From Amphibalanus amphitrite (Eukaryota; Arthropoda; Thecostraca; Balanomorpha; Balanidae), in assembly GCF_019059575.1 (NCBI RefSeq), contig NW_024881568.1, positions 186,001 through 250,000 on the forward strand: a DNA stretch of 64,000 nucleotides, given 5' to 3'. The translations under genes were made by a program, and so were the position numbers. Under the pieces are notes generated by a model that was given only the letters and a program-made list of their open reading frames with translations, had not been told where the DNA came from and did not search any database. Shown piece after piece: positions 1 to 64,000 of the stretch (position 1 is the stretch's first letter; each line of letters begins with the position of its first letter).

Positions 1-271
1 TGTCCAGCCGACGAGACAGACCCGACAGGCGCGCCTCAGCGGCGGACCTGTTCTCTTGGAGCTTCTTTTCGCTGCCAGCCTTCCACGGCAGCGCCACCTC
101 GTACCTACCATCAACTTTGCTCACAGATGCATCAAAGTGGGTAAGCACCTCAGAATCGGTCTCCTCTGGCTCACTGATCCCAATCCCTTCGAGGGACCAC
201 AACCGCCTCAGAGACCGCTCGTGAATGTCACCAAGACACAGCAGACTTGTGGCGCTGCCCACCGTCCTAGC
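1..271 (-). pseudogene. BEL/Pao pol fragment: linker between protease and reverse transcriptase
   Basis: The minus strand is open in the same frame as the protease segment at 581-1297. It reads through an LWSLEGIGI motif, then RYEVALPWK and an N-x-x-x-A-x-x-RL stretch. This is the conserved block in front of the reverse transcriptase of BEL/Pao polyproteins. It is cut by the window edge at one end and by the small hAT element at the other. Confidence 0.75.
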
Positions 272-572
272 CAGGGCTGCGGAGTCGATGGATTTTCGGC
301 GACTCCGACTCCGACTCCGACTCCGGCTTTAAAAAATCAGCTCCGACTCCGACTCCGACTCCGGGCAGAATTGTCGACTCCGACCGACTCCAACTCCCGA
401 CTCCGACTCCGCAGACCTAGCAGGGCTGCGGAGTCGACAGATTTTCGGTGACTCCGACTCCGACTCCGGCTCGGGTTTCTAAAATCGACTCCGACTCCGA
501 CTCCGACTCCGGTCACAACTGTCGACTCCGACCGACTCCGACTCCGACTCCGACTCCGACTCCTCAGCCCTG
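272..572. mobile_element. hAT-type miniature element made largely of a TCCGAC-type hexamer repeat
   Basis: The 301-bp insert starts CAGGGCTGCGGAGTC and ends GACTCCTCAGCCCTG. These are inverted termini that fit the hAT pattern YARNG. It is flanked by an exact 8-bp duplication, GTCCTAGC, at 264-271 and 573-580. The interior is a near-tandem pair of units (from 272 and about 422), each dominated by ACTCCG/CGACTC repeats. It has no coding capacity. Insert plus one duplication is 309 bp, a multiple of three, so the host frame was shifted by nothing but the inserted DNA. Confidence 0.88.
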
Positions 573-580
573 GTCCTAGC

Positions 581-1297
581 ACCATCTGGCGCACTCACCT
601 TACCGGAGATGATCCACCCCAGTGCGGTCTCCTGCGCCACGGGTCCCCCTTCCAGCCGAATCTCACCCTGTTTCATCAGATCCCAGTAGCAGTCCAGCCC
701 CACCAGTATGTCTACAGTCAGTTGTCTGTCAGAGGGCGGATCAGCCAGCTCCAGGTGACTGAAGGACTGCAGCACAGCAGCAGGCATGCGTGGGCGCTGG
801 AGTGGCATGCATATCACAGGGATCCTGATAGCCTGAACGGAAAGGGCTGTCGGAGAGGCTACATTGGAGCCAACCATCTCCACTCGGTACACATCTCTGT
901 GCTCAGCAGATGAGCCAGTCCCTCCGAATGCCGCATAGGATACTGTCTCAGAGCCTACCCACTCGGGCTCAGCTGACTTAACGAGTCTGTCACTGACATA
1001 TGTCCTATCACTACCTGTATCGAAAAGCGCAGTGGCTTCTACTCGCTGTCCGCCGCGACCTACTACAGTTACACGTGCGGTGGGCAGCACTGTGCAGCTC
1101 CTCTCTAGACCACCACTCTTGCATGACAGGGATGGATGCTGAGCAGGGTTTGAGCCACTGCTACGGATACTGCTATCACTGGCTCCTGTCGCACCCCCTT
1201 GATCGCGCTGCATACCCCCTCCATGTAGCTTGAAACAGCACACTACATTGTGCCGTCCACCACACTCAGCGCACACTGCCCCACACTTTCGTGCAAC
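581..1297 (-). pseudogene. BEL/Pao aspartic protease segment (DUF1758-like) with second half of zinc knuckle
   Basis: From about 1297 the minus strand encodes the H-x4-C end of a CCHC knuckle and a second Cys/His cluster (C-x2-C-x5-VCC), then a polar linker. A retropepsin-like domain follows with the catalytic triad motif LFDTGSDRTYVS near 1030-1000 and a VDILVGLDCYWDL motif near 715-680. DUF1758 proteases of BEL/Pao elements cleave the element's own polyprotein. The reading frame runs unchanged into the hexamer-repeat element at 572. It is a transposon remnant, not a host gene. Confidence 0.85.
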
Positions 1298-1305
1298 ATG
1301 CCCAG

Positions 1306-4210
1306 TAGGGCGGGTCGATGGAAAAAGTTTCCAAGTGAAGAGCGATTTTCCTACGGGCTGATCCATAAAACGGTTAAAACATATTTTTTGCGAATTTTTG
1401 AAAAGGAACTGGGCGCGCCGTCAACGGTTTTTCGAGACCACTTTTGCTAATTTTTCTCGTTGTTTGCAAAATGTAGTGGGAAAAATTCGAGAAAGGTACT
1501 ATATTTACCACTTTCCTAGTTCTACATGCTTACCCCCACCTCTTCACAAAGTTTGGAAACCCCAGTGGCAGAATCGTGCTCAGAATAGCGATTAGCATCG
1601 GCGCTCTGAGCGCAACGAAACCAGCGCCATCTATTGAGCGAGTTTGGCATAACATTGATTTTGACGGCTTTCCGACCGTTAAAAGCTGACGCAGCCGCTG
1701 CCACGTCGGGTATATGGTGTTCTTTGGTGTTCCTAGGTGTCTGGTGTTCCTTATTTGACACTAGGTGAGTTGTACCCATTCGATCCGAAATACTTCAGGA
1801 ATCATAAATTGCTCCGGAAGCTATACCTATAGTGATTTCGCAAAGAAAACAGCGAGATGCTTAACTTTGATACCAATATGTTTATCAGTTAAATTAAGTT
1901 TTGCAGACAGATAACATCAGTCCAAACCGTATGTTCATTTTTAAATGCAATGTAGCCAGCCACCTAACCGTCCAAGGACAGAAAATCACACTTCGATAAT
2001 TGATTCAAACGCCGGCATGAGAGCGTTGCATTGCGTCCTGATGGCACACGTGATGTAACCGAGACGTGCTCTCTTAATAACAGCAACGTATGCTGCCTAA
2101 GTTAGGAACCGGACGGCTCGCTCCACTGCCTGAGTAGTGAGTATGGGTATGCACCGGATCGAAATTAATTTGTTAAGCAGCGGGTCGAAGGTCACCCTCT
2201 TCCGGCGAGATTGCTATTGGTGACTCTGATAACGCGTTCTTTGGACCGATCTATGAGCTGCATGTAGTGCATGACTTGTTTATTGCAAAATGCTGATAGA
2301 GTCGCATATCTTTATGTCTCCTGCCTCATTCGCTTCCTATACTTTTTTGCCATAAGTGTCTCGAGTCTTTTTATCACCATTCCTTAGTTCAGCAAGCATC
2401 GCAGTGTATGCACTGTTTGCTGGCTGTCTGTATCGGCCAGTACAGCCCAAAAAAGTTTCCTATAGTGAGCCCGGTACTTATTCCTGTCGATCACTGGGCG
2501 AATAACACAGACCGGTGAGCTGAGAGGTCTCGCAATAGCTGGATGCTTTGGAGTAATCCGTCTCTGCAATGTTTACTCCGTAATTTCGGACCACATTGGG
2601 ACATAGTGAACAACATTGAACTCGGTGATAGTTCGAAGCTGGTCAATATATGTATGATGGGCGATCGCGACGGAATACGTAACTTGCAAGCTGCCAACGT
2701 AAGCCATTTTACCAAATTCAAGGGCACAAGCTTCCTTACTGACAGCTACCTCAGGATTTGTCAAGAGCGTGACGCCTGCTTCCGGGCTGTTCAGAAGTGT
2801 TCTCTGATCTGGACTGCATGGCGTTGCCCGAAACGGCACGAACGGTTCCTGCTCGATGCACAGGCACTCTTGGTAAATGGTCCACTGATCGGCGCAGCTT
2901 TAGTCCAGTGGCTTTTCCACAAGTCTTGTAAACTTGTTTAATAGTCTGGCCCTTGTCTGATTTTGGTGTAAAATAGAATAAGCATTGACTACCGGGCTCA
3001 TTTACTGAAGCAATATGCTCGTCCAACAGGCTCGTCATAGCCGATGATCCAGCACGGCTATCCTATTTATCATGATAAACGACGCATCCTTATGCACGTA
3101 AAATTTAGAAGGGCATTTCCTTTGTAATTACTTGCCTATCCGAGAACAGAATGTGAAGTGTCACCGAGGACCACCACGCGGCATTAGTTCCGTTTCGACA
3201 TGGAGACTCCTTTCCACTAACTGCAACAATGTCACATGATTGGGATCACAAATTGCGTCGGAGACCACTTAGCAGCTACTACCGCGGTTATTATGAGGTC
3301 AGTTTCCCTCAAAGCTCGATGCTCCACTGCTTGTTGCGATGGCCCAGCCCCAATAGGTCATCAAAATAGGATCTGATGGTCCGATGAGAACGCGCGACTC
3401 GGGCAGTGATATGATACGCGGATCGCCGATCAGCAGGATACCTCGCAACTCATCCTCAGTCTGTTGTCAGATGAAGCCGGGCTAAATTGACGAGGCTAAC
3501 TTAGTACTTAGTTATTCTGCAATTGAGCTGCTACTGTTCAGTTCTAACACTAGGTTTGCATTTAAAAAGAAAGGTTAAATTTACATGCAAGGAAATAATC
3601 GAAGCCAAAACTGAAAATAATGCTGCTGAAGTCTCAGCGCAGAATCAAATGACTAATTGGTCCAGCGGACACTATCGCACTTGGCGCATAATGGCTGTCC
3701 TTAAGTCAGGTGAACCCCCAATATGTACATTTCATGGCTACTTTAATTGCAATTGACAGCTTTCACGCTATATACGCTCCTGTGCCTTACGTTTTTTTCA
3801 TCAGCGTCCTAAGATCGCATCAGCAGAATGCATATTGTCTCGGCCGACGCAAGGTTAACAGTCCTCTCAAGAGATGGCGCTGCGATCGAGTTGCGGAAAA
3901 CCGATACAGAGAGCATGGCACCATGGCCACAGTTAAAGAGATACAGCCAACAGACTTGCAGAATAGGTTGAGGAATAGCTGAAGTTTCGAGGTATATATT
4001 TGAAAATAATTAATCATATGATATTTGTGCTCAAAACTCGCGTGCAGTGAAAATGTAGCGAAAAACACGGTTGATTAATTGGCTGCGGCGACCCGCAACC
4101 TCAACCAAAAAAATTGAAAAAATTCACACAGTCTTCTTGTGACATGCTCCGTAGGAATTTCGGTCTTCATTATGTGTCCTCGAAAAAAAGTTCTCGGATG
4201 ACCCGCCCTA
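1306..4210. mobile_element. 2.9-kb hAT-type DNA transposon copy inserted in the retrotransposon gag
   Basis: The termini are inverted repeats: TAGGGCGGGTCGATGG on the left and ATGACCCGCCCTA on the right, fitting the hAT YARNG start. The target duplication ATGCCCAG is exact at 1298-1305 and 4211-4218. Imperfect subterminal inverted similarity (a GCGCCATCT core near 1625 and 3880) supports the pairing of the ends. I recognise no transposase. Short open stretches on the minus strand (for example 3038-2751 and about 3470-3310) look like decayed coding sequence of unknown family. The insert lies exactly between the two halves of the host CCHC knuckle, and its first bases TAG supply the stop codon that now ends gag. 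Confidence 0.88.
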
Positions 4211-5353
4211 ATGCCCAGCATGCAAGCAGCGGAAACACAGTCCTGCCTGTCGTATAGCATCTCTACGCTCGGGGACAGACAGGGGCTGAAGCTTGACACA
4301 TACCTCAGGCTGGTGTGTCTGCCCACAGAAAGGGCACCCCGGACTCGCTCCTGACTGCAGAGCTGCTGCTGCTGGCACCCTTTCACGCGGCTCCTTCTTC
4401 CTCGTTTGCTGAGGGCCGTTTGTGGTCTTCGGTCGACTCTTGGTGGACGCAGCAGTCTCTCGAGCAGACGCCACCTGTAGTCTGCTGAACGCACAGGATC
4501 GCTCCCTGCGGTTGATCTCTTCAGACAGGAAGCTCATCAGCCAATCCAGGTCCGACTCCCTGCCACAGCCCTCACGGGCCCACTCGAGGCGAATGTCTGG
4601 GGTCAGCTTCGACAGAATCAGAGGGACCAGAACAATACCATAACGGTCACCTCCGACATCCAGTGATGCCAAGCTGCGAATGTGGACCAGAAGACGGTCT
4701 TGAAGCTCTCGAAGGGATGGGACGCTCGAGGATGACGCCTCCGGAACAGAGAGCAGCTGTTGAATGTGGGAGAAGATAACCACCTCCTTCCTCCCAAATC
4801 TCTTCATCAGCAGGTCGCAAGCACTGCTGTAGTTTGCTCCAGTCAGAGGCAAACCAGCGACACTCTCCTTGGCTTCATCCACGAGGAATGATCTCAGATA
4901 AGCGAATTTGGTCACTTCGGGCAGATCAGCATTGTGCACTGCGGCCTCAAAACACTCCCAGAAGGACTGCCACTGCAGCACATCTCCTCCAAACTTTGGT
5001 AGTTCTAGTTTGGGTAGCTGCAGGTGGCCTGTTTGCGAGGATCCAATAGAACTTGAGGGCTTCTTGCTCAGTACAGCATCAGCTCTGTTCAGCACATCAG
5101 TTATCCCCTCTCGGAACTCGGCAGCACTCTCAATATCATCTAACATCTCTGCCTCTGAGGGGAAACTGAGCTCGGCTTCCGACTGTGCTTCATCCAACAG
5201 TGCCAGTCTTTTCTCACAATCACCTTTAGCTGTCTGAAGGGCGCTTACATCAATGTCTTGGCACTCGAGCAACTCCTCCAACTTACGGCGACAGCGACTC
5301 ATCCATCCTCGCGCTGCCGCTCTCTTTCGAAGCTTCTCAGTGCTCATCTTCAC
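4208..5353 (-). pseudogene. BEL/Pao gag (DUF1759 family), truncated in its zinc knuckle
   Basis: The 381-codon frame begins at the ATG at 5353. It has an N-terminal helical region, then the LPKLELPKFGGD and WQSFWECFEAAVH motifs typical of DUF1759 Gag, and a Cys/His-rich end (CPFCGQTHQPEVC and CFRCLHAGH). The last motif is the first half of a CCHC knuckle. The stop codon is the TAG at the tip of the inserted hAT transposon. Gag forms the particle that packages the element's RNA. Confidence 0.88.
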
Positions 5354-5392
5354 GCGAGATCACAAAACGAAAATCAAAGATCCCGTTCCCGA

Positions 5393-5723
5393 GCGTTTCG
5401 GCACCAAATGTAACGAATTAAATCACACTCTGTATTGAAACCCATGTTGAAAAGAGAATACTTCAAGCATCGATTTCAGCCAAAAAAAGAACAAAAACGT
5501 CCGATCAAGAACTTCAGACTTCAGAATCACTCGAAACTAGCCGACAACAACAATAAGGCGCAAAATACCAGCCTTGACAAAGGTCACGTGGCTCACCACG
5601 ACCGCACCTCCCAACGCGGCAAAAACACTCAACTCCAATTCGCACATCCGTGACATCAAGTAAATGCAACACAACAAAACGACGCAGATCTAATAGCGAG
5701 TCACAACTAAATTCACAACAACA
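5393..5723 (-). repeat. 5' LTR (about 5409-5723) and primer-binding site (5393-5408)
   Basis: Just upstream of gag on the minus strand is TTTGGTGCCGAAACGC, the tRNA primer-binding sequence usual for BEL/Pao. It directly follows an LTR ending in TTACA. On the plus strand the LTR starts TGTAACGAATT at 5409, and its other end is probably the ACAACA near 5720-5723, giving about 312-315 bp. The partner LTR is outside the window, so the outer boundary and target duplication cannot be checked. Confidence 0.65.
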
Positions 5724-6289
5724 CTGGTGCCAGAAGCTGAGCATGTGTCGCTCGTGACAGCGTCTGCGTGCGGCTGGTCGTTACGCCCGGTCCTCGGAGG
5801 CTTTACACCAGAACTTCTCAAAGTTCATCAAAGTCAAACCGTTACTACGAGTCTGATGCTTTTTAAATTATATTATCTATGTGAAGTGACCCAAAATTGC
5901 CAGGTTTTTATTGCCAGGGACAGCTCTGTCATAGAGCCCTTCACCCTGGGGCGGAGGATCGATAATGCAGTTCTCGTGTCGCCGTCCACAGCTATTTATC
6001 GGTCCACTCTTAGTCAGAACCCGTTTTATTATTTTTCTGGCAGGGTTGCCGTCGATTTATTCATTGCTACGCTGGCGGTAGCCTGAGCTCCGCAGCCCAC
6101 TATGATGTCTCAACTCTCAACTGCCGGTTATATCGATGTTTGCTCATTGCGTCTGATTTTGTGCGCTGGATATTCAGCTGTGAATGCCGCGCCCTGACAT
6201 CTCTCTGCTCACGCCTTTCTCTCCGCTCGTCCTACCGCAGCCCCGCGATGTGCGTGCCTGATCGCTTACCTTCCCCTCCCTCCCCGCAG
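5724..6289 (+). other. intron sequence upstream of the first visible Polycomb-like exon
   Basis: I see no recognisable exon here. The Tudor and PHD-finger exons expected for a Polycomb-like gene must lie left of the retrotransposon, outside the window. The stretch ends in a good polypyrimidine tract and a CAG acceptor at 6287-6289. Confidence 0.5.
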
Positions 6290-6534
6290 CTCCAGACAGT
6301 GCCAATCAAGCTGCGGCGCGGCGAGGTCCTACGCGTGCTGCAGGACTCCAAGAACAAGTCAGCCTTCCAGTCGGGCCGCGAGCACAAGAAGCGGCCCGGA
6401 CTGTGGAGTCTGCGTGTGAAGGCGCCGCCGCCGCCGCCCACAGTGGACCTGCGGCTCAGCCGGCCCGTCACCGAACACTCGCTCAAGGCGGTGCGCGTCC
6501 ACTACTCGAGTAGCAGGAAGAGCAAACAGATCAC
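6290..6534 (+). CDS. Pcl: Polycomb-like exon: region after second PHD finger
   Basis: Acceptor CAG at 6287-6289 and donor GTGAGT at 6535. It encodes IKLRRGEVLRVLQ, then GREHKKRPGLWSLR and ends at KSKQI(T), with the exon ending in phase 2. Confidence 0.85.
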
Positions 6535-8044
6535 GTGAGTGCCGAGAGACGTGGGCTGCTGTCAGCCCGGCGTGTGTGGAGATGGCCGGCCGCTGTGGAT
6601 GGTAGTTACGTCGGCAGTGCTGGGCTGAATGCTCGACGCTCGTGTTCCTACAGCCCGCCCGCTGACATATCCACCAGCTGATACCCCTGCTCTCTCCCCG
6701 TCTGTGCCCTGACAGGCCTGTGAAGCTGAAGCGGAAGATGGCCGAGGAGCCGAAGTGCCGCTCGGAGCCAGTTATCACGCCGGGGGTCGGCGTCTACCCG
6801 CCGTACGGCGCCGTCAAGAAGCGCGCCACCACAGAGTGCCCCGGCTCCCGGTACCCGTTCATGTGAGTAGCGGCGGCTCAGCCCGGCCACACGGCGTTGC
6901 GTTCTTTGGGTTTGTCACAACGGTTTGTCACAACGCATCCAGTGCGCCGTGTCGTCCGCCGCTGCGGCTGAGTGTAACTATGTGCGCTGCTGCAGGCGGT
7001 GACCTCCCGTCTGCGGTCCCCAGGAACGGCCGGTGCTCGCACTCGGACGCCGAGTCGCCGCCGCCGCCGCCGCGGATGCTGCGGACGCGCGCCCCGCCGG
7101 CACCGCCGCAGCAGCCGCCGGCGCCGTCCGCGGCGCCTGCCCGAACTCCGAGCACCAGCGAGCGGACCAGTCCCGGGTCCTCAGAGGCCGGCGCCGCCTC
7201 CGAGCCCGCCCCGCCCCCCTCCGTCAGCAAACGGGGACGGAAACTACGGCCGGCGGTAAAGGTACGTCCGCGCCGTCCGGCCGACCCGAGTCCTCCGGAC
7301 AGTGTAAGGGGAACTGTGGAGCTGGTGGGTTTAACAAAGACCAACTAGGGTTTACCGTTTAGTGCCAGTGGCGAATGTAAACAGAATATAGACCAAGAGA
7401 CAGATCCTTCGTTCTTGTTCGTTCACATAGCTTTTACATTGTGTCATTACTTGACGCCTGTATTGAGCACTGGTTTGGTACACATGTATGCGGCTGTGTT
7501 CTGTTGGTATAGTTTGCAATTCGCACTGATAGATATCCACCCGCTTACTTGTGCATCGTCCGTCTCTAGCTCGACACGCGGTTACTACCACCTTTGCCTC
7601 AGTAGCTCTCAGTGTGGCCCACACCACCGCCGCCGGCCGACACTCCTTACTGACCTGCCGTGTCCGCAGACGGCGTCGGCCTCCGGCTCCGTGGAGACTT
7701 CTAGTGACGAGGCGTCTCGTGGCGGCACGCTGGACGCCCTTATACCGCCCTCGTTCAACTTCGACGGCCTCAACAACCCGTTCTCTGGCCTGATTGGCAC
7801 TGTGGTCACCCGCCAGCTCAGCGAGAAGGACATCCGCATCAGCAAGACGGGCGAGGTGCGCCGCCGCCGGAAGCGCCGCCTGCGCCGGCTGCCGGTGCCG
7901 CCGACGTCGGCCGCCGCCGGCTGGGCGGACGTGGGCGCGCTGTTTGGCGCAGCGGCCGGCGGCGGGCGCGGCGCGCGTGCTCTGCTCGCCCGGCGCACCT
8001 CGCTCAGCGGAGAGGTCCAGTACCTAGTGGAGTGGGATTCGTGA
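6290..8044 (+). CDS. Pcl: Polycomb-like protein (MTF2/PHF1/PHF19 family), C-terminal part
   Basis: Four exons (6290-6534, 6716-6862, 7024-7261, 7670-8044) join in consistent phase to 334 codons plus TGA. The first carries the block that follows the second PHD finger in Polycomb-like proteins (GREHKKRPGLWSLR then a PPPPPP loop and RKSKQIT). The second is basic and the third is a low-complexity Pro/Ala/Ser linker. The last has LIPPSFNFDGLNNPFSG, an Arg-rich patch and the signature end LLARRTSLSGEVQYLVEW, the MTF2_C domain. In this family that domain contacts SUZ12 and recruits PRC2 for H3K27 methylation; the missing Tudor and PHD fingers read chromatin. The gene is 5'-truncated by the window, with a BEL/Pao element in the preceding intron. 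Assignment is strong from the C-terminal domain. Confidence 0.88.
6716..6862 (+). CDS. Pcl: Polycomb-like exon: basic linker
   Basis: Flanked by CAG at 6713-6715 and GTGAGT at 6863. It encodes PVKLKRKMAEEPKCRSE and a Gly/Tyr/Pro-rich stretch, phase 2 to phase 2. Confidence 0.8.
7024..7261 (+). CDS. Pcl: Polycomb-like exon: Pro/Ala/Ser-rich linker
   Basis: Flanked by CAG at 7021-7023 and GTACGT at 7262. It encodes a disordered Pro/Ala/Ser/Thr stretch ending in the basic KRGRKLRPAVK, and leaves phase 0. The composition is low complexity, so the call depends on splice sites and phase. Confidence 0.75.
7670..8044 (+). CDS. Pcl: Polycomb-like terminal exon with MTF2_C (SUZ12-contact) domain
   Basis: Acceptor CAG at 7667-7669, stop TGA at 8042-8044. 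A Ser/Asp stretch leads to LNNPFSGLIGTVVTRQLSEK, an RRRRKRRLRRL basic patch, and the C-terminal LFGAAAG...LLARRTSLSGEVQYLVEWDS block characteristic of the family. Confidence 0.88.
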   Translation, partial: TASASGSVETSSDEASRGGTLDALIPPSFNFDGLNNPFSGLIGTVVTRQLSEKDIRISKTGEVRRRRKRRLRRLPVPPTSAAAGWADVGALFGAAAGGGRGARALLARRTSLSGEVQYLVEWDS

Positions 8045-9100
8045 CCCTGTTGTGGGACAGAGAGGCTCAGAGTGATCACCGACCAGCTCCCGTACCGGGC
8101 GGTCGCCTACCTGTCTGACGGTGGCCGCCTGGTGGTCGGGAGCGGTCCGTGTGTGATGGGGAAGGTTACAGGAGGAGAGGTGAGTTAATTCACCGGTACC
8201 AGTCAGTCCCACTGTTCGGGCAGGCTCAGCTCAGTGATAGCTGGCGTCGGAACAGCCTCTCACCGAGGTCCGCAATCTGTCCATGTGCGTGGATCTGGCT
8301 GTGTGGTATCTGCACAGCCCGAATCTGAATTCCCGCAACTGACCGGCGAGTTTTGTGGAACTCGGCCGCTGCCGGCCCGCGGCCTCTGGTCTCCGGCCGG
8401 GCGCGGGCCGGCCAACCGTAACACGCTTACAAACGCTGCACCGTCAGCCTCACCAGACATCCACTGCCGATATCAGGGTATTTTTCTATTAGCTGGTAGT
8501 AACAGCTGCTGTACTGTACAAATGGGGCGGGCGGTCGGCGAGCCGAGCCCGCCCCCGTGCCGGCCGGCGTTTTGATGCTAGATGACACTTTTACCGAAAC
8601 GCGTGCGCGCGTGTGGTGCATTCCGTGGGGTCGAGACGCGCCGCCTCGTGCTCGTATAGCTGGCCGAGTGGCGCCGTTGTTTGGGATGTGTGCATGGGTG
8701 CGTGTGCGTTGGTTGCCCGAGGCACTGCCCGGGAGCAATCGTCTGATGTATGGTGACTCATTGTTTTCTCGCCAAAGAAATACACGTGTTGAATGAATTT
8801 GAGTTGTTTGCAATAGGAGTGAATAATAGCCTTGTGCTTATAACTATAATAAGTCGAAAAAAGAAAGTGACATTTCAAACAATGATATACTCGTATACCT
8901 AAACCATCCAAACTCATTTTGTGTCGGCTATAACTCATATGGCCCCATGCCGGGACGCATGCTGCTGAGCTCTTGCGGGATCTGTGGTTTGGGGAATGAG
9001 CCGCCGTTTTGCTGGACTCGACGGTGGCATCTAAATGCAAATTTCACTTTGCTGTATGACATTTTGAACTGAAAATAAATATAGGTATTGCCGATGCAGT
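8045..9100 (+). other. Pcl: probable 3' UTR and poly(A) signal of the Polycomb-like gene
   Basis: The stretch after the stop holds no further coding exon. An AATAAA at 9074-9079 is the first canonical poly(A) signal I see downstream. The UTR extent is inference. Confidence 0.4.
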
Positions 9101-11402
9101 CATTCTTTCACGGCAGGTTTACATTGCCTTTCATGACTAGGTATTGTATTGAAGAAACTTGAAATAGGAACTCGATAGAAAATAGATAGAACTCTATTTC
9201 TATATCGAAATAGAAACTCGAAACTCCTACGTAGGTATAATGAGGAGGGTAAGGTATCTTTGTTTTGTGGCAGTTCCCTTCCCATTTTCTGATTTTTACT
9301 TTGACTGAACTGCGATTTATTCATAACCATAAAATAAGTGCGTTCTTAGCATAAAAGTAACCCGCACTTCCTGTCAGAGGCAAGCCTAAACATTTTTATC
9401 GCAGCCAATTAGCCATAATGAATGCTGCATCAATTTAATAGCCGAGTGCGCATGCGCCCATCTCAAGGTCAAAATCCGCCATTTTGTTCCGCCATCTTTG
9501 TTGATTTCAAAAGCGCTTTCACAAGCAACCAACGCATCCTACGTGATAAATATTATCTCTCGGACAATGTACGATTTGGTTTACATGATTACGGGCAGCA
9601 GCTGCGATGAAAAAGTGCGGAATTGCTGGATTTCGAGCCCTGCCATCCAACATGGCGCCCTACATATACAGGTTAGACGAAGTATACGCAGTGGCCGATG
9701 GACAGAAAAGTTCAAGAAAAATATTATGCTTTTTGATGACGTATTCTGAACAAATTAGTTATTTACCCTTTGTAACTCATACGGTGCTGCCATAATAAAA
9801 AAGAAATCGATCGATTAAATAAGAAAAATATTTCAGACCATTGATAAGGCCTTTTGATGGCAAATAATTCCGTTTATCCTACTCATACGTCATCAAATGT
9901 AGACTACAATTTATTTGATTTCATGCTAGTTGAACGGAAGCGTGAACGGCGTTTACGCATCGTGCTGCCATCTTTGTTGGAATTTTGACACGTTTGAGTT
10001 TTGATTTTATGGTGTATATAGGGACTTGTATTTTTATGGTGGACGCGGTGGGCGCATGTGGGTGTGTTGTTAGGTTGATCTCCAACTTGCTATTCTTGAA
10101 TTTAAATGGCATAGATGTTGCTCTGTATTTCAATTTGAAATGGATTTGAGATGCTCTTATTGCTTGAGATGTAGGTAATAGATGGGTGTTGAATACCTAA
10201 TTTCTTTTCAATTTAATTTTGTTGGCAAGAAGACACCCTCACAGTTTGCCACCTGCGAAAATGTAGAATAAATTATTTTAATTTGTCACTCACAATTAAT
10301 TTCCTGGCAGAATACGAGGAAAAAGTGATACAATTATTCCATATTACGAAGCTCAAACAAATTTGTTTTTGGATATTGGACATAGGAATTTTGAACATAA
10401 TTGTATAACTTTTACCAGGGATTCATGCCAATTTGTGTATTAACAATCTCTGTATAGGAGAACCATGTGGATTGTTTTTGTATAGGTAGATACCTGAATG
10501 ATTGAATTGTGTCCATTTCTATGGCTAAATTACTTACCTTTTAGCATTTATTGTGTTCAAATATCCATTGGTGGCTCTCTCACATGCCATGTTTTCCAGG
10601 TTGTTCATGCTATGCTATACATACAATGTAAGCATGATAGTCTGAGCGATTAACCTCTTCTAAATGAATAAGGCAACATTTCATGTAAAAGTTCTGACAT
10701 GTTGTTTTTTGACTGGTAAATACATTTTTCTAGTTTTGGTATCAAACTGGCTTAGATTTAATGTGATTGGATACCAGCATTTTGCTGGTTTAGCATATCG
10801 TTTTAATAAATTGAATCTCTAAGAAAATTAATCCCTTAGGTTATAGGCAAGCATCCATAATGTTAGCTTGGCACTCACACCAGCATCACTGTGATTGTGA
10901 CACAGTATCATTGTCATATCAAATCTATTGATTTTCAAAACCAGATTCCCTATAGGTTGTACCCTGTGATATGATTTATGAAATATATATTATTCCTTTC
11001 TTGTTGGGTGAAGTTTAGCTTTTCTGGAAACCAAAGCTAGTATCATTTTGAAATGAATATGATTGTCACTATTTTCTTAGTCTTGCTTATCATTCAGGGG
11101 TCCAAGTGCAGAGTTGATATTGAAGTATCACAGGGTCCAAACCTTGCTAATAGGTTAACAGCTGCAAATAACAAGGTGAAGACTATCATTCCCATGCTTG
11201 TCCAAATTTACAGTCAAATGCCTAGGTATTGTACCAGGCATCAGGAGCTAGCCCTCAAAACCATAAAGCCTAAATATAACTCTCTTTTTTTGCAGAAGCT
11301 GCTGACCATTTGTTTTTGGGACATTTCTGATTGACTGGCTTTGCACAAATGGAAGTGCAAAGACACACATGTCACACTAGTGCATAGCATTCTCCATTCT
11401 TA
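9101..11402 (+). other. AT-rich intergenic DNA or 5' intron of the ZMYM gene
   Basis: No gene is supported. Two AAAGTTC/GCCATCTTTGTTG-like patches (near 9490 and 9965) hint at an old repeat. A short frame at 11053-11334 has a hydrophobic start, but it has no family signature and no other support, so I do not call it. The stretch ends in a CTCCATTCTTAG acceptor at 11402, which implies at least one upstream non-coding exon that I cannot place. Confidence 0.4.
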
Positions 11403-11409
11403 GACAGTG

Positions 11410-12150
11410 ATGAGTGCAGAAGATACTGGCTCCGGCGCCGATTCGGTGGCGGCCTCGCCGCCGGCGCCGACCGAGGACAGTATGGGGTCGGCGGAGGGCA
11501 GTACTGCCGGCTCCGACCGCCGCGGCTCGGCCGGCTCCGACTCCGCCGCGGACGGGCCCTCCACCCCGGCCGGGGGGCGGACCCGCTCCAGTGACTCGGG
11601 CGACAGTGGCGCCTCGGAGAGCGCCGGCCCGACGGCAGGGGGCGGCGCCGGGTCGGGACAGGCCGCGGCAGGTGTCGCTACGGATGTCGAGTCGGTGTCC
11701 GACGGAGCAGAGTCTGACGACGCGACTGTCGGCGGTGAGAAGGCGAACTCGGGCGAGAGTGGAAAGGCGAACTCGGGTGGAAGTGAAAAGGCGAAGCCGG
11801 GCGGGGACGAGGTGGCGTCTGACTCTGCGGACGAGGTGATGGAAGTGCCGGTTGAAGAGGGCAGTGCGGCGGCCGCCGACAGGGAGGCCGAGGCGCTGAC
11901 TGTCGAAAAGGAGGAGCCCCGGCTGGCCGACGACCCGCACGTGACCGTGATCGACATCGACGTGCCGGCTGACCAGCCGCCCAAGAGCTCGCCGCTGAAG
12001 CAGATCCGCGTCATCTCGGCGGCGACGGTGAGCACGCTGGACGAGTCGGAGGAGGACGGCGACGACCCGGAGCCTGTGGAGGCCACCAACGGCCGGTCGC
12101 CGCCACCGGCGGCCGGAGGGACCGGTCCGGCCACCGCCGGCAGCGCGAAG
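11410..12150 (+). CDS. woc/ZMYM: ZMYM exon 1 (first coding): acidic disordered N-terminus
   Basis: Start ATG at 11410, eight bases after an acceptor at 11402; donor GTGAGT at 12151. It encodes 247 Ser/Gly/Asp/Glu-rich residues with a possible SUMO-binding type patch VTVIDIDVP near residue 180 (an inference from an acidic-flanked hydrophobic core). Confidence 0.8.
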
Positions 12151-15100
12151 GTGAGTCCGACCAGCTACACTGAACCAGGGGGGGGGGGGGGGGCTAGCTC
12201 GTATTGTGATAGTGACCGCCGGGGCTGCGAGATGCAGCAGCTTGTATATGGGTTTCAAGTGACTTCTAATGCAATGTGTGGTCAAAGCGGTGTGTTTGAT
12301 GGTGGTGAGGAGCAATTTATTGGTAAAATGGATAAGGTAGGTGTGCAGGGTGTACGGATACTTTCAAAGTGTAAAGGTGATTGTAGGACAACCGTTTCTA
12401 CTCGTATCGCAGTATTGTACCGGAGGAGCTCCTGTTCGTGTTTACACAAATATTTCGCGCTACATATGGTCCACCAAACCCCCACATTTACCCTCGCGTT
12501 CCGCGCCGCTCAGACCGGCGGCTCTGGGGGCGGTGGTGTCCGGCTGAACGGACAGGCCGCGGCCGACTCGTCCAACGAGGGAGTGACTGTGGTGGTGGAC
12601 CGGTCGCCGCACGCCGCTGTCGGCCTGCCCACCTCCTACGGCATCGTCACACCCATCTACAAGGAGTGAGTGAATGAAGGTGCCGGCTGCACGGTCGGAC
12701 GGGGACGGTACTGCGGTGCTGCGGGTCGCTCGTTAAATCAAATGATCAGATGGATCCGTAATAAGACTCCATGCAGTGGAACGGTATCAGTATCTGACCA
12801 TCTCAGTCCCATGGACCATTCTGTGTCTTGATCATTGGCCATATGTGACCCGTGCCTGACGTCTATGACACGTGTCTGACCTCTATGACGCGTGTCTGAC
12901 CTCTGTGACCCGTGTCTGACCTTCCTGCCCGGTGCCCGACAGCGCGTCGGAGGCTGCCGGCGGCGGCAAGTCGCTGCGGCCGCTGGCGGTTCGGCCGGCC
13001 GTGGTGCCCGCCGGCACGGCGATGGGCGCTACACTCCTCTCCTCCCGGCACAGCAAGTGCATCGGCTGCCACTGGGTGAGTGCCGCCCCCCCCCCCTGCG
13101 AGCGTGCCTGTCATGGCAAGTCGAGACCATGGAATGGAATGGGAGAGGGTAGTGCCGTGCATTTAGCTGTTGTGCCTTCATGGCTGCGGCCGCCAATGTT
13201 CCCGTTTGCGTGCCGGTGATGACTTCATGTCGGCTTTCCGTTAACGGCCGCTCTACCCGCTCCCCAGGTGAAGCCCATCAAGTACATGATGATGGCGAAC
13301 GGCGCCAAGAGCGGCAACGTCATCTGCTCGGACGAGTGTCTGGAGCAGTGCGTCAACAACGTGAAGGCGGTGAGACTGGGCCGGCCGGGCGGACCGTCCG
13401 CAACTGTGGCGTGAGGGGAGCCAGTCAGTAGTCGGTCCAGTTGGTAGCTGGGTAATGTCTTTTCCTGTGGTATAGCCGATAGCGATATAACCTTGTTGCT
13501 GGTGCGCCCCATTTAGCACCAAGACGATAATCAGGGATTTTGCCGCAGATAGTACTGAGACAGGTGTATGATGATTTGTACTTATGTGGCTCGATTTTAA
13601 ACTGTAAACGAGCTTTATATTTCGGTATGAAAGACGTTACTGGTTGTTTGATCGTCGTGTTACACATGAACACAATACGTGGTAAGTTTGCTGTTCTTTT
13701 GTTTTATGTATTGGCTGTATAACTCCATGCAAGCCATAATGTCTATTTTTACTTGTCGGCAATGCCATATTAACTATCTCCGTCTGCGCAGGGCCGTATG
13801 AACATTGGCAGCGACGGCAGCACGCTGTCGATCCCGGCCGTGGCCGCGCCGCCGGCCGCCAGTCCGGCCACCAGTCTGACAGTGGCCAGCGTCACCTCTC
13901 TCTCCTCTCCCGCGGTGGCGGCCGCCGCCACGCCGGCCTCTGCGGCCGCCACCCCCTCCACTCCGTCCGGCGGCGGCGGCCCGACCCCGGCCGGGGACGT
14001 GCCGCCGGGCTCCAGCCGCAGCCGGACCGTCTGCCAGAACGCGGCGTGCGGCCTGCCGATCCTGCTGAACAACACCTCCCAGCGGCTGCAGCGCACCGTC
14101 TGGGAGACGATGGTGTTCTGCTCCCCCTCCTGCGCCGGTGAGAGGGAGGGAGAGCTGGGAACAGTGAGAGACGGAAAGGGGGGGGGGGTGCAAGCTGGAG
14201 GGCTGCCTGGGAGGTTCGAGCGGAAGGGCTGATATTACTCGGGATGGTGGATTGATTTGGTCAAGCGGACACCAGAGGCATGTTTGTAAGGCCAGGTGAT
14301 ATTGCTACTAGTTCAGCGAAATGTACACGAAAAAACGCACTTGACTGAGATATTTTACGGTGTTGGGTGTTTCCCACCTGTCGCACGGTGCTCGTGACGC
14401 GCTGTCGAGCCGTCCATTCCCCCTCCCTCTGACCATCTGCGCCCCGCCCCGTCCGTCTTACAGTCGAGCACCAGAAGAAGGACGGCTCGTCGTGCGTGTT
14501 CTGTAAGCTCGACCTGCCAGAGCTGGTCATGGGCAAGTACTGCGTCCGCTTTGGCTCGGACGTGCGCCAGTTCTGCAGCAATCTGTGCCTGGACGGCTTC
14601 AAGAAGCGGCTCAAGGTGTGCAGCTACTGCCAGCGCGACATCACTCGCTTCCAGGGCAGCTTCCTGGCGCCGGTCGGGAGTGCCGGCTCTCACCAGTTCA
14701 AGGTCAGTATACGGCCGCGGTGGCGGCCTCGACGGGTGACTCTCTCAGCGACCAAAAAGGTGTCTGTATATTTGTATATTCAATAGACTTTGCTGGCCGC
14801 ATTTGGTCACAGCGCTGCGTGTGGATGAATTTGTAGCGTGTCGAAATATGACTGGATACTGGATAGTACTGCTGAAGGTAGAATATGACGGTCCCGAGCT
14901 ATTTTGGTCTCGCTTTTATTGCCATTTCTTATATCAGCTACTGACGTTCCACGTCTCGCCCACGTCCAGACTGCCACAGCCGTACCCGTGACTAACCCTT
15001 CCTGTTCGGCCGTCAGGAGTTCTGCAGCCAGTCGTGTCTGACCCAGTACAAGACCACGCACAGCGAGGGCGGCAAGAAGCCGCCCGTACAGGCCAACTGT

Positions 15101-18100
15101 TCCGTCTGTCTGAAAAACACCATCATCGAGCACAAGGTGGCCGTGCGGCCCGACGAGCCCGTCAAACAGCTCTGCTCGCAGATCTGCCTCAAGGCGTACA
15201 AGTTCGCCATCAAGGACGAGGGTCCGCTCGGTATGTGAGAGGGGAGATCTTGTCGTTTTTGCTCAGTTTGTGAAATGGGAGATATGAAGGACACGGTCGG
15301 CACGTGGGGGACTGGGGTTGGATGAGGAGAGGGAGAGATCGAAGATTGTGTGGGGTCCGGGGAGATATCAGCGGGTACACTCGATACATAAATGGGGATG
15401 GGGGACTATAAGGAAGCACGGCTGTTGTGTGAGAAGTGGAGATACTATGGGCTCGATCGGTGCATGGGTGGGAACATCTTTTGGAGTTCGCTCGGTATGC
15501 GCGTAGTAAGGTACGGAGTTTGCTCGCGGCTGCGTTGGTGGGTAGATCTGGTGTTTCTGTTTAACTCACTGGTGCTGTCTCCCTTCTCAGACACGTGCGC
15601 CGTGTGCAAGTCGCTGCTGGTGACCAAAAACATGACCCAGTTCCGCGTGTGGAACGGCTCGGTGGCGGCCAACCTGTGCTCGCAGAGCTGTTCCAACGTG
15701 TTCGTCCTCTGCAACCGGCGCATCGTCTCGTGTCGCTACTGCAAGGTACGCACCGCCGCGGCCCGCGCACGGCAGCACTGAGGGACGCGAGGTGGGCGCC
15801 GTCAGAGTGCCGGGGATCCGGCGCTGGTAATCGGGGAGCGCCGCCGGACTCGGGGTATGGCGTGGAAGACGGTTCTGCGGATCTAGGGGCAATTGCCGGA
15901 GCGGGTATTGTAGTGTGCTATCGTTTAACTGCATGGTGTCGCGTTGATTACGTTTCCGGGTGCGTTTGTGTGTACCCTGTCATCGCTCATTGAATTATCA
16001 TGAAAAGAGATAACGGCTCGCTATTAGTTCTGTGTTAATTGTTAAGCGTTTGCAGATGTGGACAGAGTGACCAAAGGTGGTGTGGTGTTTTCTGTGAACC
16101 GGCAGGTGAAGAAATACAACTTCGACATGATGGAAATAACTGCGGAAAAGGACGGGCTCTACTGCTCGGTGCACTGTCTGAAAAACTGCGGCAAACGCAT
16201 CGGACCCCGGACCACGACCAGGACAGTCAGGTCAGTGGACATGTATAGCAAACTGATCAACCGTGGAAACTGCGGCGAACGCATCGGACCACAACCTAGC
16301 AGGGTGGCGGGACTAGAGGACAGAGCAAACTGAGGAGTCTCTGGCAGTAAGATGACTCCGGGTGTCAGTGTCACCCTGCAGCCACTGACTGACTGACTGG
16401 TTCTGACTGTTCCGGTTCCGTCGGTCTAGTTCCCCCAGCCGGCTGCTGAGTCATGGACTGCTGGCTGACTGACTGACTGATTAGTGTTGACTGTGCTACT
16501 GACTCGGTCGCAGTGACTGATATACCGACTTCCTGTGCCGGCAGCTGCGCGCACTGTCACACCGCAATGGATTCGTCGGCTCTCGCCAACACCACCAACT
16601 CTCAGAACATCTTCTGCGGCACCAAGTGCGCCATGGCCTTCAAGAAGGCGTCGCGAGCCGCAGGTGAGACTCGCCGGTCACCCTCCCCTGCACAGGCTCA
16701 ACCAACGTCGCAGCTAAGCCGTGTCGCTTTATCGGCGGAGTGGTAGTCAGTAGACACCTTTCTTTTTTGTGGTCTCGTTAGATATTCGGTTTCGATGAGG
16801 CTGGAGACGTAGTTGCCGTTGTTCCTGGTACGTTTGGGTGGATTAAATCCCTGTCTGTGGTAGTTTTGGGCTGGATGAGGCTGTCCAGATATGGAAAGTT
16901 TTATCCAGTTTCTACAGCCTGCCCGGTGACTCATCCCGCTCCTCCCCGCCAGGTTCGGAGCGGACCGGAGACTCGCAGCCCGTCTCCAACGGCGTGGCGC
17001 CGGCGGCGGCGTCCGCGGCGCTGCCGCAGATTCAGTCAGTCATCAGCCTGGCGGACGGCGCCGCGGCGGCTCCTCCGGCGGCCGGCGGGGCGGCGCCGCT
17101 GGCCGGCACGCTGCCCGGTGTGCGCGAACACCCGTCCCTGGTGCTGATGCCGCCGCCGCCCGTCTTCAGGAGGAACGTCTGCGTCCAGGTGCAGCCGAGG
17201 AAGGGGGAGGACAAGCAGACGGCCACCGTCGCCACACAGACCGGTGAGACAGGGGGTAGAGGGAGCGAGGCGGTGGAGGCGGCGGTTGGGGCAGGTGGTC
17301 TTGGTCACTGGAAATTCGCCACGGCCTGGGTTTGGTATCGGCTGATGCGGATAATAACTCACTTCGATTGATTCTCTTAGAATGATAAGCATCATCTAAC
17401 GGACGAACTTACTTTGTTAGTTGCTCGGTCGACATACGATCCTTGAGGGACCAATGCAATTGCGATTTGCTAATGATATATTACTGATGTATGTATTGAC
17501 GTTCAGTCTCCTATCACTGTGCGGTGTGCCACCAGACGCCTGCGGTCCGATTGAGTCTGGGGCCGTGCTGCCTGTGCCGGTGCCCATGTACGTGCCGGTG
17601 CCGATGATGATGTACAGTCGGCCGGTGCCGGTACCCGTGCCGCTGATGCTGCCGGTGCCGGTGCCGCTGCTTTGTGGCGCCGAGGACGCGCTCCGACTGC
17701 TCTGTGGCCTGCCGGCGGTACACCGGACCGCCGAGTACCGGCAGGTGAGGAACGGGCGGGCCCAGCGGGCGGGTGGGCTGTGGGTGGCCTTCAGGAGCGG
17801 GAGTGAGCTGCGCAAGTCTTGGGGAACCTAGGTAGGTCATGGGCGGCATCGAACGACGGGATGGTCAGGGAGAGCGGTGTCAGGGGTGGTAGTGGGCTGT
17901 GGGGTGGCCTTAGGTGACCAAGGTGAGTTGATCGAGTTCTCGAGGGACCTAAATGAGCTGTGTGGACGGTCTCTCATCTGGCCTGCCGCTGTCCCCTGTC
18001 GCTAACGTCTGCCTCCCTGCGTCCCACTGCCCCATTGACCACCGGTCTGTCTGTCGGCGGCAGGAGGGCTCTCCGGGCCGGCCGGTGGCCGGGAAGCGGC

Positions 18101-21100
18101 GCCGCTCGGCCGGCTCCGTCTCGGACGACTCGGGCCCGGAGCCGGAGCTGGCCTACGGCTCGGACGGGCCCGGCACTCCGGACAGCGACGCGGACGGCTC
18201 CGACTCTGGCAGCGTGGACAGCGCCGGCCGGCCGCCGCCGCACAAACGCCGGAAAGGTGACCGGTCGCGGGGCGGGGAGGGGAGGCCGCCCGACCCGTCA
18301 GACCCGCCCCCGGCGGCACTCCCAGGGTGGGACTGTGACGGACCGCCCGGCTAGGAACGGGAACAGTAATGGGTGCGGAGGGGCGCGGGGCGCATTCTTA
18401 GGGGCGCTGGGCGCGTGCATTCCAATTTCGGGAAGCATGACTTAAGCCTTTCGGCCAGTAGTTGGGGGAACTGTGCGATTTGACCATGACAGAACATTGC
18501 GGAAACAATATGATGGAAATGCTCAGACGTGGAAATTTAACCACATTGGTAGATACAAGTCGTATTGAACTTGCATCCAGATTTGTTTGCATGACTTATT
18601 CCACGTGCAATGCCAGCTGTTGGCAGTTACGTTTTTATGTCGAAAGGGTGTTCTGATGAGAACGTTGCCCGATTTTCACTAACATTCTGCTTTCCTACTG
18701 CCAGGTGACCAAAATGTTCCATTTTGTGTACATTTCATTGTAAATATACATTTCGCGAATGTAATTGAAGATGTTTGCAAAGTGAAAAAGGTTACGATGT
18801 AGCCCAACGACCCGAATGAGGTCACAGCGCATGCCATAAGCCAGCTGGGTGTCCCGCGTTAGTTCGATAGAGACAATCATGTTGTCCGATGATGTTAGAA
18901 TCTAATATGAATAATTTTGAACGTCAGCTATGCCACATATTCCTTTTGTAGAGTTTGACTGGCCGAAGAAGTGACGCTTGACTGACTTCGCGTGGAAAAT
19001 ATCGCTCGGTTTGAGCGACGGTGCTTTTAGTAGAGAAGCACAACGTTTCGTTTTGACTGGCCGAGTTAAGTTTTCAAACTTCGCCCGTGTGTGAATTTTC
19101 ACAGCGCCCAGCGTATAAGGTAGGGTCGGTTGCACATTCCTCAGCCGTTCGCCCACCCCGTTAAACTAGAGCTACACAAAAAGAGCGTGTTGCTCGTGAC
19201 AAAACGAAGCCGATTGTAACCGAACGCGAGACTAGACGAAACGGCGGTGGGTCGAGGGCTGCGAGACTGGTGGGCTGGGTGAGATGTGAATCGTAGGGAC
19301 TGATCAAACGAGGCAGTGTGGGCGCGGTGGGGTCGTGATTGAGTGTGGAACGGACGGGGAAGATGATAAAGGAGCGAGTTAGCGAATAACTATTGCGATT
19401 GGTGAATGCGAACATTTAGTAGGTAGCGAATCGAGAGTCGTCCCCTCGCGAGTCTGGCTCTGTTTTCCCCAACTCCCCCTGCCCGCCCGTCGCCAGTATC
19501 CACCCTCTGACTAACTCCCCCTCCCTCCTGTCGCCAGCGGGCCCGCGCCGTCCGTCGCCACCGTCGCCGTCAGCCGTCGCTGTGGACGGGGTCGCTGCGC
19601 GGGTGGACCTGGCGGCCCTGCTGCGTGCGCCGCCCACCGAGCCCCAGGCGCGGCCCGGCGGACCGCCGGAGGCAGGGGACGGCGCCGCACCGCAGCGGAC
19701 AGAGTTCGTGGGACCGGTGGACGAGTCGCTGCCCTGCCACCGGAGCGCTATAAAGGTAGGCCAGAGCCGTCAAGGTATGAAAGGGAAGGTGGTGGTCGGG
19801 GATAATAAGTATCGAAGCAGAATATGATATGGTCAGGATGAGACATTGTGTCATTGAACCTAAATGATCAGGCTAGCTATTCGCACCATCGTATTTTTGC
19901 ATTAATGATACACTGCTAACTATATTCACTTACAGTGTGTACTTTGTCAGCTGATTTTCTGCACACGATAGCCTCACCTTCGACATCGTTCTCTGACGCT
20001 GCCCCGACCGCCCCCTCTGCTCGGCAGTACACGTGGTGTGTGCGCGTGTTCGAGCAGTTTATCCGGGAGCGGAACCGCCGGCCGCTGCCGGTCTGTGACT
20101 CCGACTCGGCTCAGTCCGGCACCGACTCGGAGACGCACGAGCGGCTGGTGGCTGATCCGCTGCAGGCCACGCCGTCGGAGCTGGCGGCCGGCCTGCGCGC
20201 GCTGGTCAGAGAGCTGAGGAGGCCCGGCGGTGAGCCGTACGCACCCGACCTGCTCCACTACCTGCTACTCGGTGAGGAGGGTGCGCAGAGGGCGGACCGG
20301 ATGCTACGGGGAGGGGGATTCGGGGAAAGAAGTAAAAAGTCTTTTTGATCTGTACTAGTGCAGAACTTTGTGGAAATATACGCAAGAAAGGAGGGTGAGA
20401 ATGCATGGTAGTGTGAGGGAACTGTAAGGAGATGCGATTCGGTGGGCTATTTCCTCCTGTGCACACCTCAAATCTCCTTTCCAGACAGTCAGTTAACGAT
20501 GTTCCGACTCGGCCCTCTAACTGTTGATAACCTACTGTGTCTGTCTAGCAGGGATCCAGGTGTACCTGCTGGAACACCGTCGCTGTCGCTAGGACAGCCT
20601 GTAACCGACCGTGTCTGTCCGGCAGGGATCCAGGTGTACCTACTGTTCCACGCTGGGACAACTAGTGTCTGTCTGTGTGTCTGTGTCTGTGTCTGTCCGG
20701 CAGGGATCCAGGTGTACCTACTGTTCCGCACTGGGACAGCCTGTAACCCACCATGTCTATCCGGCAGAGATCCAGGTGTACCAACTGGGACAGCCCGTAA
20801 CCCACCATGTCTATCCGGCAGGGATCCAGGTGTACAACCTGTTAGGACAGCCTGTAACCCACCGTGACTCTGTCCGTCAGGGATCCAGGTGTAGGTACCT
20901 GTTGGGACAGCCTGTAACCCGCCATGTCTATCCGGCAGGGATCCAGGTGTACCTGTTGGGACAGCCTGTAACCCACTGTGTCTGTCCGTCATGGATCCAG
21001 GTGTACCGATTGGGACAGCCTGTAACCCACTGTGTCTGTCCGGCAGGGATCCAGGTGTACCGGTTGGGACTAAATGGGACAGCCTGTAACCCACTGTGTC

Positions 21101-24100
21101 TGTCCGTCAGGGATCCAGGTGTACCTGTTGGGACAGCCTGTAACCCACTGTGTCTGTCCGTCAGAGATCCAGGTGTACCTGCTGGAATAGCCTGTAACCG
21201 ACCGTCTCTGTTCGGCAGGGATCCAGGTGTACCTGCTGGGACAGCCTGTAACCCACTGTGTCTGTCCGGCAGGGATCCAGGTGTACCGGTTGGGACTAAA
21301 TGGGACAGCCTGTAACCCACTGTGTCTGTCCGTCAGGGATCCAGGTGTACCTGTTGGGACAGCCTGTAACCCACTGTGTCTGTCCGTCAGAGATCCAGGT
21401 GTACCTGCTGGAATAGCCTGTAACCGACCGTCTCTGTTCGGCAGGGATCCAGGTGTACCTGTTGGGACAGCCTGTAACCCACTGTGTCTGTCCGTCAGGG
21501 ATCCAGGTGTACCTGTTGGGACAGCCTGTAACCCACTGTGTGTCTGTCCGTCAGGGATCCAGGTGTACCTGCTGGGACAGCCTGTAACCCACTGTGTATC
21601 TGTCCGGCAGGGATCCAGGTGTACCTGCTGGAACACCGTCGCTGGGACAGCCTGTTCTGGGGCGAGTCGTACGCAGAGGTCGGAGCCGCACTGCAGGAGC
21701 GACTCGAGCCGCTCGTCGAGGACATCAGCAGGGCCGGTGAGTTGGAACCAGGGGGGGGAGGGATGCTCGACATGGTCTCGGAGTCTGTCTGGACTCGAGA
21801 AATGTGCACCTTTTAGTTTGTCGCGTCATAAAATGGGCGCTCATCTCACAGGTCTCGTATGGGGATGGTAACTGTCCATATAGCTGTCGTATAGCGTTTG
21901 ATAGATAATCCCGGGTCGGGTTGATTTTGTAGTTACCTTTGAGTGCGTCTGCCCGTGTATTGTTGACAGCGGCAACTGTGGTAGCTGGGCCAGTACAAAC
22001 TGAGCCCCATGAGGGAAGGACTAATCCTGCCGTTTGACTTGCAGAGGCGGGCCCACTGACCAGGCTGATGGTACTCGGTCTCCCTGGAGACCCGTTAACC
22101 CATCTGCTCCCCTCCCTTCCCCGTTCTACAGAGGTGGACCCGCGGCGGCACGTGCTACCCCCCCCCCCCCCTCCCACAGAGGCGGACCCGCGGCGGCACG
22201 TGCTGACCCCCCCACCCCTCCCCACAGAGGCGGACCCGCGGCGGCACGTGCTGACTTCACCACCCCCTCCCCCTCCCACAGAGGCGGACCCGCGGCGGCA
22301 CGTGCTAACCCCCTCCCCCTCCCCGCAGATGCGGACCCGCGGCGGCACGTGCTGACTTCACCACCCCCTCCCCCTCCCCGCAGATGCGGACCCGCGGCGG
22401 CACGTGCTGACCCCCCCCCCCCCCACCCCTCCCCACAGAGGCGGACCCGCGGCGGCACGTGCTAACCCCCTCCCCCTCCCCACAGAGGCGGACCCGCGGC
22501 GGCACGTGCTGACCACCCACGTGGAGGAGCGGCAGCTGTGGGAGGCGCGCGTGCTGGGCGCCCACTCGCCCCAGTCGCTGGTCACCACCGTCATCTACTT
22601 TGTCACCAAGTACTTCCTCATCGGCGTGAGTTCACCTGTGGGGATCGTCATCTGCAGTGATGAGAGATGTTATGGTCTTCAGCTATGCCGTAAAGCTATT
22701 ACAGCGGGCTTACCGTTGCCTCTAACTGGTGGATAATGAATGGGTGTACGACTGCTATAAAATGTCCTTGACAGAAGTTGGAACATTCTCTTTAACGCAG
22801 CCACCTCTGAGTAAGCTGAATTGTATGTTGTCGCCAAATACAGTGCGCTCTGTTCCAAGGCAAGCGTTAACAATGGAACTTATAGGCGTCTGCTCGATGG
22901 ATTTTTATCTGTCCATCCCTCATTAATGTGTACCCGACTGCCGCTGCCGGCACTGACGGCGCCGTCCTCTATTCGCTCTCAGTCGCTACAGTGGCACCAG
23001 AAGCTCAGTTTCGCCATGATCCAGGAGAGCATCAACCTCAAGAGCCGGCTGAAGCAGAGCTCACTGCGACTGCTGGACTCGCGTAACGTCTGTAAGTGAT
23101 TACACGACATCGGTGTAAGGTCTAAAATACAGGTCCGATAGGCGGGCAGAGTCGTGCCTCGCTAAGTGATTAGTGTTGGCCCTTCAGGGAGAGGTTGGCA
23201 TAGAGCATCGTGCTTGGCTTTCAGACACTACAATAGTGTTATGATGTTAGAATCTTGGAGTGCTTCTCGTCTAGAGTTTCAGTTCTCGTATCTATTATTT
23301 GATATTGTGATTTTTTAAAGATAAAGATCTTTCAGGTGTTGCTTTGCTACTTCACCTAGACGAAGTCACGTTCTAGCCGGTCCTTTCTACTACTTTGATT
23401 ATTCTACTATATTTGATTACTACTTTGATTATTATTGGCCGGGCGGCCGGCCGTGCGGACGCTTTTGCGAGGCTTATATCTCAGCAACCACTTGACCGAT
23501 TTACATGCGGTAATTTTTGTAGGGTAGCTTCATTCCTTCTACCAAGTATTGGACTATTCTCGATGCATGTGGGTGAACCCTTATGCACGTGCCACGTGCA
23601 AAACAAAGAGGTGTCAGTTTTGTTATTGTTGCAATATCTCGGTAACTACTTGGCCGATTGCACTGAAAGTTGGCATGTAGGTAGGCACTCACTAGGCACT
23701 GCATATCCATGTGCCAGAGTTGGGGTGCTGCTGCACGTGCGCACGTGCAGGGGTCGTTTCCAGATCTCGAGAACGGCTCAACCGATTGCGCTCAAATTTG
23801 GTACACAGTTAGGGACCGGTTAGTTAGGGTGCCGTGCACAAGTCAGTTGGGACCCTTTTTTGCACGTGCGCACGTGCAGGGTGCCGCTTCCAGATCTCGA
23901 GAACGGCTGGGCCGATTGTGCCCAAATTTGGCACATCGCTAGAGACCGGTTAATAGGGTGCCGTGCACAAGTCAGTCGGAGGTACCCCCTCGCAATTTCG
24001 CACGTGCAAGGCCCACCCTCTCGCTCGCTCCGCTAGTCGCCCCAAAAGGCGTTATACTGGTTATTCAATCATTTCTTTATCCACGTGGCCGGTGTTCACC

Positions 24101-24667
24101 GCGGTTTGGCGCATGTCTTGATAAATTTGGTTTCGTGTTTCTGCAGACAAGCGAAGTAAGACGTTCGAGATGCCGGCGAACCAGGAGGACCCGTTCCGGT
24201 GTCCGGTGCGCTTCATCGAGTTCTACCTAAGCCGGTGGTGAGTGCCGGGTCGGGTGCTGGGGAGGGGCCGGACCACGACGCCTGCAGGGTACCCTGCTTG
24301 TCATCAATGTGGTGTGATGCGATACCCGGCGTCACTCCGTAGCTCTGCCCAATATTTAGTAGCCCCTTCCCTGACGCCTCGCTCTCCGGTTCACGACCGT
24401 CTGCGGAAAGTTCTCCCGCTCGTCCCTAACAGTACCGTCTCTGACTCCCCCCCCCCTGCCTCCCTCCGCAGCCCGGCGGCGGAGCGCAGCTCCCGCTCTG
24501 CGCCGCTGTATCTGACGCCAGCCGCGGACGGCCGGCCCGACGGCGACGCGTGGTTCTCGTCAGAGCCGCTGGCGGCCGAGGCGCTACGCCAGGTGCTCTC
24601 CCGACTGCTGACGGTCCGCGAGCTGCAGGCGGCGCTACTGGGCGCCACCGGCGGCGATGGCTCGTGA
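11410..24667 (+). CDS. woc/ZMYM: ZMYM/woc-type MYM zinc-finger protein, complete coding region, 20 exons
   Basis: Coding exons: 11410-12150, 12514-12665, 12943-13075, 13268-13369, 13792-14137, 14464-14702, 15017-15230, 15591-15745, 16106-16230, 16545-16663, 16953-17243, 17536-17744, 18064-18256, 19538-19755, 20028-20271, 21611-21736, 22486-22625, 22983-23091, 24147-24237, 24472-24667. They total 4,143 bp with every phase matching: 1,380 residues, close to vertebrate ZMYM2 and ZMYM3. Order: acidic Ser/Gly-rich N-terminus (1-about 300), eight MYM/TRASH-type fingers with C-x2-C and C-S-x2-C pairs (about 335-775), an ATQT block, a Pro-Val repeat PVPVPMYVPVPMMMYS (about 880), an acidic linker with a KRRRS nuclear-type signal, and a DUF3504 domain (about 1080-1380). 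Relatives bind SUMO and LSD1-CoREST-HDAC complexes; Drosophila woc acts in transcription and telomere capping. The start ATG lies just after an acceptor. Two of its acceptors are tandemly amplified. Confidence 0.92.
12514..12665 (+). CDS. woc/ZMYM: ZMYM coding exon 2
   Basis: Acceptor CAG at 12511-12513, donor GTGAGT at 12666. It encodes a Gly-rich start and a GVTVVVDRSPHAAVGLPTSY segment. The upstream intron has a 15-base G run at about 12179. Confidence 0.8.
12943..13075 (+). CDS. woc/ZMYM: ZMYM coding exon 3: start of first MYM finger
   Basis: It ends in HSKCIGCHW, the first C-x2-C of the finger series. Its acceptor is the last unit of a 20-bp tandem repeat (12846-12942). Donor GTGAGT at 13076. 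Confidence 0.85.
13268..13369 (+). CDS. woc/ZMYM: ZMYM coding exon 4: MYM finger 1, second half
   Basis: It encodes VKPIKYMMMANGAKSGNV then ICSDEC, completing finger 1. Flanked by CAG (13265-13267) and GTGAGA. Confidence 0.85.
13792..14137 (+). CDS. woc/ZMYM: ZMYM coding exon 5: Ala/Ser linker and MYM finger 2
   Basis: After a long Ala/Pro/Ser linker it encodes CQNAACGLPILLNN and VFCSPSC, the two halves of a finger. Phase 1 donor GTGAGA at 14138. Confidence 0.85.
14464..14702 (+). CDS. woc/ZMYM: ZMYM coding exon 6: MYM fingers 3 and 4
   Basis: It encodes CVFCKLDLPELVMGKYC, QFCSNLCLDGFKKR, then CSYCQRDITRFQGSF, which opens finger 4. Donor GTCAGT. Confidence 0.88.
15017..15230 (+). CDS. woc/ZMYM: ZMYM coding exon 7: MYM fingers 4 and 5
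   Basis: It opens with EFCSQSCLTQYK, closing finger 4, and continues with CSVCLKNTIIEHKV and QLCSQICLKAYK. Donor GTATGT at 15231. Confidence 0.88.
15591..15745 (+). CDS. woc/ZMYM: ZMYM coding exon 8: MYM finger 6
   Basis: It encodes CAVCKSLLVTKNMTQFRVW, NLCSQSCSNVF, and CRYCK opening finger 7. Confidence 0.88.
16106..16230 (+). CDS. woc/ZMYM: ZMYM coding exon 9: MYM finger 7
   Basis: It encodes VKKYNFDMMEIT and LYCSVHCLKNC. I chose the acceptor CAG at 16103-16105 because the stronger-looking one at 16055 puts a stop in frame. Confidence 0.82.
16545..16663 (+). CDS. woc/ZMYM: ZMYM coding exon 10: MYM finger 8
   Basis: It encodes CAHCHTAMDSSALANTTNS and IFCGTKCAMAFK. The acceptor at 16542-16544 is required by phase; the CAG at 16513 would give an immediate stop. 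Confidence 0.82.
16953..17243 (+). CDS. woc/ZMYM: ZMYM coding exon 11: linker ending in ATQT block
   Basis: An Ala-rich linker is followed by LMPPPPVFRRNVCVQVQPRK and TATVATQT, the segment that follows the fingers in ZMYM2-4. Confidence 0.85.
17536..17744 (+). CDS. woc/ZMYM: ZMYM coding exon 12: Pro-Val repeat
   Basis: It encodes PVPVPMYVPVPMMMYS and PVPVPVPLMLPVPVP, the Pro-Val stretch characteristic of ZMYM2/3/4. Acceptor at 17533-17535, donor GTGAGG at 17745. Confidence 0.88.
18064..18256 (+). CDS. woc/ZMYM: ZMYM coding exon 13: acidic/Ser linker with nuclear-type basic patches
   Basis: It encodes GKRRRSAGSVSDDSGPE, an Asp/Ser stretch and HKRRK. Donor GTGACC at 18257 is weaker than the others. 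Confidence 0.75.
18257..19537 (+). other. ZMYM intron 13
   Basis: The 1.3-kb intron shows no repeat or RNA gene that I recognise. It is AT-richer than its flanking exons and ends in a pyrimidine tract before CAG at 19537. Confidence 0.5.
19538..19755 (+). CDS. woc/ZMYM: ZMYM coding exon 14: linker to DUF3504
   Basis: It encodes a Pro/Ser start, VARVDLAALLRAPP and EFVGPVDESLPCHRSAIK. Phase 1 to phase 0. Confidence 0.78.
20028..20271 (+). CDS. woc/ZMYM: ZMYM coding exon 15: start of DUF3504
   Basis: It encodes YTWCVRVFEQFIRERN, TPSELAAGLRALVRELRRP and YAPDLLHYLLL, the N-terminal half of DUF3504, a domain related to tyrosine-recombinase-derived folds in ZMYM and QRICH1. Confidence 0.88.
20552..21610 (+). 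repeat. tandem array of 18 copies of the exon-16 splice acceptor and exon start
   Basis: The unit is an acceptor (usually CTGTCCGTCAG or CTGTCCGGCAG) followed by GGATCCAGGTGTACCTG and GGGACAGCCTGTAACC. All but the pyrimidine/acceptor part derives from the first 46 bases of the exon at 21611. Exon-like starts lie at 20552, 20626, 20704, 20768, 20822, 20881, 20939, 20993, 21047, 21111, 21165, 21219, 21273, 21337, 21391, 21445, 21499 and 21555. Spacing is mostly 54, otherwise 56-78. Only the copy at 20993 has lost its AG. The first copy keeps 13 exon bases deleted from most others, so it looks oldest. Confidence 0.95.
21611..21736 (+). CDS. woc/ZMYM: ZMYM coding exon 16: DUF3504, downstream of acceptor array
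   Basis: It encodes IQVYLLEHRRWDSLFWGESY and a helical LEPLVEDISRA. The acceptor CAG at 21608-21610 is the nineteenth and last of a tandem series. It is the only one leading into the full exon. Confidence 0.88.
22132..22485 (+). repeat. tandem array of 7 copies of the exon-17 splice acceptor and exon start
   Basis: Each unit has a pyrimidine tract, CACAG or CGCAG, and AGGCGGACCCGCGGCGGCAC with GTGCT, the first bases of the exon at 22486. Exon-like starts lie at 22132, 22180, 22228, 22282, 22329, 22384 and 22439, with spacing 47-55. A degenerate GCAGAGGCGGGCCC at 22041 may be an older copy. Every copy is a plausible 3' splice site. Each also carries a CACGTG. Confidence 0.95.
22486..22625 (+). 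CDS. woc/ZMYM: ZMYM coding exon 17: DUF3504, downstream of second acceptor array
   Basis: It encodes EADPRRHVLTTHVEERQLWE and SPQSLVTTVIYFVTKYFLIG, conserved in DUF3504. Donor GTGAGT at 22626. Confidence 0.88.
22983..23091 (+). CDS. woc/ZMYM: ZMYM coding exon 18: DUF3504
   Basis: It encodes LQWHQKLSFAMIQESINLKS and SSLRLLDSRNV. Acceptor at 22980-22982, donor GTAAGT at 23092. Confidence 0.82.
23435..24060 (+). mobile_element. HINE-like (Helentron-associated) element, copy H1, 5'-truncated
   Basis: It shares over 600 bp with H2 (28297-28993, reverse) and H3 (33761-35610). Shared features are a CGGCCGGCCG start region, repeated blocks with CAGATCTCGAGAACGGCT and TGCACGTGCGCACGTGC, and the end CGCCCCAAAAGGCG hairpin plus TTATACTGG at 24060, followed by T. 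The 5' terminal motif seen in H2 and H3 is absent here. It lies in the ZMYM intron between exons 18 and 19. Confidence 0.75.
24147..24237 (+). CDS. woc/ZMYM: ZMYM coding exon 19: DUF3504
   Basis: It encodes KRSKTFEMPANQEDPFRCPV then RFIEFYLSR; the CPV..FYLS pattern is typical of ZMYM C-termini. Acceptor at 24144-24146, donor GTGAGT at 24238. Confidence 0.88.
24472..24667 (+). CDS. woc/ZMYM: ZMYM terminal coding exon 20
   Basis: It encodes AWFSSEPLAAEALRQVLSRL and ends GATGGDGS-stop (TGA 24665-24667). This matches the tryptophan-containing end block of the family. Confidence 0.85.
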
Positions 24668-25370
24668 CGGTCACTCTGAGACGCGGCGCGGTGCGCCGTG
24701 CCGTCTGGGAGGACCCGACTGCCAGGCCAGTCAGCCGGCCCTCGGCCGAGCTGACCAATCAAACCGCTCCTAGGGAACGGCAGGGGTCACCCGGAGACTG
24801 CCTGGTGCCTGTAGAGTGCTCCCCCGCTGATGTTAATCACTCCGGGAGGGGAGGGGGAGGGGGACTGGAGCGATAAGCTGTCTGTTGGTTGTTGCAACGA
24901 GTATGAAGAACAGCATCGAACAAGATTGGTTGGCACAGTTGCTGAGTTGGTGAAGTACAAGTCTGTCCTGTTCGGCGGTCAGGATGACGCCGCCGCCCCA
25001 CCATTGACTGTGGTACGGACTCGCATCAAGATTGAGGCGTCCGTCAGGCCGACGTTGGCGATCCCCGAGCCACTTTCAGATACCGTTTTGCAGCGTGTGC
25101 ACCGCTGTGTGGATCCCGCCCACCACTCTGCGAACTCATTCATCCGGTGTTTTACATGTTGGTGCGTACCATTCCGTTTCACGACGCACCGATGCCGTCT
25201 CATCCCGTGTTGCTCCTTACCTGTATGATATTTGCCGAGAGATGGCGCGATGTGTCACCGGTTGGGGTGTTTCTGGCGGGTGTTCTTCAGCATTGCGCTC
25301 ACAATTGTTGGGTGAGTGTTTTGTTGAACATCAGACGACCAGCATAATAAATTGTCGATAATCTGTGCAG
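24668..25370 (+). other. woc/ZMYM: probable 3' UTR of the ZMYM gene with AATAAA at 25346
   Basis: No coding exon follows the stop. AATAAA at 25346-25351 is the first canonical poly(A) signal downstream. Confidence 0.45.
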
Positions 25371-25494
25371 AGTTTGATACGGGCCTGTTGATCCATACAG
25401 GCAAGACAATGGAGACGCAACTTTGGGCACGCTGTGTTGTTTCTTATGCAATATACTATACATGTTTCTCAGCATTTGTGTATGTCGCCAGTGA

Positions 25495-25620
25495 TCGCCA
25501 TGGGCCAGGCCAGGCTACGGGCTGGGCTGGGCCCTCAACTATGAAGGATGATGGGCTATTGGGCTATGGACGGGCTGGGCCATGAGAACTTTTTAAATGG
25601 GCTGGGTTTCGCGACTGAGA
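25495..25620 (+). repeat. GGGCTGGGCC-rich stretch, split by the TTAA element that follows
   Basis: Imperfect repeats of GGGCTGGGC occur here and resume at 26950-27065 beyond the TTAA element at 25681-26871. The element may therefore have inserted into one older repetitive unit. Confidence 0.5.
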
Positions 25621-25680
25621 CAGAAACCATAACTAGGTAGACTATTACTGTGCAGTGTGTAGGACTCAAAAACACGTTAA

Positions 25681-26871
25681 CCCGCGCCCCGCTGGGGGTC
25701 CTGGATTTCCACGCCCTGCTGGGGGGGGGGGGGGTGTTTGAACACCCCCCCTTCTAACTCGGCTCCTGGGCCACGTAGCGATACGCGGAAGGCGGCGTTC
25801 GAAAGAGCGTCAAAAATAAGGAGGAAATCACTTCGGTCAATTTTTTGGTCAGGTCAAAGGTCAGGTCACCAGAGGTCATTGAAGGCAAAATTTCGCCGAT
25901 TTCCAGGTCGAATGTCGACAATTTCCAAGAAGCCAACGCATAACTCGGGAACCAATAGAGCTACAGCGCCGCGGAAAAGCGCATTCGATAGCCCTATTAA
26001 CGCCCTTTCTGAGTAATTCTCTCAGATTTGACCTAACGTCAACGGTTTTGCCTGCAGGGGGCAAAAACTGCAAAAATAGCCGATTTTTTCGGAAACAGTT
26101 TTTCTGCAATAACTTTTGACCCAAGCCTTGTACGAGCTTACTTTTAGCGGCATCGTGTTCCTCTCGTCAAGACGCATCGAATGAACTATGACTTGACCTT
26201 GAAAGGTCAACTTAAAAATTTGACCTCAGGTCAAGGTCATGACCTGACCGGAAAGGGTCATGTTGCATATCAGTCGATCCGTATCGTCGAGCTGAACACA
26301 TCTAAGGCGTTTTCATCGCTCTAGCATGCCTCTATCAAAAGTTATTTGCGAAAAACTGTTAGATACCATTCGTGACCTAAGATGACCTCAGGGCATAAAC
26401 AGGGGTCACGGACAACATTTTTATGTTCAGCGTGTCTAAACCACTTGTAATTCAGTGTTTGGGAGTGTTTGTAATGTTTTTCGTCCAAAAGAGGCGCATT
26501 TCAGTTTTCTCCCATTGACTTATAATGGGGAGGTCGCAAAATTGACCTGACCTTAGGTCATCGATATCAAAATTCTGAGATATACATTTTGTACATGCTA
26601 TTGCTCTTAGCAATCGCTGAAAGTTTCAAAGCGATCGGTCACTCGGTGTAGCTATGACAGACATTGAAACTTTTTATGAGGTGAGGTCACTTCAAGTGAC
26701 CTGGTGACCTGACCTTGAATGACCTTGGTCTGAAATTTTCATAACATGTGTAGAATTGATGTATGATAAGGTGTACCAAAAACGGCGGCGCTCCGCGCCG
26801 CCGTTTTTGAGATATTCGCGAAAAACCACAAGGGGGGGTGTTCAAACACCCCCCCCCCAGCAGGGCGCGGG
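25681..26871. mobile_element. TTAA-flanked G-hairpin element, copy A
   Basis: It is flanked by TTAA at 25677-25680 and 26872-26875, with ends CCCGCGCCC...AGGGCGCGGG. Each end has a hairpin of a G run and a C run around a TGTTTGAACA or TGTTCAAACA loop. There is no transposase ORF. About twenty AGGTCA/TGACCT hexamers are visible. It is nearly identical to copies B and H. The TTAA target and CCC start suggest a piggyBac-type non-autonomous element, which is inference. Confidence 0.85.
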
Positions 26872-26875
26872 TTAA

Positions 26876-28120
26876 TGATTATAAAGCATACATGTATGAT
26901 ATGTATTGTGCATGCTGCTCTCAAAAGATTGTTTCATTCCCATTCATTTTTGACGAGCTGGGCCGGGCTGGTTTTTGACACTTTTACTATGAACGGGTTC
27001 GGGCTGGGCCGGGCTGTGAACCCATGGGCCTGGGCCGGGCTGGACTGGGATTTTGCTGCCCGTGGCGAACCCTGTATCATGTATGTCGATTGTCGCACTC
27101 TGTTGGGACATGCTGCCTCACCGAAAGCGCGGCTACAGGCGGTGCGAATATCCACTGTAATGGTAGACTGTGCCGCGCGACTCTCGAGCGCTGCGGCACA
27201 GCCTACCCTCCCAGGTCTGCCGTCTGCGCTCAGCCGGCCGAGGACGGCGAGCCTCGTTCGTTATTTGTAGCGCGCCGGGTGTAGGCTCGTTCGACCGTGT
27301 TGATCGCTAGAAAGAGCTGTGACTCTGGTGGAACACTAGGAACAGTCACGAAGAAGGAAAGAGAACAGTGTGATTGATCTTGTCGAGGGAAAAACTTAAT
27401 CTTATCACGCGATTCTTTGTTGTTGTTTTTTCTCTCATCACTGTCAGATCCACTAACGTCCCGGAAGGATTAAGGAAACTGCCTACGTTAATCTGAGGAT
27501 AACTAACATGAAAAGGGAAGAATATTAATGAAAAATATACCATTTACCATACGATTTGAACATTTCAATGTCTCGCATTTCGCAGTCACATCTGCGCCAG
27601 CAGAGAACGAATAGTGAATTTCGTTGAAGTTTCAGTTGTATAGTTGAGCTCCCTGATTCAAAAGTGTGACATCTTCTATCCGGCGGCAGATAGCAATATC
27701 GTGCATTCTGGGCCCGCTTGAGTGGCGCTGCCCGTCGAAGCCAGGTGCCGCTGCCAGCCCGCGGTCGGAGCTCGGTCAGAGTCTGACGCCGCTGCCAGCC
27801 CGCGCGGCGCGCGGTTAGAGCTCGGTCAGAGTCTGAGGCCGACGTCGCGCTGCGGTGAGACAGCCGGCCGGCCGCGGCGGACCGCAGCAGGTCTGCGGTC
27901 ACTCCGAGACGGCTGCCGGTGCCGCTCCTGTCCGCCGTGACGGCTGCCGGTGCCGCTCCTGTCCGCCGTGACGGCTGAGAGTGACGCTCCAGACCGCCGT
28001 GACGGCTGAGAGTGACGCGCGGCACGGAGGAGGGGTGCGCGATTGCCGGAGCCGGCTGACCGCAGCCGACCTCAGCGTCACACTGTGAGGACCGCCAGCT
28101 GTGGGTGGCTCCAGAGGACC
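26876..28120. other. intergenic DNA between the ZMYM and protease genes
   Basis: Contains the second half of the GGGCTGGGCC stretch (26950-27065), a CTGTGCC hairpin (27162-27207) and a GC-rich block (27720-28080) of short imperfect repeats (CTGCCGGTGCCGCTCCTGTC and GACGGCTGAGAGTGACGC) just upstream of the protease promoter. No gene seen. Confidence 0.5.
27162..27207. repeat. CTGTGCC stem-loop, copy 1
   Basis: The arms GGTAGACTGTGCCGC and GCGGCACAGCCTACC pair with one mismatch around a 16-base loop. Similar stems occur at 47975-48014 and 60949-60994 with different loops and flanks. Confidence 0.6.
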
Positions 28121-28160
28121 CATATAAGCAGCGGGCGGCCGGCACCAAGACAGCAGCGGC
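28121..28160 (+). promoter_or_regulatory. TATA-box core promoter of the protease gene
   Basis: CATATAAGCAG at 28121-28131 has a TATAAG core (28123-28128) about 95 bp before the start ATG at 28221. Transcription would be expected to start about 30 bp downstream, near 28150. The remaining 70 bp would be 5' UTR. Confidence 0.65.
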
Positions 28161-28220
28161 GGCAGAGACGAACCGGCGACCCCTCCTCCGCACCGACTCC
28201 GGACCTCAGAGCTAGCGAAC

Positions 28221-28271
28221 ATGAGGCTCTGGCTGGCGGCAGCCTGTCTGCTGGCCACTGCTGTGGCCGTG
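28221..28271 (+). CDS. protease exon 1: signal peptide
   Basis: ATG at 28221 after a TATA promoter; 17 codons; donor GTAAGT at 28272. Confidence 0.8.
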
Positions 28272-31200
28272 GTAAGTTGCACTAAACTTCTACACACCCG
28301 TATAACGCCTTTTGGGGCGACTAACGGAGCGAGCGAGAGGGTGAGCCTTGCACGTGCGAAATTTCGAGGGGGTACCTCCAGCTGACTTGTGCACGGCACC
28401 CTACTAACCGGTCTCTAGCGATGTACCAAATTTGGGCACAATCGGCCCAGCCGTTCTCGAGATCTGGAAGCGGCACCCTGCACGTGCGCACGTGCAAAAT
28501 GGGTCCCAACTGACTTTTGCACGGCACCCTACTAACCGGTCCCTAGCCATGTGCCAAATTTGAGCGCCATCGGTCCAGCCGTTCTCGAGATCTGGAATCG
28601 ACCCCTGCACGTGCGCACGTGCAGCAGCACCCCAACTCTGGCACATGGATATGCATTGCCTAGTGGGTGCCTACCTACATGCCAACTTTCAGCGCAATCG
28701 GCCAAGTAGTTACCGAGATATTGCAACAATTGCAAAAGTGACACCTCTTCGTTTTGCACGTGGCACGTGCATAAGGGGTCACCCACATGCATCAGGAATA
28801 GTCCAATAGGTACTACTAGGTAGAAGGAATGAAGCTACCCTACAAAAATTACCGCGTGTAAATCGGTCAAGTGGTTGCTGAGATATAAGCGTCGCAGAAT
28901 CGTGACCACGGCCGGCCGGCCGGCCGCTCATACTCAGAAATTTCCGTTATTCTACATACGTAAGACTCCGCTCGCTTCGCTCGCTCCGTAATTATGCTCG
29001 ATAGCGGCCACCGTTCCAAGAAAACTATAAGATGTGAAGTGATTCTTACAGTAAATGGTGTGCTTGACGTTGTGGCACCTGTCACCTAACTACATTGGGA
29101 AAACATTGGCACGAGCACCTGACGTTGGCTCACAGAAATACCGAACACGTGTGCTTTAACCCGCGCCCAGCTGGGGGTCCTGGATTTCCACGCCCTGCTG
29201 GGGGGGGGGGGGGGATGTTTGAACACCCCCCCCCTTCTAACTCGGCTCCTGGGCCACGTAGAGATACGCGGAAGGCGGCGTTCGAAAGAGCGTCAAAAAT
29301 AATGACGAAATCACTTCGGTCAATTTTTTGGTCAGGTCAAAGGTCAGGTCACCAGAGGTCATTGAAGGCAAAATTTCGCCGATTTCCAGGTCGAATGTCG
29401 ACAATTTCCAAGAAGCCAACGCATAACTCGGGAACCAATAGAGCTACAGCGCCGCGGAAAAGCGCATTCGATAGCCCTATTAACGCCCTTTCTGAGTAAT
29501 TCTCTCAGATTTGGCCTAACGTCAACGGTTTTGCCTGCAGGGGGCAAAAACTGCAAAAATAGCCGATTTTTTCGGAAACAGTTTTTCTGCAATAACTTTT
29601 GACCCAAGCCTTGTACGAGCTTACTTTTACCGGCATCGTGTTCCTCTCGTCAAGACGCATCGAATGAACTATAACTTGACCTTGAAAGGTCAACTTGAAA
29701 ATTTGACCTCAGGTCAAGGTCATGACCTGACCGGAAAGGGTCATGTTGCATATCAGTCGATCCGTATCGTCGAGCTGAACACATCTAAGGCGTTTTCATC
29801 GCTCTAGCATGCCTCTATCAAAAGTTATTTGCGAAAAACTGTTAGATACCATTCGTGACCTAAGATGACCTCAGGGCATAAACAGGGGTCACGGACACCA
29901 TTTCCATGTTCAGTGTGTCTAAACCACTTGTAATTCAGTGTTTGGGAGTGTTTATAATGTCTTTCGTCGAAAAGAGGCGCACTTTTGAATTTTCTCCCAT
30001 TGACTTATAATGGGGAGGTCGCAAAATTGACCTGACCTTAGGTCATCGATATCAAAATTCTGAGATATACATTTTGTACATGCTATTGCTCTTAGCAATT
30101 GCTGAAAGTTTTAAAGCGATCGGTCACTCGGTGTAGCTATGACAGATATTGAAACTTTTTATGAGGTGAGGTCACTTCAAGTGACCTGGTGACCTGACCT
30201 TGAATGACCTTGGTCTGAAATTTTCACAACATGTGTAGAATTGATGTATGATAAGGTGTACAAAAAACGGCGGCGCTCCGCGCCGCCGTTTTTGAGATAT
30301 TTGCGAAAAACCACAAGGGGGGGGTGTTCAAACACCCCCCCCCCCAGCAGGGCGCGGGTTAATAGGTAGCTGGCCGTCACGTTTACTAATGTCTCCATAC
30401 CCATACCCAGGTATGCTAAAAAAATGCTGCATACTGTGGGACCGATTCCCTTCTTCCATATCATGATAAAGAGAGTACACGTTCAAGCTTTGTTACAATG
30501 AAATACCCGTCACTTTCCCCTTCGTGACGGCACCGCCCGACGACCTAGATATACCAGAAGGTCGGCGGACCGGTCCTTCATTGTGCAACCACCTTGCATA
30601 TAACGCACAGGCACTGGCGAACCCCAACCAGTCTACCAGTCGACCACAGTTGCAATACAAGTCTCGGCCCGCTCAGTCGTCTCCTTCCGCGCCTCCGCGA
30701 CAATGGTGGCAGCGGCGGTCGAGGGGACTTGTGCCCCTCACCACGGACCCCAGCCTCTACATCTGCACTGACATCGCAGACTGGTTAGTCCGTGCTCCGT
30801 GACAGTGTATCGCCCCTACGTCGCGTCATCGACTAGGGAGCTGATCATCCTGGACTCGTCATCGTCCAGCAGCACCGTCTCCAGTGAGTAGCTCTGCCCA
30901 GCAAGACTATCTGCCCTGCGGCAAGGTCATCAGCTACCCTGGACTACTACGGAGCCCGCCGACAGCGCACGGCTCATCAGCCCGCGCCGTCCTCCTCAGC
31001 ATCATCGAGTGATGGACACCACCTCGCCGAAGGACTCAAGATCGGAGGAGAGAAGATAAAACAAAAACTTCAACGCTAAATTCAAGACAACTTGACACCC
31101 AAAATCAAGAAAATTCACCCATTATGAACTTTTGCTGTATTTTCGTCCAAAAGTGACAGTGAAATTGTGCTGTGAAATTTGTTTTAACTTCGATGTGTTT

Positions 31201-33295
31201 CAAAAACCGTACTGTTTCATTATCCGTTTTCGTCAGTGTTCTGTCGTTTGTTGCGCTTCATTGTGGTTGCCCACCCCAAAATTCACGGAGAAATTGCAAG
31301 TGCGTTTAATTTTTGCCTGCACTTTGCCGTGTCATTTTGACACTAGTAAACGTAGAACGAGCATACTCTGAACGGTATGAACATTCAAATACGTTAATCG
31401 TCGTCAATTCACTGAATTTATATTGTGTTGATATTCGGCCAGAGATGCCGAGGGCCATGGAGATGCCCAGGGACCGTCCCCGCCAAGAGTGCGGAGGGAT
31501 CGCCCGGTAGTAGGTGTAATTGTCACGAAACTTACTTATCTGTTCATACCATTTTGTGATACGCTCATATGGAAATTTCTTTCTCCGTCAGCTAAACGTT
31601 TCCTCTCTTTGTTATGATCGCTTCGGTTCCCTACGCTTCCCTGGGGGAGGGAAGATAATGTGGGACCGATTCCCTTCTTCCATATCATGATAAAGAGAGT
31701 ACACGTTCAAGCTTTGTTACAATGAAATACCCGTCACTTTCCCCTTCGTGACGGCACCGCCCGACGACCTAGATATACCAGAAGGTCGGCGGACCGGTCC
31801 TTCATTGTGCAACCACCTTGCATATAACGCACAGGCACTGGCGAACCCCAACCAGTCTACCAGTCGACCACAGTTGCAATACAAGTCTCGGCCCGCTCAG
31901 TCGTCTCTCCTTCCGCGCCTCCGCGACAATACCTACATACCTATTGAAACAGTTCTCTAAAAGCTTATGACTTTAATGTTTTTCCCGTTTTCCCCTTGTT
32001 CAGCCTCACGGTTTACTGACTACCGCGTCGCTTTTCAGCGCATGGACAGCTGGGACGTTCGTAAGGAATACGGAACACGGTCCAAGTTCCCGTCTCGTAG
32101 CGTGTACGACGGGAGCCGAAGAGTCCCCGCTGATCGCTCTTCGTCTTCCGACTACGACCGCCGCGAGCTCCAGGACAGGAAGGAGTTGGACCGTGAACTG
32201 AGCGGGCCGCGGGCGGTGGACGAAGACAGGTCAGAGGGCCGTGCCCAGGACTGGCAGAGGAGGGCGGCTCACCACTGGGACCGCGCCCAGTACGAGGACC
32301 GCCGGGAGGAGGCGGACCGCTGGGACCAGGACAGGTGGTCCGAGGACGACCGGGAGGTCCGCCCCAACCGCCGCGTGCCGCCGAGCCCGCGCCACCAGTG
32401 GCACACGCAGCGCGCCGTGCCGGGGGAGCCTCCGTCACGCGGCGTGCCGGGAGAGCCTCCGTCCCGCGGCGTGCCCGGCTCGCCGCCGTTCCGCGGCTAC
32501 GACCTACAGAGCCGCGGCATCAACTGGGCGACCTCGCATCGCGGCGAGTTTCAGTTCATCGCGCGCCTGTCGGCCTACTACACCAAGAGTGGCGACTGGT
32601 ACTACGAGCCGTGCGGCGCCTCCATCATCAGCCCCGTCTTCCTGCTGACGGCCGCGCACTGCTTCGACCACCAGCGGGCGGCCGTGGGACACGTGGTCCC
32701 GGCGCTCGTCTACGCCTACCTTAACGACTTTGACACCACGCGGCCGGACGAGTCGGCCATCGTGAACGCCTCGGAGGTCATCCTGCACGATAATTACACC
32801 CCGCGGGACAGCGACCGACCGCTCAACGACGTGGCAGTGGTGCGGCTCTCCAGTCCGCTCGACTTCAAAGCGCTCGGCGTCGGTAGCATTTGCCTCGACT
32901 CGGCCCCCATTGGAGACAACGTCGACATGACCATCGCCGGCTGGGGCAAGACAGCCGAGAACGCCGCCCACATGAACACCCAGCTCTTCAAGTCGACCAA
33001 CGAGAAAACGCTCAGCCTCGACCGGTGCAAGTACGACACGTCCTACTCGCCGGACGAGATCGACTCAGACGCCATCTGCGCCAGCGGCGCCAACCAATTC
33101 GGGGTGCAGGATGCGTGCCAGGGCGACTCGGGCGGACCCATGTTCCACCAGAAGAACGGCCAGTTCGCGCAGACGGGCGTGGTGTCGTGGGGTCGCGGCT
33201 GCGGCCGCGCCTCCTACCCGGGCGTTTACGCCAGGGTGTCCAAGTTCGCCAACTGGGTGGTCGCCAAGACCAACGGAGACGCTGACACGTGCTAG
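28221..33295 (+). CDS. secreted trypsin-like serine protease with charged N-terminal region, two coding exons
   Basis: Exons 28221-28271 and 32039-33295 join phase 0 to phase 0: 435 residues. The first exon is a 17-residue signal peptide core, MRLWLAAACLLATAVAV, with donor GTAAGT. The mature part starts with about 150 Arg/Asp/Glu-rich residues without cysteine and a PGEPPSRGV-type repeat. A chymotrypsin-fold domain follows with LLTAAHCF (His57), LNDVAVVRL (Asp102) and DACQGDSGGP (Ser195, with Asp189 predicting cleavage after Lys/Arg). Disulfides 42-58, 168-182 and 191-220 can form; Cys122 may pair with the C-terminal Cys. At the activation position the sequence is RGINWATS rather than R-IVGG. 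No clip domain. Substrate unknown. The 3.8-kb intron holds three transposons. Confidence 0.85.
28297..28993 (-). mobile_element. HINE-like (Helentron-associated) element, copy H2
   Basis: On the minus strand it begins AATTACGGAGCGAGCGAAGC after a T and ends ...GGCGTTATACGGG before a T. The 5' terminal motif TTACGGAGCGAGCGA recurs inverted 40-50 bp inside the 3' end as CTCGCTCGCTCCGTTAGT. This is the asymmetric terminal inverted repeat of Helentrons, with a CGCC...GGCG hairpin beyond it. It lies in the protease intron. Confidence 0.78.
29160..30358. mobile_element. TTAA-flanked G-hairpin element, copy B
   Basis: Flanked by TTAA at 29156-29159 and 30359-30362. It is almost the same sequence and length as copy A, in the same orientation, including the AACGGCGGCGC...GCGCCGCCGTT palindrome near 30268. 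Its TGTTTGAACA hairpins and AGGTCA hexamers are kept. Non-coding; lies in the protease intron. Confidence 0.85.
30435..30702 (+). repeat. LTR 1 of the TRIM-like element
   Basis: 268 bp, TG...CA ends; matches LTR 2 almost throughout, apart from a two-base indel near 30680. Confidence 0.88.
31659..31928 (+). repeat. LTR 2 of the TRIM-like element
   Basis: 270 bp, preceded by a polypurine tract and followed by the ATAC duplication. Confidence 0.88.
32039..33295 (+). CDS. protease exon 2: charged region and chymotrypsin-fold catalytic domain
   Basis: Acceptor CTTTTCAG at 32038; stop TAG at 33293-33295. The acceptor at 32003 was rejected because its phase does not match exon 1. Confidence 0.87.
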   Translation, partial: RMDSWDVRKEYGTRSKFPSRSVYDGSRRVPADRSSSSDYDRRELQDRKELDRELSGPRAVDEDRSEGRAQDWQRRAAHHWDRAQYEDRREEADRWDQDRWSEDDREVRPNRRVPPSPRHQWHTQRAVPGEPPSRGVPGEPPSRGVPGSPPFRGYDLQSRGINWATSHRGEFQFIARLSAYYTKSGDWYYEPCGASIISPVFLLTAAHCFDHQRAAVGHVVPALVYAYLNDFDTTRPDESAIVNASEVILHDNYTPRDSDRPLNDVAVVRLSSPLDFKALGVGSICLDSAPIGDNVDMTIAGWGKTAENAAHMNTQLFKSTNEKTLSLDRCKYDTSYSPDEIDSDAICASGANQFGVQDACQGDSGGPMFHQKNGQFAQTGVVSWGRGCGRASYPGVYARVSKFANWVVAKTNGDADTC

Positions 33296-33760
33296 GTGGC
33301 GGCGCCGTTAAGTCAGCGCTGGCCGGCGGTCGGGTCGGGTGTGGACGGAGGCGGGGACGGTCGGGTCGGTGCCGGGAGGAGAGGGGAGTCGGGGAGTCGC
33401 TGCGTCCCGCCACTCGCGCTCGGCGGCTCCCCGACCAGTGTCAGCGGGACGATCGGTTGACCTGAGGTCAGAGGCTTACTTAGGCCCAGTGAACTCAGCC
33501 AACCGGCCCGCCGGCAACCTCACCATCCTCACTTTCTGACTCTCTGTATATAGACAACTTTACTGTGTGCTTAGCATGGAAAATCTACATAAAAAATGTG
33601 GTAGAAGGCAAGTAGCTGGTCGCTGCCCTCCGTGCCTTAGGTTCAATAGAACATCCTTGAACTAAACAGAGCTACTTCTAAAATAGTTAATATATTACTG
33701 ACAAAGAGACGACTAGTTGAGTTTGTAATCGGAGTCTGACATAAAGCATAGTGATTGGGT
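33296..33760 (+). other. protease 3' UTR and downstream DNA
   Basis: No canonical AATAAA is seen. TTCAATAGAACA near 33642 is a possible variant signal. Confidence 0.3.
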
Positions 33761-35610
33761 AATTACGGAGCGAGCGAAGCGAGCGGAGTCTTTCCTTAGA
33801 TTAACCCGCGCCCCGTAGGGCTACCGGCGGACCCTACCACCCGTAGGGGGGGGGGGCCGTTTCGGCCCCCCCCTAAGATCTCGGAAAGTTACCTGCCGAT
33901 TTTCAAAATTCAAACGGCGTTTGATAGCCCTACCCGGGAACTACCTTGTGACCAAATTTCATTGACCTAGGTCAAACCGATGACGTCACAGGTCAGGTCA
34001 AAGGTCATATTTTCACCGTTCACAGGCAATTCAAGAAATGTGCTGTGAAATCGAGTAAATTGGTAATTTATTGAAAACCATCGATGGTATATTGTTCGTC
34101 AAACACATACTTTGCTATCTGAGGTCACTGATACCAGGTCAGGTCACAGCGAGGTCAGGTCACCGGGGGTCACAATATGAATGTGTCGTGTGATGCATGT
34201 TTTATGGTCCATTTTACATGACAAATGCGATTATGTGGGTTAGGCAGCCTTTGGGGCCAGCCTAGGTCACGTTTTGGTGAAGGTCAGGTCAAGGTCAGGT
34301 CAAATTAGGTCAAATTTCAAAGTTGATATTTTTGCATAAAATGGGTATCCATTAGATGCAGCTCGTCACGGGGAGTCTAATGGTGGTCTTTGTTTTGCTC
34401 TACGAGTTCTAGAATTGCCAAAAATCGAGTTTGAAAATTTGACGTCATCATTTTTGAACAGTTTTTTCGCTATAACTTGGCCAAAAAACGAGGTATCGAT
34501 CTGAAATCTGGTATGTAGATAGAAAACGGTAGGTACTATCACATATATTCCGGTTTTTTCGAAACTCAAAAAACTTTTTGGATTTTTTGGCTAATATATC
34601 CCAAAAAATGCTTTTTTGATTTTTGGGGATCAAAACTCAAAAATTTCAAAAATCCGAGATAGCAGTTTTGTAGCCCTGTCAATTATACACCTTTTATGTC
34701 TTGATCATTTTTCTGTATCTTCAAAGCTGTAGGCCTGACAGGTCTTCTCGCGAAGGTCTTTTTTCGGTCGAAAATGACAGAACATGACGTCACTCTGACG
34801 TCATTTGTGGCCAACCTATCACAGCCTCTGGAAAAAAGTTTTTGTCACAATGTGTAAAATTGATGCCCGGAGGGGCCCTGAAAGTTTGGTGGCGATATCT
34901 CCAGCCGTTTAGGAGATATCGACCGAAAAGGACAGGGGGGCGTTTCGGCCCCCCCCTACGGGGCGCGGGTTAACGGAAATTTCTGAGTATGAGCGGCCGG
35001 CCGGTCGTGCGGACGCTTTTGCGAAACTTATATCTCAGCAACCACTTGACTGATTTACACGCGGTAATTTTTGTAGGGTAGCTTCATTCCTTCTACCAAG
35101 TATTGGACTATTCCCGATGCATGTGGGTGACCCCTTATGCCGTGCCACGTGCAGAACGAAGAGGTGTCAGTTTTGTAATTGTTGCAATATCTCGGTAACT
35201 ACTTGGCCGATTGCGCTGAAAGTTGGCATGTAGGTAGGCACCCACTAGGCACTGCATATCCATGTGCCAGAGTTGGGGTGCTGCTGCACGTGCGCACGTG
35301 CAGGGGTCGTTTCCAGATCTCGAGAACGGCTGGATCGATGGCACTCAAATTTGGTACATGGTTAGGGACCAGTTATTAGGGTGCCGTGCACAAGTCAGTT
35401 GGGACCCATTTTGCACTGCGCACGTGCGAGGTGCCGCTTCCAGATCTCGAGAATGGCTGGACCGATTGTGCCCAAATTTGGCACATCGCTAGAGACCGGT
35501 TAGAAGGGTGCCGTGCATAAGTCAGTTGGAGGTACCTCCTCGCAATTTCGCACGTGCAAGGCCCACCCTCTCGCTCGCTCCGTTAGTCGCCTCAAAAGGC
35601 GTTATACTGG
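33761..35610 (+). mobile_element. HINE-like element, copy H3, interrupted by TTAA element C
   Basis: It starts AATTACGGAGCGAGCGAAGC after a T at 33760 and ends GGCGTTATACTGG at 35610 before a T. A TTAA element occupies 33805-34969. The host sequence resumes at 34974 with GGAAATTTCTGAGTATGAGC as in H2. So H3 is older than element C. Confidence 0.8.
33805..34969. mobile_element. TTAA-flanked G-hairpin element, copy C (CCGTTTCGG subfamily)
   Basis: Flanked by TTAA at 33801-33804 and 34970-34973; ends CCCGCGCCCCGTAGGG and CCCTACGGGGCGCGGG. G-run/C-run hairpins carry CCGTTTCGG or CGTTTCGGCC loops. The interior is distinct from copies A and B but again rich in AGGTCA (including AGGTCAGGTCAAAGGTCA near 33990). 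Confidence 0.83.
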
Positions 35611-36189
35611 TGAATTATGAAATCAGCAAAGCTTCTGCATATCACACTGCAATGCATCAGGGAAATGCAACATGTCAATGCTGATACTATTTCAAAAGAG
35701 GATTAGGCTGTAAACATAAATATGCACATTTTTAACTTTGATGCCGTAATGTGATTCCAATCAAAACACAACCCTTATGGACACTACCTTTTAACCTTAA
35801 CCCGCGCACCGACGGGGGTCTGCGCCAACTTCGTACCGACGGGGGGGGGCGGATGACCGCCCCCCTGAGATCTCGAGAACGAAGCAAGATAGCGACAAGC
35901 GGTAAACGGCAAGGGATACGCACGGACAAGGTCTACAATTTTTACTAAGGTCATTTTCAGGTCAGGTCAAAGATGACGTCACAGGGGTCAAAAAGTCAAA
36001 ATGGCGGCGCTAGGTATAGGGAGAGTTTTTCTCGAATAACTTTCGAACTAGTCAATATAGGAACAAACTAAGGGCATCATCGTGATCCTCTCGTCAATCC
36101 GCATCGAATGATATATATGTTGACCTCGAAAGGTCAAGGTCAAAGGTTAACCTCAGGTCACGTGACCTCGAGGTCATCATGTATATCAT

Positions 36190-38726
36190 GAAAGTGAAAG
36201 AACCTCCATGAACCTCCATGGATGACAAAAGAAATAAGAAAAGAAATCAAGAAAAGGAAAGAAATAAACAGGAAAAAACGAAATGCCTCAACTCAGGAAG
36301 AGGTAAAGGCCATGGAACTATTGTATTTAAAGCAGAAAAGACATGCACAAAGCCTGGTCAAAGAGCAGATGAGTATACATGAAAAGAAGATAACCAATGA
36401 AATAAAATGCAGCACAAACAGAAGCAAGGCGCTATGGATGAACATTGACAACCTAAGGAGAAAGGATGGCAAAAAGAATGAGGAAACCAACCTATTCAGC
36501 ACAGATGGACATAGACTAGAGAAAAAGGAAGAGAAGGAAGAACTGGTAAGATATTGGAAGACTGTATACCAAAAACATGAAAATGACATAAATCAGGTAT
36601 GGAATGAAGAAAAGAAAAGTGAATACATCAGAACTTTGCAACATGATGAGCAAACTATCAATGCCAGAAGACCACTTAAAGATCATGAAGAGTTGGCTCA
36701 AACTGCTATAAGTGAATTGAAGGCCATGACTGAGCCAATCATAAGCGAAGAAAAGGTTCAAAGATGTGTTAAAAACATGAAAGGCAAGACATCAGCAGGT
36801 CCTGATGGACTGAAAGCAGAGATGTATAAAGCACTCCTAAAGACAAGGGACGGATTGAAAATATTAACGAGCTGTATAAGAAGAGAAGTGGAAGAAAGAA
36901 GGAAAATGAGTGAATGGAAAACATCAAAGACAAGAATGATAAAGAAGGTGCCACGCCCAACAGCAAAAGACCTTAGACCTATAGCGCTCACAAATGTAGG
37001 GTATAAAATCTTCATGACCCTAATGAAAAATGAGATTGAAGAACACATAAGAGAAAATGATGCTATAATTGAAACCCAAGCTGGATTCACGAAAGGGGGG
37101 AAGATTGAAGATAACCTCTACATCCTGAACTATTGCGTAGAAGACAGCTATAAAAGGAAGACCCCACTGTATGTTACATCAATCGATTATAGAAAAGCAT
37201 TTGATTCCGTGAAAAGAAGTGAAATGATAAGAGCTTTGATGGCATATAAGATCCATCCAAAAGTTATAGATGCCGTAGCAGATATATACCAAGGAGACTC
37301 TACACTGATCAACTTGAATGAGAGCACAACAGAGGAAATGGACGTGACAAGTGGAATTCGACAAGGATGTACCGGTTCTACAGCATTGTTCAAGATTGTT
37401 ACGTATATAATCACCAAAGAAATACAGGAGACAACGCTTGGGTTCAGAAACAGGAAATTCTACATTCCAATACTGTTCTTTGCAGACGATGGACTAATAT
37501 TAGCACATTCACTTCATGAAACACAACTGCTGATCAAAGTTCTAACCGAAGTGAGTAAGAAGTGTGGTCTGGATATTAACAAGGATAAAAGTGCTGTATT
37601 GGTATTCAATTGCAAGGAACAACCAGCTGAAGTAGAAGGAATACCGACAACAGACAAGTTGAAGTATCTGGGTATAAGGATTGGAAATCAGCGAAACATG
37701 TTCAAGGAGCAGAAACAGCAGATGATAGAAAAAGCTCAAAGGATGGCAAACATGACTTATGGGGTGATCGCGAGAAGTTGCAACAAGCTCATGATAGGAA
37801 AAACATTCTGGAAGAGCCTTGCTCTACCATCCATTTTGTATGGTGCCAACATATTCTACATAACGGAAGAAGAGGTAAAGAAACTGGAAATGATAGAAAA
37901 CGGAGTATATCGACAGATACTCGGTGCACCGAGATATACCGCCAACTGTGCCCTCCGGGGCGAAATTGGAGCTTCGACGATGAAAACAAGAGTTATGAAA
38001 GGGCATCTACAGTATGTTAGAAGCACTCTTCAAGGAAATAACCAACTATTGAAGGAAGTAATAGAAACTCAATTAGAAGAGAAGAGTACGAAATGGGCAA
38101 AAATGATCAACGCGCACCTAGAAACGCTAAACCTAAGCCAAAAAGACCTGAGAGACTTGAAGAAAGAAGAACTTAACCAAAATATGATCAGGTGGGACGA
38201 TAAAAGATGGAAAGAGGAAGTAGAGACCAAAACAAGTCTGAGGATATACAAGAGATGGAAACTGAAGGTAAAAGAAGATGATGTATATGACAACACCCCA
38301 CAATCAAGAATCCTCTTTCAAGCAAGAACGAACACTCTCCCTCTGAACTCTAGGAAGAGGTTTACAAAAGAGAAAACAAACTGTGTTCTGTGTGATGAAC
38401 AAAATGAGGATCTAAAACACTTCTTGTTGGAATGTCCAATATTGAGTGAGATTAGAGAGAAATGTCCCGAACTGCAACAGCCATACTGGGAAGATAAAGA
38501 AGAAGTCATTATGAAATTTCTATTTGATGATAATAGGAAACATATGGAAGATAAGAAACAAATTCTATACAGCATGTGGAAGTTAAGATATAGAAGGCAA
38601 AAAGAAAAAGAGCTCAATACTATCATGCACCCCATACCAACTCATAGCGCGATAGCTTAAGTACAGTTTAAAAGAATAGGAGGAGCCGTTGCAAAGGCAA
38701 ATCCTCTAAACCATCATCATCATCAT
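36190..38726 (+). mobile_element. 5'-truncated non-LTR retrotransposon (LINE)
   Basis: Element D is interrupted by LINE sequence ending in a CATCATCATCATCATTATCAT tail. A TATCAT at 36184-36189 and 38727-38732 fits a short target duplication. The 5' part with the endonuclease is missing, as is usual for incomplete reverse transcription. Confidence 0.75.
36222..38660 (+). CDS. LINE reverse transcriptase, open reading frame of 812 codons
   Basis: The frame starts in the segment that normally follows an APE-type endonuclease (PPWMTKEIRKEIKKRK spans the first ATG). It has the reverse transcriptase motifs SAGPDGLKAEMYKALL, QAGFTKGGKIEDN, DYRKAFDSV, SGIRQGCTGS, the catalytic FFADDG and KYLGIRIG. 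It ends in a C-x2-C-x8-H-x4-C zinc-binding motif (CVLCDEQNEDLKHFLLEC) and a stop at 38658-38660. No internal stop or frameshift, so insertion is recent. It is much richer in A than the host genes. Clade not assigned; endonuclease absent. Confidence 0.88.
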   Translation: MTKEIRKEIKKRKEINRKKRNASTQEEVKAMELLYLKQKRHAQSLVKEQMSIHEKKITNEIKCSTNRSKALWMNIDNLRRKDGKKNEETNLFSTDGHRLEKKEEKEELVRYWKTVYQKHENDINQVWNEEKKSEYIRTLQHDEQTINARRPLKDHEELAQTAISELKAMTEPIISEEKVQRCVKNMKGKTSAGPDGLKAEMYKALLKTRDGLKILTSCIRREVEERRKMSEWKTSKTRMIKKVPRPTAKDLRPIALTNVGYKIFMTLMKNEIEEHIRENDAIIETQAGFTKGGKIEDNLYILNYCVEDSYKRKTPLYVTSIDYRKAFDSVKRSEMIRALMAYKIHPKVIDAVADIYQGDSTLINLNESTTEEMDVTSGIRQGCTGSTALFKIVTYIITKEIQETTLGFRNRKFYIPILFFADDGLILAHSLHETQLLIKVLTEVSKKCGLDINKDKSAVLVFNCKEQPAEVEGIPTTDKLKYLGIRIGNQRNMFKEQKQQMIEKAQRMANMTYGVIARSCNKLMIGKTFWKSLALPSILYGANIFYITEEEVKKLEMIENGVYRQILGAPRYTANCALRGEIGASTMKTRVMKGHLQYVRSTLQGNNQLLKEVIETQLEEKSTKWAKMINAHLETLNLSQKDLRDLKKEELNQNMIRWDDKRWKEEVETKTSLRIYKRWKLKVKEDDVYDNTPQSRILFQARTNTLPLNSRKRFTKEKTNCVLCDEQNEDLKHFLLECPILSEIREKCPELQQPYWEDKEEVIMKFLFDDNRKHMEDKKQILYSMWKLRYRRQKEKELNTIMHPIPTHSAIA

Positions 38727-39324
38727 TATCATTCGATGCGTCTTGACGAGCTGAACACAATGAGACCATCCACGCGTCTGTATCTTGTTCCTGTACGGAG
38801 TTATTGGCCAAAAACCTTTGGTGACCTTTGATGACGTCACATGACCTCACAGCTGCCCAACAGCAAAACAGACCTCAAGGTAGTGAAGGTTGATCGTATA
38901 TGAAGACATGTATGGTATATGGGGCCATTCCGACCCGTTTTAGTGGTAAAAACAGGGAGTTGATTTTTCCCCCATTGACTTATAATGGGGAGGTCGAGAA
39001 ATTGACATGACCATAGGTCATCGATATCAAACTTCCGAGATAAACAAATTGTAGCTACTAATGACCTTATAACATCCTGCGACTTTCAAAGGCCTCCGAC
39101 ATCTACTGTAGCTCTGGCACGGTGACAAAGTTGCAAAAAAGTAACTTGAGGTTGGGTCATTCAAAGTGACCTGGTGACCTGACCTTAAAAGTTAGGAGGT
39201 TCAAACTTGCACACCATGTGTAAAATTGATGAGAGAATGGTCGTACCAAATTTCGCGGCGCGCTATTCGCGAAAAACCTCAGGGAGGGGGGCGGATATCC
39301 GCCCCCCGTCGGTGCGCGTGTTAA

Positions 39325-40305
39325 AACCTTGCATATTGCACATTATATTCCAACATTAACTTTCATGGACAACGGACGCACTTCTACGATCGTCCATACG
39401 CAGTCGCACAGACAGACAGACAGACGCTGAGTCTCGGGCCGGGTGCCAGTATATTCATAAGCAGCATAGTGGAGTGAAAAATATGTCGGCGCACTTTGCC
39501 ATCACAGTGTCGGTCGGCCTCAGGTTTCGGTGCACTCCCGGAGACCGATCAGACAGGTCAGAGGCCGCCGATCTAGCGGGCGGCCCACACAGGCGACTAC
39601 ATGAGATTGACACAGGCGGGCACGGTCCGTTCAGACCCACCCCTCCTGGCACACCAGCGCGTCCGGGTACCGCTCCTCCGGTAACCCACGGGCTACACAC
39701 GCATACACACACATCGTAACAGGTTCAGGCCGTAACAGGTTCAGGTTCAGACGCCTATCACGAAGACAACATCTCGTGTGCTTTTGTTCGCCGGTCTGCG
39801 GGGCTGACACGTGGTTTGTTGAAAGTTATTTGGGAATATACGCGCACGACAGTATGTAAGCGTATGACGGAAAGTCGAAGAGTTTCGCCTATCTCATAAA
39901 CACAACTCAAAAAAATGTCGGGTGCTGAGTGTATGTAGTTTTAGCTAAAACGTTTAAAGCACATATAAAAAATGCATGACAATTCGGTGTCGACCTTGGG
40001 AGACCGAAGTATATTCTTATAATACTAATTATTGATGAGTCATCGACGGGAATAGGAAGATAAGTACTAATTATGACCGGATCCCACCATAATCCAGCGG
40101 ATACCACAGGCTGAGTTGGCGTGAATTGGCTCTCATCAGCACCTTCTTTGTACCGAAGAACACCAGATATGACGCTGCAAAGAATGCAACATGTGCATTG
40201 TGCAACGTGACGCAGTGCTGCCGTCAGATTGTGATAATAAAAACTGTTTTATGTAACGTCTGAACAAAAGCCATTATGGTCGAATGGCCAATCGCATATT
40301 ACGCA
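39325..40305. other. intergenic, no gene supported
   Basis: A TATATTCATAAGCAGC with an ATG at 39483 and a possible donor at 39558 resembles a small first exon, but no partner exon is seen. Otherwise nothing recognised. Confidence 0.3.
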
Positions 40306-40309
40306 TTAA

Positions 40310-41231
40310 CCCGCGAGTTGCTGGGGGGGGGGGGGCGTCAAACGCCCCCACTTTTTTTCGCTGGGCCATAGCAAAAAACGGCGCGCCACAGGCGCGCCAA
40401 ATTTTAGGTACCTGTAGGGAATTGATTGAAGTTTATTGTGACAAAGTTTCAAAAAAATCGGTCCGAAATTTTTTGAGATATCGAGGTTTTAGTGACGTCA
40501 TGATTTCTGAGTTTTCGACCAAAAACGGCATATGTTCAAAAAATCATATAAAATCACAAAATAGACATACAGACATGCCGTAAGCGCCATTAGACTTCCA
40601 ATACCATGAACAATCAAATGGCAATCTTCGATTATTGATTATCGTTCCGCATTTTCCAAAATTTTGAACTGAATCTTGGCAATTTCTCATGACTTCTTCA
40701 CGACCATGATACATGCATTTCTTAAATTGAAATTTTTGAGCCAAACACGTACACATATGATAAAATGAATGTCACCATCGTGTTCTACGTCCCAAATTAC
40801 CCATAAAACATGTGTCACAGGCTGCGAATATCAGTTTTGATTTTCGGGGACATCTGCCTACCCGGTTGACCTGACCTTGACCCTGACCTATGCTTGACTG
40901 ACCCCTACATGGAGCTGACACTCTTGTAGGCCTTATATGATGGATTTTGCACCGTTTTGACAGAGTTTATGACGAGAGGCGCCCATTGCGAAGTCCTGAA
41001 GTCCATGCTACTGCAAGCCCGATTTCAGGTGTTTGACCTGACCTTGACCTGACCTGTGACCTCAAAATTTAACTTCAAAGTATTCATCTGAAGCGTCTCG
41101 TCGCGTCCTTTGTTTTCCTGCCTCGTGCGTTTCGCTGCGCCTATTGGTTCTCGAGTTATCGGTTGGGGGCGTTTAACGCCCCCCCCCCCCCAGCAAACGG
41201 TGGGTGGCGAAATACCCCAGCAACTGCCGGG
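40310..41231. mobile_element. TTAA-flanked G-hairpin element, copy E
   Basis: Flanked by TTAA at 40306-40309 and 41232-41235; ends CCCGCGAGTTGCTGGGG and CCCCAGCAACTGCCGGG. Hairpins have GCGTCAAACGC and GCGTTTAACGC loops. Contains TGACCTGACCTTGACC-type runs. Non-coding. Confidence 0.8.
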
Positions 41232-41235
41232 TTAA

Positions 41236-42526
41236 TTAGTGACAATATCGGACTAGCTTTTTACTTCCTATACAGCTACTGCATTCGTGTCAGTCATTGG
41301 GCCTATTGATATTTCAATGCACAGTGTTCCTGTGCACAGTCACATCTTGTGTAGGGTGTCGGTGCATTGAACATTGTCTCACCCTGCCTTATAGCCTCGG
41401 TAAAGGATCACCGAGTCACAGCAGCGATCTCTCATATACGCAGAATCAGACCCGACTATGACGACTATCCCGCACGGAGGGACCAGCGGAGACGCGGCGG
41501 AGGGCAGTCGGTCCTTCCAGGGAGGGTCGGGGGACGCTGACTGCAGGTTCACCGCTCTCCGATCACACACACGCGCACAGACAGACGCTGTGCCGGAGAC
41601 GGCTGTCCGCCGCGCGGACAGGGAACTCTCGGCCTACTATCACTGTGAGGGAGCCGACCGGACGCCGACCGGCGAGATCACAAACCTGTCACACAGCACC
41701 GCAGCGCCGCGCCCACAGCACTCGGAAAATACTCCACAATAGACTCAGCAGACAGGTCAACGGGCGGGTCAGAGGTCGCGGGTCAACGACTGATATTTGT
41801 CAGCACAGCTGCTCGGGGCTCATCGCGGGCCATTCAGAGGATCATCTCCAGCGGCCGAGCTTCCACCATCTCCAGTGTCAGAGGTTGGTCCACGGAGGCC
41901 GCCGCCGTGCCGCGGCCGTGCCCCCGTTGGCCGGCGTTAGGGGCCGGCCGGCGCGCCGTGAGCCGGAGCGGGCCGCGGCCCGGCCACCGGCCGCCACTCG
42001 GGATCGGCCTCCTCGTCACTGGATGTCGACGGTACTGAATCGGTGCTGGAGTCCCCGTGTCATACGATGGTGCCCTGCCGACAGACAGTCCGTCACACCG
42101 GGGGACAGTGACGGAGCAGTCCCGGGGATGGGCAAAGGCTGCAACTACATACTACTCAATACCTGAATAACTTGAATCATCATCAATTCAACTGCGTCAA
42201 TTACTTGAACCGTTCCATGGTCTCATTGGGTTGGCTACAAGAGCCGATGTTCAAAGCTCACTATCTAGAAAGGCAATATTGATCATTGATTTATTTCATC
42301 CACTAGCACGGGGTGGGTGTTTTGGGAAAGGCTACGAATGAGCTCGCGGACAGCACTTAATTGGGCTGGCATTTAAGTAACTGCTGTTTAATTTAGGTGC
42401 TTGTAATTATCAAGTTTGATGGAAATCGAGCCCACTAAAAATCTGCTGCCACTATAATCTATTATGCAGTAATTGTATCGGGGTCATGACCTTTTAGAAC
42501 TAAACCGTTTGCTATGGTGTGCGTTC
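41236..42526. other. unannotated region with a GC-rich block (about 41450-42130)
   Basis: The GC-rich block is open in several frames, and the minus strand from 42034 to 41834 is open in the phase that would follow channel exon 11. The acceptor context is poor and the product is not recognisable, so no exon is called. Confidence 0.3.
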
Positions 42527-42530
42527 TTAA

Positions 42531-43415
42531 CCCTCGCATGCGTGCGGCGTTTGCCAGCTTCTAATGTGTAGGGGGGGGGGGTCGGTTGGACCCCCCCCCC
42601 CTTGCCGTTTGGCCCCTGATCGAGCTAGAGCTTCGCGGAAAAAACGAGCGTGTTGCCCGTAACGAGAGGAAGCCGATGATACCCAATTTTAATGTCCTAG
42701 GTCATTGGTTGACCTTCCAGGTCAGGTCAATGACCCAAAGTCGGGAAAATCGGGACCTGTTAGAAAGTCGTAAAGTGTGGCTGCTAAGGGGTTTTTCGGG
42801 GTGCTGATCACGAATATCGTGTTAGTTTTGATCACAGATGATGTCTTGAAGCATTTAGACCAGGTCGAGTCAGGTCAGGTCAGGTCAACCAGTAGGCGTC
42901 GTGACGGGTATTCGTAGTACGTGTCAACCGCCTCTGACAGCTTCGTAACATGTTACGAAGTCACCAAAACTACTTCGTAAATGTTCAAATGGTTGCTAAA
43001 TTCGAATTCAGCTCCAAAAACTAGCCTAGAAACATGTAAAACTCGAAAAAGTGACCCGAGGTCACCCGAGGTCACCAAAGGTCAATGACCTGACCTGACC
43101 TTCAGGTGACCTTGACACACACGGGAGTAACATCAAATCACATGTTTGAACGTTTGAAACCACGAAAAGCTTGCAAACACGCGGCTAGTGCGAGCCGACA
43201 TACGCGAAATCGCGATTCCGGCCAAACATGGTCTCGGAAAAGAGGTCACAGGTCAAAGGTCATTTGGGTCAGGGTCATGAAATTTTCTGGGTAGGTGTCA
43301 AATTGATCAATGCGAGGGTACTGAAAGTTTCGTCGCGATCGGCCGCTTTTTACGCGAGTTATTCGCGAAAAACCATGGGGGGGGGTCCATCCGACCCCCC
43401 CTACACATGCGAGGG
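42531..43415. mobile_element. TTAA-flanked G-hairpin element, copy F (CCCTCGCATG ends)
   Basis: Flanked by TTAA at 42527-42530 and 43416-43419; ends CCCTCGCATG and CATGCGAGGG. G-run hairpins have GTCGGTTGGAC and GTCCATCCGAC loops. Dense TGACCT/AGGTCA including ACAGGTCAAAGGTCA near 43250. Confidence 0.82.
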
Positions 43416-43851
43416 TTAATTAATGATAATTTACCTAATCGTCATAAAAACAAATGTTAATAGGTGCACGGCTATAAAACGGAAGGAAGTATAGGAAGTA
43501 TAGGAACTCAAGGAAGCATTCTGTCTTGACCCAATTATAACTGAGAGCTAGCAAACAAGCAATAGGTTTAAGTAGGTACTTTTGGTACCAAAGGCATGTC
43601 CGTCATTGGAGAGAATCATATCATACAATTCCGCCTCCTTGAAATGTAAAGATATACAATTTTCGAAAAGCCTAGTACAATGGCTACCCTTTTTCAAAGC
43701 TTCAGAACACGCTACGACTCAGCTATCTAAGATAACCAGAGGTGATATTCATGGCAAAATTTGAAACGTTTCTCAGTTAAAAGTCTCTTTAAAGGGGCAG
43801 ACGTATAACCGCCACGGTCTACCCACGGCCTGCCCGCTGTATCGGACCCAC

Positions 43852-44088
43852 CTCGAGGTGAATGCTGGGGATGGAGGACTCGGAGCCGGAGCCGAGCGTC
43901 ACGGCCACCTGGTGCTCCTCGGGCGGCGTCACCTTCAGGCCGATGCTGTCCGTGGCCGGCATGTGCACGGTGCGCTCGCGCAGGCTGGGGTTCAGCGGTG
44001 GCAGCGTGTCGCCCAGGCCGCCCAGCTCCTCCAGACTGGAGATGTTGCGCGTGTTCTCGTACAGACTGAGTCGCAGCGAGTTGGAGCG
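43852..44088 (-). CDS. Slo2: SLO2 exon 11 of those visible: C-terminal tail
   Basis: It encodes [20 protein letters not shown] and a [13 protein letters not shown] stretch. A donor-like GTGGGT follows at 43851; if unspliced the frame ends ten codons later at 43819. Whether a further exon exists is open. Confidence 0.75.
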
Positions 44089-47000
44089 CTGCGCGGGCAG
44101 AGCGCGACCAGCTGAGTGCGCGGTGGGGGGCGCCAGGCGGCCGGAGGAGCGCGCGCGCCAACCGACCAGGCAGGGAGGCGGGGCACTATGTGGCATCGGC
44201 ACGGGTGCGGGACCGTGAACTGTGGATGGGTGAATTTGAGAGGGGGATCTTATGCAAAGCGTTGTCAGTTGCAGCAAACCAATCAGCGTCCTAGTGGGAG
44301 AGGACATGACGTAATCGGTGCCAGCCAACTGATCGCTGGTGCGTAGTAGTATCACTGAATGCGCGCAAATACCAAGCTTGTAAGTGTGATTCTTAAAAAC
44401 ATCGTAATGTGCAGGCAGGTGAAAGTTATTGCCTTCATTATTGCTATGACATAGGACGGCTCAGATTAGACAAATCCAGGCTGAAGGGTGATATGGGCCT
44501 ATCTGTTAGTAGTTCGTGCTTGTCTATTGACAGCAGCCTTGTCCGGGCCTGCTCTACAATGGAAGTCCGTCTAATTACGCGGCGCTTGGGCAGGGAAACA
44601 CGCATGGTCATCCCTACGGGTGCGCATGTACACGCCAAAGCATAGCCTTCATCACAGCCCAGCAATCAAAGAGAGAGACAGTTAGGAGTCGTGCTCGGTT
44701 ACTTCAAACGTGATCATCTTCCCTGAAGGCTGAAACAGGACAGTCGTGAGTGTTAGAGGTAGATATGAAAGATTTCAGCCACGTAAGCCGAGCGCAAGAC
44801 CGCTCTGCTGAGAAGGCAGAAAGAGTTTTAGAGGAATGTGCTGCATCGCAGCTTTAGAACTAAACAGTACAACAATTCAAGTGGCATTTTCAGGGTTTCT
44901 TCATCTCACAACTGCCCTTTTGCATACTGATTTAAGGGAGAAAACTCAGATATTGATAAGATACTAAAAAAATGGCATCAACAGGTCTGATGCATCTATT
45001 GAAAATGTATCGGGATCCCAGCATGTCAGTCGGGTGTTTCATCTGTTCATTTGCTCGCGTCTGAGCCCGCCCTAGGACCGCATCACCGTGCCGCCCTCAG
45101 GTTCGGCCGCTATACCAGCCTTATCAGTCCTCCACTACCAACCTTATCAGCCCGCCGCTACCAGCCTGATCAGCCCACCGCTACCAACCTGATCAGTCCT
45201 CCATTACCAACCTTATCAGCCCGCCGCTACCAACCTTATCAGTCCTCCGTCACCATTCTTTTCAGTCCTCCTCTCGTCATTCTGCCTCTACTGACCTTCA
45301 TCATCCCGCCGCCATCAGCCCGCCATCACTGACCTTCATGAGGATGTCGTCGACACGCAGTGAGCTGGAGCGCGCCCGCTGGTGCGGCGGATTCTGGTGC
45401 GGGCTGTCCGGCAGGCTCAGCGAGTTGCTCTTGGCTACCGTGTTGCGCGAGCACGCGCTGCCGCGCCGCCGCGGGTCGCACATGGATATGTTGGACTTTC
45501 GCCGGCTGTTGTGCCGCTCGAACGTCTTCTGCGCCGAGAACGGGCTTGGCCGAATCAGGTATCTGAGGGAGGGAAGGCGAGGCGTGAGCTCGAGAACAGG
45601 AGCCTTTGGAAGGGGCTCTGGTTTAATAGCACATGAATGCTGGGAGGTGAGCCAGTAAGTATAAAACCGTTGAGTAATAAATATTTTGGCGATTTTGATG
45701 ACGAACGACAAAATCTAAGACAGCAAAACAGCAAACATTTAAGATAACACTGTTCACAAAAATATGAGGCCTAGCTGGCGTTAGCGATCTTCACCTCCCC
45801 CTGCCCGACAGGTCCGGCTCGAGATTACATCGTTAGAGTCACGAACGATGTCGGCTACTGAGCATCGAGTGATATTACAGGCGATGTCGCCAGCTGACCC
45901 GAGACGATGGAACCGGATCCGCTTTTTACTATCGGTTATGCAATCTGCAGCTTGATCAGTGTCACACCGTTGATTTCATCTGTCTAGATAAGATTATTTG
46001 GACACCAGCTGAGACATTCTGCTGTCTTTGACCCGCCTACCTTTTGACTTCCTATCCTCCTTTAACCACTGACGCCCGTTTCCAGGCTGTTCTTGGAACT
46101 GTCATACTGTAGAAGACGGCTCACTCTAATCGGCTTAGTGGTTCGAGCTTTCATGGGGCTTCTAACGTTTTGACTGTCGTCTGCCTTTTATAAAGACTAA
46201 AGCATAGTAATTTTTGATAAGGTAGAGTAGATACGTTTTTTCATGTTAAAGCGAAACGTGAAATGATAAAATGTTTTTGCTTTATTTTGCAGGAAGATTG
46301 CAGTTTTATGTGTTCTATTTGGCCGAGGTTTTGCACTTACATTTATCCATATACCTACCCTATGTCACGTTTCCATTTCAAATGAAATCAATTAAAACTA
46401 CACAATATCCCTAAACCCGGCCGCTCCCGACTACCACACAAACAGCTGGCGACTCGGTAACGTACACGATGTCCCCCTCCTCCAGCTTCAGGTCACAGCT
46501 CGGGTTGATGATGACGTAACTGATGCTGCCACGCTTCTCCGACACGTCGTCGTAGTCCTCCACTGGTAAACCTGCGAGAGGAAAGATCAGCATCACCAGA
46601 CAGAAAGAACATAAATATATCCGGATGGAAATCAGTGACGAAATTATCCGCCACCTAAGGCAGTTATATTCTGAATAAAGATAGACGCATTTTATTACCA
46701 CCCAAGTGAAATGCGCGATTCTGCATATTTTCAGCTGATAAGTAATAAGAAAGAATATCACTCACTCACTCACTCACTCACTCACTCACTCACTCACTCA
46801 CTCACTCACTCACTCACTCACTCATTCACTCCCACACTCACCCAGACTTTGCATCCGACTCCTGACCAGCTGGGCGATCTCGGCCCTCTCAATCAGCTGA
46901 GAGTGATTCGCCTTCGGGTCCTCCTGCTGACCACACTGTGGGAAAATGAACATCAATCACAGCTGCACGGGATTCAGCTTGACTCACATGCCTGACTGAC

Positions 47001-50000
47001 AGCTGACAGCTGGCCTGTGCCTAACTTGCTTCAAATGTTATAAATCTTTCTTGGATCATTGTTCCTTATGTGTTTATTTGTTACCTTGCCCTCTTGCTAT
47101 GCGACCACAGTAAAGCAGCCATTCCCTTGTGTTTTGACGACAGAGCCGACACACGAGGTCGGAGGTCGGCTACCCACCAGGTCCGAGGCGCTCTCCGACG
47201 TGTCCATGGTGCGGTAAATGCCGATGGGAATCTCGCAGGTGGTCGAACACAGCTTCTGATACAGACGACCGTACGTTCGGATCCACATGTCTCCGGGAAG
47301 AATCCGCATCTGCCGCGAAAAACAAACAGCGCACATACGGCTTAAATTAATGGAACATTGTATTTACTCCAACAAACTACATAGTGTGATCTCTTAGGGA
47401 TGCAGTTTTTCTCCAGCACCAAACCCAAAAGAACGAGCCGACCAGCATTCACAAAATAGGTAATTGAATGATAATTGCATGGGTTTGTCTTAGAAGGCCG
47501 AAACGGATAATACGGTACCATGGACCCAAATGAGCTCATCGGTCATGCTGTTACGGCTATTTGCGTCGATCAAGACTAAATAATCGTCCAGGGAGCATTC
47601 GCAATTATCGGTAATAAGATTTAGTCATTAAGATGTGATATCAAGTCAAATAAAATAACTACCTTGTAATAACTTATCATCTAAGCAGTTAGACAGCACC
47701 AAATGTAAGCACCGCAGCATTGTGCTGTGCATGACCAAGTGCACAGCGCTATCAAATTTGATAAATAAAATCAATAAAGTTTGTGCATAATAAAATAATC
47801 GATGACTTTTTGCCATTACATTATTGAGCTTGGTATTTGTTATTTAATTACAAATAGCAAGGTCATTACGGACCTTTATTATTGCATCAAACAATATGAA
47901 TTAACCACAGTGCTGTTGACAGTAACATTTATGCTGCAGAGCAGCTCCCTATATATCTTCACCGGTTTCTCTCTGTACTGGTAGACTGTGCCGCAAGACT
48001 TCTGATTCATCCGGCACAGTATACCACTGCAGGCTTCTAGCTCCAGAGCCCGACGTCGGCAGAATGCCATCGGGCCGTTAGTCACAGGTATTCACTGATC
48101 CACAAAACGCAGCGATATTTGAATTTTGTGACTCAAATGCTGTATACCAGAGAAGACCTGGCACTTAGGAGGATTGGAATGCTTATTGCGGAACAGGGAA
48201 TTGCACTTTATCTAAAATGAAACCGGATGAATAAATGCGCACACATTTCAGCAACAAAACGCATTCACTTCTCACACCAATGTTGAGCTGCAAATAATTA
48301 AATATGTATGTATGCATCAGAGCGCTTAATTATCGATTCCGCCGGCCCCGTTTCACCCTGGCTCCCGCCGTGCGTGCGTCTCTTACCGAGGTCAGGAACC
48401 CTGAGCCGGGCGCCTGGTCGATACCCAGCAGCAGCCGCACAAAGATGATGAGGTAGTCCTTGACGAACGCCTGGTACAGCAGCGTGTCCAGCATGCTGGC
48501 GCTGAACACGGAGCCGGCGGCGAACGGCAGCCGGAACATGCAGGAGATGTGCGAGCCGCGGTCCTTCTCTCGCTGAAACAGCCGGCCGACGTCGTCAGAG
48601 CCCAGCAGCGGCGCCGTGTCTGCGCCGCCGGCGCCGCGCGCCCTTCTCAGCTGGGGGTCACAGCGGGCGCCGCCGTCACAGCCGGGTCACAGGCACAGCC
48701 GGCGCCGCCGTCACAGTCCCAGCGGGCGCCGCAGTCACAGGGGGCGCCTCAGTCACAGCCGGGGTAGCAGTCACAGGAGCGTCGCAGTCACAGGGTCACC
48801 GCAGTCACAGACGGGGGTCACGGTAGCGCAGATGTCACAGGACAATACGAGGGGCGGAGACGTCACAAAAGGGTATTAGTCACAGGGGTGTTTCATCACC
48901 AAAAGACATTAGACGAGGGCATAAGCACTTTCGAAATTGGCTAATATGGTAATCTAGATGATGCAGGTGGATAGGAAATCTCACTGTGAGGCTGGGAGAT
49001 CCATTGGAAGCCAGTCTGAGCCTGAACTGTCAGCAGTGACAAAAGACCAACCGGAAAATAAAAGAAATCGGGAAATATTGTAGCACTTCCTTCTCCAAAT
49101 TAGCATGATAAAAATTTCTGGGCATAAACAAAATAATGCGTAAATGCGTAGTTCTGAAGCCTCAAGAAGTTAACGCTGTGCGTTTAGAGAATCACATAGG
49201 TAAAAATGTTTCGGAAAGTAGTGATCACTTTTGAGGCTAATTGTACCTAAGCCTATTATGAAGAGAGTGAGATTTATTTATGGGCTTGCCCAAAACAATG
49301 TTTCTTTTTTACTTCATACTCGACATTATATTCTAACTTATTACCGGGCTAATATTTTTCTAAATATTACAAAGGTCTTATCTCTTACAAAATAATCTTA
49401 CAAAAGGCAACTTTTTCTTCGCTTTACATGACAAGTTGCAAGAAACGTTCCGAGAATACTTTGTCACAAAAAATCTGTCTTTTAGAAATATTCAGACAAA
49501 ATTAATTGCATAATGCATATTGCATATCAATATTTAACCCTCGCCGGCCGAGGGGGGGGGGGGGCGGGTGCCGCCCCCCCATAGGGTTTTTTCGCGATAG
49601 CTCCAACCACGCTGGCGATAGAGAGCTGAAACTTGGCATACCTGACCTTTGATCCAAGCTGGATCTTTTGACACCAACCGCATTTTTGGTCAGGTCAGGT
49701 CACTGACCTATGACGTCATAAGTGAACCTCTGCACGGTCTTCAGATGTCGCAACTTCGCAACGCCCTCACTGCCAGAGGAGATGTCACAGGGAAATGAAA
49801 CTCGCAGGATCTAGTATCCATTATGAGTCCCACAACTTGTATATCTCGGATTTTTCCTAAAGGTCATATGAGGTCAGGTCATTTTCGTGACCTCACCATT
49901 ATAAGTCAATGGGGAAAAATGAAAACTGCTATTCTGGCGCCGGGAACGATCTCCAACTATCTCAAGCACACAGAATCGTGATTTGATGCACTCCTTGCAA

Positions 50001-53000
50001 GGTTAGATGCGTCACTTTTGCAATGTTGACCTTGCGTGACGTCATTTATGACGTCATCAAGGTCATATTAGTTTTTCGTCAATAACTCTTGATCAAATTG
50101 AGCTAGCGAGCCGGGAAGCCACCAATGGACTCAGGAAGACCTGCCGAATCGAATGATATGCGACATGACCTCTTTCGACCAACTTCGTGACCTGGGGGTG
50201 CTGACCTGACCTTGACCTGAGGTCAACACCCCAAGTTGACCTGACCCGGACAAAAAGTATATCATTCGACGCGCCTGAGCGAGACGAACACGATGCTGCC
50301 AAAATCGGCGCTCTGCGGCCGTTTTTTGCGAAGTTATTCACCAAAAACTGAACCGTACCTTGGGGCACTTGACCTGGCCTCAGAGGTCACCGGTTGACCT
50401 AGGACCTTAAAATCGGGTACCAATCTCTGCGTCTTGTAACGGCGCACACGCTCGTTTTTTCCGCGACGCGCTAGCTCCACCAGGGGCGAAACGGCGAGGG
50501 GGGGTCGTACCCGCCCCCCCCCCTCGGCCGGCACGTATGTAGAAAACCAATAGGTCCGGCGAGGGTTAAATTAGTTTTATATAGAGACTGCTGCTATTCT
50601 GTTCAAGACCAGCACTGACGCCTGTTAAAATCGTCAATCATTTTGTTTTTTTCAATCCCATATGGTATTCGAAAAAATAAATACCCTGAAGTTATTAAAT
50701 TCATTAGTCACCCCTTGTGCCAGCCAATGTGATTATTTAGTTAGACTATAACTAAACTATGCAAATAAATGAAGCAACATATAAATACGAAGCGTTTTTG
50801 TCTGAAGTGCAGTGAATCTACATGTTGAATAATTTAATAATGCTAGCTGAAACTCACAACAGAGAACTCAGTAAAAGGAGCATATCTAATGGCAGCCACT
50901 ATAATGAACAAATGATCAACGTCGACTGTATATTTTAGTTATTGCACTACTGACACCCGATCCACTAGGCTTCGGTCTGAGGCGGTCAGAGTACAGGCTC
51001 TGACCTCAGAGCGGCTGCCTAAGGCGTAGCCGGGGCGCCGACAGCAGGCACCGCGCCTTGACGAGCCAATCGCACACCCGTCGTTATGAGCCTGATCAGA
51101 TCAATAGGCTGGCCGGTCACACACCAAGCCCTCTCGGCCCGACAGCCTTGAGGCGGCACAAGAGCGATCTACAGTCGGCTTTGGCCGCTCTCCACTGCAC
51201 TGTGGCTATGACAACGGACGGACAACACGGCGGTCACTGGAGGCGCGGCCTCCCGGCGCCACGGGTCACGGCAGCGACTAGAGGCGCGTCTAACCATTCC
51301 GGGAGGCAGGGAGGGAGGGCCGCCGAGGCGGCGGTGCAAGCAGGAGTCAGCGTGCGGCATGGTACACAGTGCGGCTGCAGGGGGCGGACGGTGCCGGGAA
51401 TACAGAGCTGCCTCACTGCTAGTGACACCAACTCGGGGAGCTACGGTTAGTTACTTTATCAAATGTCCTGCTCCAAAGGGACCTTTTCTCGGTCAGACGA
51501 ACGGTGCCCCTTCTGTCGACGAAAGATGCCTAGAAGACGCAGCACTGGGTCACTCGCGAGCTCTTGGTGGGCGTAAGCGGTTAAGGTTTAAGAAGGGGTT
51601 AAGAACAGACCAAGAAGTAGTCGAAACACCTCACCCAGAACACCATGCATACACGCATAGATTAGAGGTACAAAATATTCCAACTTAAGGTGCATCATGC
51701 GGGAGAAATATCGGACAGATTTGAGACCCAGTGTAATGTACGAACTATCGGCTGAACAGATCCTGTGAGCATAAGGCAAAAAGAACAAAAGAAACACATT
51801 CACATATGTAAACAATTGGCTACCGGCTATTTCCGAGACATCTAAGAAACATCTGAGTCACGAAAGGATGAGAGAAGAGATAAATGGTCATAAGAAGTAT
51901 CAAGAATGAAAGGCCATTACTCCTGTTGATAGCCTAAATAATATGTACAAACGACATAAGATCGTTAGCCCGCGCCCTGCTGGGGGGGGGGGGGTGTTTG
52001 AACACCCCCCTTGTGGTTTTTCGCGAATATCTCAAAAACGGCGGCGCGGAGCGCCGCCGTTTTTGGTACACCTTATTATACATCAATTCTACACATGTTG
52101 TGAAAATTTCAGACCAAGGTCATTCAAGGTCAGGTCACCAGGTCACTTGGAGTGACCTCACCTCATAAAAAGTTTCAATGTCTGTCATAGCTACACCGAG
52201 TGACCGATCGCTTTGAAACTTTCAGCGATTGCTAAGAGCAATAGTATGTACAAAATGTATATATCAGAATTTTGATATCGATGACCTAAGGTCAGGTCAA
52301 TTTTGCGACCTCCCCATTATAAGTCAATGGGAGAAAATTGAAATGCGCCTCTTTTGGACGAAAGACATTATAAACACTCCCAAACACCGAATTACAAGTG
52401 GTTTAGACACACTGAACATGAAAATGGTGTCCGTGACCCTTGCTTATGCCCTGAGGTCATCTTAGGTCACGAATGATATCTAACAGTTTTTCGCGAATAA
52501 CTTTTGATAGAGGCGTGCTAGAGCGATGAAAACGCCTTAGATGTGTTCAGCTCGACGATACGGATCGACTGATATGCAACATGACCCTTTCCGGTCAGGT
52601 CATGACCTTGACCTGAGGTCAAATTTTCAAGTTGACCTTTCAAGGTCAAGTTATAGTTCATTCGATGCGTCTTGACGAGAGGAACACGATGCCGGTAAAA
52701 GTAAGCTCGTACAAGGCTTGGGTCAAAAGTTATTGCAGAAAAACTGTTTCCGAAAAAATCGGCTATTTTTGCAGTTTTTGCCCCCTGCAGGCAAAACCGT
52801 TGACGTTAGGTCAAATCTGAAAGAATTACTCAGAAAGGGCGTTAATAGGGCTATCGAATGCGCTTTTCCGCGGCGCTGTAGCTCTATTGGTTCCCGAGTT
52901 ATGCGTTGGCTTCTTGGAAATTGTCGACATTCGACCTGGAAATCGGCGAAATTTTGCCTTCAATGACCTCTGGTGACCTGACCTTTGACCTGACCAAAAA

Positions 53001-56000
53001 ATTGACCGAAGTGATTTCGTCATTATTTTTGACGCTCTTTCGAACGCCGCCTTCCGCGTATCGCTACGTGGCCCAGGAGCCGAGTTACAAGGGGGGGGTG
53101 TTCAAACACCCCCCCCCAGCAGGGCGTGGAAATCCAGGACCCCCAGCCGGGCGCGGGTTAGTAGCTGGATAATAGATAACGAACGGCTTAATGAAGTGTT
53201 TTATGTTACAAAACATGTCACCTAACTATAAAAAGCCATCAAATGACATCCAAAAGCTATTCAATGTCTACCAAGCACACGCTTAAAATGAATTGAAAAT
53301 ATTTGGTACCTACACAACTTATTTTTTCTTTAGTTTCCATTTCAAACTGTACAACAGGCACGGATAATAAGCACCGCGAACCAGCGAGTATAAGCAAATG
53401 TAGTGAAGCCATCGAAAGAAGCACTCACCTTGTACCAGCAACAAAAAGACATAAACCAACCAGAGACATTGTACAACTTATAAAGAACTTAAGCGACAGA
53501 TAAAACAAAATAGTTTCCTAAAACGAACTTCTTTAATCACTTAGGATTTCGAAACTATGAGTCATTGAGAAGTTGATTTCAATACGTCTAGCATTCAACA
53601 AATAAAATGATTGTCTGGAAAAGTTCTTACCAAAATTAAAGCAATGCCACGAACTTTTTACATAAATGTCTGGGCAATTAAAGTAATATAAATGTTAAGG
53701 TAAAACCAAATAAATAAGTAAGGTCATTTATTTTATGCTGTTTTCATTTATAAAACCAAAACCAATTAGCCGTGGCAAAAAGCAAGGGTTGCTGAGACAC
53801 AGTTATGCCCACATTTTATAGAAAACCACACCTTTTCGATTTTTGACAGATGAAGTGCGTAGCTGTCCTGAGCTCGGAACTGCATAAACCGCATGTTTGA
53901 AGACTGGCTCAGCTCAGTGATTATCTTGATGCTAGGAAAGAATCTGAAAGGAAAACAAAGCACGGTGATATTCGGGGGAAGACAAAAACGGACGGAGAGA
54001 AACAGCTCCGGTCCTACAAGTGTAAGACTCTTACGTTTTATTGATCAGTCTCACTCATACTGATTATTATAATATCAGCAGTCAAAAAAATAGGTATCCA
54101 CACCACGGTATGCAAAATATTGTAACAACATAATGCCGTTCGTCTAAGCTAAGGCGTCCAACAAAGTCCCACAAACACGGATGACGGTCGGTTAATCCCA
54201 ATCCGTGGTCTATACCACTCGGCTGTTTTCAGTCTGGTTTGCGCCGTTCTCCCTCAGGCAATGATCAGTGAACGATGCACCCAGCGGGACCGTTTCTCTA
54301 AACTCAGAATCGACCAGACTCCGCCCGCCGGGGGAGGGGGGGGGGCTGTTTTGAGCCGCCAACACAGCTGACTAGTGGGAAACTCTCTAGGCGCAGACCA
54401 GTTAATGTGTGGTCGCTGGCTACATGAAAGACACTGGTTCGCACGGCAAGGCACATGAAGAGTGAGCAGGTAATCGTCCTTTTAAGTTTGAGCAAGCAAT
54501 CTTCCTGTTCAGCACTGTATTTCAATTCGGATTAGCACTAAATCAGACACTATGCACAGGAACGAGTTTGAAATTGCCGCATTGCTTGAAACTGCGAGTT
54601 ACATGAAAATTTAAACCATCAGTGGAGACCCAATTGGGGTAATGACCGGGCCAACAATCAAATCTTATGTCAAATGGCTGAAAAACTACAGACGGACGTC
54701 CTAACTGCGCTCGGTCTGTCGGTCTCACTTGAACATGGTCTGCACGGCGACGATTGTGTTGGAGTCGGACAGCGAGTCCTCCTCGATGGCGTTGTTCTGC
54801 TCCTTGTTGACCACCACCACGTTCTCGGCCAGGTTGATGCCCGCCCGACACAGATCGTCCAGCCTGCAGGTCGTCGAGTAGAGGGGAGGGGTGTCACCCG
54901 GCCGACGACACGAGGCCACGTCTAGGAGGCGGGAGCACGCCAGGCTCAGTACTGCTGATAGTTATGATGGTTCTTAGCTGCGATTTCCCAGACGATTACA
55001 ACAAGTTCGCCTTTAGGCTACTTCAACAAAAAAAGACAATAGCAAGCACAATAAGTCATGCTGAATGAAAACCAGGTTTCATACAAACCTCTTGAAAAAT
55101 CATGACAAAAGAAGGTTGTTAAATCAATCCGAAATGGCTTATACCGTAAAATCTACTAATTTCCTACATTTGGTCAGGGCAAATTACTAAGAGTGGCCCC
55201 AGTGACTGGCAAAACAGCAATAAACTACATCGGCTGACAGCGAATGGGCGAAACAAACACATCTCGGGCAGCAAAACAAGGGAGATTGAATGGAGAATGA
55301 ATACGGAGCCCATTGTTTGAAAATAGCACCGGCGTAGTGACCCTTTGCGTGGCTAGACGGGTATCAGATCAGGCCGTTTGGAGCATCGGGCTGCGATTGC
55401 TGTGATTGAAATTATACCCTGCGAGCTATCGTGGGCACAAACAATAGCTCACGAGGTCAATATCTGAAACAACTTTACCGGAAAGTGTTAATCAAAAATT
55501 ATTTAAGATCCTTTCCGGCTAGGTGTTATTGATTGTGGTAGAGATGTGTGATTTTACACGACAATGAAGGGCGCCCTCGTTCATCGCTTCAGCTACCGTA
55601 AAGTGGGGCTATTTGAGACAGTGGGGCTATTTGAGACAGTATTTAAAATCGCTATAAAATGAAGAGCGTTTGATTTCTATGTGATATTTCTGCTCAGGAA
55701 TGTGTGGAATCGAGCAGTAAATCGCCTGAGCAAAAATTAAACATAAATTTCAAACGGTTTTTATTTTATAACAATTTTAAATACTGTCTCAAATAGCCCC
55801 ACTGTCTCAAATAGCCCCACCTTACGGTACCTACATGTTGCTTTACCCTCGGATTACACAACAGCGGCCTCGCCGGTCACGAATCCATCTAAACCTGTCA
55901 CGGCTGCGCGGCAGTGCGCCGTCTGTTTCCGAGCAGACGGCGTGGGACGCTATCACCCGGCTCTGTCGCCGGCGGCGGCACACCGGAGCTCGGCGCACCG

Positions 56001-59000
56001 GCACCTTTCCGAGAGCAATCAGCCGGAGCCGAGAGCGCGCCGGCCGCCCGTCCAGGCACGCTCCGGCGCTCAGCGAGCGGCTCCGGAGAGCGAGCGGCGC
56101 GGCGGCTCCGAGCGGCGAGCGAGACGAGAGCTCTGAGCCGCTGACATAGAGGTGCTCTGGGCCGCTGACATAGAGGTGCTCTGGGCCGCTGACAGCGGGG
56201 AGAGGCGCTCTGGAGAGAGGTGATCTGGAGAGAGGCACTTTGAGCCACTTCGCTCCATGTCTATTTTCTGACACTATTCTATCTTTCCTTCACCGTAACC
56301 TTATTTGCCCGTAGATTTTGCTTCATGCTTACATGCCCGTGTCGATTTAACTAGCCCGACTGTCTTTCACCCTACTTCTGAGTTAGAGATGACAGTCGCT
56401 CGTTATCCGTGACGTCACGGGCGAATTGTGGCTGTCCGGCGTCTGAGGTGATGGTACCGTCGTCAGGAGGACAGCCAGGCGAGCCGTGATCAGAGGAGTG
56501 GGGGGAAGGTCTGGAGGGTGCAATCAGAGCCGACATGGGGCGGATCTGGAGACGGGCGGGTCTTTGATGACACAACAGGTCCGACCCACTTTGATGGCAC
56601 ACTGCTGGTGTGGATCTGCGCGTGAGACAATCAATGGTGCGCGCGAACATGAAAGGCTCCTTAGAGACCGAGAGAGGATGGTGTAAAAGCGATCTACCAG
56701 CATAGCGTGGAGCTGTGAATACGTGCGAAGGTGTTTTCCAATTGTTCTTGTCTGCTCAACTGGCCATTTGAATGAGGAAAACGCGTTGCAAAATCATTAC
56801 AGTGCATCGTTGTTTTGATAAGACAATAATTGCACTACATATTTAGTGCAAACTTAGGTGATACAGCGTCGTAACCAATATACTGCGTCACTTTTGATGT
56901 TCCACAAGTGGTTCTTGGTATACATAATATTGCATTGTTCATTACGACTACGACAGAAAACGGAGGTCACGCTACAGAACATGCGCTCCAGGTCGTCTCC
57001 TTATCGTATGATCGCAAGGAAGCGAGGGCAAATCCTCTCGGTATTTGTGAAACTGGGTTTATGCCGCGGTCGATGGACTACTGACACAGTTCCACCGACA
57101 TTGCTGTCTCCAGAGACCGCAAATGGCACACTCATGGCTCGACTTTGGCGCCATATGTAGGTCATGATGCTGGTATTTGGTTGGGAAGCACGCTTATACA
57201 AGAGCAGCAGTGGCGGCGGAAGGTATTCTAGGATAGGGGTGCAAACTATATTGAAGCGCCCCTTCCCGCTGGGCGCCCCTTACCATATACACGGTTGTAG
57301 TAACACAAACAGTGAAGAGACGTTTGACAATGTGTTGTACCTGTTAACACGTTCAGAATTGCAGTTTTTATGTAACGAGAAATAGTTAGGTACATTCCAT
57401 AGCGTAAATGTAACCTTCATAATGTTCGTTTAGAAACAACCTCATCACCATATCATAAGATTCTCCGAATAAGGCATATCGAAAAGAGTTCCACGGTTCC
57501 AATACCTTCGTGTGGACTAGTGAATAAGGCGCCGAATCCATAACACTAACTCGGTGACAGAGAATTGCAGGCCGGTAAGCAGCATGCCGCCTGGGCTGCA
57601 CTGCACTATTGCATTCAGTGGTGTCATCAGTATCACGTCAGCCCTTCGGAACGGGCATCCCGAGGAGCCCGAAATGAATGAATACAGGCAATCAACGCTG
57701 GTAGGTGTCCCAGCGAAATGAATGCATCTATTACCACCCAGAGGTGCCCCCATTTCAAACTAATACGACGGCGACGCCTCCACACCGATAGGGGCCCATC
57801 CCAGGGGAACGGAATAAATGCCGCCCCCTCATTGCCGGGCGCCCCAGGAGAATGAATGTTACACATCAACACCAATATGCCTCCCAGTGAAATGAATTAT
57901 GAATGTCGCCTTTCGACGCCGGTAGGCGCCCCAGACACCAGTGGATTTACTGCCGCCTTAAAACACTGATAGGCACCTCAGTGAAGCGAATGCCGGCTTA
58001 ATTACCACCCAGAGGTGCCCCCATTTCAAACTAATACGACGGCGACGCCTCCACACCGATAGGGGCCCATCCCAGGGGAACGGAATAAATGCCGCCCCCT
58101 CATTGCCGGGCGCCCCAGGAGAATGAATGTTACACATCAACACCAATATGCCTCCCAGTGAAATGAATTATGAATGTCGCCTTTCGACGCCGGTAGGCAC
58201 CCCAGACACCAGTGGATTTACTGCCGCCTTAAAACACTGATAGGCACCTCAGTGAAGCGAATGCCGGCCTATACCACGGATAAGCGCCCCGGATGAATAA
58301 ATACCACCCGCCAACGCCGATAGGCGCCTCAGTGAAATTAATGCCACCCCAGTCTCCGATAGGCGCCCCAGGTGATACATGTCGCCCATCAACACCAACG
58401 GGCGCCCCATTGAAATGAATACCGCCCTTCAACACTGGCAGACGCCCCAGTGGAATGAATGCCGCCCCACAATGCCGATGGCCGTCCCTGCACTGGAAAA
58501 TCCGTTTCGCCCCTATACAGGCGCCCATAGAAGTTTGCAGAGTGCTATTCCTGGTCATAATCATCTCCCCAGTAAAAAAAAAAAAAACGCAAAATACGCC
58601 CTAGCACTAGAGGTGTAACCGCCCATACGGACAGTGTACTTTTACAGGCCCCAATCTCGGACCTCCCTTAAAGGGACCCTCCCACCTTAACATTAGATTT
58701 GAGTTGAGATAGCCAAAATGGGGTCCCTGGCTCACAATTACCGGTTACGGCACTCACAACATCGAGAAATGCCTTAAATCGGAAATATTGAATTTCAAAA
58801 TTGCAGCATTTTGATTCAGAGGGGCTAATGCATAGAAATACCCCTCTGAATGTGTGACGTCATCGCAGATATCAAACGATTTTTAAATGTTTGACTAAAA
58901 CGTTTTGTAGCACGCGGTGGTATATGCTGCTTTGCGCGCAACAAATGCCGCACTTTCAAATAAAGTCGCTAGGAACAGCGGAGATCCCAAAAAGTAAACA

Positions 59001-62000
59001 AAAGTAAAAGTCTAATATCTTGAAAACTGGTGAATATTTTTCGATGAAATTTTGTAGATAATCGTTTTTGCTCTTTCTGAACCGAGCGACATCACTTTCA
59101 TGCTAATTCATTAACTTTTTTGAAGGTGGGAGGGTCCCTTTAACATTCATATGTTGTAAACGGCAAACCGCCCCCGATGAATGTTACTCAAACTAATTTC
59201 CTCTCGCATATCGGCCATCAGGCGCCCCTTTTTGTCGCATCGCATGGAGCCTGCAACGCTATAAGCCCTCATACATATGTTCGTGTTGGCGTTCGGAGGC
59301 TATCGCCTTCAAAGACGTCTCCATAAATGTTTCTTTTTCGTCCCACACACAGGCGCCCCTCTTTCGCATGCAGGCGCCCCTCTTCCGCATGGCGCGCTTC
59401 TCGAGTGGCTGCGCCCTCCTAGCCTTTATCGCATGGCAAGATTATATTCGACAGGGTCGGCAGCATCTGCCTTTGTTTCAGATAAGGATGCCCTCCACTC
59501 TTCAGCATATCAAAAGATACTTTTCCCACGTCATTGCCACCCTCTTCGTGTCACAAGTGCCTTTATCAGTTGCGGTGTCGCACTGCTCAGCTTTATGGCT
59601 GCCGCACCTCTTAACTTCCTGCCTCTTCTACAGATTTTCGAGGCGCCCCTTTCCATAGCTTTAGGGTGCAGCTGTCCCCCTTGCCCCCTGCTTCCGCCGC
59701 CACTGAAGAGCAGGCGATGAGAGGTTACGTTGCAAGATGTTAGTCATGCTAGACATACCGACGAGAAAATCTTGAAGGATATCACAGCGGCTACTCTTAG
59801 ACTAAAACTATATGTAATTGTAATTCTATAATTCATCAAATGAGTAGAAAAGTGATAGCTAGAACTCAATCAACCAATTCTTAAAACTAAGGCGGAAGAA
59901 AAACAATTTCTGTTTTGCTATCAACCCATTTCTCCCACAATTGCCTCTGAGCTGAATCCCCCCATTTACACTGTGTGCCTATGGCGTGCGTGTGTCTACT
60001 CACGAGTCGATTGATCCGAGCATCCAATAGACGAGCGGGAAGTAGCTGATGGCGTCCAGGAAGGGCAGGTCGGGCCGCCGCTCCAGCAGCAGGATGATGG
60101 GGTTCAGTGACGACTTGGGCCGGAAGTGCGCCCGCAGCGGGATGATGAAGTTGTAGATGCCGTTGGAGGCGAAGTCGGCGGCCAGGATGACGGCCTTGTT
60201 CTGCCAGCTGTACTCCTTGGCTGAGCGGTACGAGCAGTGTTCGCACACCTGTCGACCGAGACGGTCCGTCACAGCTGCGCCACTGGCCTCCGTGGCAGCC
60301 GGCTGTGAGCGCTGGCTGACTCTGGAGTATTTGTCTGTGATATCCTGCTTGGATACCAATTTTGAAGCGTTCAATCCAGCTCTGACATGCAGGGTGCGTA
60401 TTACAGACAGCTGCGGCTTATGATCAATGCAGACGCCATTACTCAGGTGAAGTTATTTTCTCCGCTCTTGTCGCTGGGTTCAGAATAGTATTACAAAGAT
60501 AATGAATTGTTTTATCTACGTTGGAAACAAAAGTTTTTTTTTTATATAAATTTAGTCCGCACCTTTTGATTGGAAGGATTCACAAGGACAGAGCCCCCGC
60601 TACGCGGTGTGTCCCGTAGCTCAGTTATAACATTAACTTCACGGTTATAGCTTATTGAATATTGTTTTTTAAATTAAAGACTAACCTTTATGCTTTAAAG
60701 TTTAATGTCAACAAGTGGCACATGCACTCAGCTTGGATGAACTGTTATCCCTTCGTTGAATGCGCTCGGTAATTATCTGGACAAAACTTTGCAATGCGTG
60801 CCAGCATAGTCCTTCAAAGTCATTGTTGGACAATACCTCATAATGCTCCTCGTAATCAAAATTTAACAGTGTCGCGCCTGCAGCGGTAGCGCTGCCCACA
60901 CACAGTCGATGGTCCGATGACTATCGGCCGTGGGGCCGGCCTGCGTCGATAGACTGTGCCACAGTACACGGGATCGATGTGGCACAGCCTATACCGCAGC
61001 GCGGATCGATAGCACGACAGGCGGCACCGGCCGTTTGAGGAGCACCACACGTCATCTGCGTCCAACGCAGTCGGACATCAGAGTGTACTCGGACGGCCCT
61101 ACAAGTGTCAGAAGTCAGACCGTATCTATCACCGCACGGCAGCGAAATAACGGTCCAAACGGCATCAAACGGCAGGGGTAGTTCAACATCCATAACTATG
61201 ATTGTTGCTTAGTTCAGACAATCATACATAAAGGGCAATTGGGACCTGGGAGCGTGTACATACTGCTTCCTAGATGGCAAAATGTTGCATTTTGGAAATA
61301 ACGTTGAACTTAGAAATATAGTATCTCATGTTTTTTGCATGAGTCTGTACGACCGAACAATGAAAACTTGATAAAGATCTGCCAACTTTAGAAGGTTGTG
61401 ACGCCAGATTTGTTCAATAAAGAGCTGATAAAAACTGCTGATTATGGGAACGGTGACAAAACGTTGTAGCTTTTTATTCTGAGGGCTAATCAACAGCATA
61501 GCTTTGTTAACAGTACCATTTGTGAGTCAAACATCGCATTCTGAAAACCGATGACGCTATCAATTCGGTACAAAACTGACATAATTGGCCGTCCTGTTCA
61601 TTACACCGCTCTCTCGCCTCCGGCTCACTCTCTCCTCTCCTCGTTCTGGGTACTCTCTGTAAGGAGGCTGTAGCTCATTAGCCGTCAGGGAGGAAGCCAG
61701 CGCACGCCATTCAGCCACGTTAATCAGCCATTAGAACGGCCCGGCGGACATCAGTCGGCCAGCCTACCGTCCGTGCGAGCGGACCAGAGTGGGAACATGG
61801 ACAACAACATCCCACACTTACCGAGGGCCGATACTGTCTGCCCACGGAAACAATGCCGGAGGGCAATCGAGCTAAAGCATTTAGCATTGTTCCGTGCTGC
61901 TATTGATGCGGATGTACTGCTACCTTAGCCCGACGTGATTTTACCTTCGCAATAATTAACTAATGTAATCACATTAGTAGCGTGACTTTTTTGCAACGCG

Positions 62001-63210
62001 TGTGACCAGAGGCAGTCAAGTGATCTATTCCCACTACCACTTCGTTCCACGTTAGGTCATTGATTTAACGATCCCATCAGCTTGACAGTCCCGCCGTCCC
62101 ACCCCGACTGTCGGCTGTCAGCTGAACCGTACCGCAGTGTCAGGGCGGTGTCAGGGCGGTGTTAGTTCCGTGTCAGGGTGTGAGCTCTCAGTGTCAGGGT
62201 GTCACTCTCAGTGTCAGGGTGTCACTCTCGTGTCGCAGCGTCACTCACCTGGGCGAGTTGGAGACAGCAGAGCGGCTTCTTCTCCCGCAGCAGGTAACAA
62301 AGCGTGGGACTGACTCCGATGTACGGCGTCACAGGAGGAAAGCCCTTCACAATCCTGCCGGCGGGACACAACGGGTCACTCACTGACAGACCAGCGCCTC
62401 GCCCGAGCAACTTTTCGTCCGGCTCCTAAGTCTACGAGTAATATAAAACATCACTAAAACTCTGCATGGGGCTCCATCAAGATAAGCAACAGTGACAATC
62501 CCCACTCTAGCTCCTTTCGTTCCCTCAAACACCCGGGTTTGTTCGCTGGTTTCCCCGCCCGTCTGTACACTATCCGTCCGGTCCAGCAGTTGAGCGGCCA
62601 GGCGCCGTCGGTGCCGACTTCATTGAGGCGACACGGAGCCGCGGTCGGGTGCGGCTCGCCAAAGCCGGCCTATTTGTCTAATGAGTCGCCCACGTCACGC
62701 GCGCTGTCTAATATGCATTGTAATGTTCCGGTCCGGTGACACGGTCCCCGGGGGGTGGGTGGGGGTGGGGGGGTTCGGACTCGAGCGCGGAGTTATAGAC
62801 CGAACGATGGGCACGTCAGGCCCAGGGACAGGCCGGAAGGACAGCGATGAATGATCTGCGTGGCGCGTGCAGTGGGGATGCCCACAATGAATTTGAGACA
62901 GACCTGAATTTGTAGTGATGGCTAATGTAACAATAAAAAAGCAGGACACGGACAATTAATACCAGATGTTAATCAAGGACAGAAATAAAGTAAACAAAGC
63001 CAATAAAAGTAATTCACTCAAAACCACTATACTACTCAGGTATGACAGTGTGTACTGACGCGATTTTCTCGCTGGGCGGCCTCCATGGCACGCTGTCGAT
63101 CTCGTCCTCCGACTCGCTGCGCTCGTCACTGCTGTCACGGCTGCCGCTGACGTTCAGCGTCGACGACGTGAACTGGTCGGGCACCGGCAGGATGCTGGGC
63201 CGCCGCGCGC
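43852..63210 (-). CDS. Slo2: SLO2/KCNT sodium-activated potassium channel, cytoplasmic C-terminal part, 11 exons
   Basis: Minus-strand exons in order: 63210-63060, 62354-62249, 60248-60004, 54863-54729, 53943-53832, 48572-48387, 47309-47178, 46935-46842, 46571-46466, 45562-45334, 44088-43852. All phases agree, giving about 577 codons. They cover the linker after RCK1 and the RCK2 gating-ring domain. Diagnostic stretches are [110 protein letters not shown] and the [18 protein letters not shown] end of RCK2, then a Ser/Arg-rich tail. The transmembrane pore and RCK1 lie beyond the right edge. The family conducts potassium in response to cytoplasmic sodium. The last coding bases are uncertain. 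Confidence 0.9.
45115..45270. repeat. minisatellite with unit of about 25 bp (CCGCTACCAACCTTATCAGTC)
   Basis: Six to seven imperfect units of C-C-x-x-TACCAACCT-x-ATCAG lie in the intron just after exon 10's donor side. Confidence 0.7.
45334..45562 (-). CDS. Slo2: SLO2 exon 10: end of RCK2 and Ser/Arg-rich tail
   Basis: It encodes [32 protein letters not shown] and [15 protein letters not shown], rich in RRxS-type phosphorylation-like motifs. Donor GTCAGT. Confidence 0.85.
46466..46571 (-). CDS. Slo2: SLO2 exon 9: last strand region of RCK2
   Basis: It encodes [15 protein letters not shown] and [19 protein letters not shown]. Donor GTACGT. Confidence 0.87.
46758..46826. repeat. (ACTC)n microsatellite against a splice donor
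   Basis: About 16 units. On the transcribed strand it reads GAGTGAGTGAGT and begins some ten bases beyond the authentic donor GTGAGT (46841-46836), so it repeats the donor consensus. Confidence 0.9.
46842..46935 (-). CDS. Slo2: SLO2 exon 8
   Basis: It encodes [20 protein letters not shown], the helix preceding the last RCK2 strands. Donor GTGAGT, immediately followed by the GAGT microsatellite. Confidence 0.83.
47178..47309 (-). CDS. Slo2: SLO2 exon 7: RCK2
   Basis: It encodes [20 protein letters not shown] and [15 protein letters not shown], strongly conserved in SLO2 channels. Confidence 0.9.
47975..48014. repeat. CTGTGCC stem-loop, copy 2
   Basis: Arms GGTAGACTGTGCCGCA and TCCGGCACAGTATACC around a 14-base loop; related to 27162 and 60949. 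Confidence 0.55.
48387..48572 (-). CDS. Slo2: SLO2 exon 6: RCK2
   Basis: It encodes [20 protein letters not shown] and [19 protein letters not shown], then APGSGFLTS. Acceptor CAG at 48575-48573; donor GTAAGA. Confidence 0.9.
48655..48890. repeat. GTCACAG/GGGCGCCGC minisatellite upstream of SLO2 exon 6
   Basis: Ten or more imperfect 15-25 bp units built on GTCACAG and GGGCGCCGC lie about 80-320 bp upstream of the exon 6 acceptor in transcript sense. Confidence 0.75.
49538..50565. mobile_element. TTAA-flanked G-hairpin element, copy G (CCCTCGCCGG ends)
   Basis: Flanked by TTAA at 49534-49537 and 50566-50569; ends CCCTCGCCGGCC and GGTCCGGCGAGGG. G-run hairpins have CGGGTGCCG and GTCGTACCCG loops. 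It includes the CATTATAAGTCAATGGGG block shared with copies A, B, D and H, and many TGACCT motifs. Lies in a SLO2 intron. Confidence 0.82.
50570..51960. other. SLO2 intron segment with GC-rich patch (51000-51480)
   Basis: No exon, RNA gene or transposon recognised. The GC-rich patch is open over 51058-51450 on the plus strand but has no family signature. Confidence 0.35.
51969..53157. mobile_element. TTAA-family G-hairpin element, copy H, flanked by TTAG
   Basis: Same family as copies A and B, in opposite orientation, nearly full identity by eye. The flanking duplication is TTAG at 51965-51968 and 53158-53161 rather than TTAA. Lies in a SLO2 intron. Confidence 0.83.
53832..53943 (-). CDS. 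Slo2: SLO2 exon 5: RCK2
   Basis: It encodes [20 protein letters not shown] and [17 protein letters not shown]. Acceptor CCTTTCAG; donor GTGTGG is weak. Confidence 0.88.
54729..54863 (-). CDS. Slo2: SLO2 exon 4: RCK2
   Basis: It encodes [20 protein letters not shown] and [18 protein letters not shown]. Acceptor CTGCAG; donor GTGAGA. Confidence 0.9.
55596..55827. mobile_element. small inverted-repeat element flanked by TA
   Basis: About 55-bp inverted ends (CCGTAAAGTGGGGCTATTTG and its complement) contain a doubled GTGGGGCTATTTGAGACA. TA dinucleotides at 55594-55595 and 55828-55829 fit Tc1/mariner-type insertion. Non-coding. Confidence 0.75.
55830..57235. other. SLO2 intron with short GC-rich repeats (56080-56240)
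   Basis: TAGAGGTGCTCTGGGCCGCT is repeated in tandem near 56150-56190. No exon recognised; open frames in the GC-rich part have low-complexity products. Confidence 0.4.
57240..58540. repeat. degenerate tandem repeat, about 42-bp unit, with a 271-bp recent duplication
   Basis: Units resemble GATAGGCGCCCCAGTGAAAT plus GAATGCCGCCC and AACACC. The block 57730-58000 is repeated almost exactly at 58001-58271. Scattered AGGCGCCCCT motifs continue to about 59690. Lies in a SLO2 intron. Confidence 0.8.
58672..59139. mobile_element. 468-bp inverted-repeat element flanked by TTAA
   Basis: Ends AGGGACCCTCCCACCTT and AAGGTGGGAGGGTCCCT; TTAA at 58668-58671 and 59140-59143. Non-coding and unrelated to the G-hairpin family in sequence. 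Confidence 0.8.
60004..60248 (-). CDS. Slo2: SLO2 exon 3: start of RCK2
   Basis: It encodes [40 protein letters not shown] and [14 protein letters not shown], the nucleotide-binding-like fold of RCK2. Donor GTGAGT. Confidence 0.92.
60949..60994. repeat. CTGTGCC stem-loop, copy 3
   Basis: Arms GATAGACTGTGCCACA and TGTGGCACAGCCTATAC around a 14-base loop. The CCAC/GTGG pair is a compensated change relative to CCGC/GCGG in copy 1. Confidence 0.6.
62140..62242. repeat. GTGTCAGGG minisatellite beside the donor of SLO2 exon 2
   Basis: Imperfect units of GTGTCAGGGTGTCACTCTCA end six bases or so from the GTGAGT donor (62248-62243). Confidence 0.8.
62249..62354 (-). CDS. Slo2: SLO2 exon 2
   Basis: It encodes [20 protein letters not shown] and [15 protein letters not shown], the conserved stretch before RCK2. 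Donor GTGAGT. Confidence 0.92.
63060..63210 (-). CDS. Slo2: SLO2 exon 1 of those visible: RCK1-RCK2 linker
   Basis: It encodes [20 protein letters not shown], an acidic Ser/Glu stretch and [11 protein letters not shown]. The join with exon 2 in phase 2 gives a coherent protein. Donor GTCAGT. Confidence 0.82.
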
Positions 63211-63975
63211 CTGCCCGGTCACAGGTCACAGAGGTCAGAGGTCAGGTCTGATTTCAAAAGTGAGAGCTCAGTGTTCAGAGCTCACGCCAGCGCTCAGAGT
63301 TGTCAGCGCCGCGCTAGTTTTTTTCCGGCGGCACGTCCTTGTCTGTCCTCAGCGGCTCGGGTGGATCAGAAATATCGATTGTCGCTGATGGAGCTCCCTC
63401 GAGCCGACACCACACCGACACTTAGAGGCGGACCGGACCCGGGGGCGTTAGTCACACCGGGAAGCGCTATAACCGCGCAAAGAAGCCGACAACCCGACCG
63501 GCTGACACAGGCGATTGGCAAAAAACGGACAGAAAAGAAACGGTGTGGTCATCCACTTATATAGTTATTTATTGAAATAAAAACCATCACAAATGGGGAC
63601 GCTTGTTGTAAAACATTTAACGATTCTGAGGAACCTGACATCCGCCTATGAAAATTAAAGCATCCTGCTGCCAATCGATAGTCATTTCCTGGGCGAAATT
63701 GCATCTTTACGGAGTCTACGTGCCTCCCCAATGTTGCGGGATTAAGCGCGGTAATGGGAAATCAATTCGCCTCCGATGGTCGAGCGAGTGGACAGCAGAC
63801 TGCCCAGTGCCCAATCATGGCGGTATAGCTGGTGCTTCGATGGAAACAGCCATACAAGCATAGCGCACTTGCAAGCGATATAAACATGTAAGTGATGTAA
63901 GTCACTGATATGAAAACCAGCTTTAGTTCATTGTCTCACCTTTCGTTCTGATTTCTTATGCTGGAACAATTCACA
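63211..63975 (-). other. SLO2 intron at right edge
   Basis: Short GTCACAGGTCACAGAGGTCA repeats sit beside the acceptor (63215-63250). No exon recognised. Confidence 0.4.
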
Positions 63976-64000
63976 CCAGTATAACACCTTTTGGGGCGAC
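63976..64000 (-). mobile_element. HINE-like element, copy H4, 3' end only
   Basis: CCAGTATAACACCTTTTGGG at the window end is the reverse complement of the 3' terminus of H1-H3, with T next to the terminus on the element strand. Confidence 0.65.

Follow-up and report, generated by a model that had tools for sequence, protein, structure and literature searches.

Tandem arrays spanning 3' splice sites in a ZMYM/QRICH1-type gene of the arthropod Amphibalanus amphitrite

Minisatellites lying across intron-exon boundaries, termed 'mirages', are described in lancelets in the available sections of two reports (PMC3087553, PMC3902484), the genes concerned being Adh3, those of the globins BflGb6 and BflGb9, TnC and PGBD5. 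According to the same sections, mirages leave splicing undisturbed and were proposed as possibly general for cephalochordates; haplotypes of BflGb6 carry six and three units, somatic instability is reported for the Adh3 mirage, and units show concerted evolution within a cluster, those at the edges excluded (PMC3087553, PMC3902484). In humans, the accessible parts of two further papers describe variable internal tandem repeats at the exon-intron boundaries of segmental-duplication genes (PMC2812944) and a VNTR over an intron-exon junction of FAM20C (PMC5941971). For Drosophila, the available text of another paper presents intron gain via tandem duplication of AG/GT proto-splice sites (PMC2891723).

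Three acceptor arrays in one gene

We analysed a window of 64,000 nucleotides of A. amphitrite (contig NW_024881568.1, positions 186,001 to 250,000), whose features are collected in Table 1. Our own exon model gave a single continuous frame across all 20 coding exons, and the product carries the Pfam domains DUF3504, QRICH1 and zf-FCS. This supports as real the ZMYM exon 16 at which an earlier note on this DNA had placed a 19-fold tandem amplification of a 3' splice site and exon start (20552-21636). The copies themselves were confirmed by their positions and by TRF, whose scores (1163-1272) put array 1 much beyond chance expectation. Their first exon bases run from 20552 to 21611, and the authentic acceptor is the last in the row, its AG lying just ahead of 21611. 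With this copy counted, the AG is kept in 18 of the 19 copies, the exception being copy 8, which reads AT at 20993; the spacing is 54 bp in 9/18 cases and 56 bp in the last two. Both results agree with the earlier description.

Table 1. Features of the window on the allele present in it (C71)
Feature	Coordinates	Strand	Basis
ZMYM/QRICH1-type gene, 20 coding exons, 1380-aa frame	11410..24667	+	exon model + Pfam
Intron 2 array, 20 bp x3.8, branch-point-like motif GTGTCTGACC	12846..12922	+	
Array 1, a 19-fold repeat of branch-point-like motif, pyrimidine tract, AG and exon-16 start	20522..21636	+	
Two blocks 226 bp apart within array 1 (around copies 9-12 and 13-16), identical for 225 bp	21011..21461	+	
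Authentic coding exon 16	21611..21736	+	exon model
Array 2, an 8-fold repeat of exon-17 start (28-30 nt), C-rich tract and AG	22128..22518	+	
Authentic coding exon 17	22486..22625	+	exon model
Exon 20 acceptor region, single copy on C71, site of array 3 on C81	24440..24520	+	

None of the 18 upstream copies on C71 yielded a full-length frame, as had been claimed. The frame-matched ones are copies 1, 4, 5, 7, 8 and 9, and the TAA at 21313 proposed to interrupt them does so in all except copy 1, which stops at 20590. Predicted acceptor scores of the upstream copies (3.8-11.4) were comparable to that of the authentic site (8.6), so that acceptor strength does not mark out the latter. Judged from its letters, the perfect duplication of a 226-bp block would show recent turnover in array 1, and may have arisen either by recent duplication inside the array or in the assembly.

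Divergence among array-1 units reaches tens of per cent, and inner copies 9-16 on C71 include identical ones. The lowest nearest-neighbour scores on C71 were those of edge copies 1 and 2 (0.59 and 0.52), yet copy 18 at the downstream side reached 0.92; for 15 of 27 array-1 copies the nearest neighbour was confined to their own allele, the ungapped distance matrix overstating some distances between C71 copies. The least variable columns were those around the AG and exon bases 2-11, where a copy search seeded on the AG/exon-start core itself favours low variation. Twelve exon columns were invariant across the 19 C71 copies; constraint on decoys was considered on these grounds and rejected, as the C81 copies vary at those columns.

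In the intron after exon 16 lies array 2, which is absent from the earlier note. The AG is present in 8/8 of its copies (authentic counted); of the seven upstream copies on C71 only copy 6, whose AG precedes 22384, keeps an open reading frame, which would add 34 aa. The array in intron 2 is without exon sequence and stops some 20 nt short of the exon-3 acceptor.

The assembly is that of a diploid arthropod with its haplotypes uncollapsed, and contig C81 is the other, collinear allele of C71. Matches of 150 scored candidates to Chitin_bind_4, a cuticle-protein family, place the host among the arthropods, and a lancelet source for the window was rejected on that ground. Copy numbers on C71/C81 were 19/10 for exon 16, 8/1 for exon 17, whose single copy on C81 represents an empty site, and 1/5 for exon 20. 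In array 1, all 10 copies on C81 (authentic counted) carry the AG, which is thus kept in 26/27 upstream copies over both alleles (17/18 on C71, 9/9 on C81); in array 3 it is present in 3/5 copies and lost in 2/4 upstream ones. On C81, 5/9 upstream exon-16 acceptors are productive in the sense that they keep the frame, and the earlier claim that the last acceptor must be used holds for C71 but not for this allele. Each allele retains a complete protein frame (1380 and 1384 aa); of 1379 aligned codons, 85 differ synonymously and 37 nonsynonymously, and the set of 19 introns is identical. Seven further array stretches on C81 were read by eye, and none was clearly at an acceptor.

Boundary duplications in the gene and elsewhere

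Scanning both alleles of the ZMYM gene, we found duplications at 4/38 acceptors and at 0/38 donors. A preference for 3' over 5' sites was considered and dropped, since these counts are small and interdependent and donors were sparsely sampled elsewhere. Outside this gene, 3 of 70 sampled exon flanks (L037, L069 and L086) carried a boundary duplication; our first test, which needed 10 matching bases on each side of the acceptor, missed all three, and they were recovered by reading the flagged duplications by eye together with an exon-start test. The L069 duplication was also found on its presumed allele, L094. L084, an allele or a paralogue of L086, has a nearly identical exon but introns that barely align with those of L086. 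The exon-start test also flagged L039 and L042, acceptor-like and far upstream of the exon, and the donor-like L062.

The exon-start/exon-end test gave no acceptor and no donor duplication at 55 exons predicted de novo outside the ZMYM gene by a noisy finder (91 predictions on real versus 52 on reversed sequence), and the first test gave no acceptor and one donor duplication at the same exons. The 55 exons without duplications argue that the phenomenon is not general. A scan of all AG sites disclosed 88 duplicated ones, 19 of them with coding-like sequence behind or a predicted exon; five of these 19 lie in the three arrays and 14 elsewhere, none of the 14 being at a predicted acceptor. Boundary-spanning acceptor duplications are perhaps present at a few per cent of introns.

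Origin and use of the repeated acceptors

We believe that the arrays are probably minisatellites of the mirage type, that is, boundary-spanning tandem duplications that preserve the splice site, are near-neutral and are resized by slippage or unequal exchange. The duplicated segment would begin in the intron end, mostly near the branch point, would extend roughly 28-55 nt into the exon, and would be repeated head-to-tail, its number rising or falling later through slippage or unequal exchange. Since every unit would bring a pyrimidine tract, mostly an AG and, by its motif, a putative branch point, the copy joined to the exon body would remain a complete acceptor, and the duplication could therefore persist near-neutrally. 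For arrays 2 and 3, a CTGAC/CTAAC within the exon itself could, as a motif, act as branch point for the next copy. The spliceosome would presumably pick the last acceptor, because exon definition would favour a short exon, of 126 or 140 nt, to longer ones that reach 1185 nt. Near-neutrality is what we infer from this scheme, and the arrays are probably mostly harmless.

As to how the duplications began, junctions fell at a branch-point-like motif in 4/6 cases, as judged by eye. A microhomology origin might be envisaged, for which the empty sites argue weakly: that of array 3 has its junction at a shared 6-mer and leaves a longer shared 8-mer unused, and that of array 2 holds two shared 6-mers, neither at the junction. 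We count against near-neutrality the retention of the AG in the upstream array-1 copies and the low variation around the AG and exon bases 2-11; such conservation may point to constraint instead of drift, but homogenisation yields the same pattern.

Decoys, a non-productive switch and a structural expansion had been offered as options in the earlier note. The last fits best on the basis of the allelic copy numbers, the AG loss in array 3, the intact protein on both alleles and the lancelet precedent, with some room left for a decoy or switch role. A regulatory ladder, in which upstream acceptors compete, stop-containing mRNAs are degraded and array length tunes ZMYM output, seems unlikely to us: while the frame is kept by no upstream array-1 copy and only 1/7 upstream array-2 copies on C71, decoys are predicted to be as strong as the authentic site and the AG is nearly always retained in array 1, copy number is not stable from one allele to the other (19/10, 8/1), the poison property is not maintained on C81, where 5/9 upstream acceptors are productive, and half of the upstream array-3 copies have lost the AG. 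It is distinctly improbable that the arrays serve protein variation, with repeats added to the C-terminal region through use of some upstream acceptors. Such inserts are impossible at C71 array 1, and unit lengths such as 56, 58, 59, 64 and 74 break the frame, even if the commonest unit equals 18 codons and stop-free in-frame inserts are predicted at exon 16 of C81 (40-112 aa), exon 17 of C71 (34 aa) and exon 20 of C81 (46 aa).

Intron gain has been proposed from such repeats in lancelet globins and from boundary tandem repeats in human genes, and array-1 units with an AG, eight exon bases and a GT (CAGGTGTACC) could in principle become introns or microexons, considering that the AG occurs in 18/19 C71 units and a GGATCCAG-type octamer followed by GT in 19/19. 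We find an early stage of intron gain here very hard to accept, given that the GTGTAC donor is unlike donors resembling GTGAG, GTCAG or GTAAG, which are frequent in the gene, that the putative microexon of 8 nt would shift the frame, and that both alleles share 19 introns and have no new one. An assembler that multiplied or misplaced units would explain the duplicated 226-bp block with its 225-bp exact run, but array 1 is present on two contigs with differing copy types and numbers, its units show divergence reaching tens of per cent, and three more cases exist at unrelated loci; an artefact is thus scarcely credible.

Besides the mirage-type origin that we favour, a broader proposal, tentative and somewhat doubtful, is that in this arthropod 3' splice sites are hot spots of tandem amplification from the branch point, with ladders at several per cent of introns, the acceptor nearest to the exon winning, and isoforms and introns being fed. 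If so, ladders would segregate between alleles, and the five in-frame acceptors of C81 would be a steady source of isoforms and future introns.

Comparison with known boundary repeats

What is new here is the arthropod host of these mirage-type repeats, the number of 19 copies, the occurrence of three arrays together in a single gene, and a share of introns that may reach a few per cent. Boundary-spanning minisatellites are thus recurrent in an arthropod, a finding relevant to the origin of introns and isoforms. The allele pairs (19/10, 8/1 and 5/1) offer a natural test of spliceosome choice among equal 3' splice sites, which could separate strength, distance and exon definition as criteria.

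Like the lancelet mirages, the ZMYM units span the intron-exon boundary, bear splice signals in many copies (AG in 18/19, 10/10, 8/8 and 3/5) and differ in number between haplotypes (19/10, 8/1 and 1/5). They differ in their arthropod host, in reaching 19 copies, in the mostly 54-bp unit and in forming three separate arrays within a single gene; moreover, the available sections on lancelet genes include 5' boundary cases, whereas no ZMYM donor was affected. The human repeats, as far as the accessible text describes them, are likewise polymorphic, lie at exon-intron boundaries and can alter splicing, but concern recent paralogues or a single VNTR, while here alleles of one gene carry many complete acceptors. 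Zhuo et al. 2007 reportedly described intron gain through tandem duplication of AG/GT proto-splice sites. The new intron on one allele that this process predicts was absent among the 19 introns of either allele. Splice signals copied by tandem duplication are common to both situations; in AG/GT intron gain, however, according to the portion of the literature available, duplication inside a coding exon makes a new intron, whereas in the ZMYM gene an existing 3' splice site has been multiplied.

Tandem acceptors at three exons and their allelic state

The contig under study, C71, belongs to an 807.5-Mb assembly and carries a gene whose product contains DUF3504, QRICH1 and zf-FCS domains, a combination that we take to be the ZMYM/QRICH1 architecture. 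Exon 16 of this gene is preceded by 19 tandem copies (array 1), each made up of TAACC-type motif, pyrimidine/G tract, AG and GGATCCAGGTGTACC, and the authentic acceptor at 21611 is the final copy. This agrees with the earlier note, whose 19 copies, AG in 18 of 19, 54-bp unit and stop at 21313 were all recovered; the 54-bp spacing occurs in 9 of 18 intervals, and the array contains two blocks 226 bp apart that share 225 bp of identity. Array 2, directly before exon 17, has eight copies that each combine the exon start with a C-rich tract and an AG, the AG being kept in all eight, so that two adjacent acceptors are amplified.

When this genome was searched at the DNA level, just one other locus matched, on contig C81. 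Of the 38 kb fetched there, about 34 are collinear with the window, in blocks 85-96% identical and with insertions on both sides. Since many kinase matches elsewhere in the genome came as equal-score pairs across two contigs, both haplotypes appear to be present in the assembly, and C81 appears from these comparisons to hold the other allele; a recent large duplication is, strictly speaking, still conceivable. C81 carries an intact gene encoding 1384 aa, which differs from that of C71 by 85 synonymous and 37 nonsynonymous codons among 1379 aligned. A barnacle host would fit the high divergence between alleles, as in Balanus improvisus (PMC8270832). On C81, exon 16 has ten copies (AG in 10/10), exon 17 a single copy, that is, an unexpanded site, and exon 20 five copies (array 3; AG in three, counting the authentic one) versus one on C71. 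With arrays at exons 16, 17 and 20, 3 of the 19 introns are thus affected on at least one allele, or 4 of 38 acceptors over both; no exon-end copy was found at any of the gene's 38 donors on the two alleles.

Features of the window and of one flank sampled elsewhere in the genome (L077)
Feature	Position	Strand	Description
DUF1759 open frame	4211-5359	-	383 aa; domain match
ZMYM/QRICH1-type gene	11410-24667	+	20 coding exons, single 1380-aa frame
Intron-2 motif array	12846-12922		20-22 bp units; ends just before acceptor, without exon sequence
Array 2	22128-22518		directly 5' of exon 17; TRF
First ~1.2-kb element	25680-26871		absent from C81, where flanking blocks abut
Second ~1.2-kb element	about 29159-30363		within a longer stretch (29160-31985) absent from C81
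Dispersed element	23732-24008, about 28300-28900, 35285-35529	both	~130-bp internal duplication (TGCACGTGCGCACGTGCAGGGG...); also in the gene's intron 18 and on C81
Trypsin-domain open frame	31961-33292	+	444 aa; domain match; on C81 at 93.6%
Reverse transcriptase (RVT_1) open frame	36198-38657	+	820 aa; domain match; surrounding 35800-39321 missing from C81
Tandem duplicate of 271-bp unit	57730-58268		99% identity
L077 motif array	L077 189-318		20-22 bp units; ends just before acceptor, without exon sequence

The two ~1.2-kb elements, near-identical by eye, have matching C/G-rich inverted ends next to TTAA.

Reading frame and acceptor strength

The earlier note held that no upstream copy of array 1 is productive, and the frame check upheld this on C71 (0/18). 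On C81, five of nine upstream acceptors are productive (copies 4-8, +40-112 aa). One of seven is so in array 2 on C71 (copy 6, at 22384, open and in frame, which would give +34 aa), as is one of the two AG-bearing upstream copies of array 3 on C81 (+46 aa). When scored with a matrix built from the gene's remaining acceptors, the authentic sites did not stand out among the array copies (array 1 on C71, decoys 3.8-11.4 versus 8.6; array 2, 11.1-18.8 versus 17.2). Should splicing use the last copy, acceptor strength cannot account for the choice; exon length could (126 or 140 nt versus up to 1185 nt).

Repeat junctions and flanks elsewhere in the genome

Empty sites made the repeat junctions readable; these were called by eye, and branch points were assigned from motif alone. 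Array 3 joins at TCTGAC, common to exon (TATCTGACGCC, 40 bases inside) and intron (TCTCTGACTCC, 32 bases before the exon start), while a longer common 8-mer was left unused. Array 1 joins at TAACC, and two sampled flanks join at GAC|TCCC (L069) and at ATCTA, common to the exon and the intron's ATCTAAC (L086). By eye, these four junctions look branch-point-like. In array 2, common 6-mers lie away from the junction; there and in flank L037, the exon could supply a branch-point-like motif. Survival of working acceptors would also favour such a pattern. For 15 of the 27 array-1 copies the nearest relative lies solely within the same allele, and certain C71 and C81 copies are mutual nearest relatives, so array 1 probably predates the divergence of the two alleles.

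We sampled the upstream flanks of domain matches, 70 in all (20 kinase, 40 helicase, 8 kinesin, 2 myosin). They are partly non-independent, in that L068/L070 and L087/L088, for instance, resemble alleles, and the final 10 extend only ~175 bases upstream. Scores placed an acceptor in 45 of the first 60, with 3 of these implausibly distant from the match, and in 8 of the final 10. The acceptor and exon start were duplicated in three of the 70: L037, at an exon upstream of the kinase match (lag 72), and L069 and L086 (lags 78 and 82). The presumed allele of L069, L094, has the same duplication with differences of its own, and that of L037, L093, is identical across 371 bases. Of the 55 exons that a noisy de novo predictor called outside the ZMYM-type gene, not one had a duplicated start, which speaks against a general phenomenon; affected introns are perhaps a few per cent of the total, with wide error. 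As in the gene's intron 2, L077 carries branch-point-like motifs in array up to just before the acceptor, and allelic differences were seen in these motif arrays.

Comparison with known boundary repeats

Variable repeats at exon-intron boundaries are described for human genes in the part of PMC2812944 consulted. Excerpts of two lancelet reports (PMC3087553, PMC3902484) describe mirages, minisatellite-like duplications of intron-exon boundaries in the Adh3, globin, TnC and PGBD5 genes. These differ between haplotypes, are somatically unstable at Adh3 and are reported to leave splicing undisturbed. The present host is no lancelet: Chitin_bind_4, a cuticle-protein family of arthropod type, was matched by all 150 candidates scored. 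The literature searched yielded no arthropod mirage, which leaves their absence unproven. For concerted evolution, another trait of mirages, the evidence from array 1 was mixed. A function of the present arrays beyond tolerated instability may exist but is not supported by the tests made. The arrays are real, striking and allelic, and like lancelet mirages they span the boundary, carry splice signals and differ between haplotypes; unlike those, they have unusually many copies, lie three to a single gene and are hosted by an arthropod, and they are members of the known mirage class in a new phylum.
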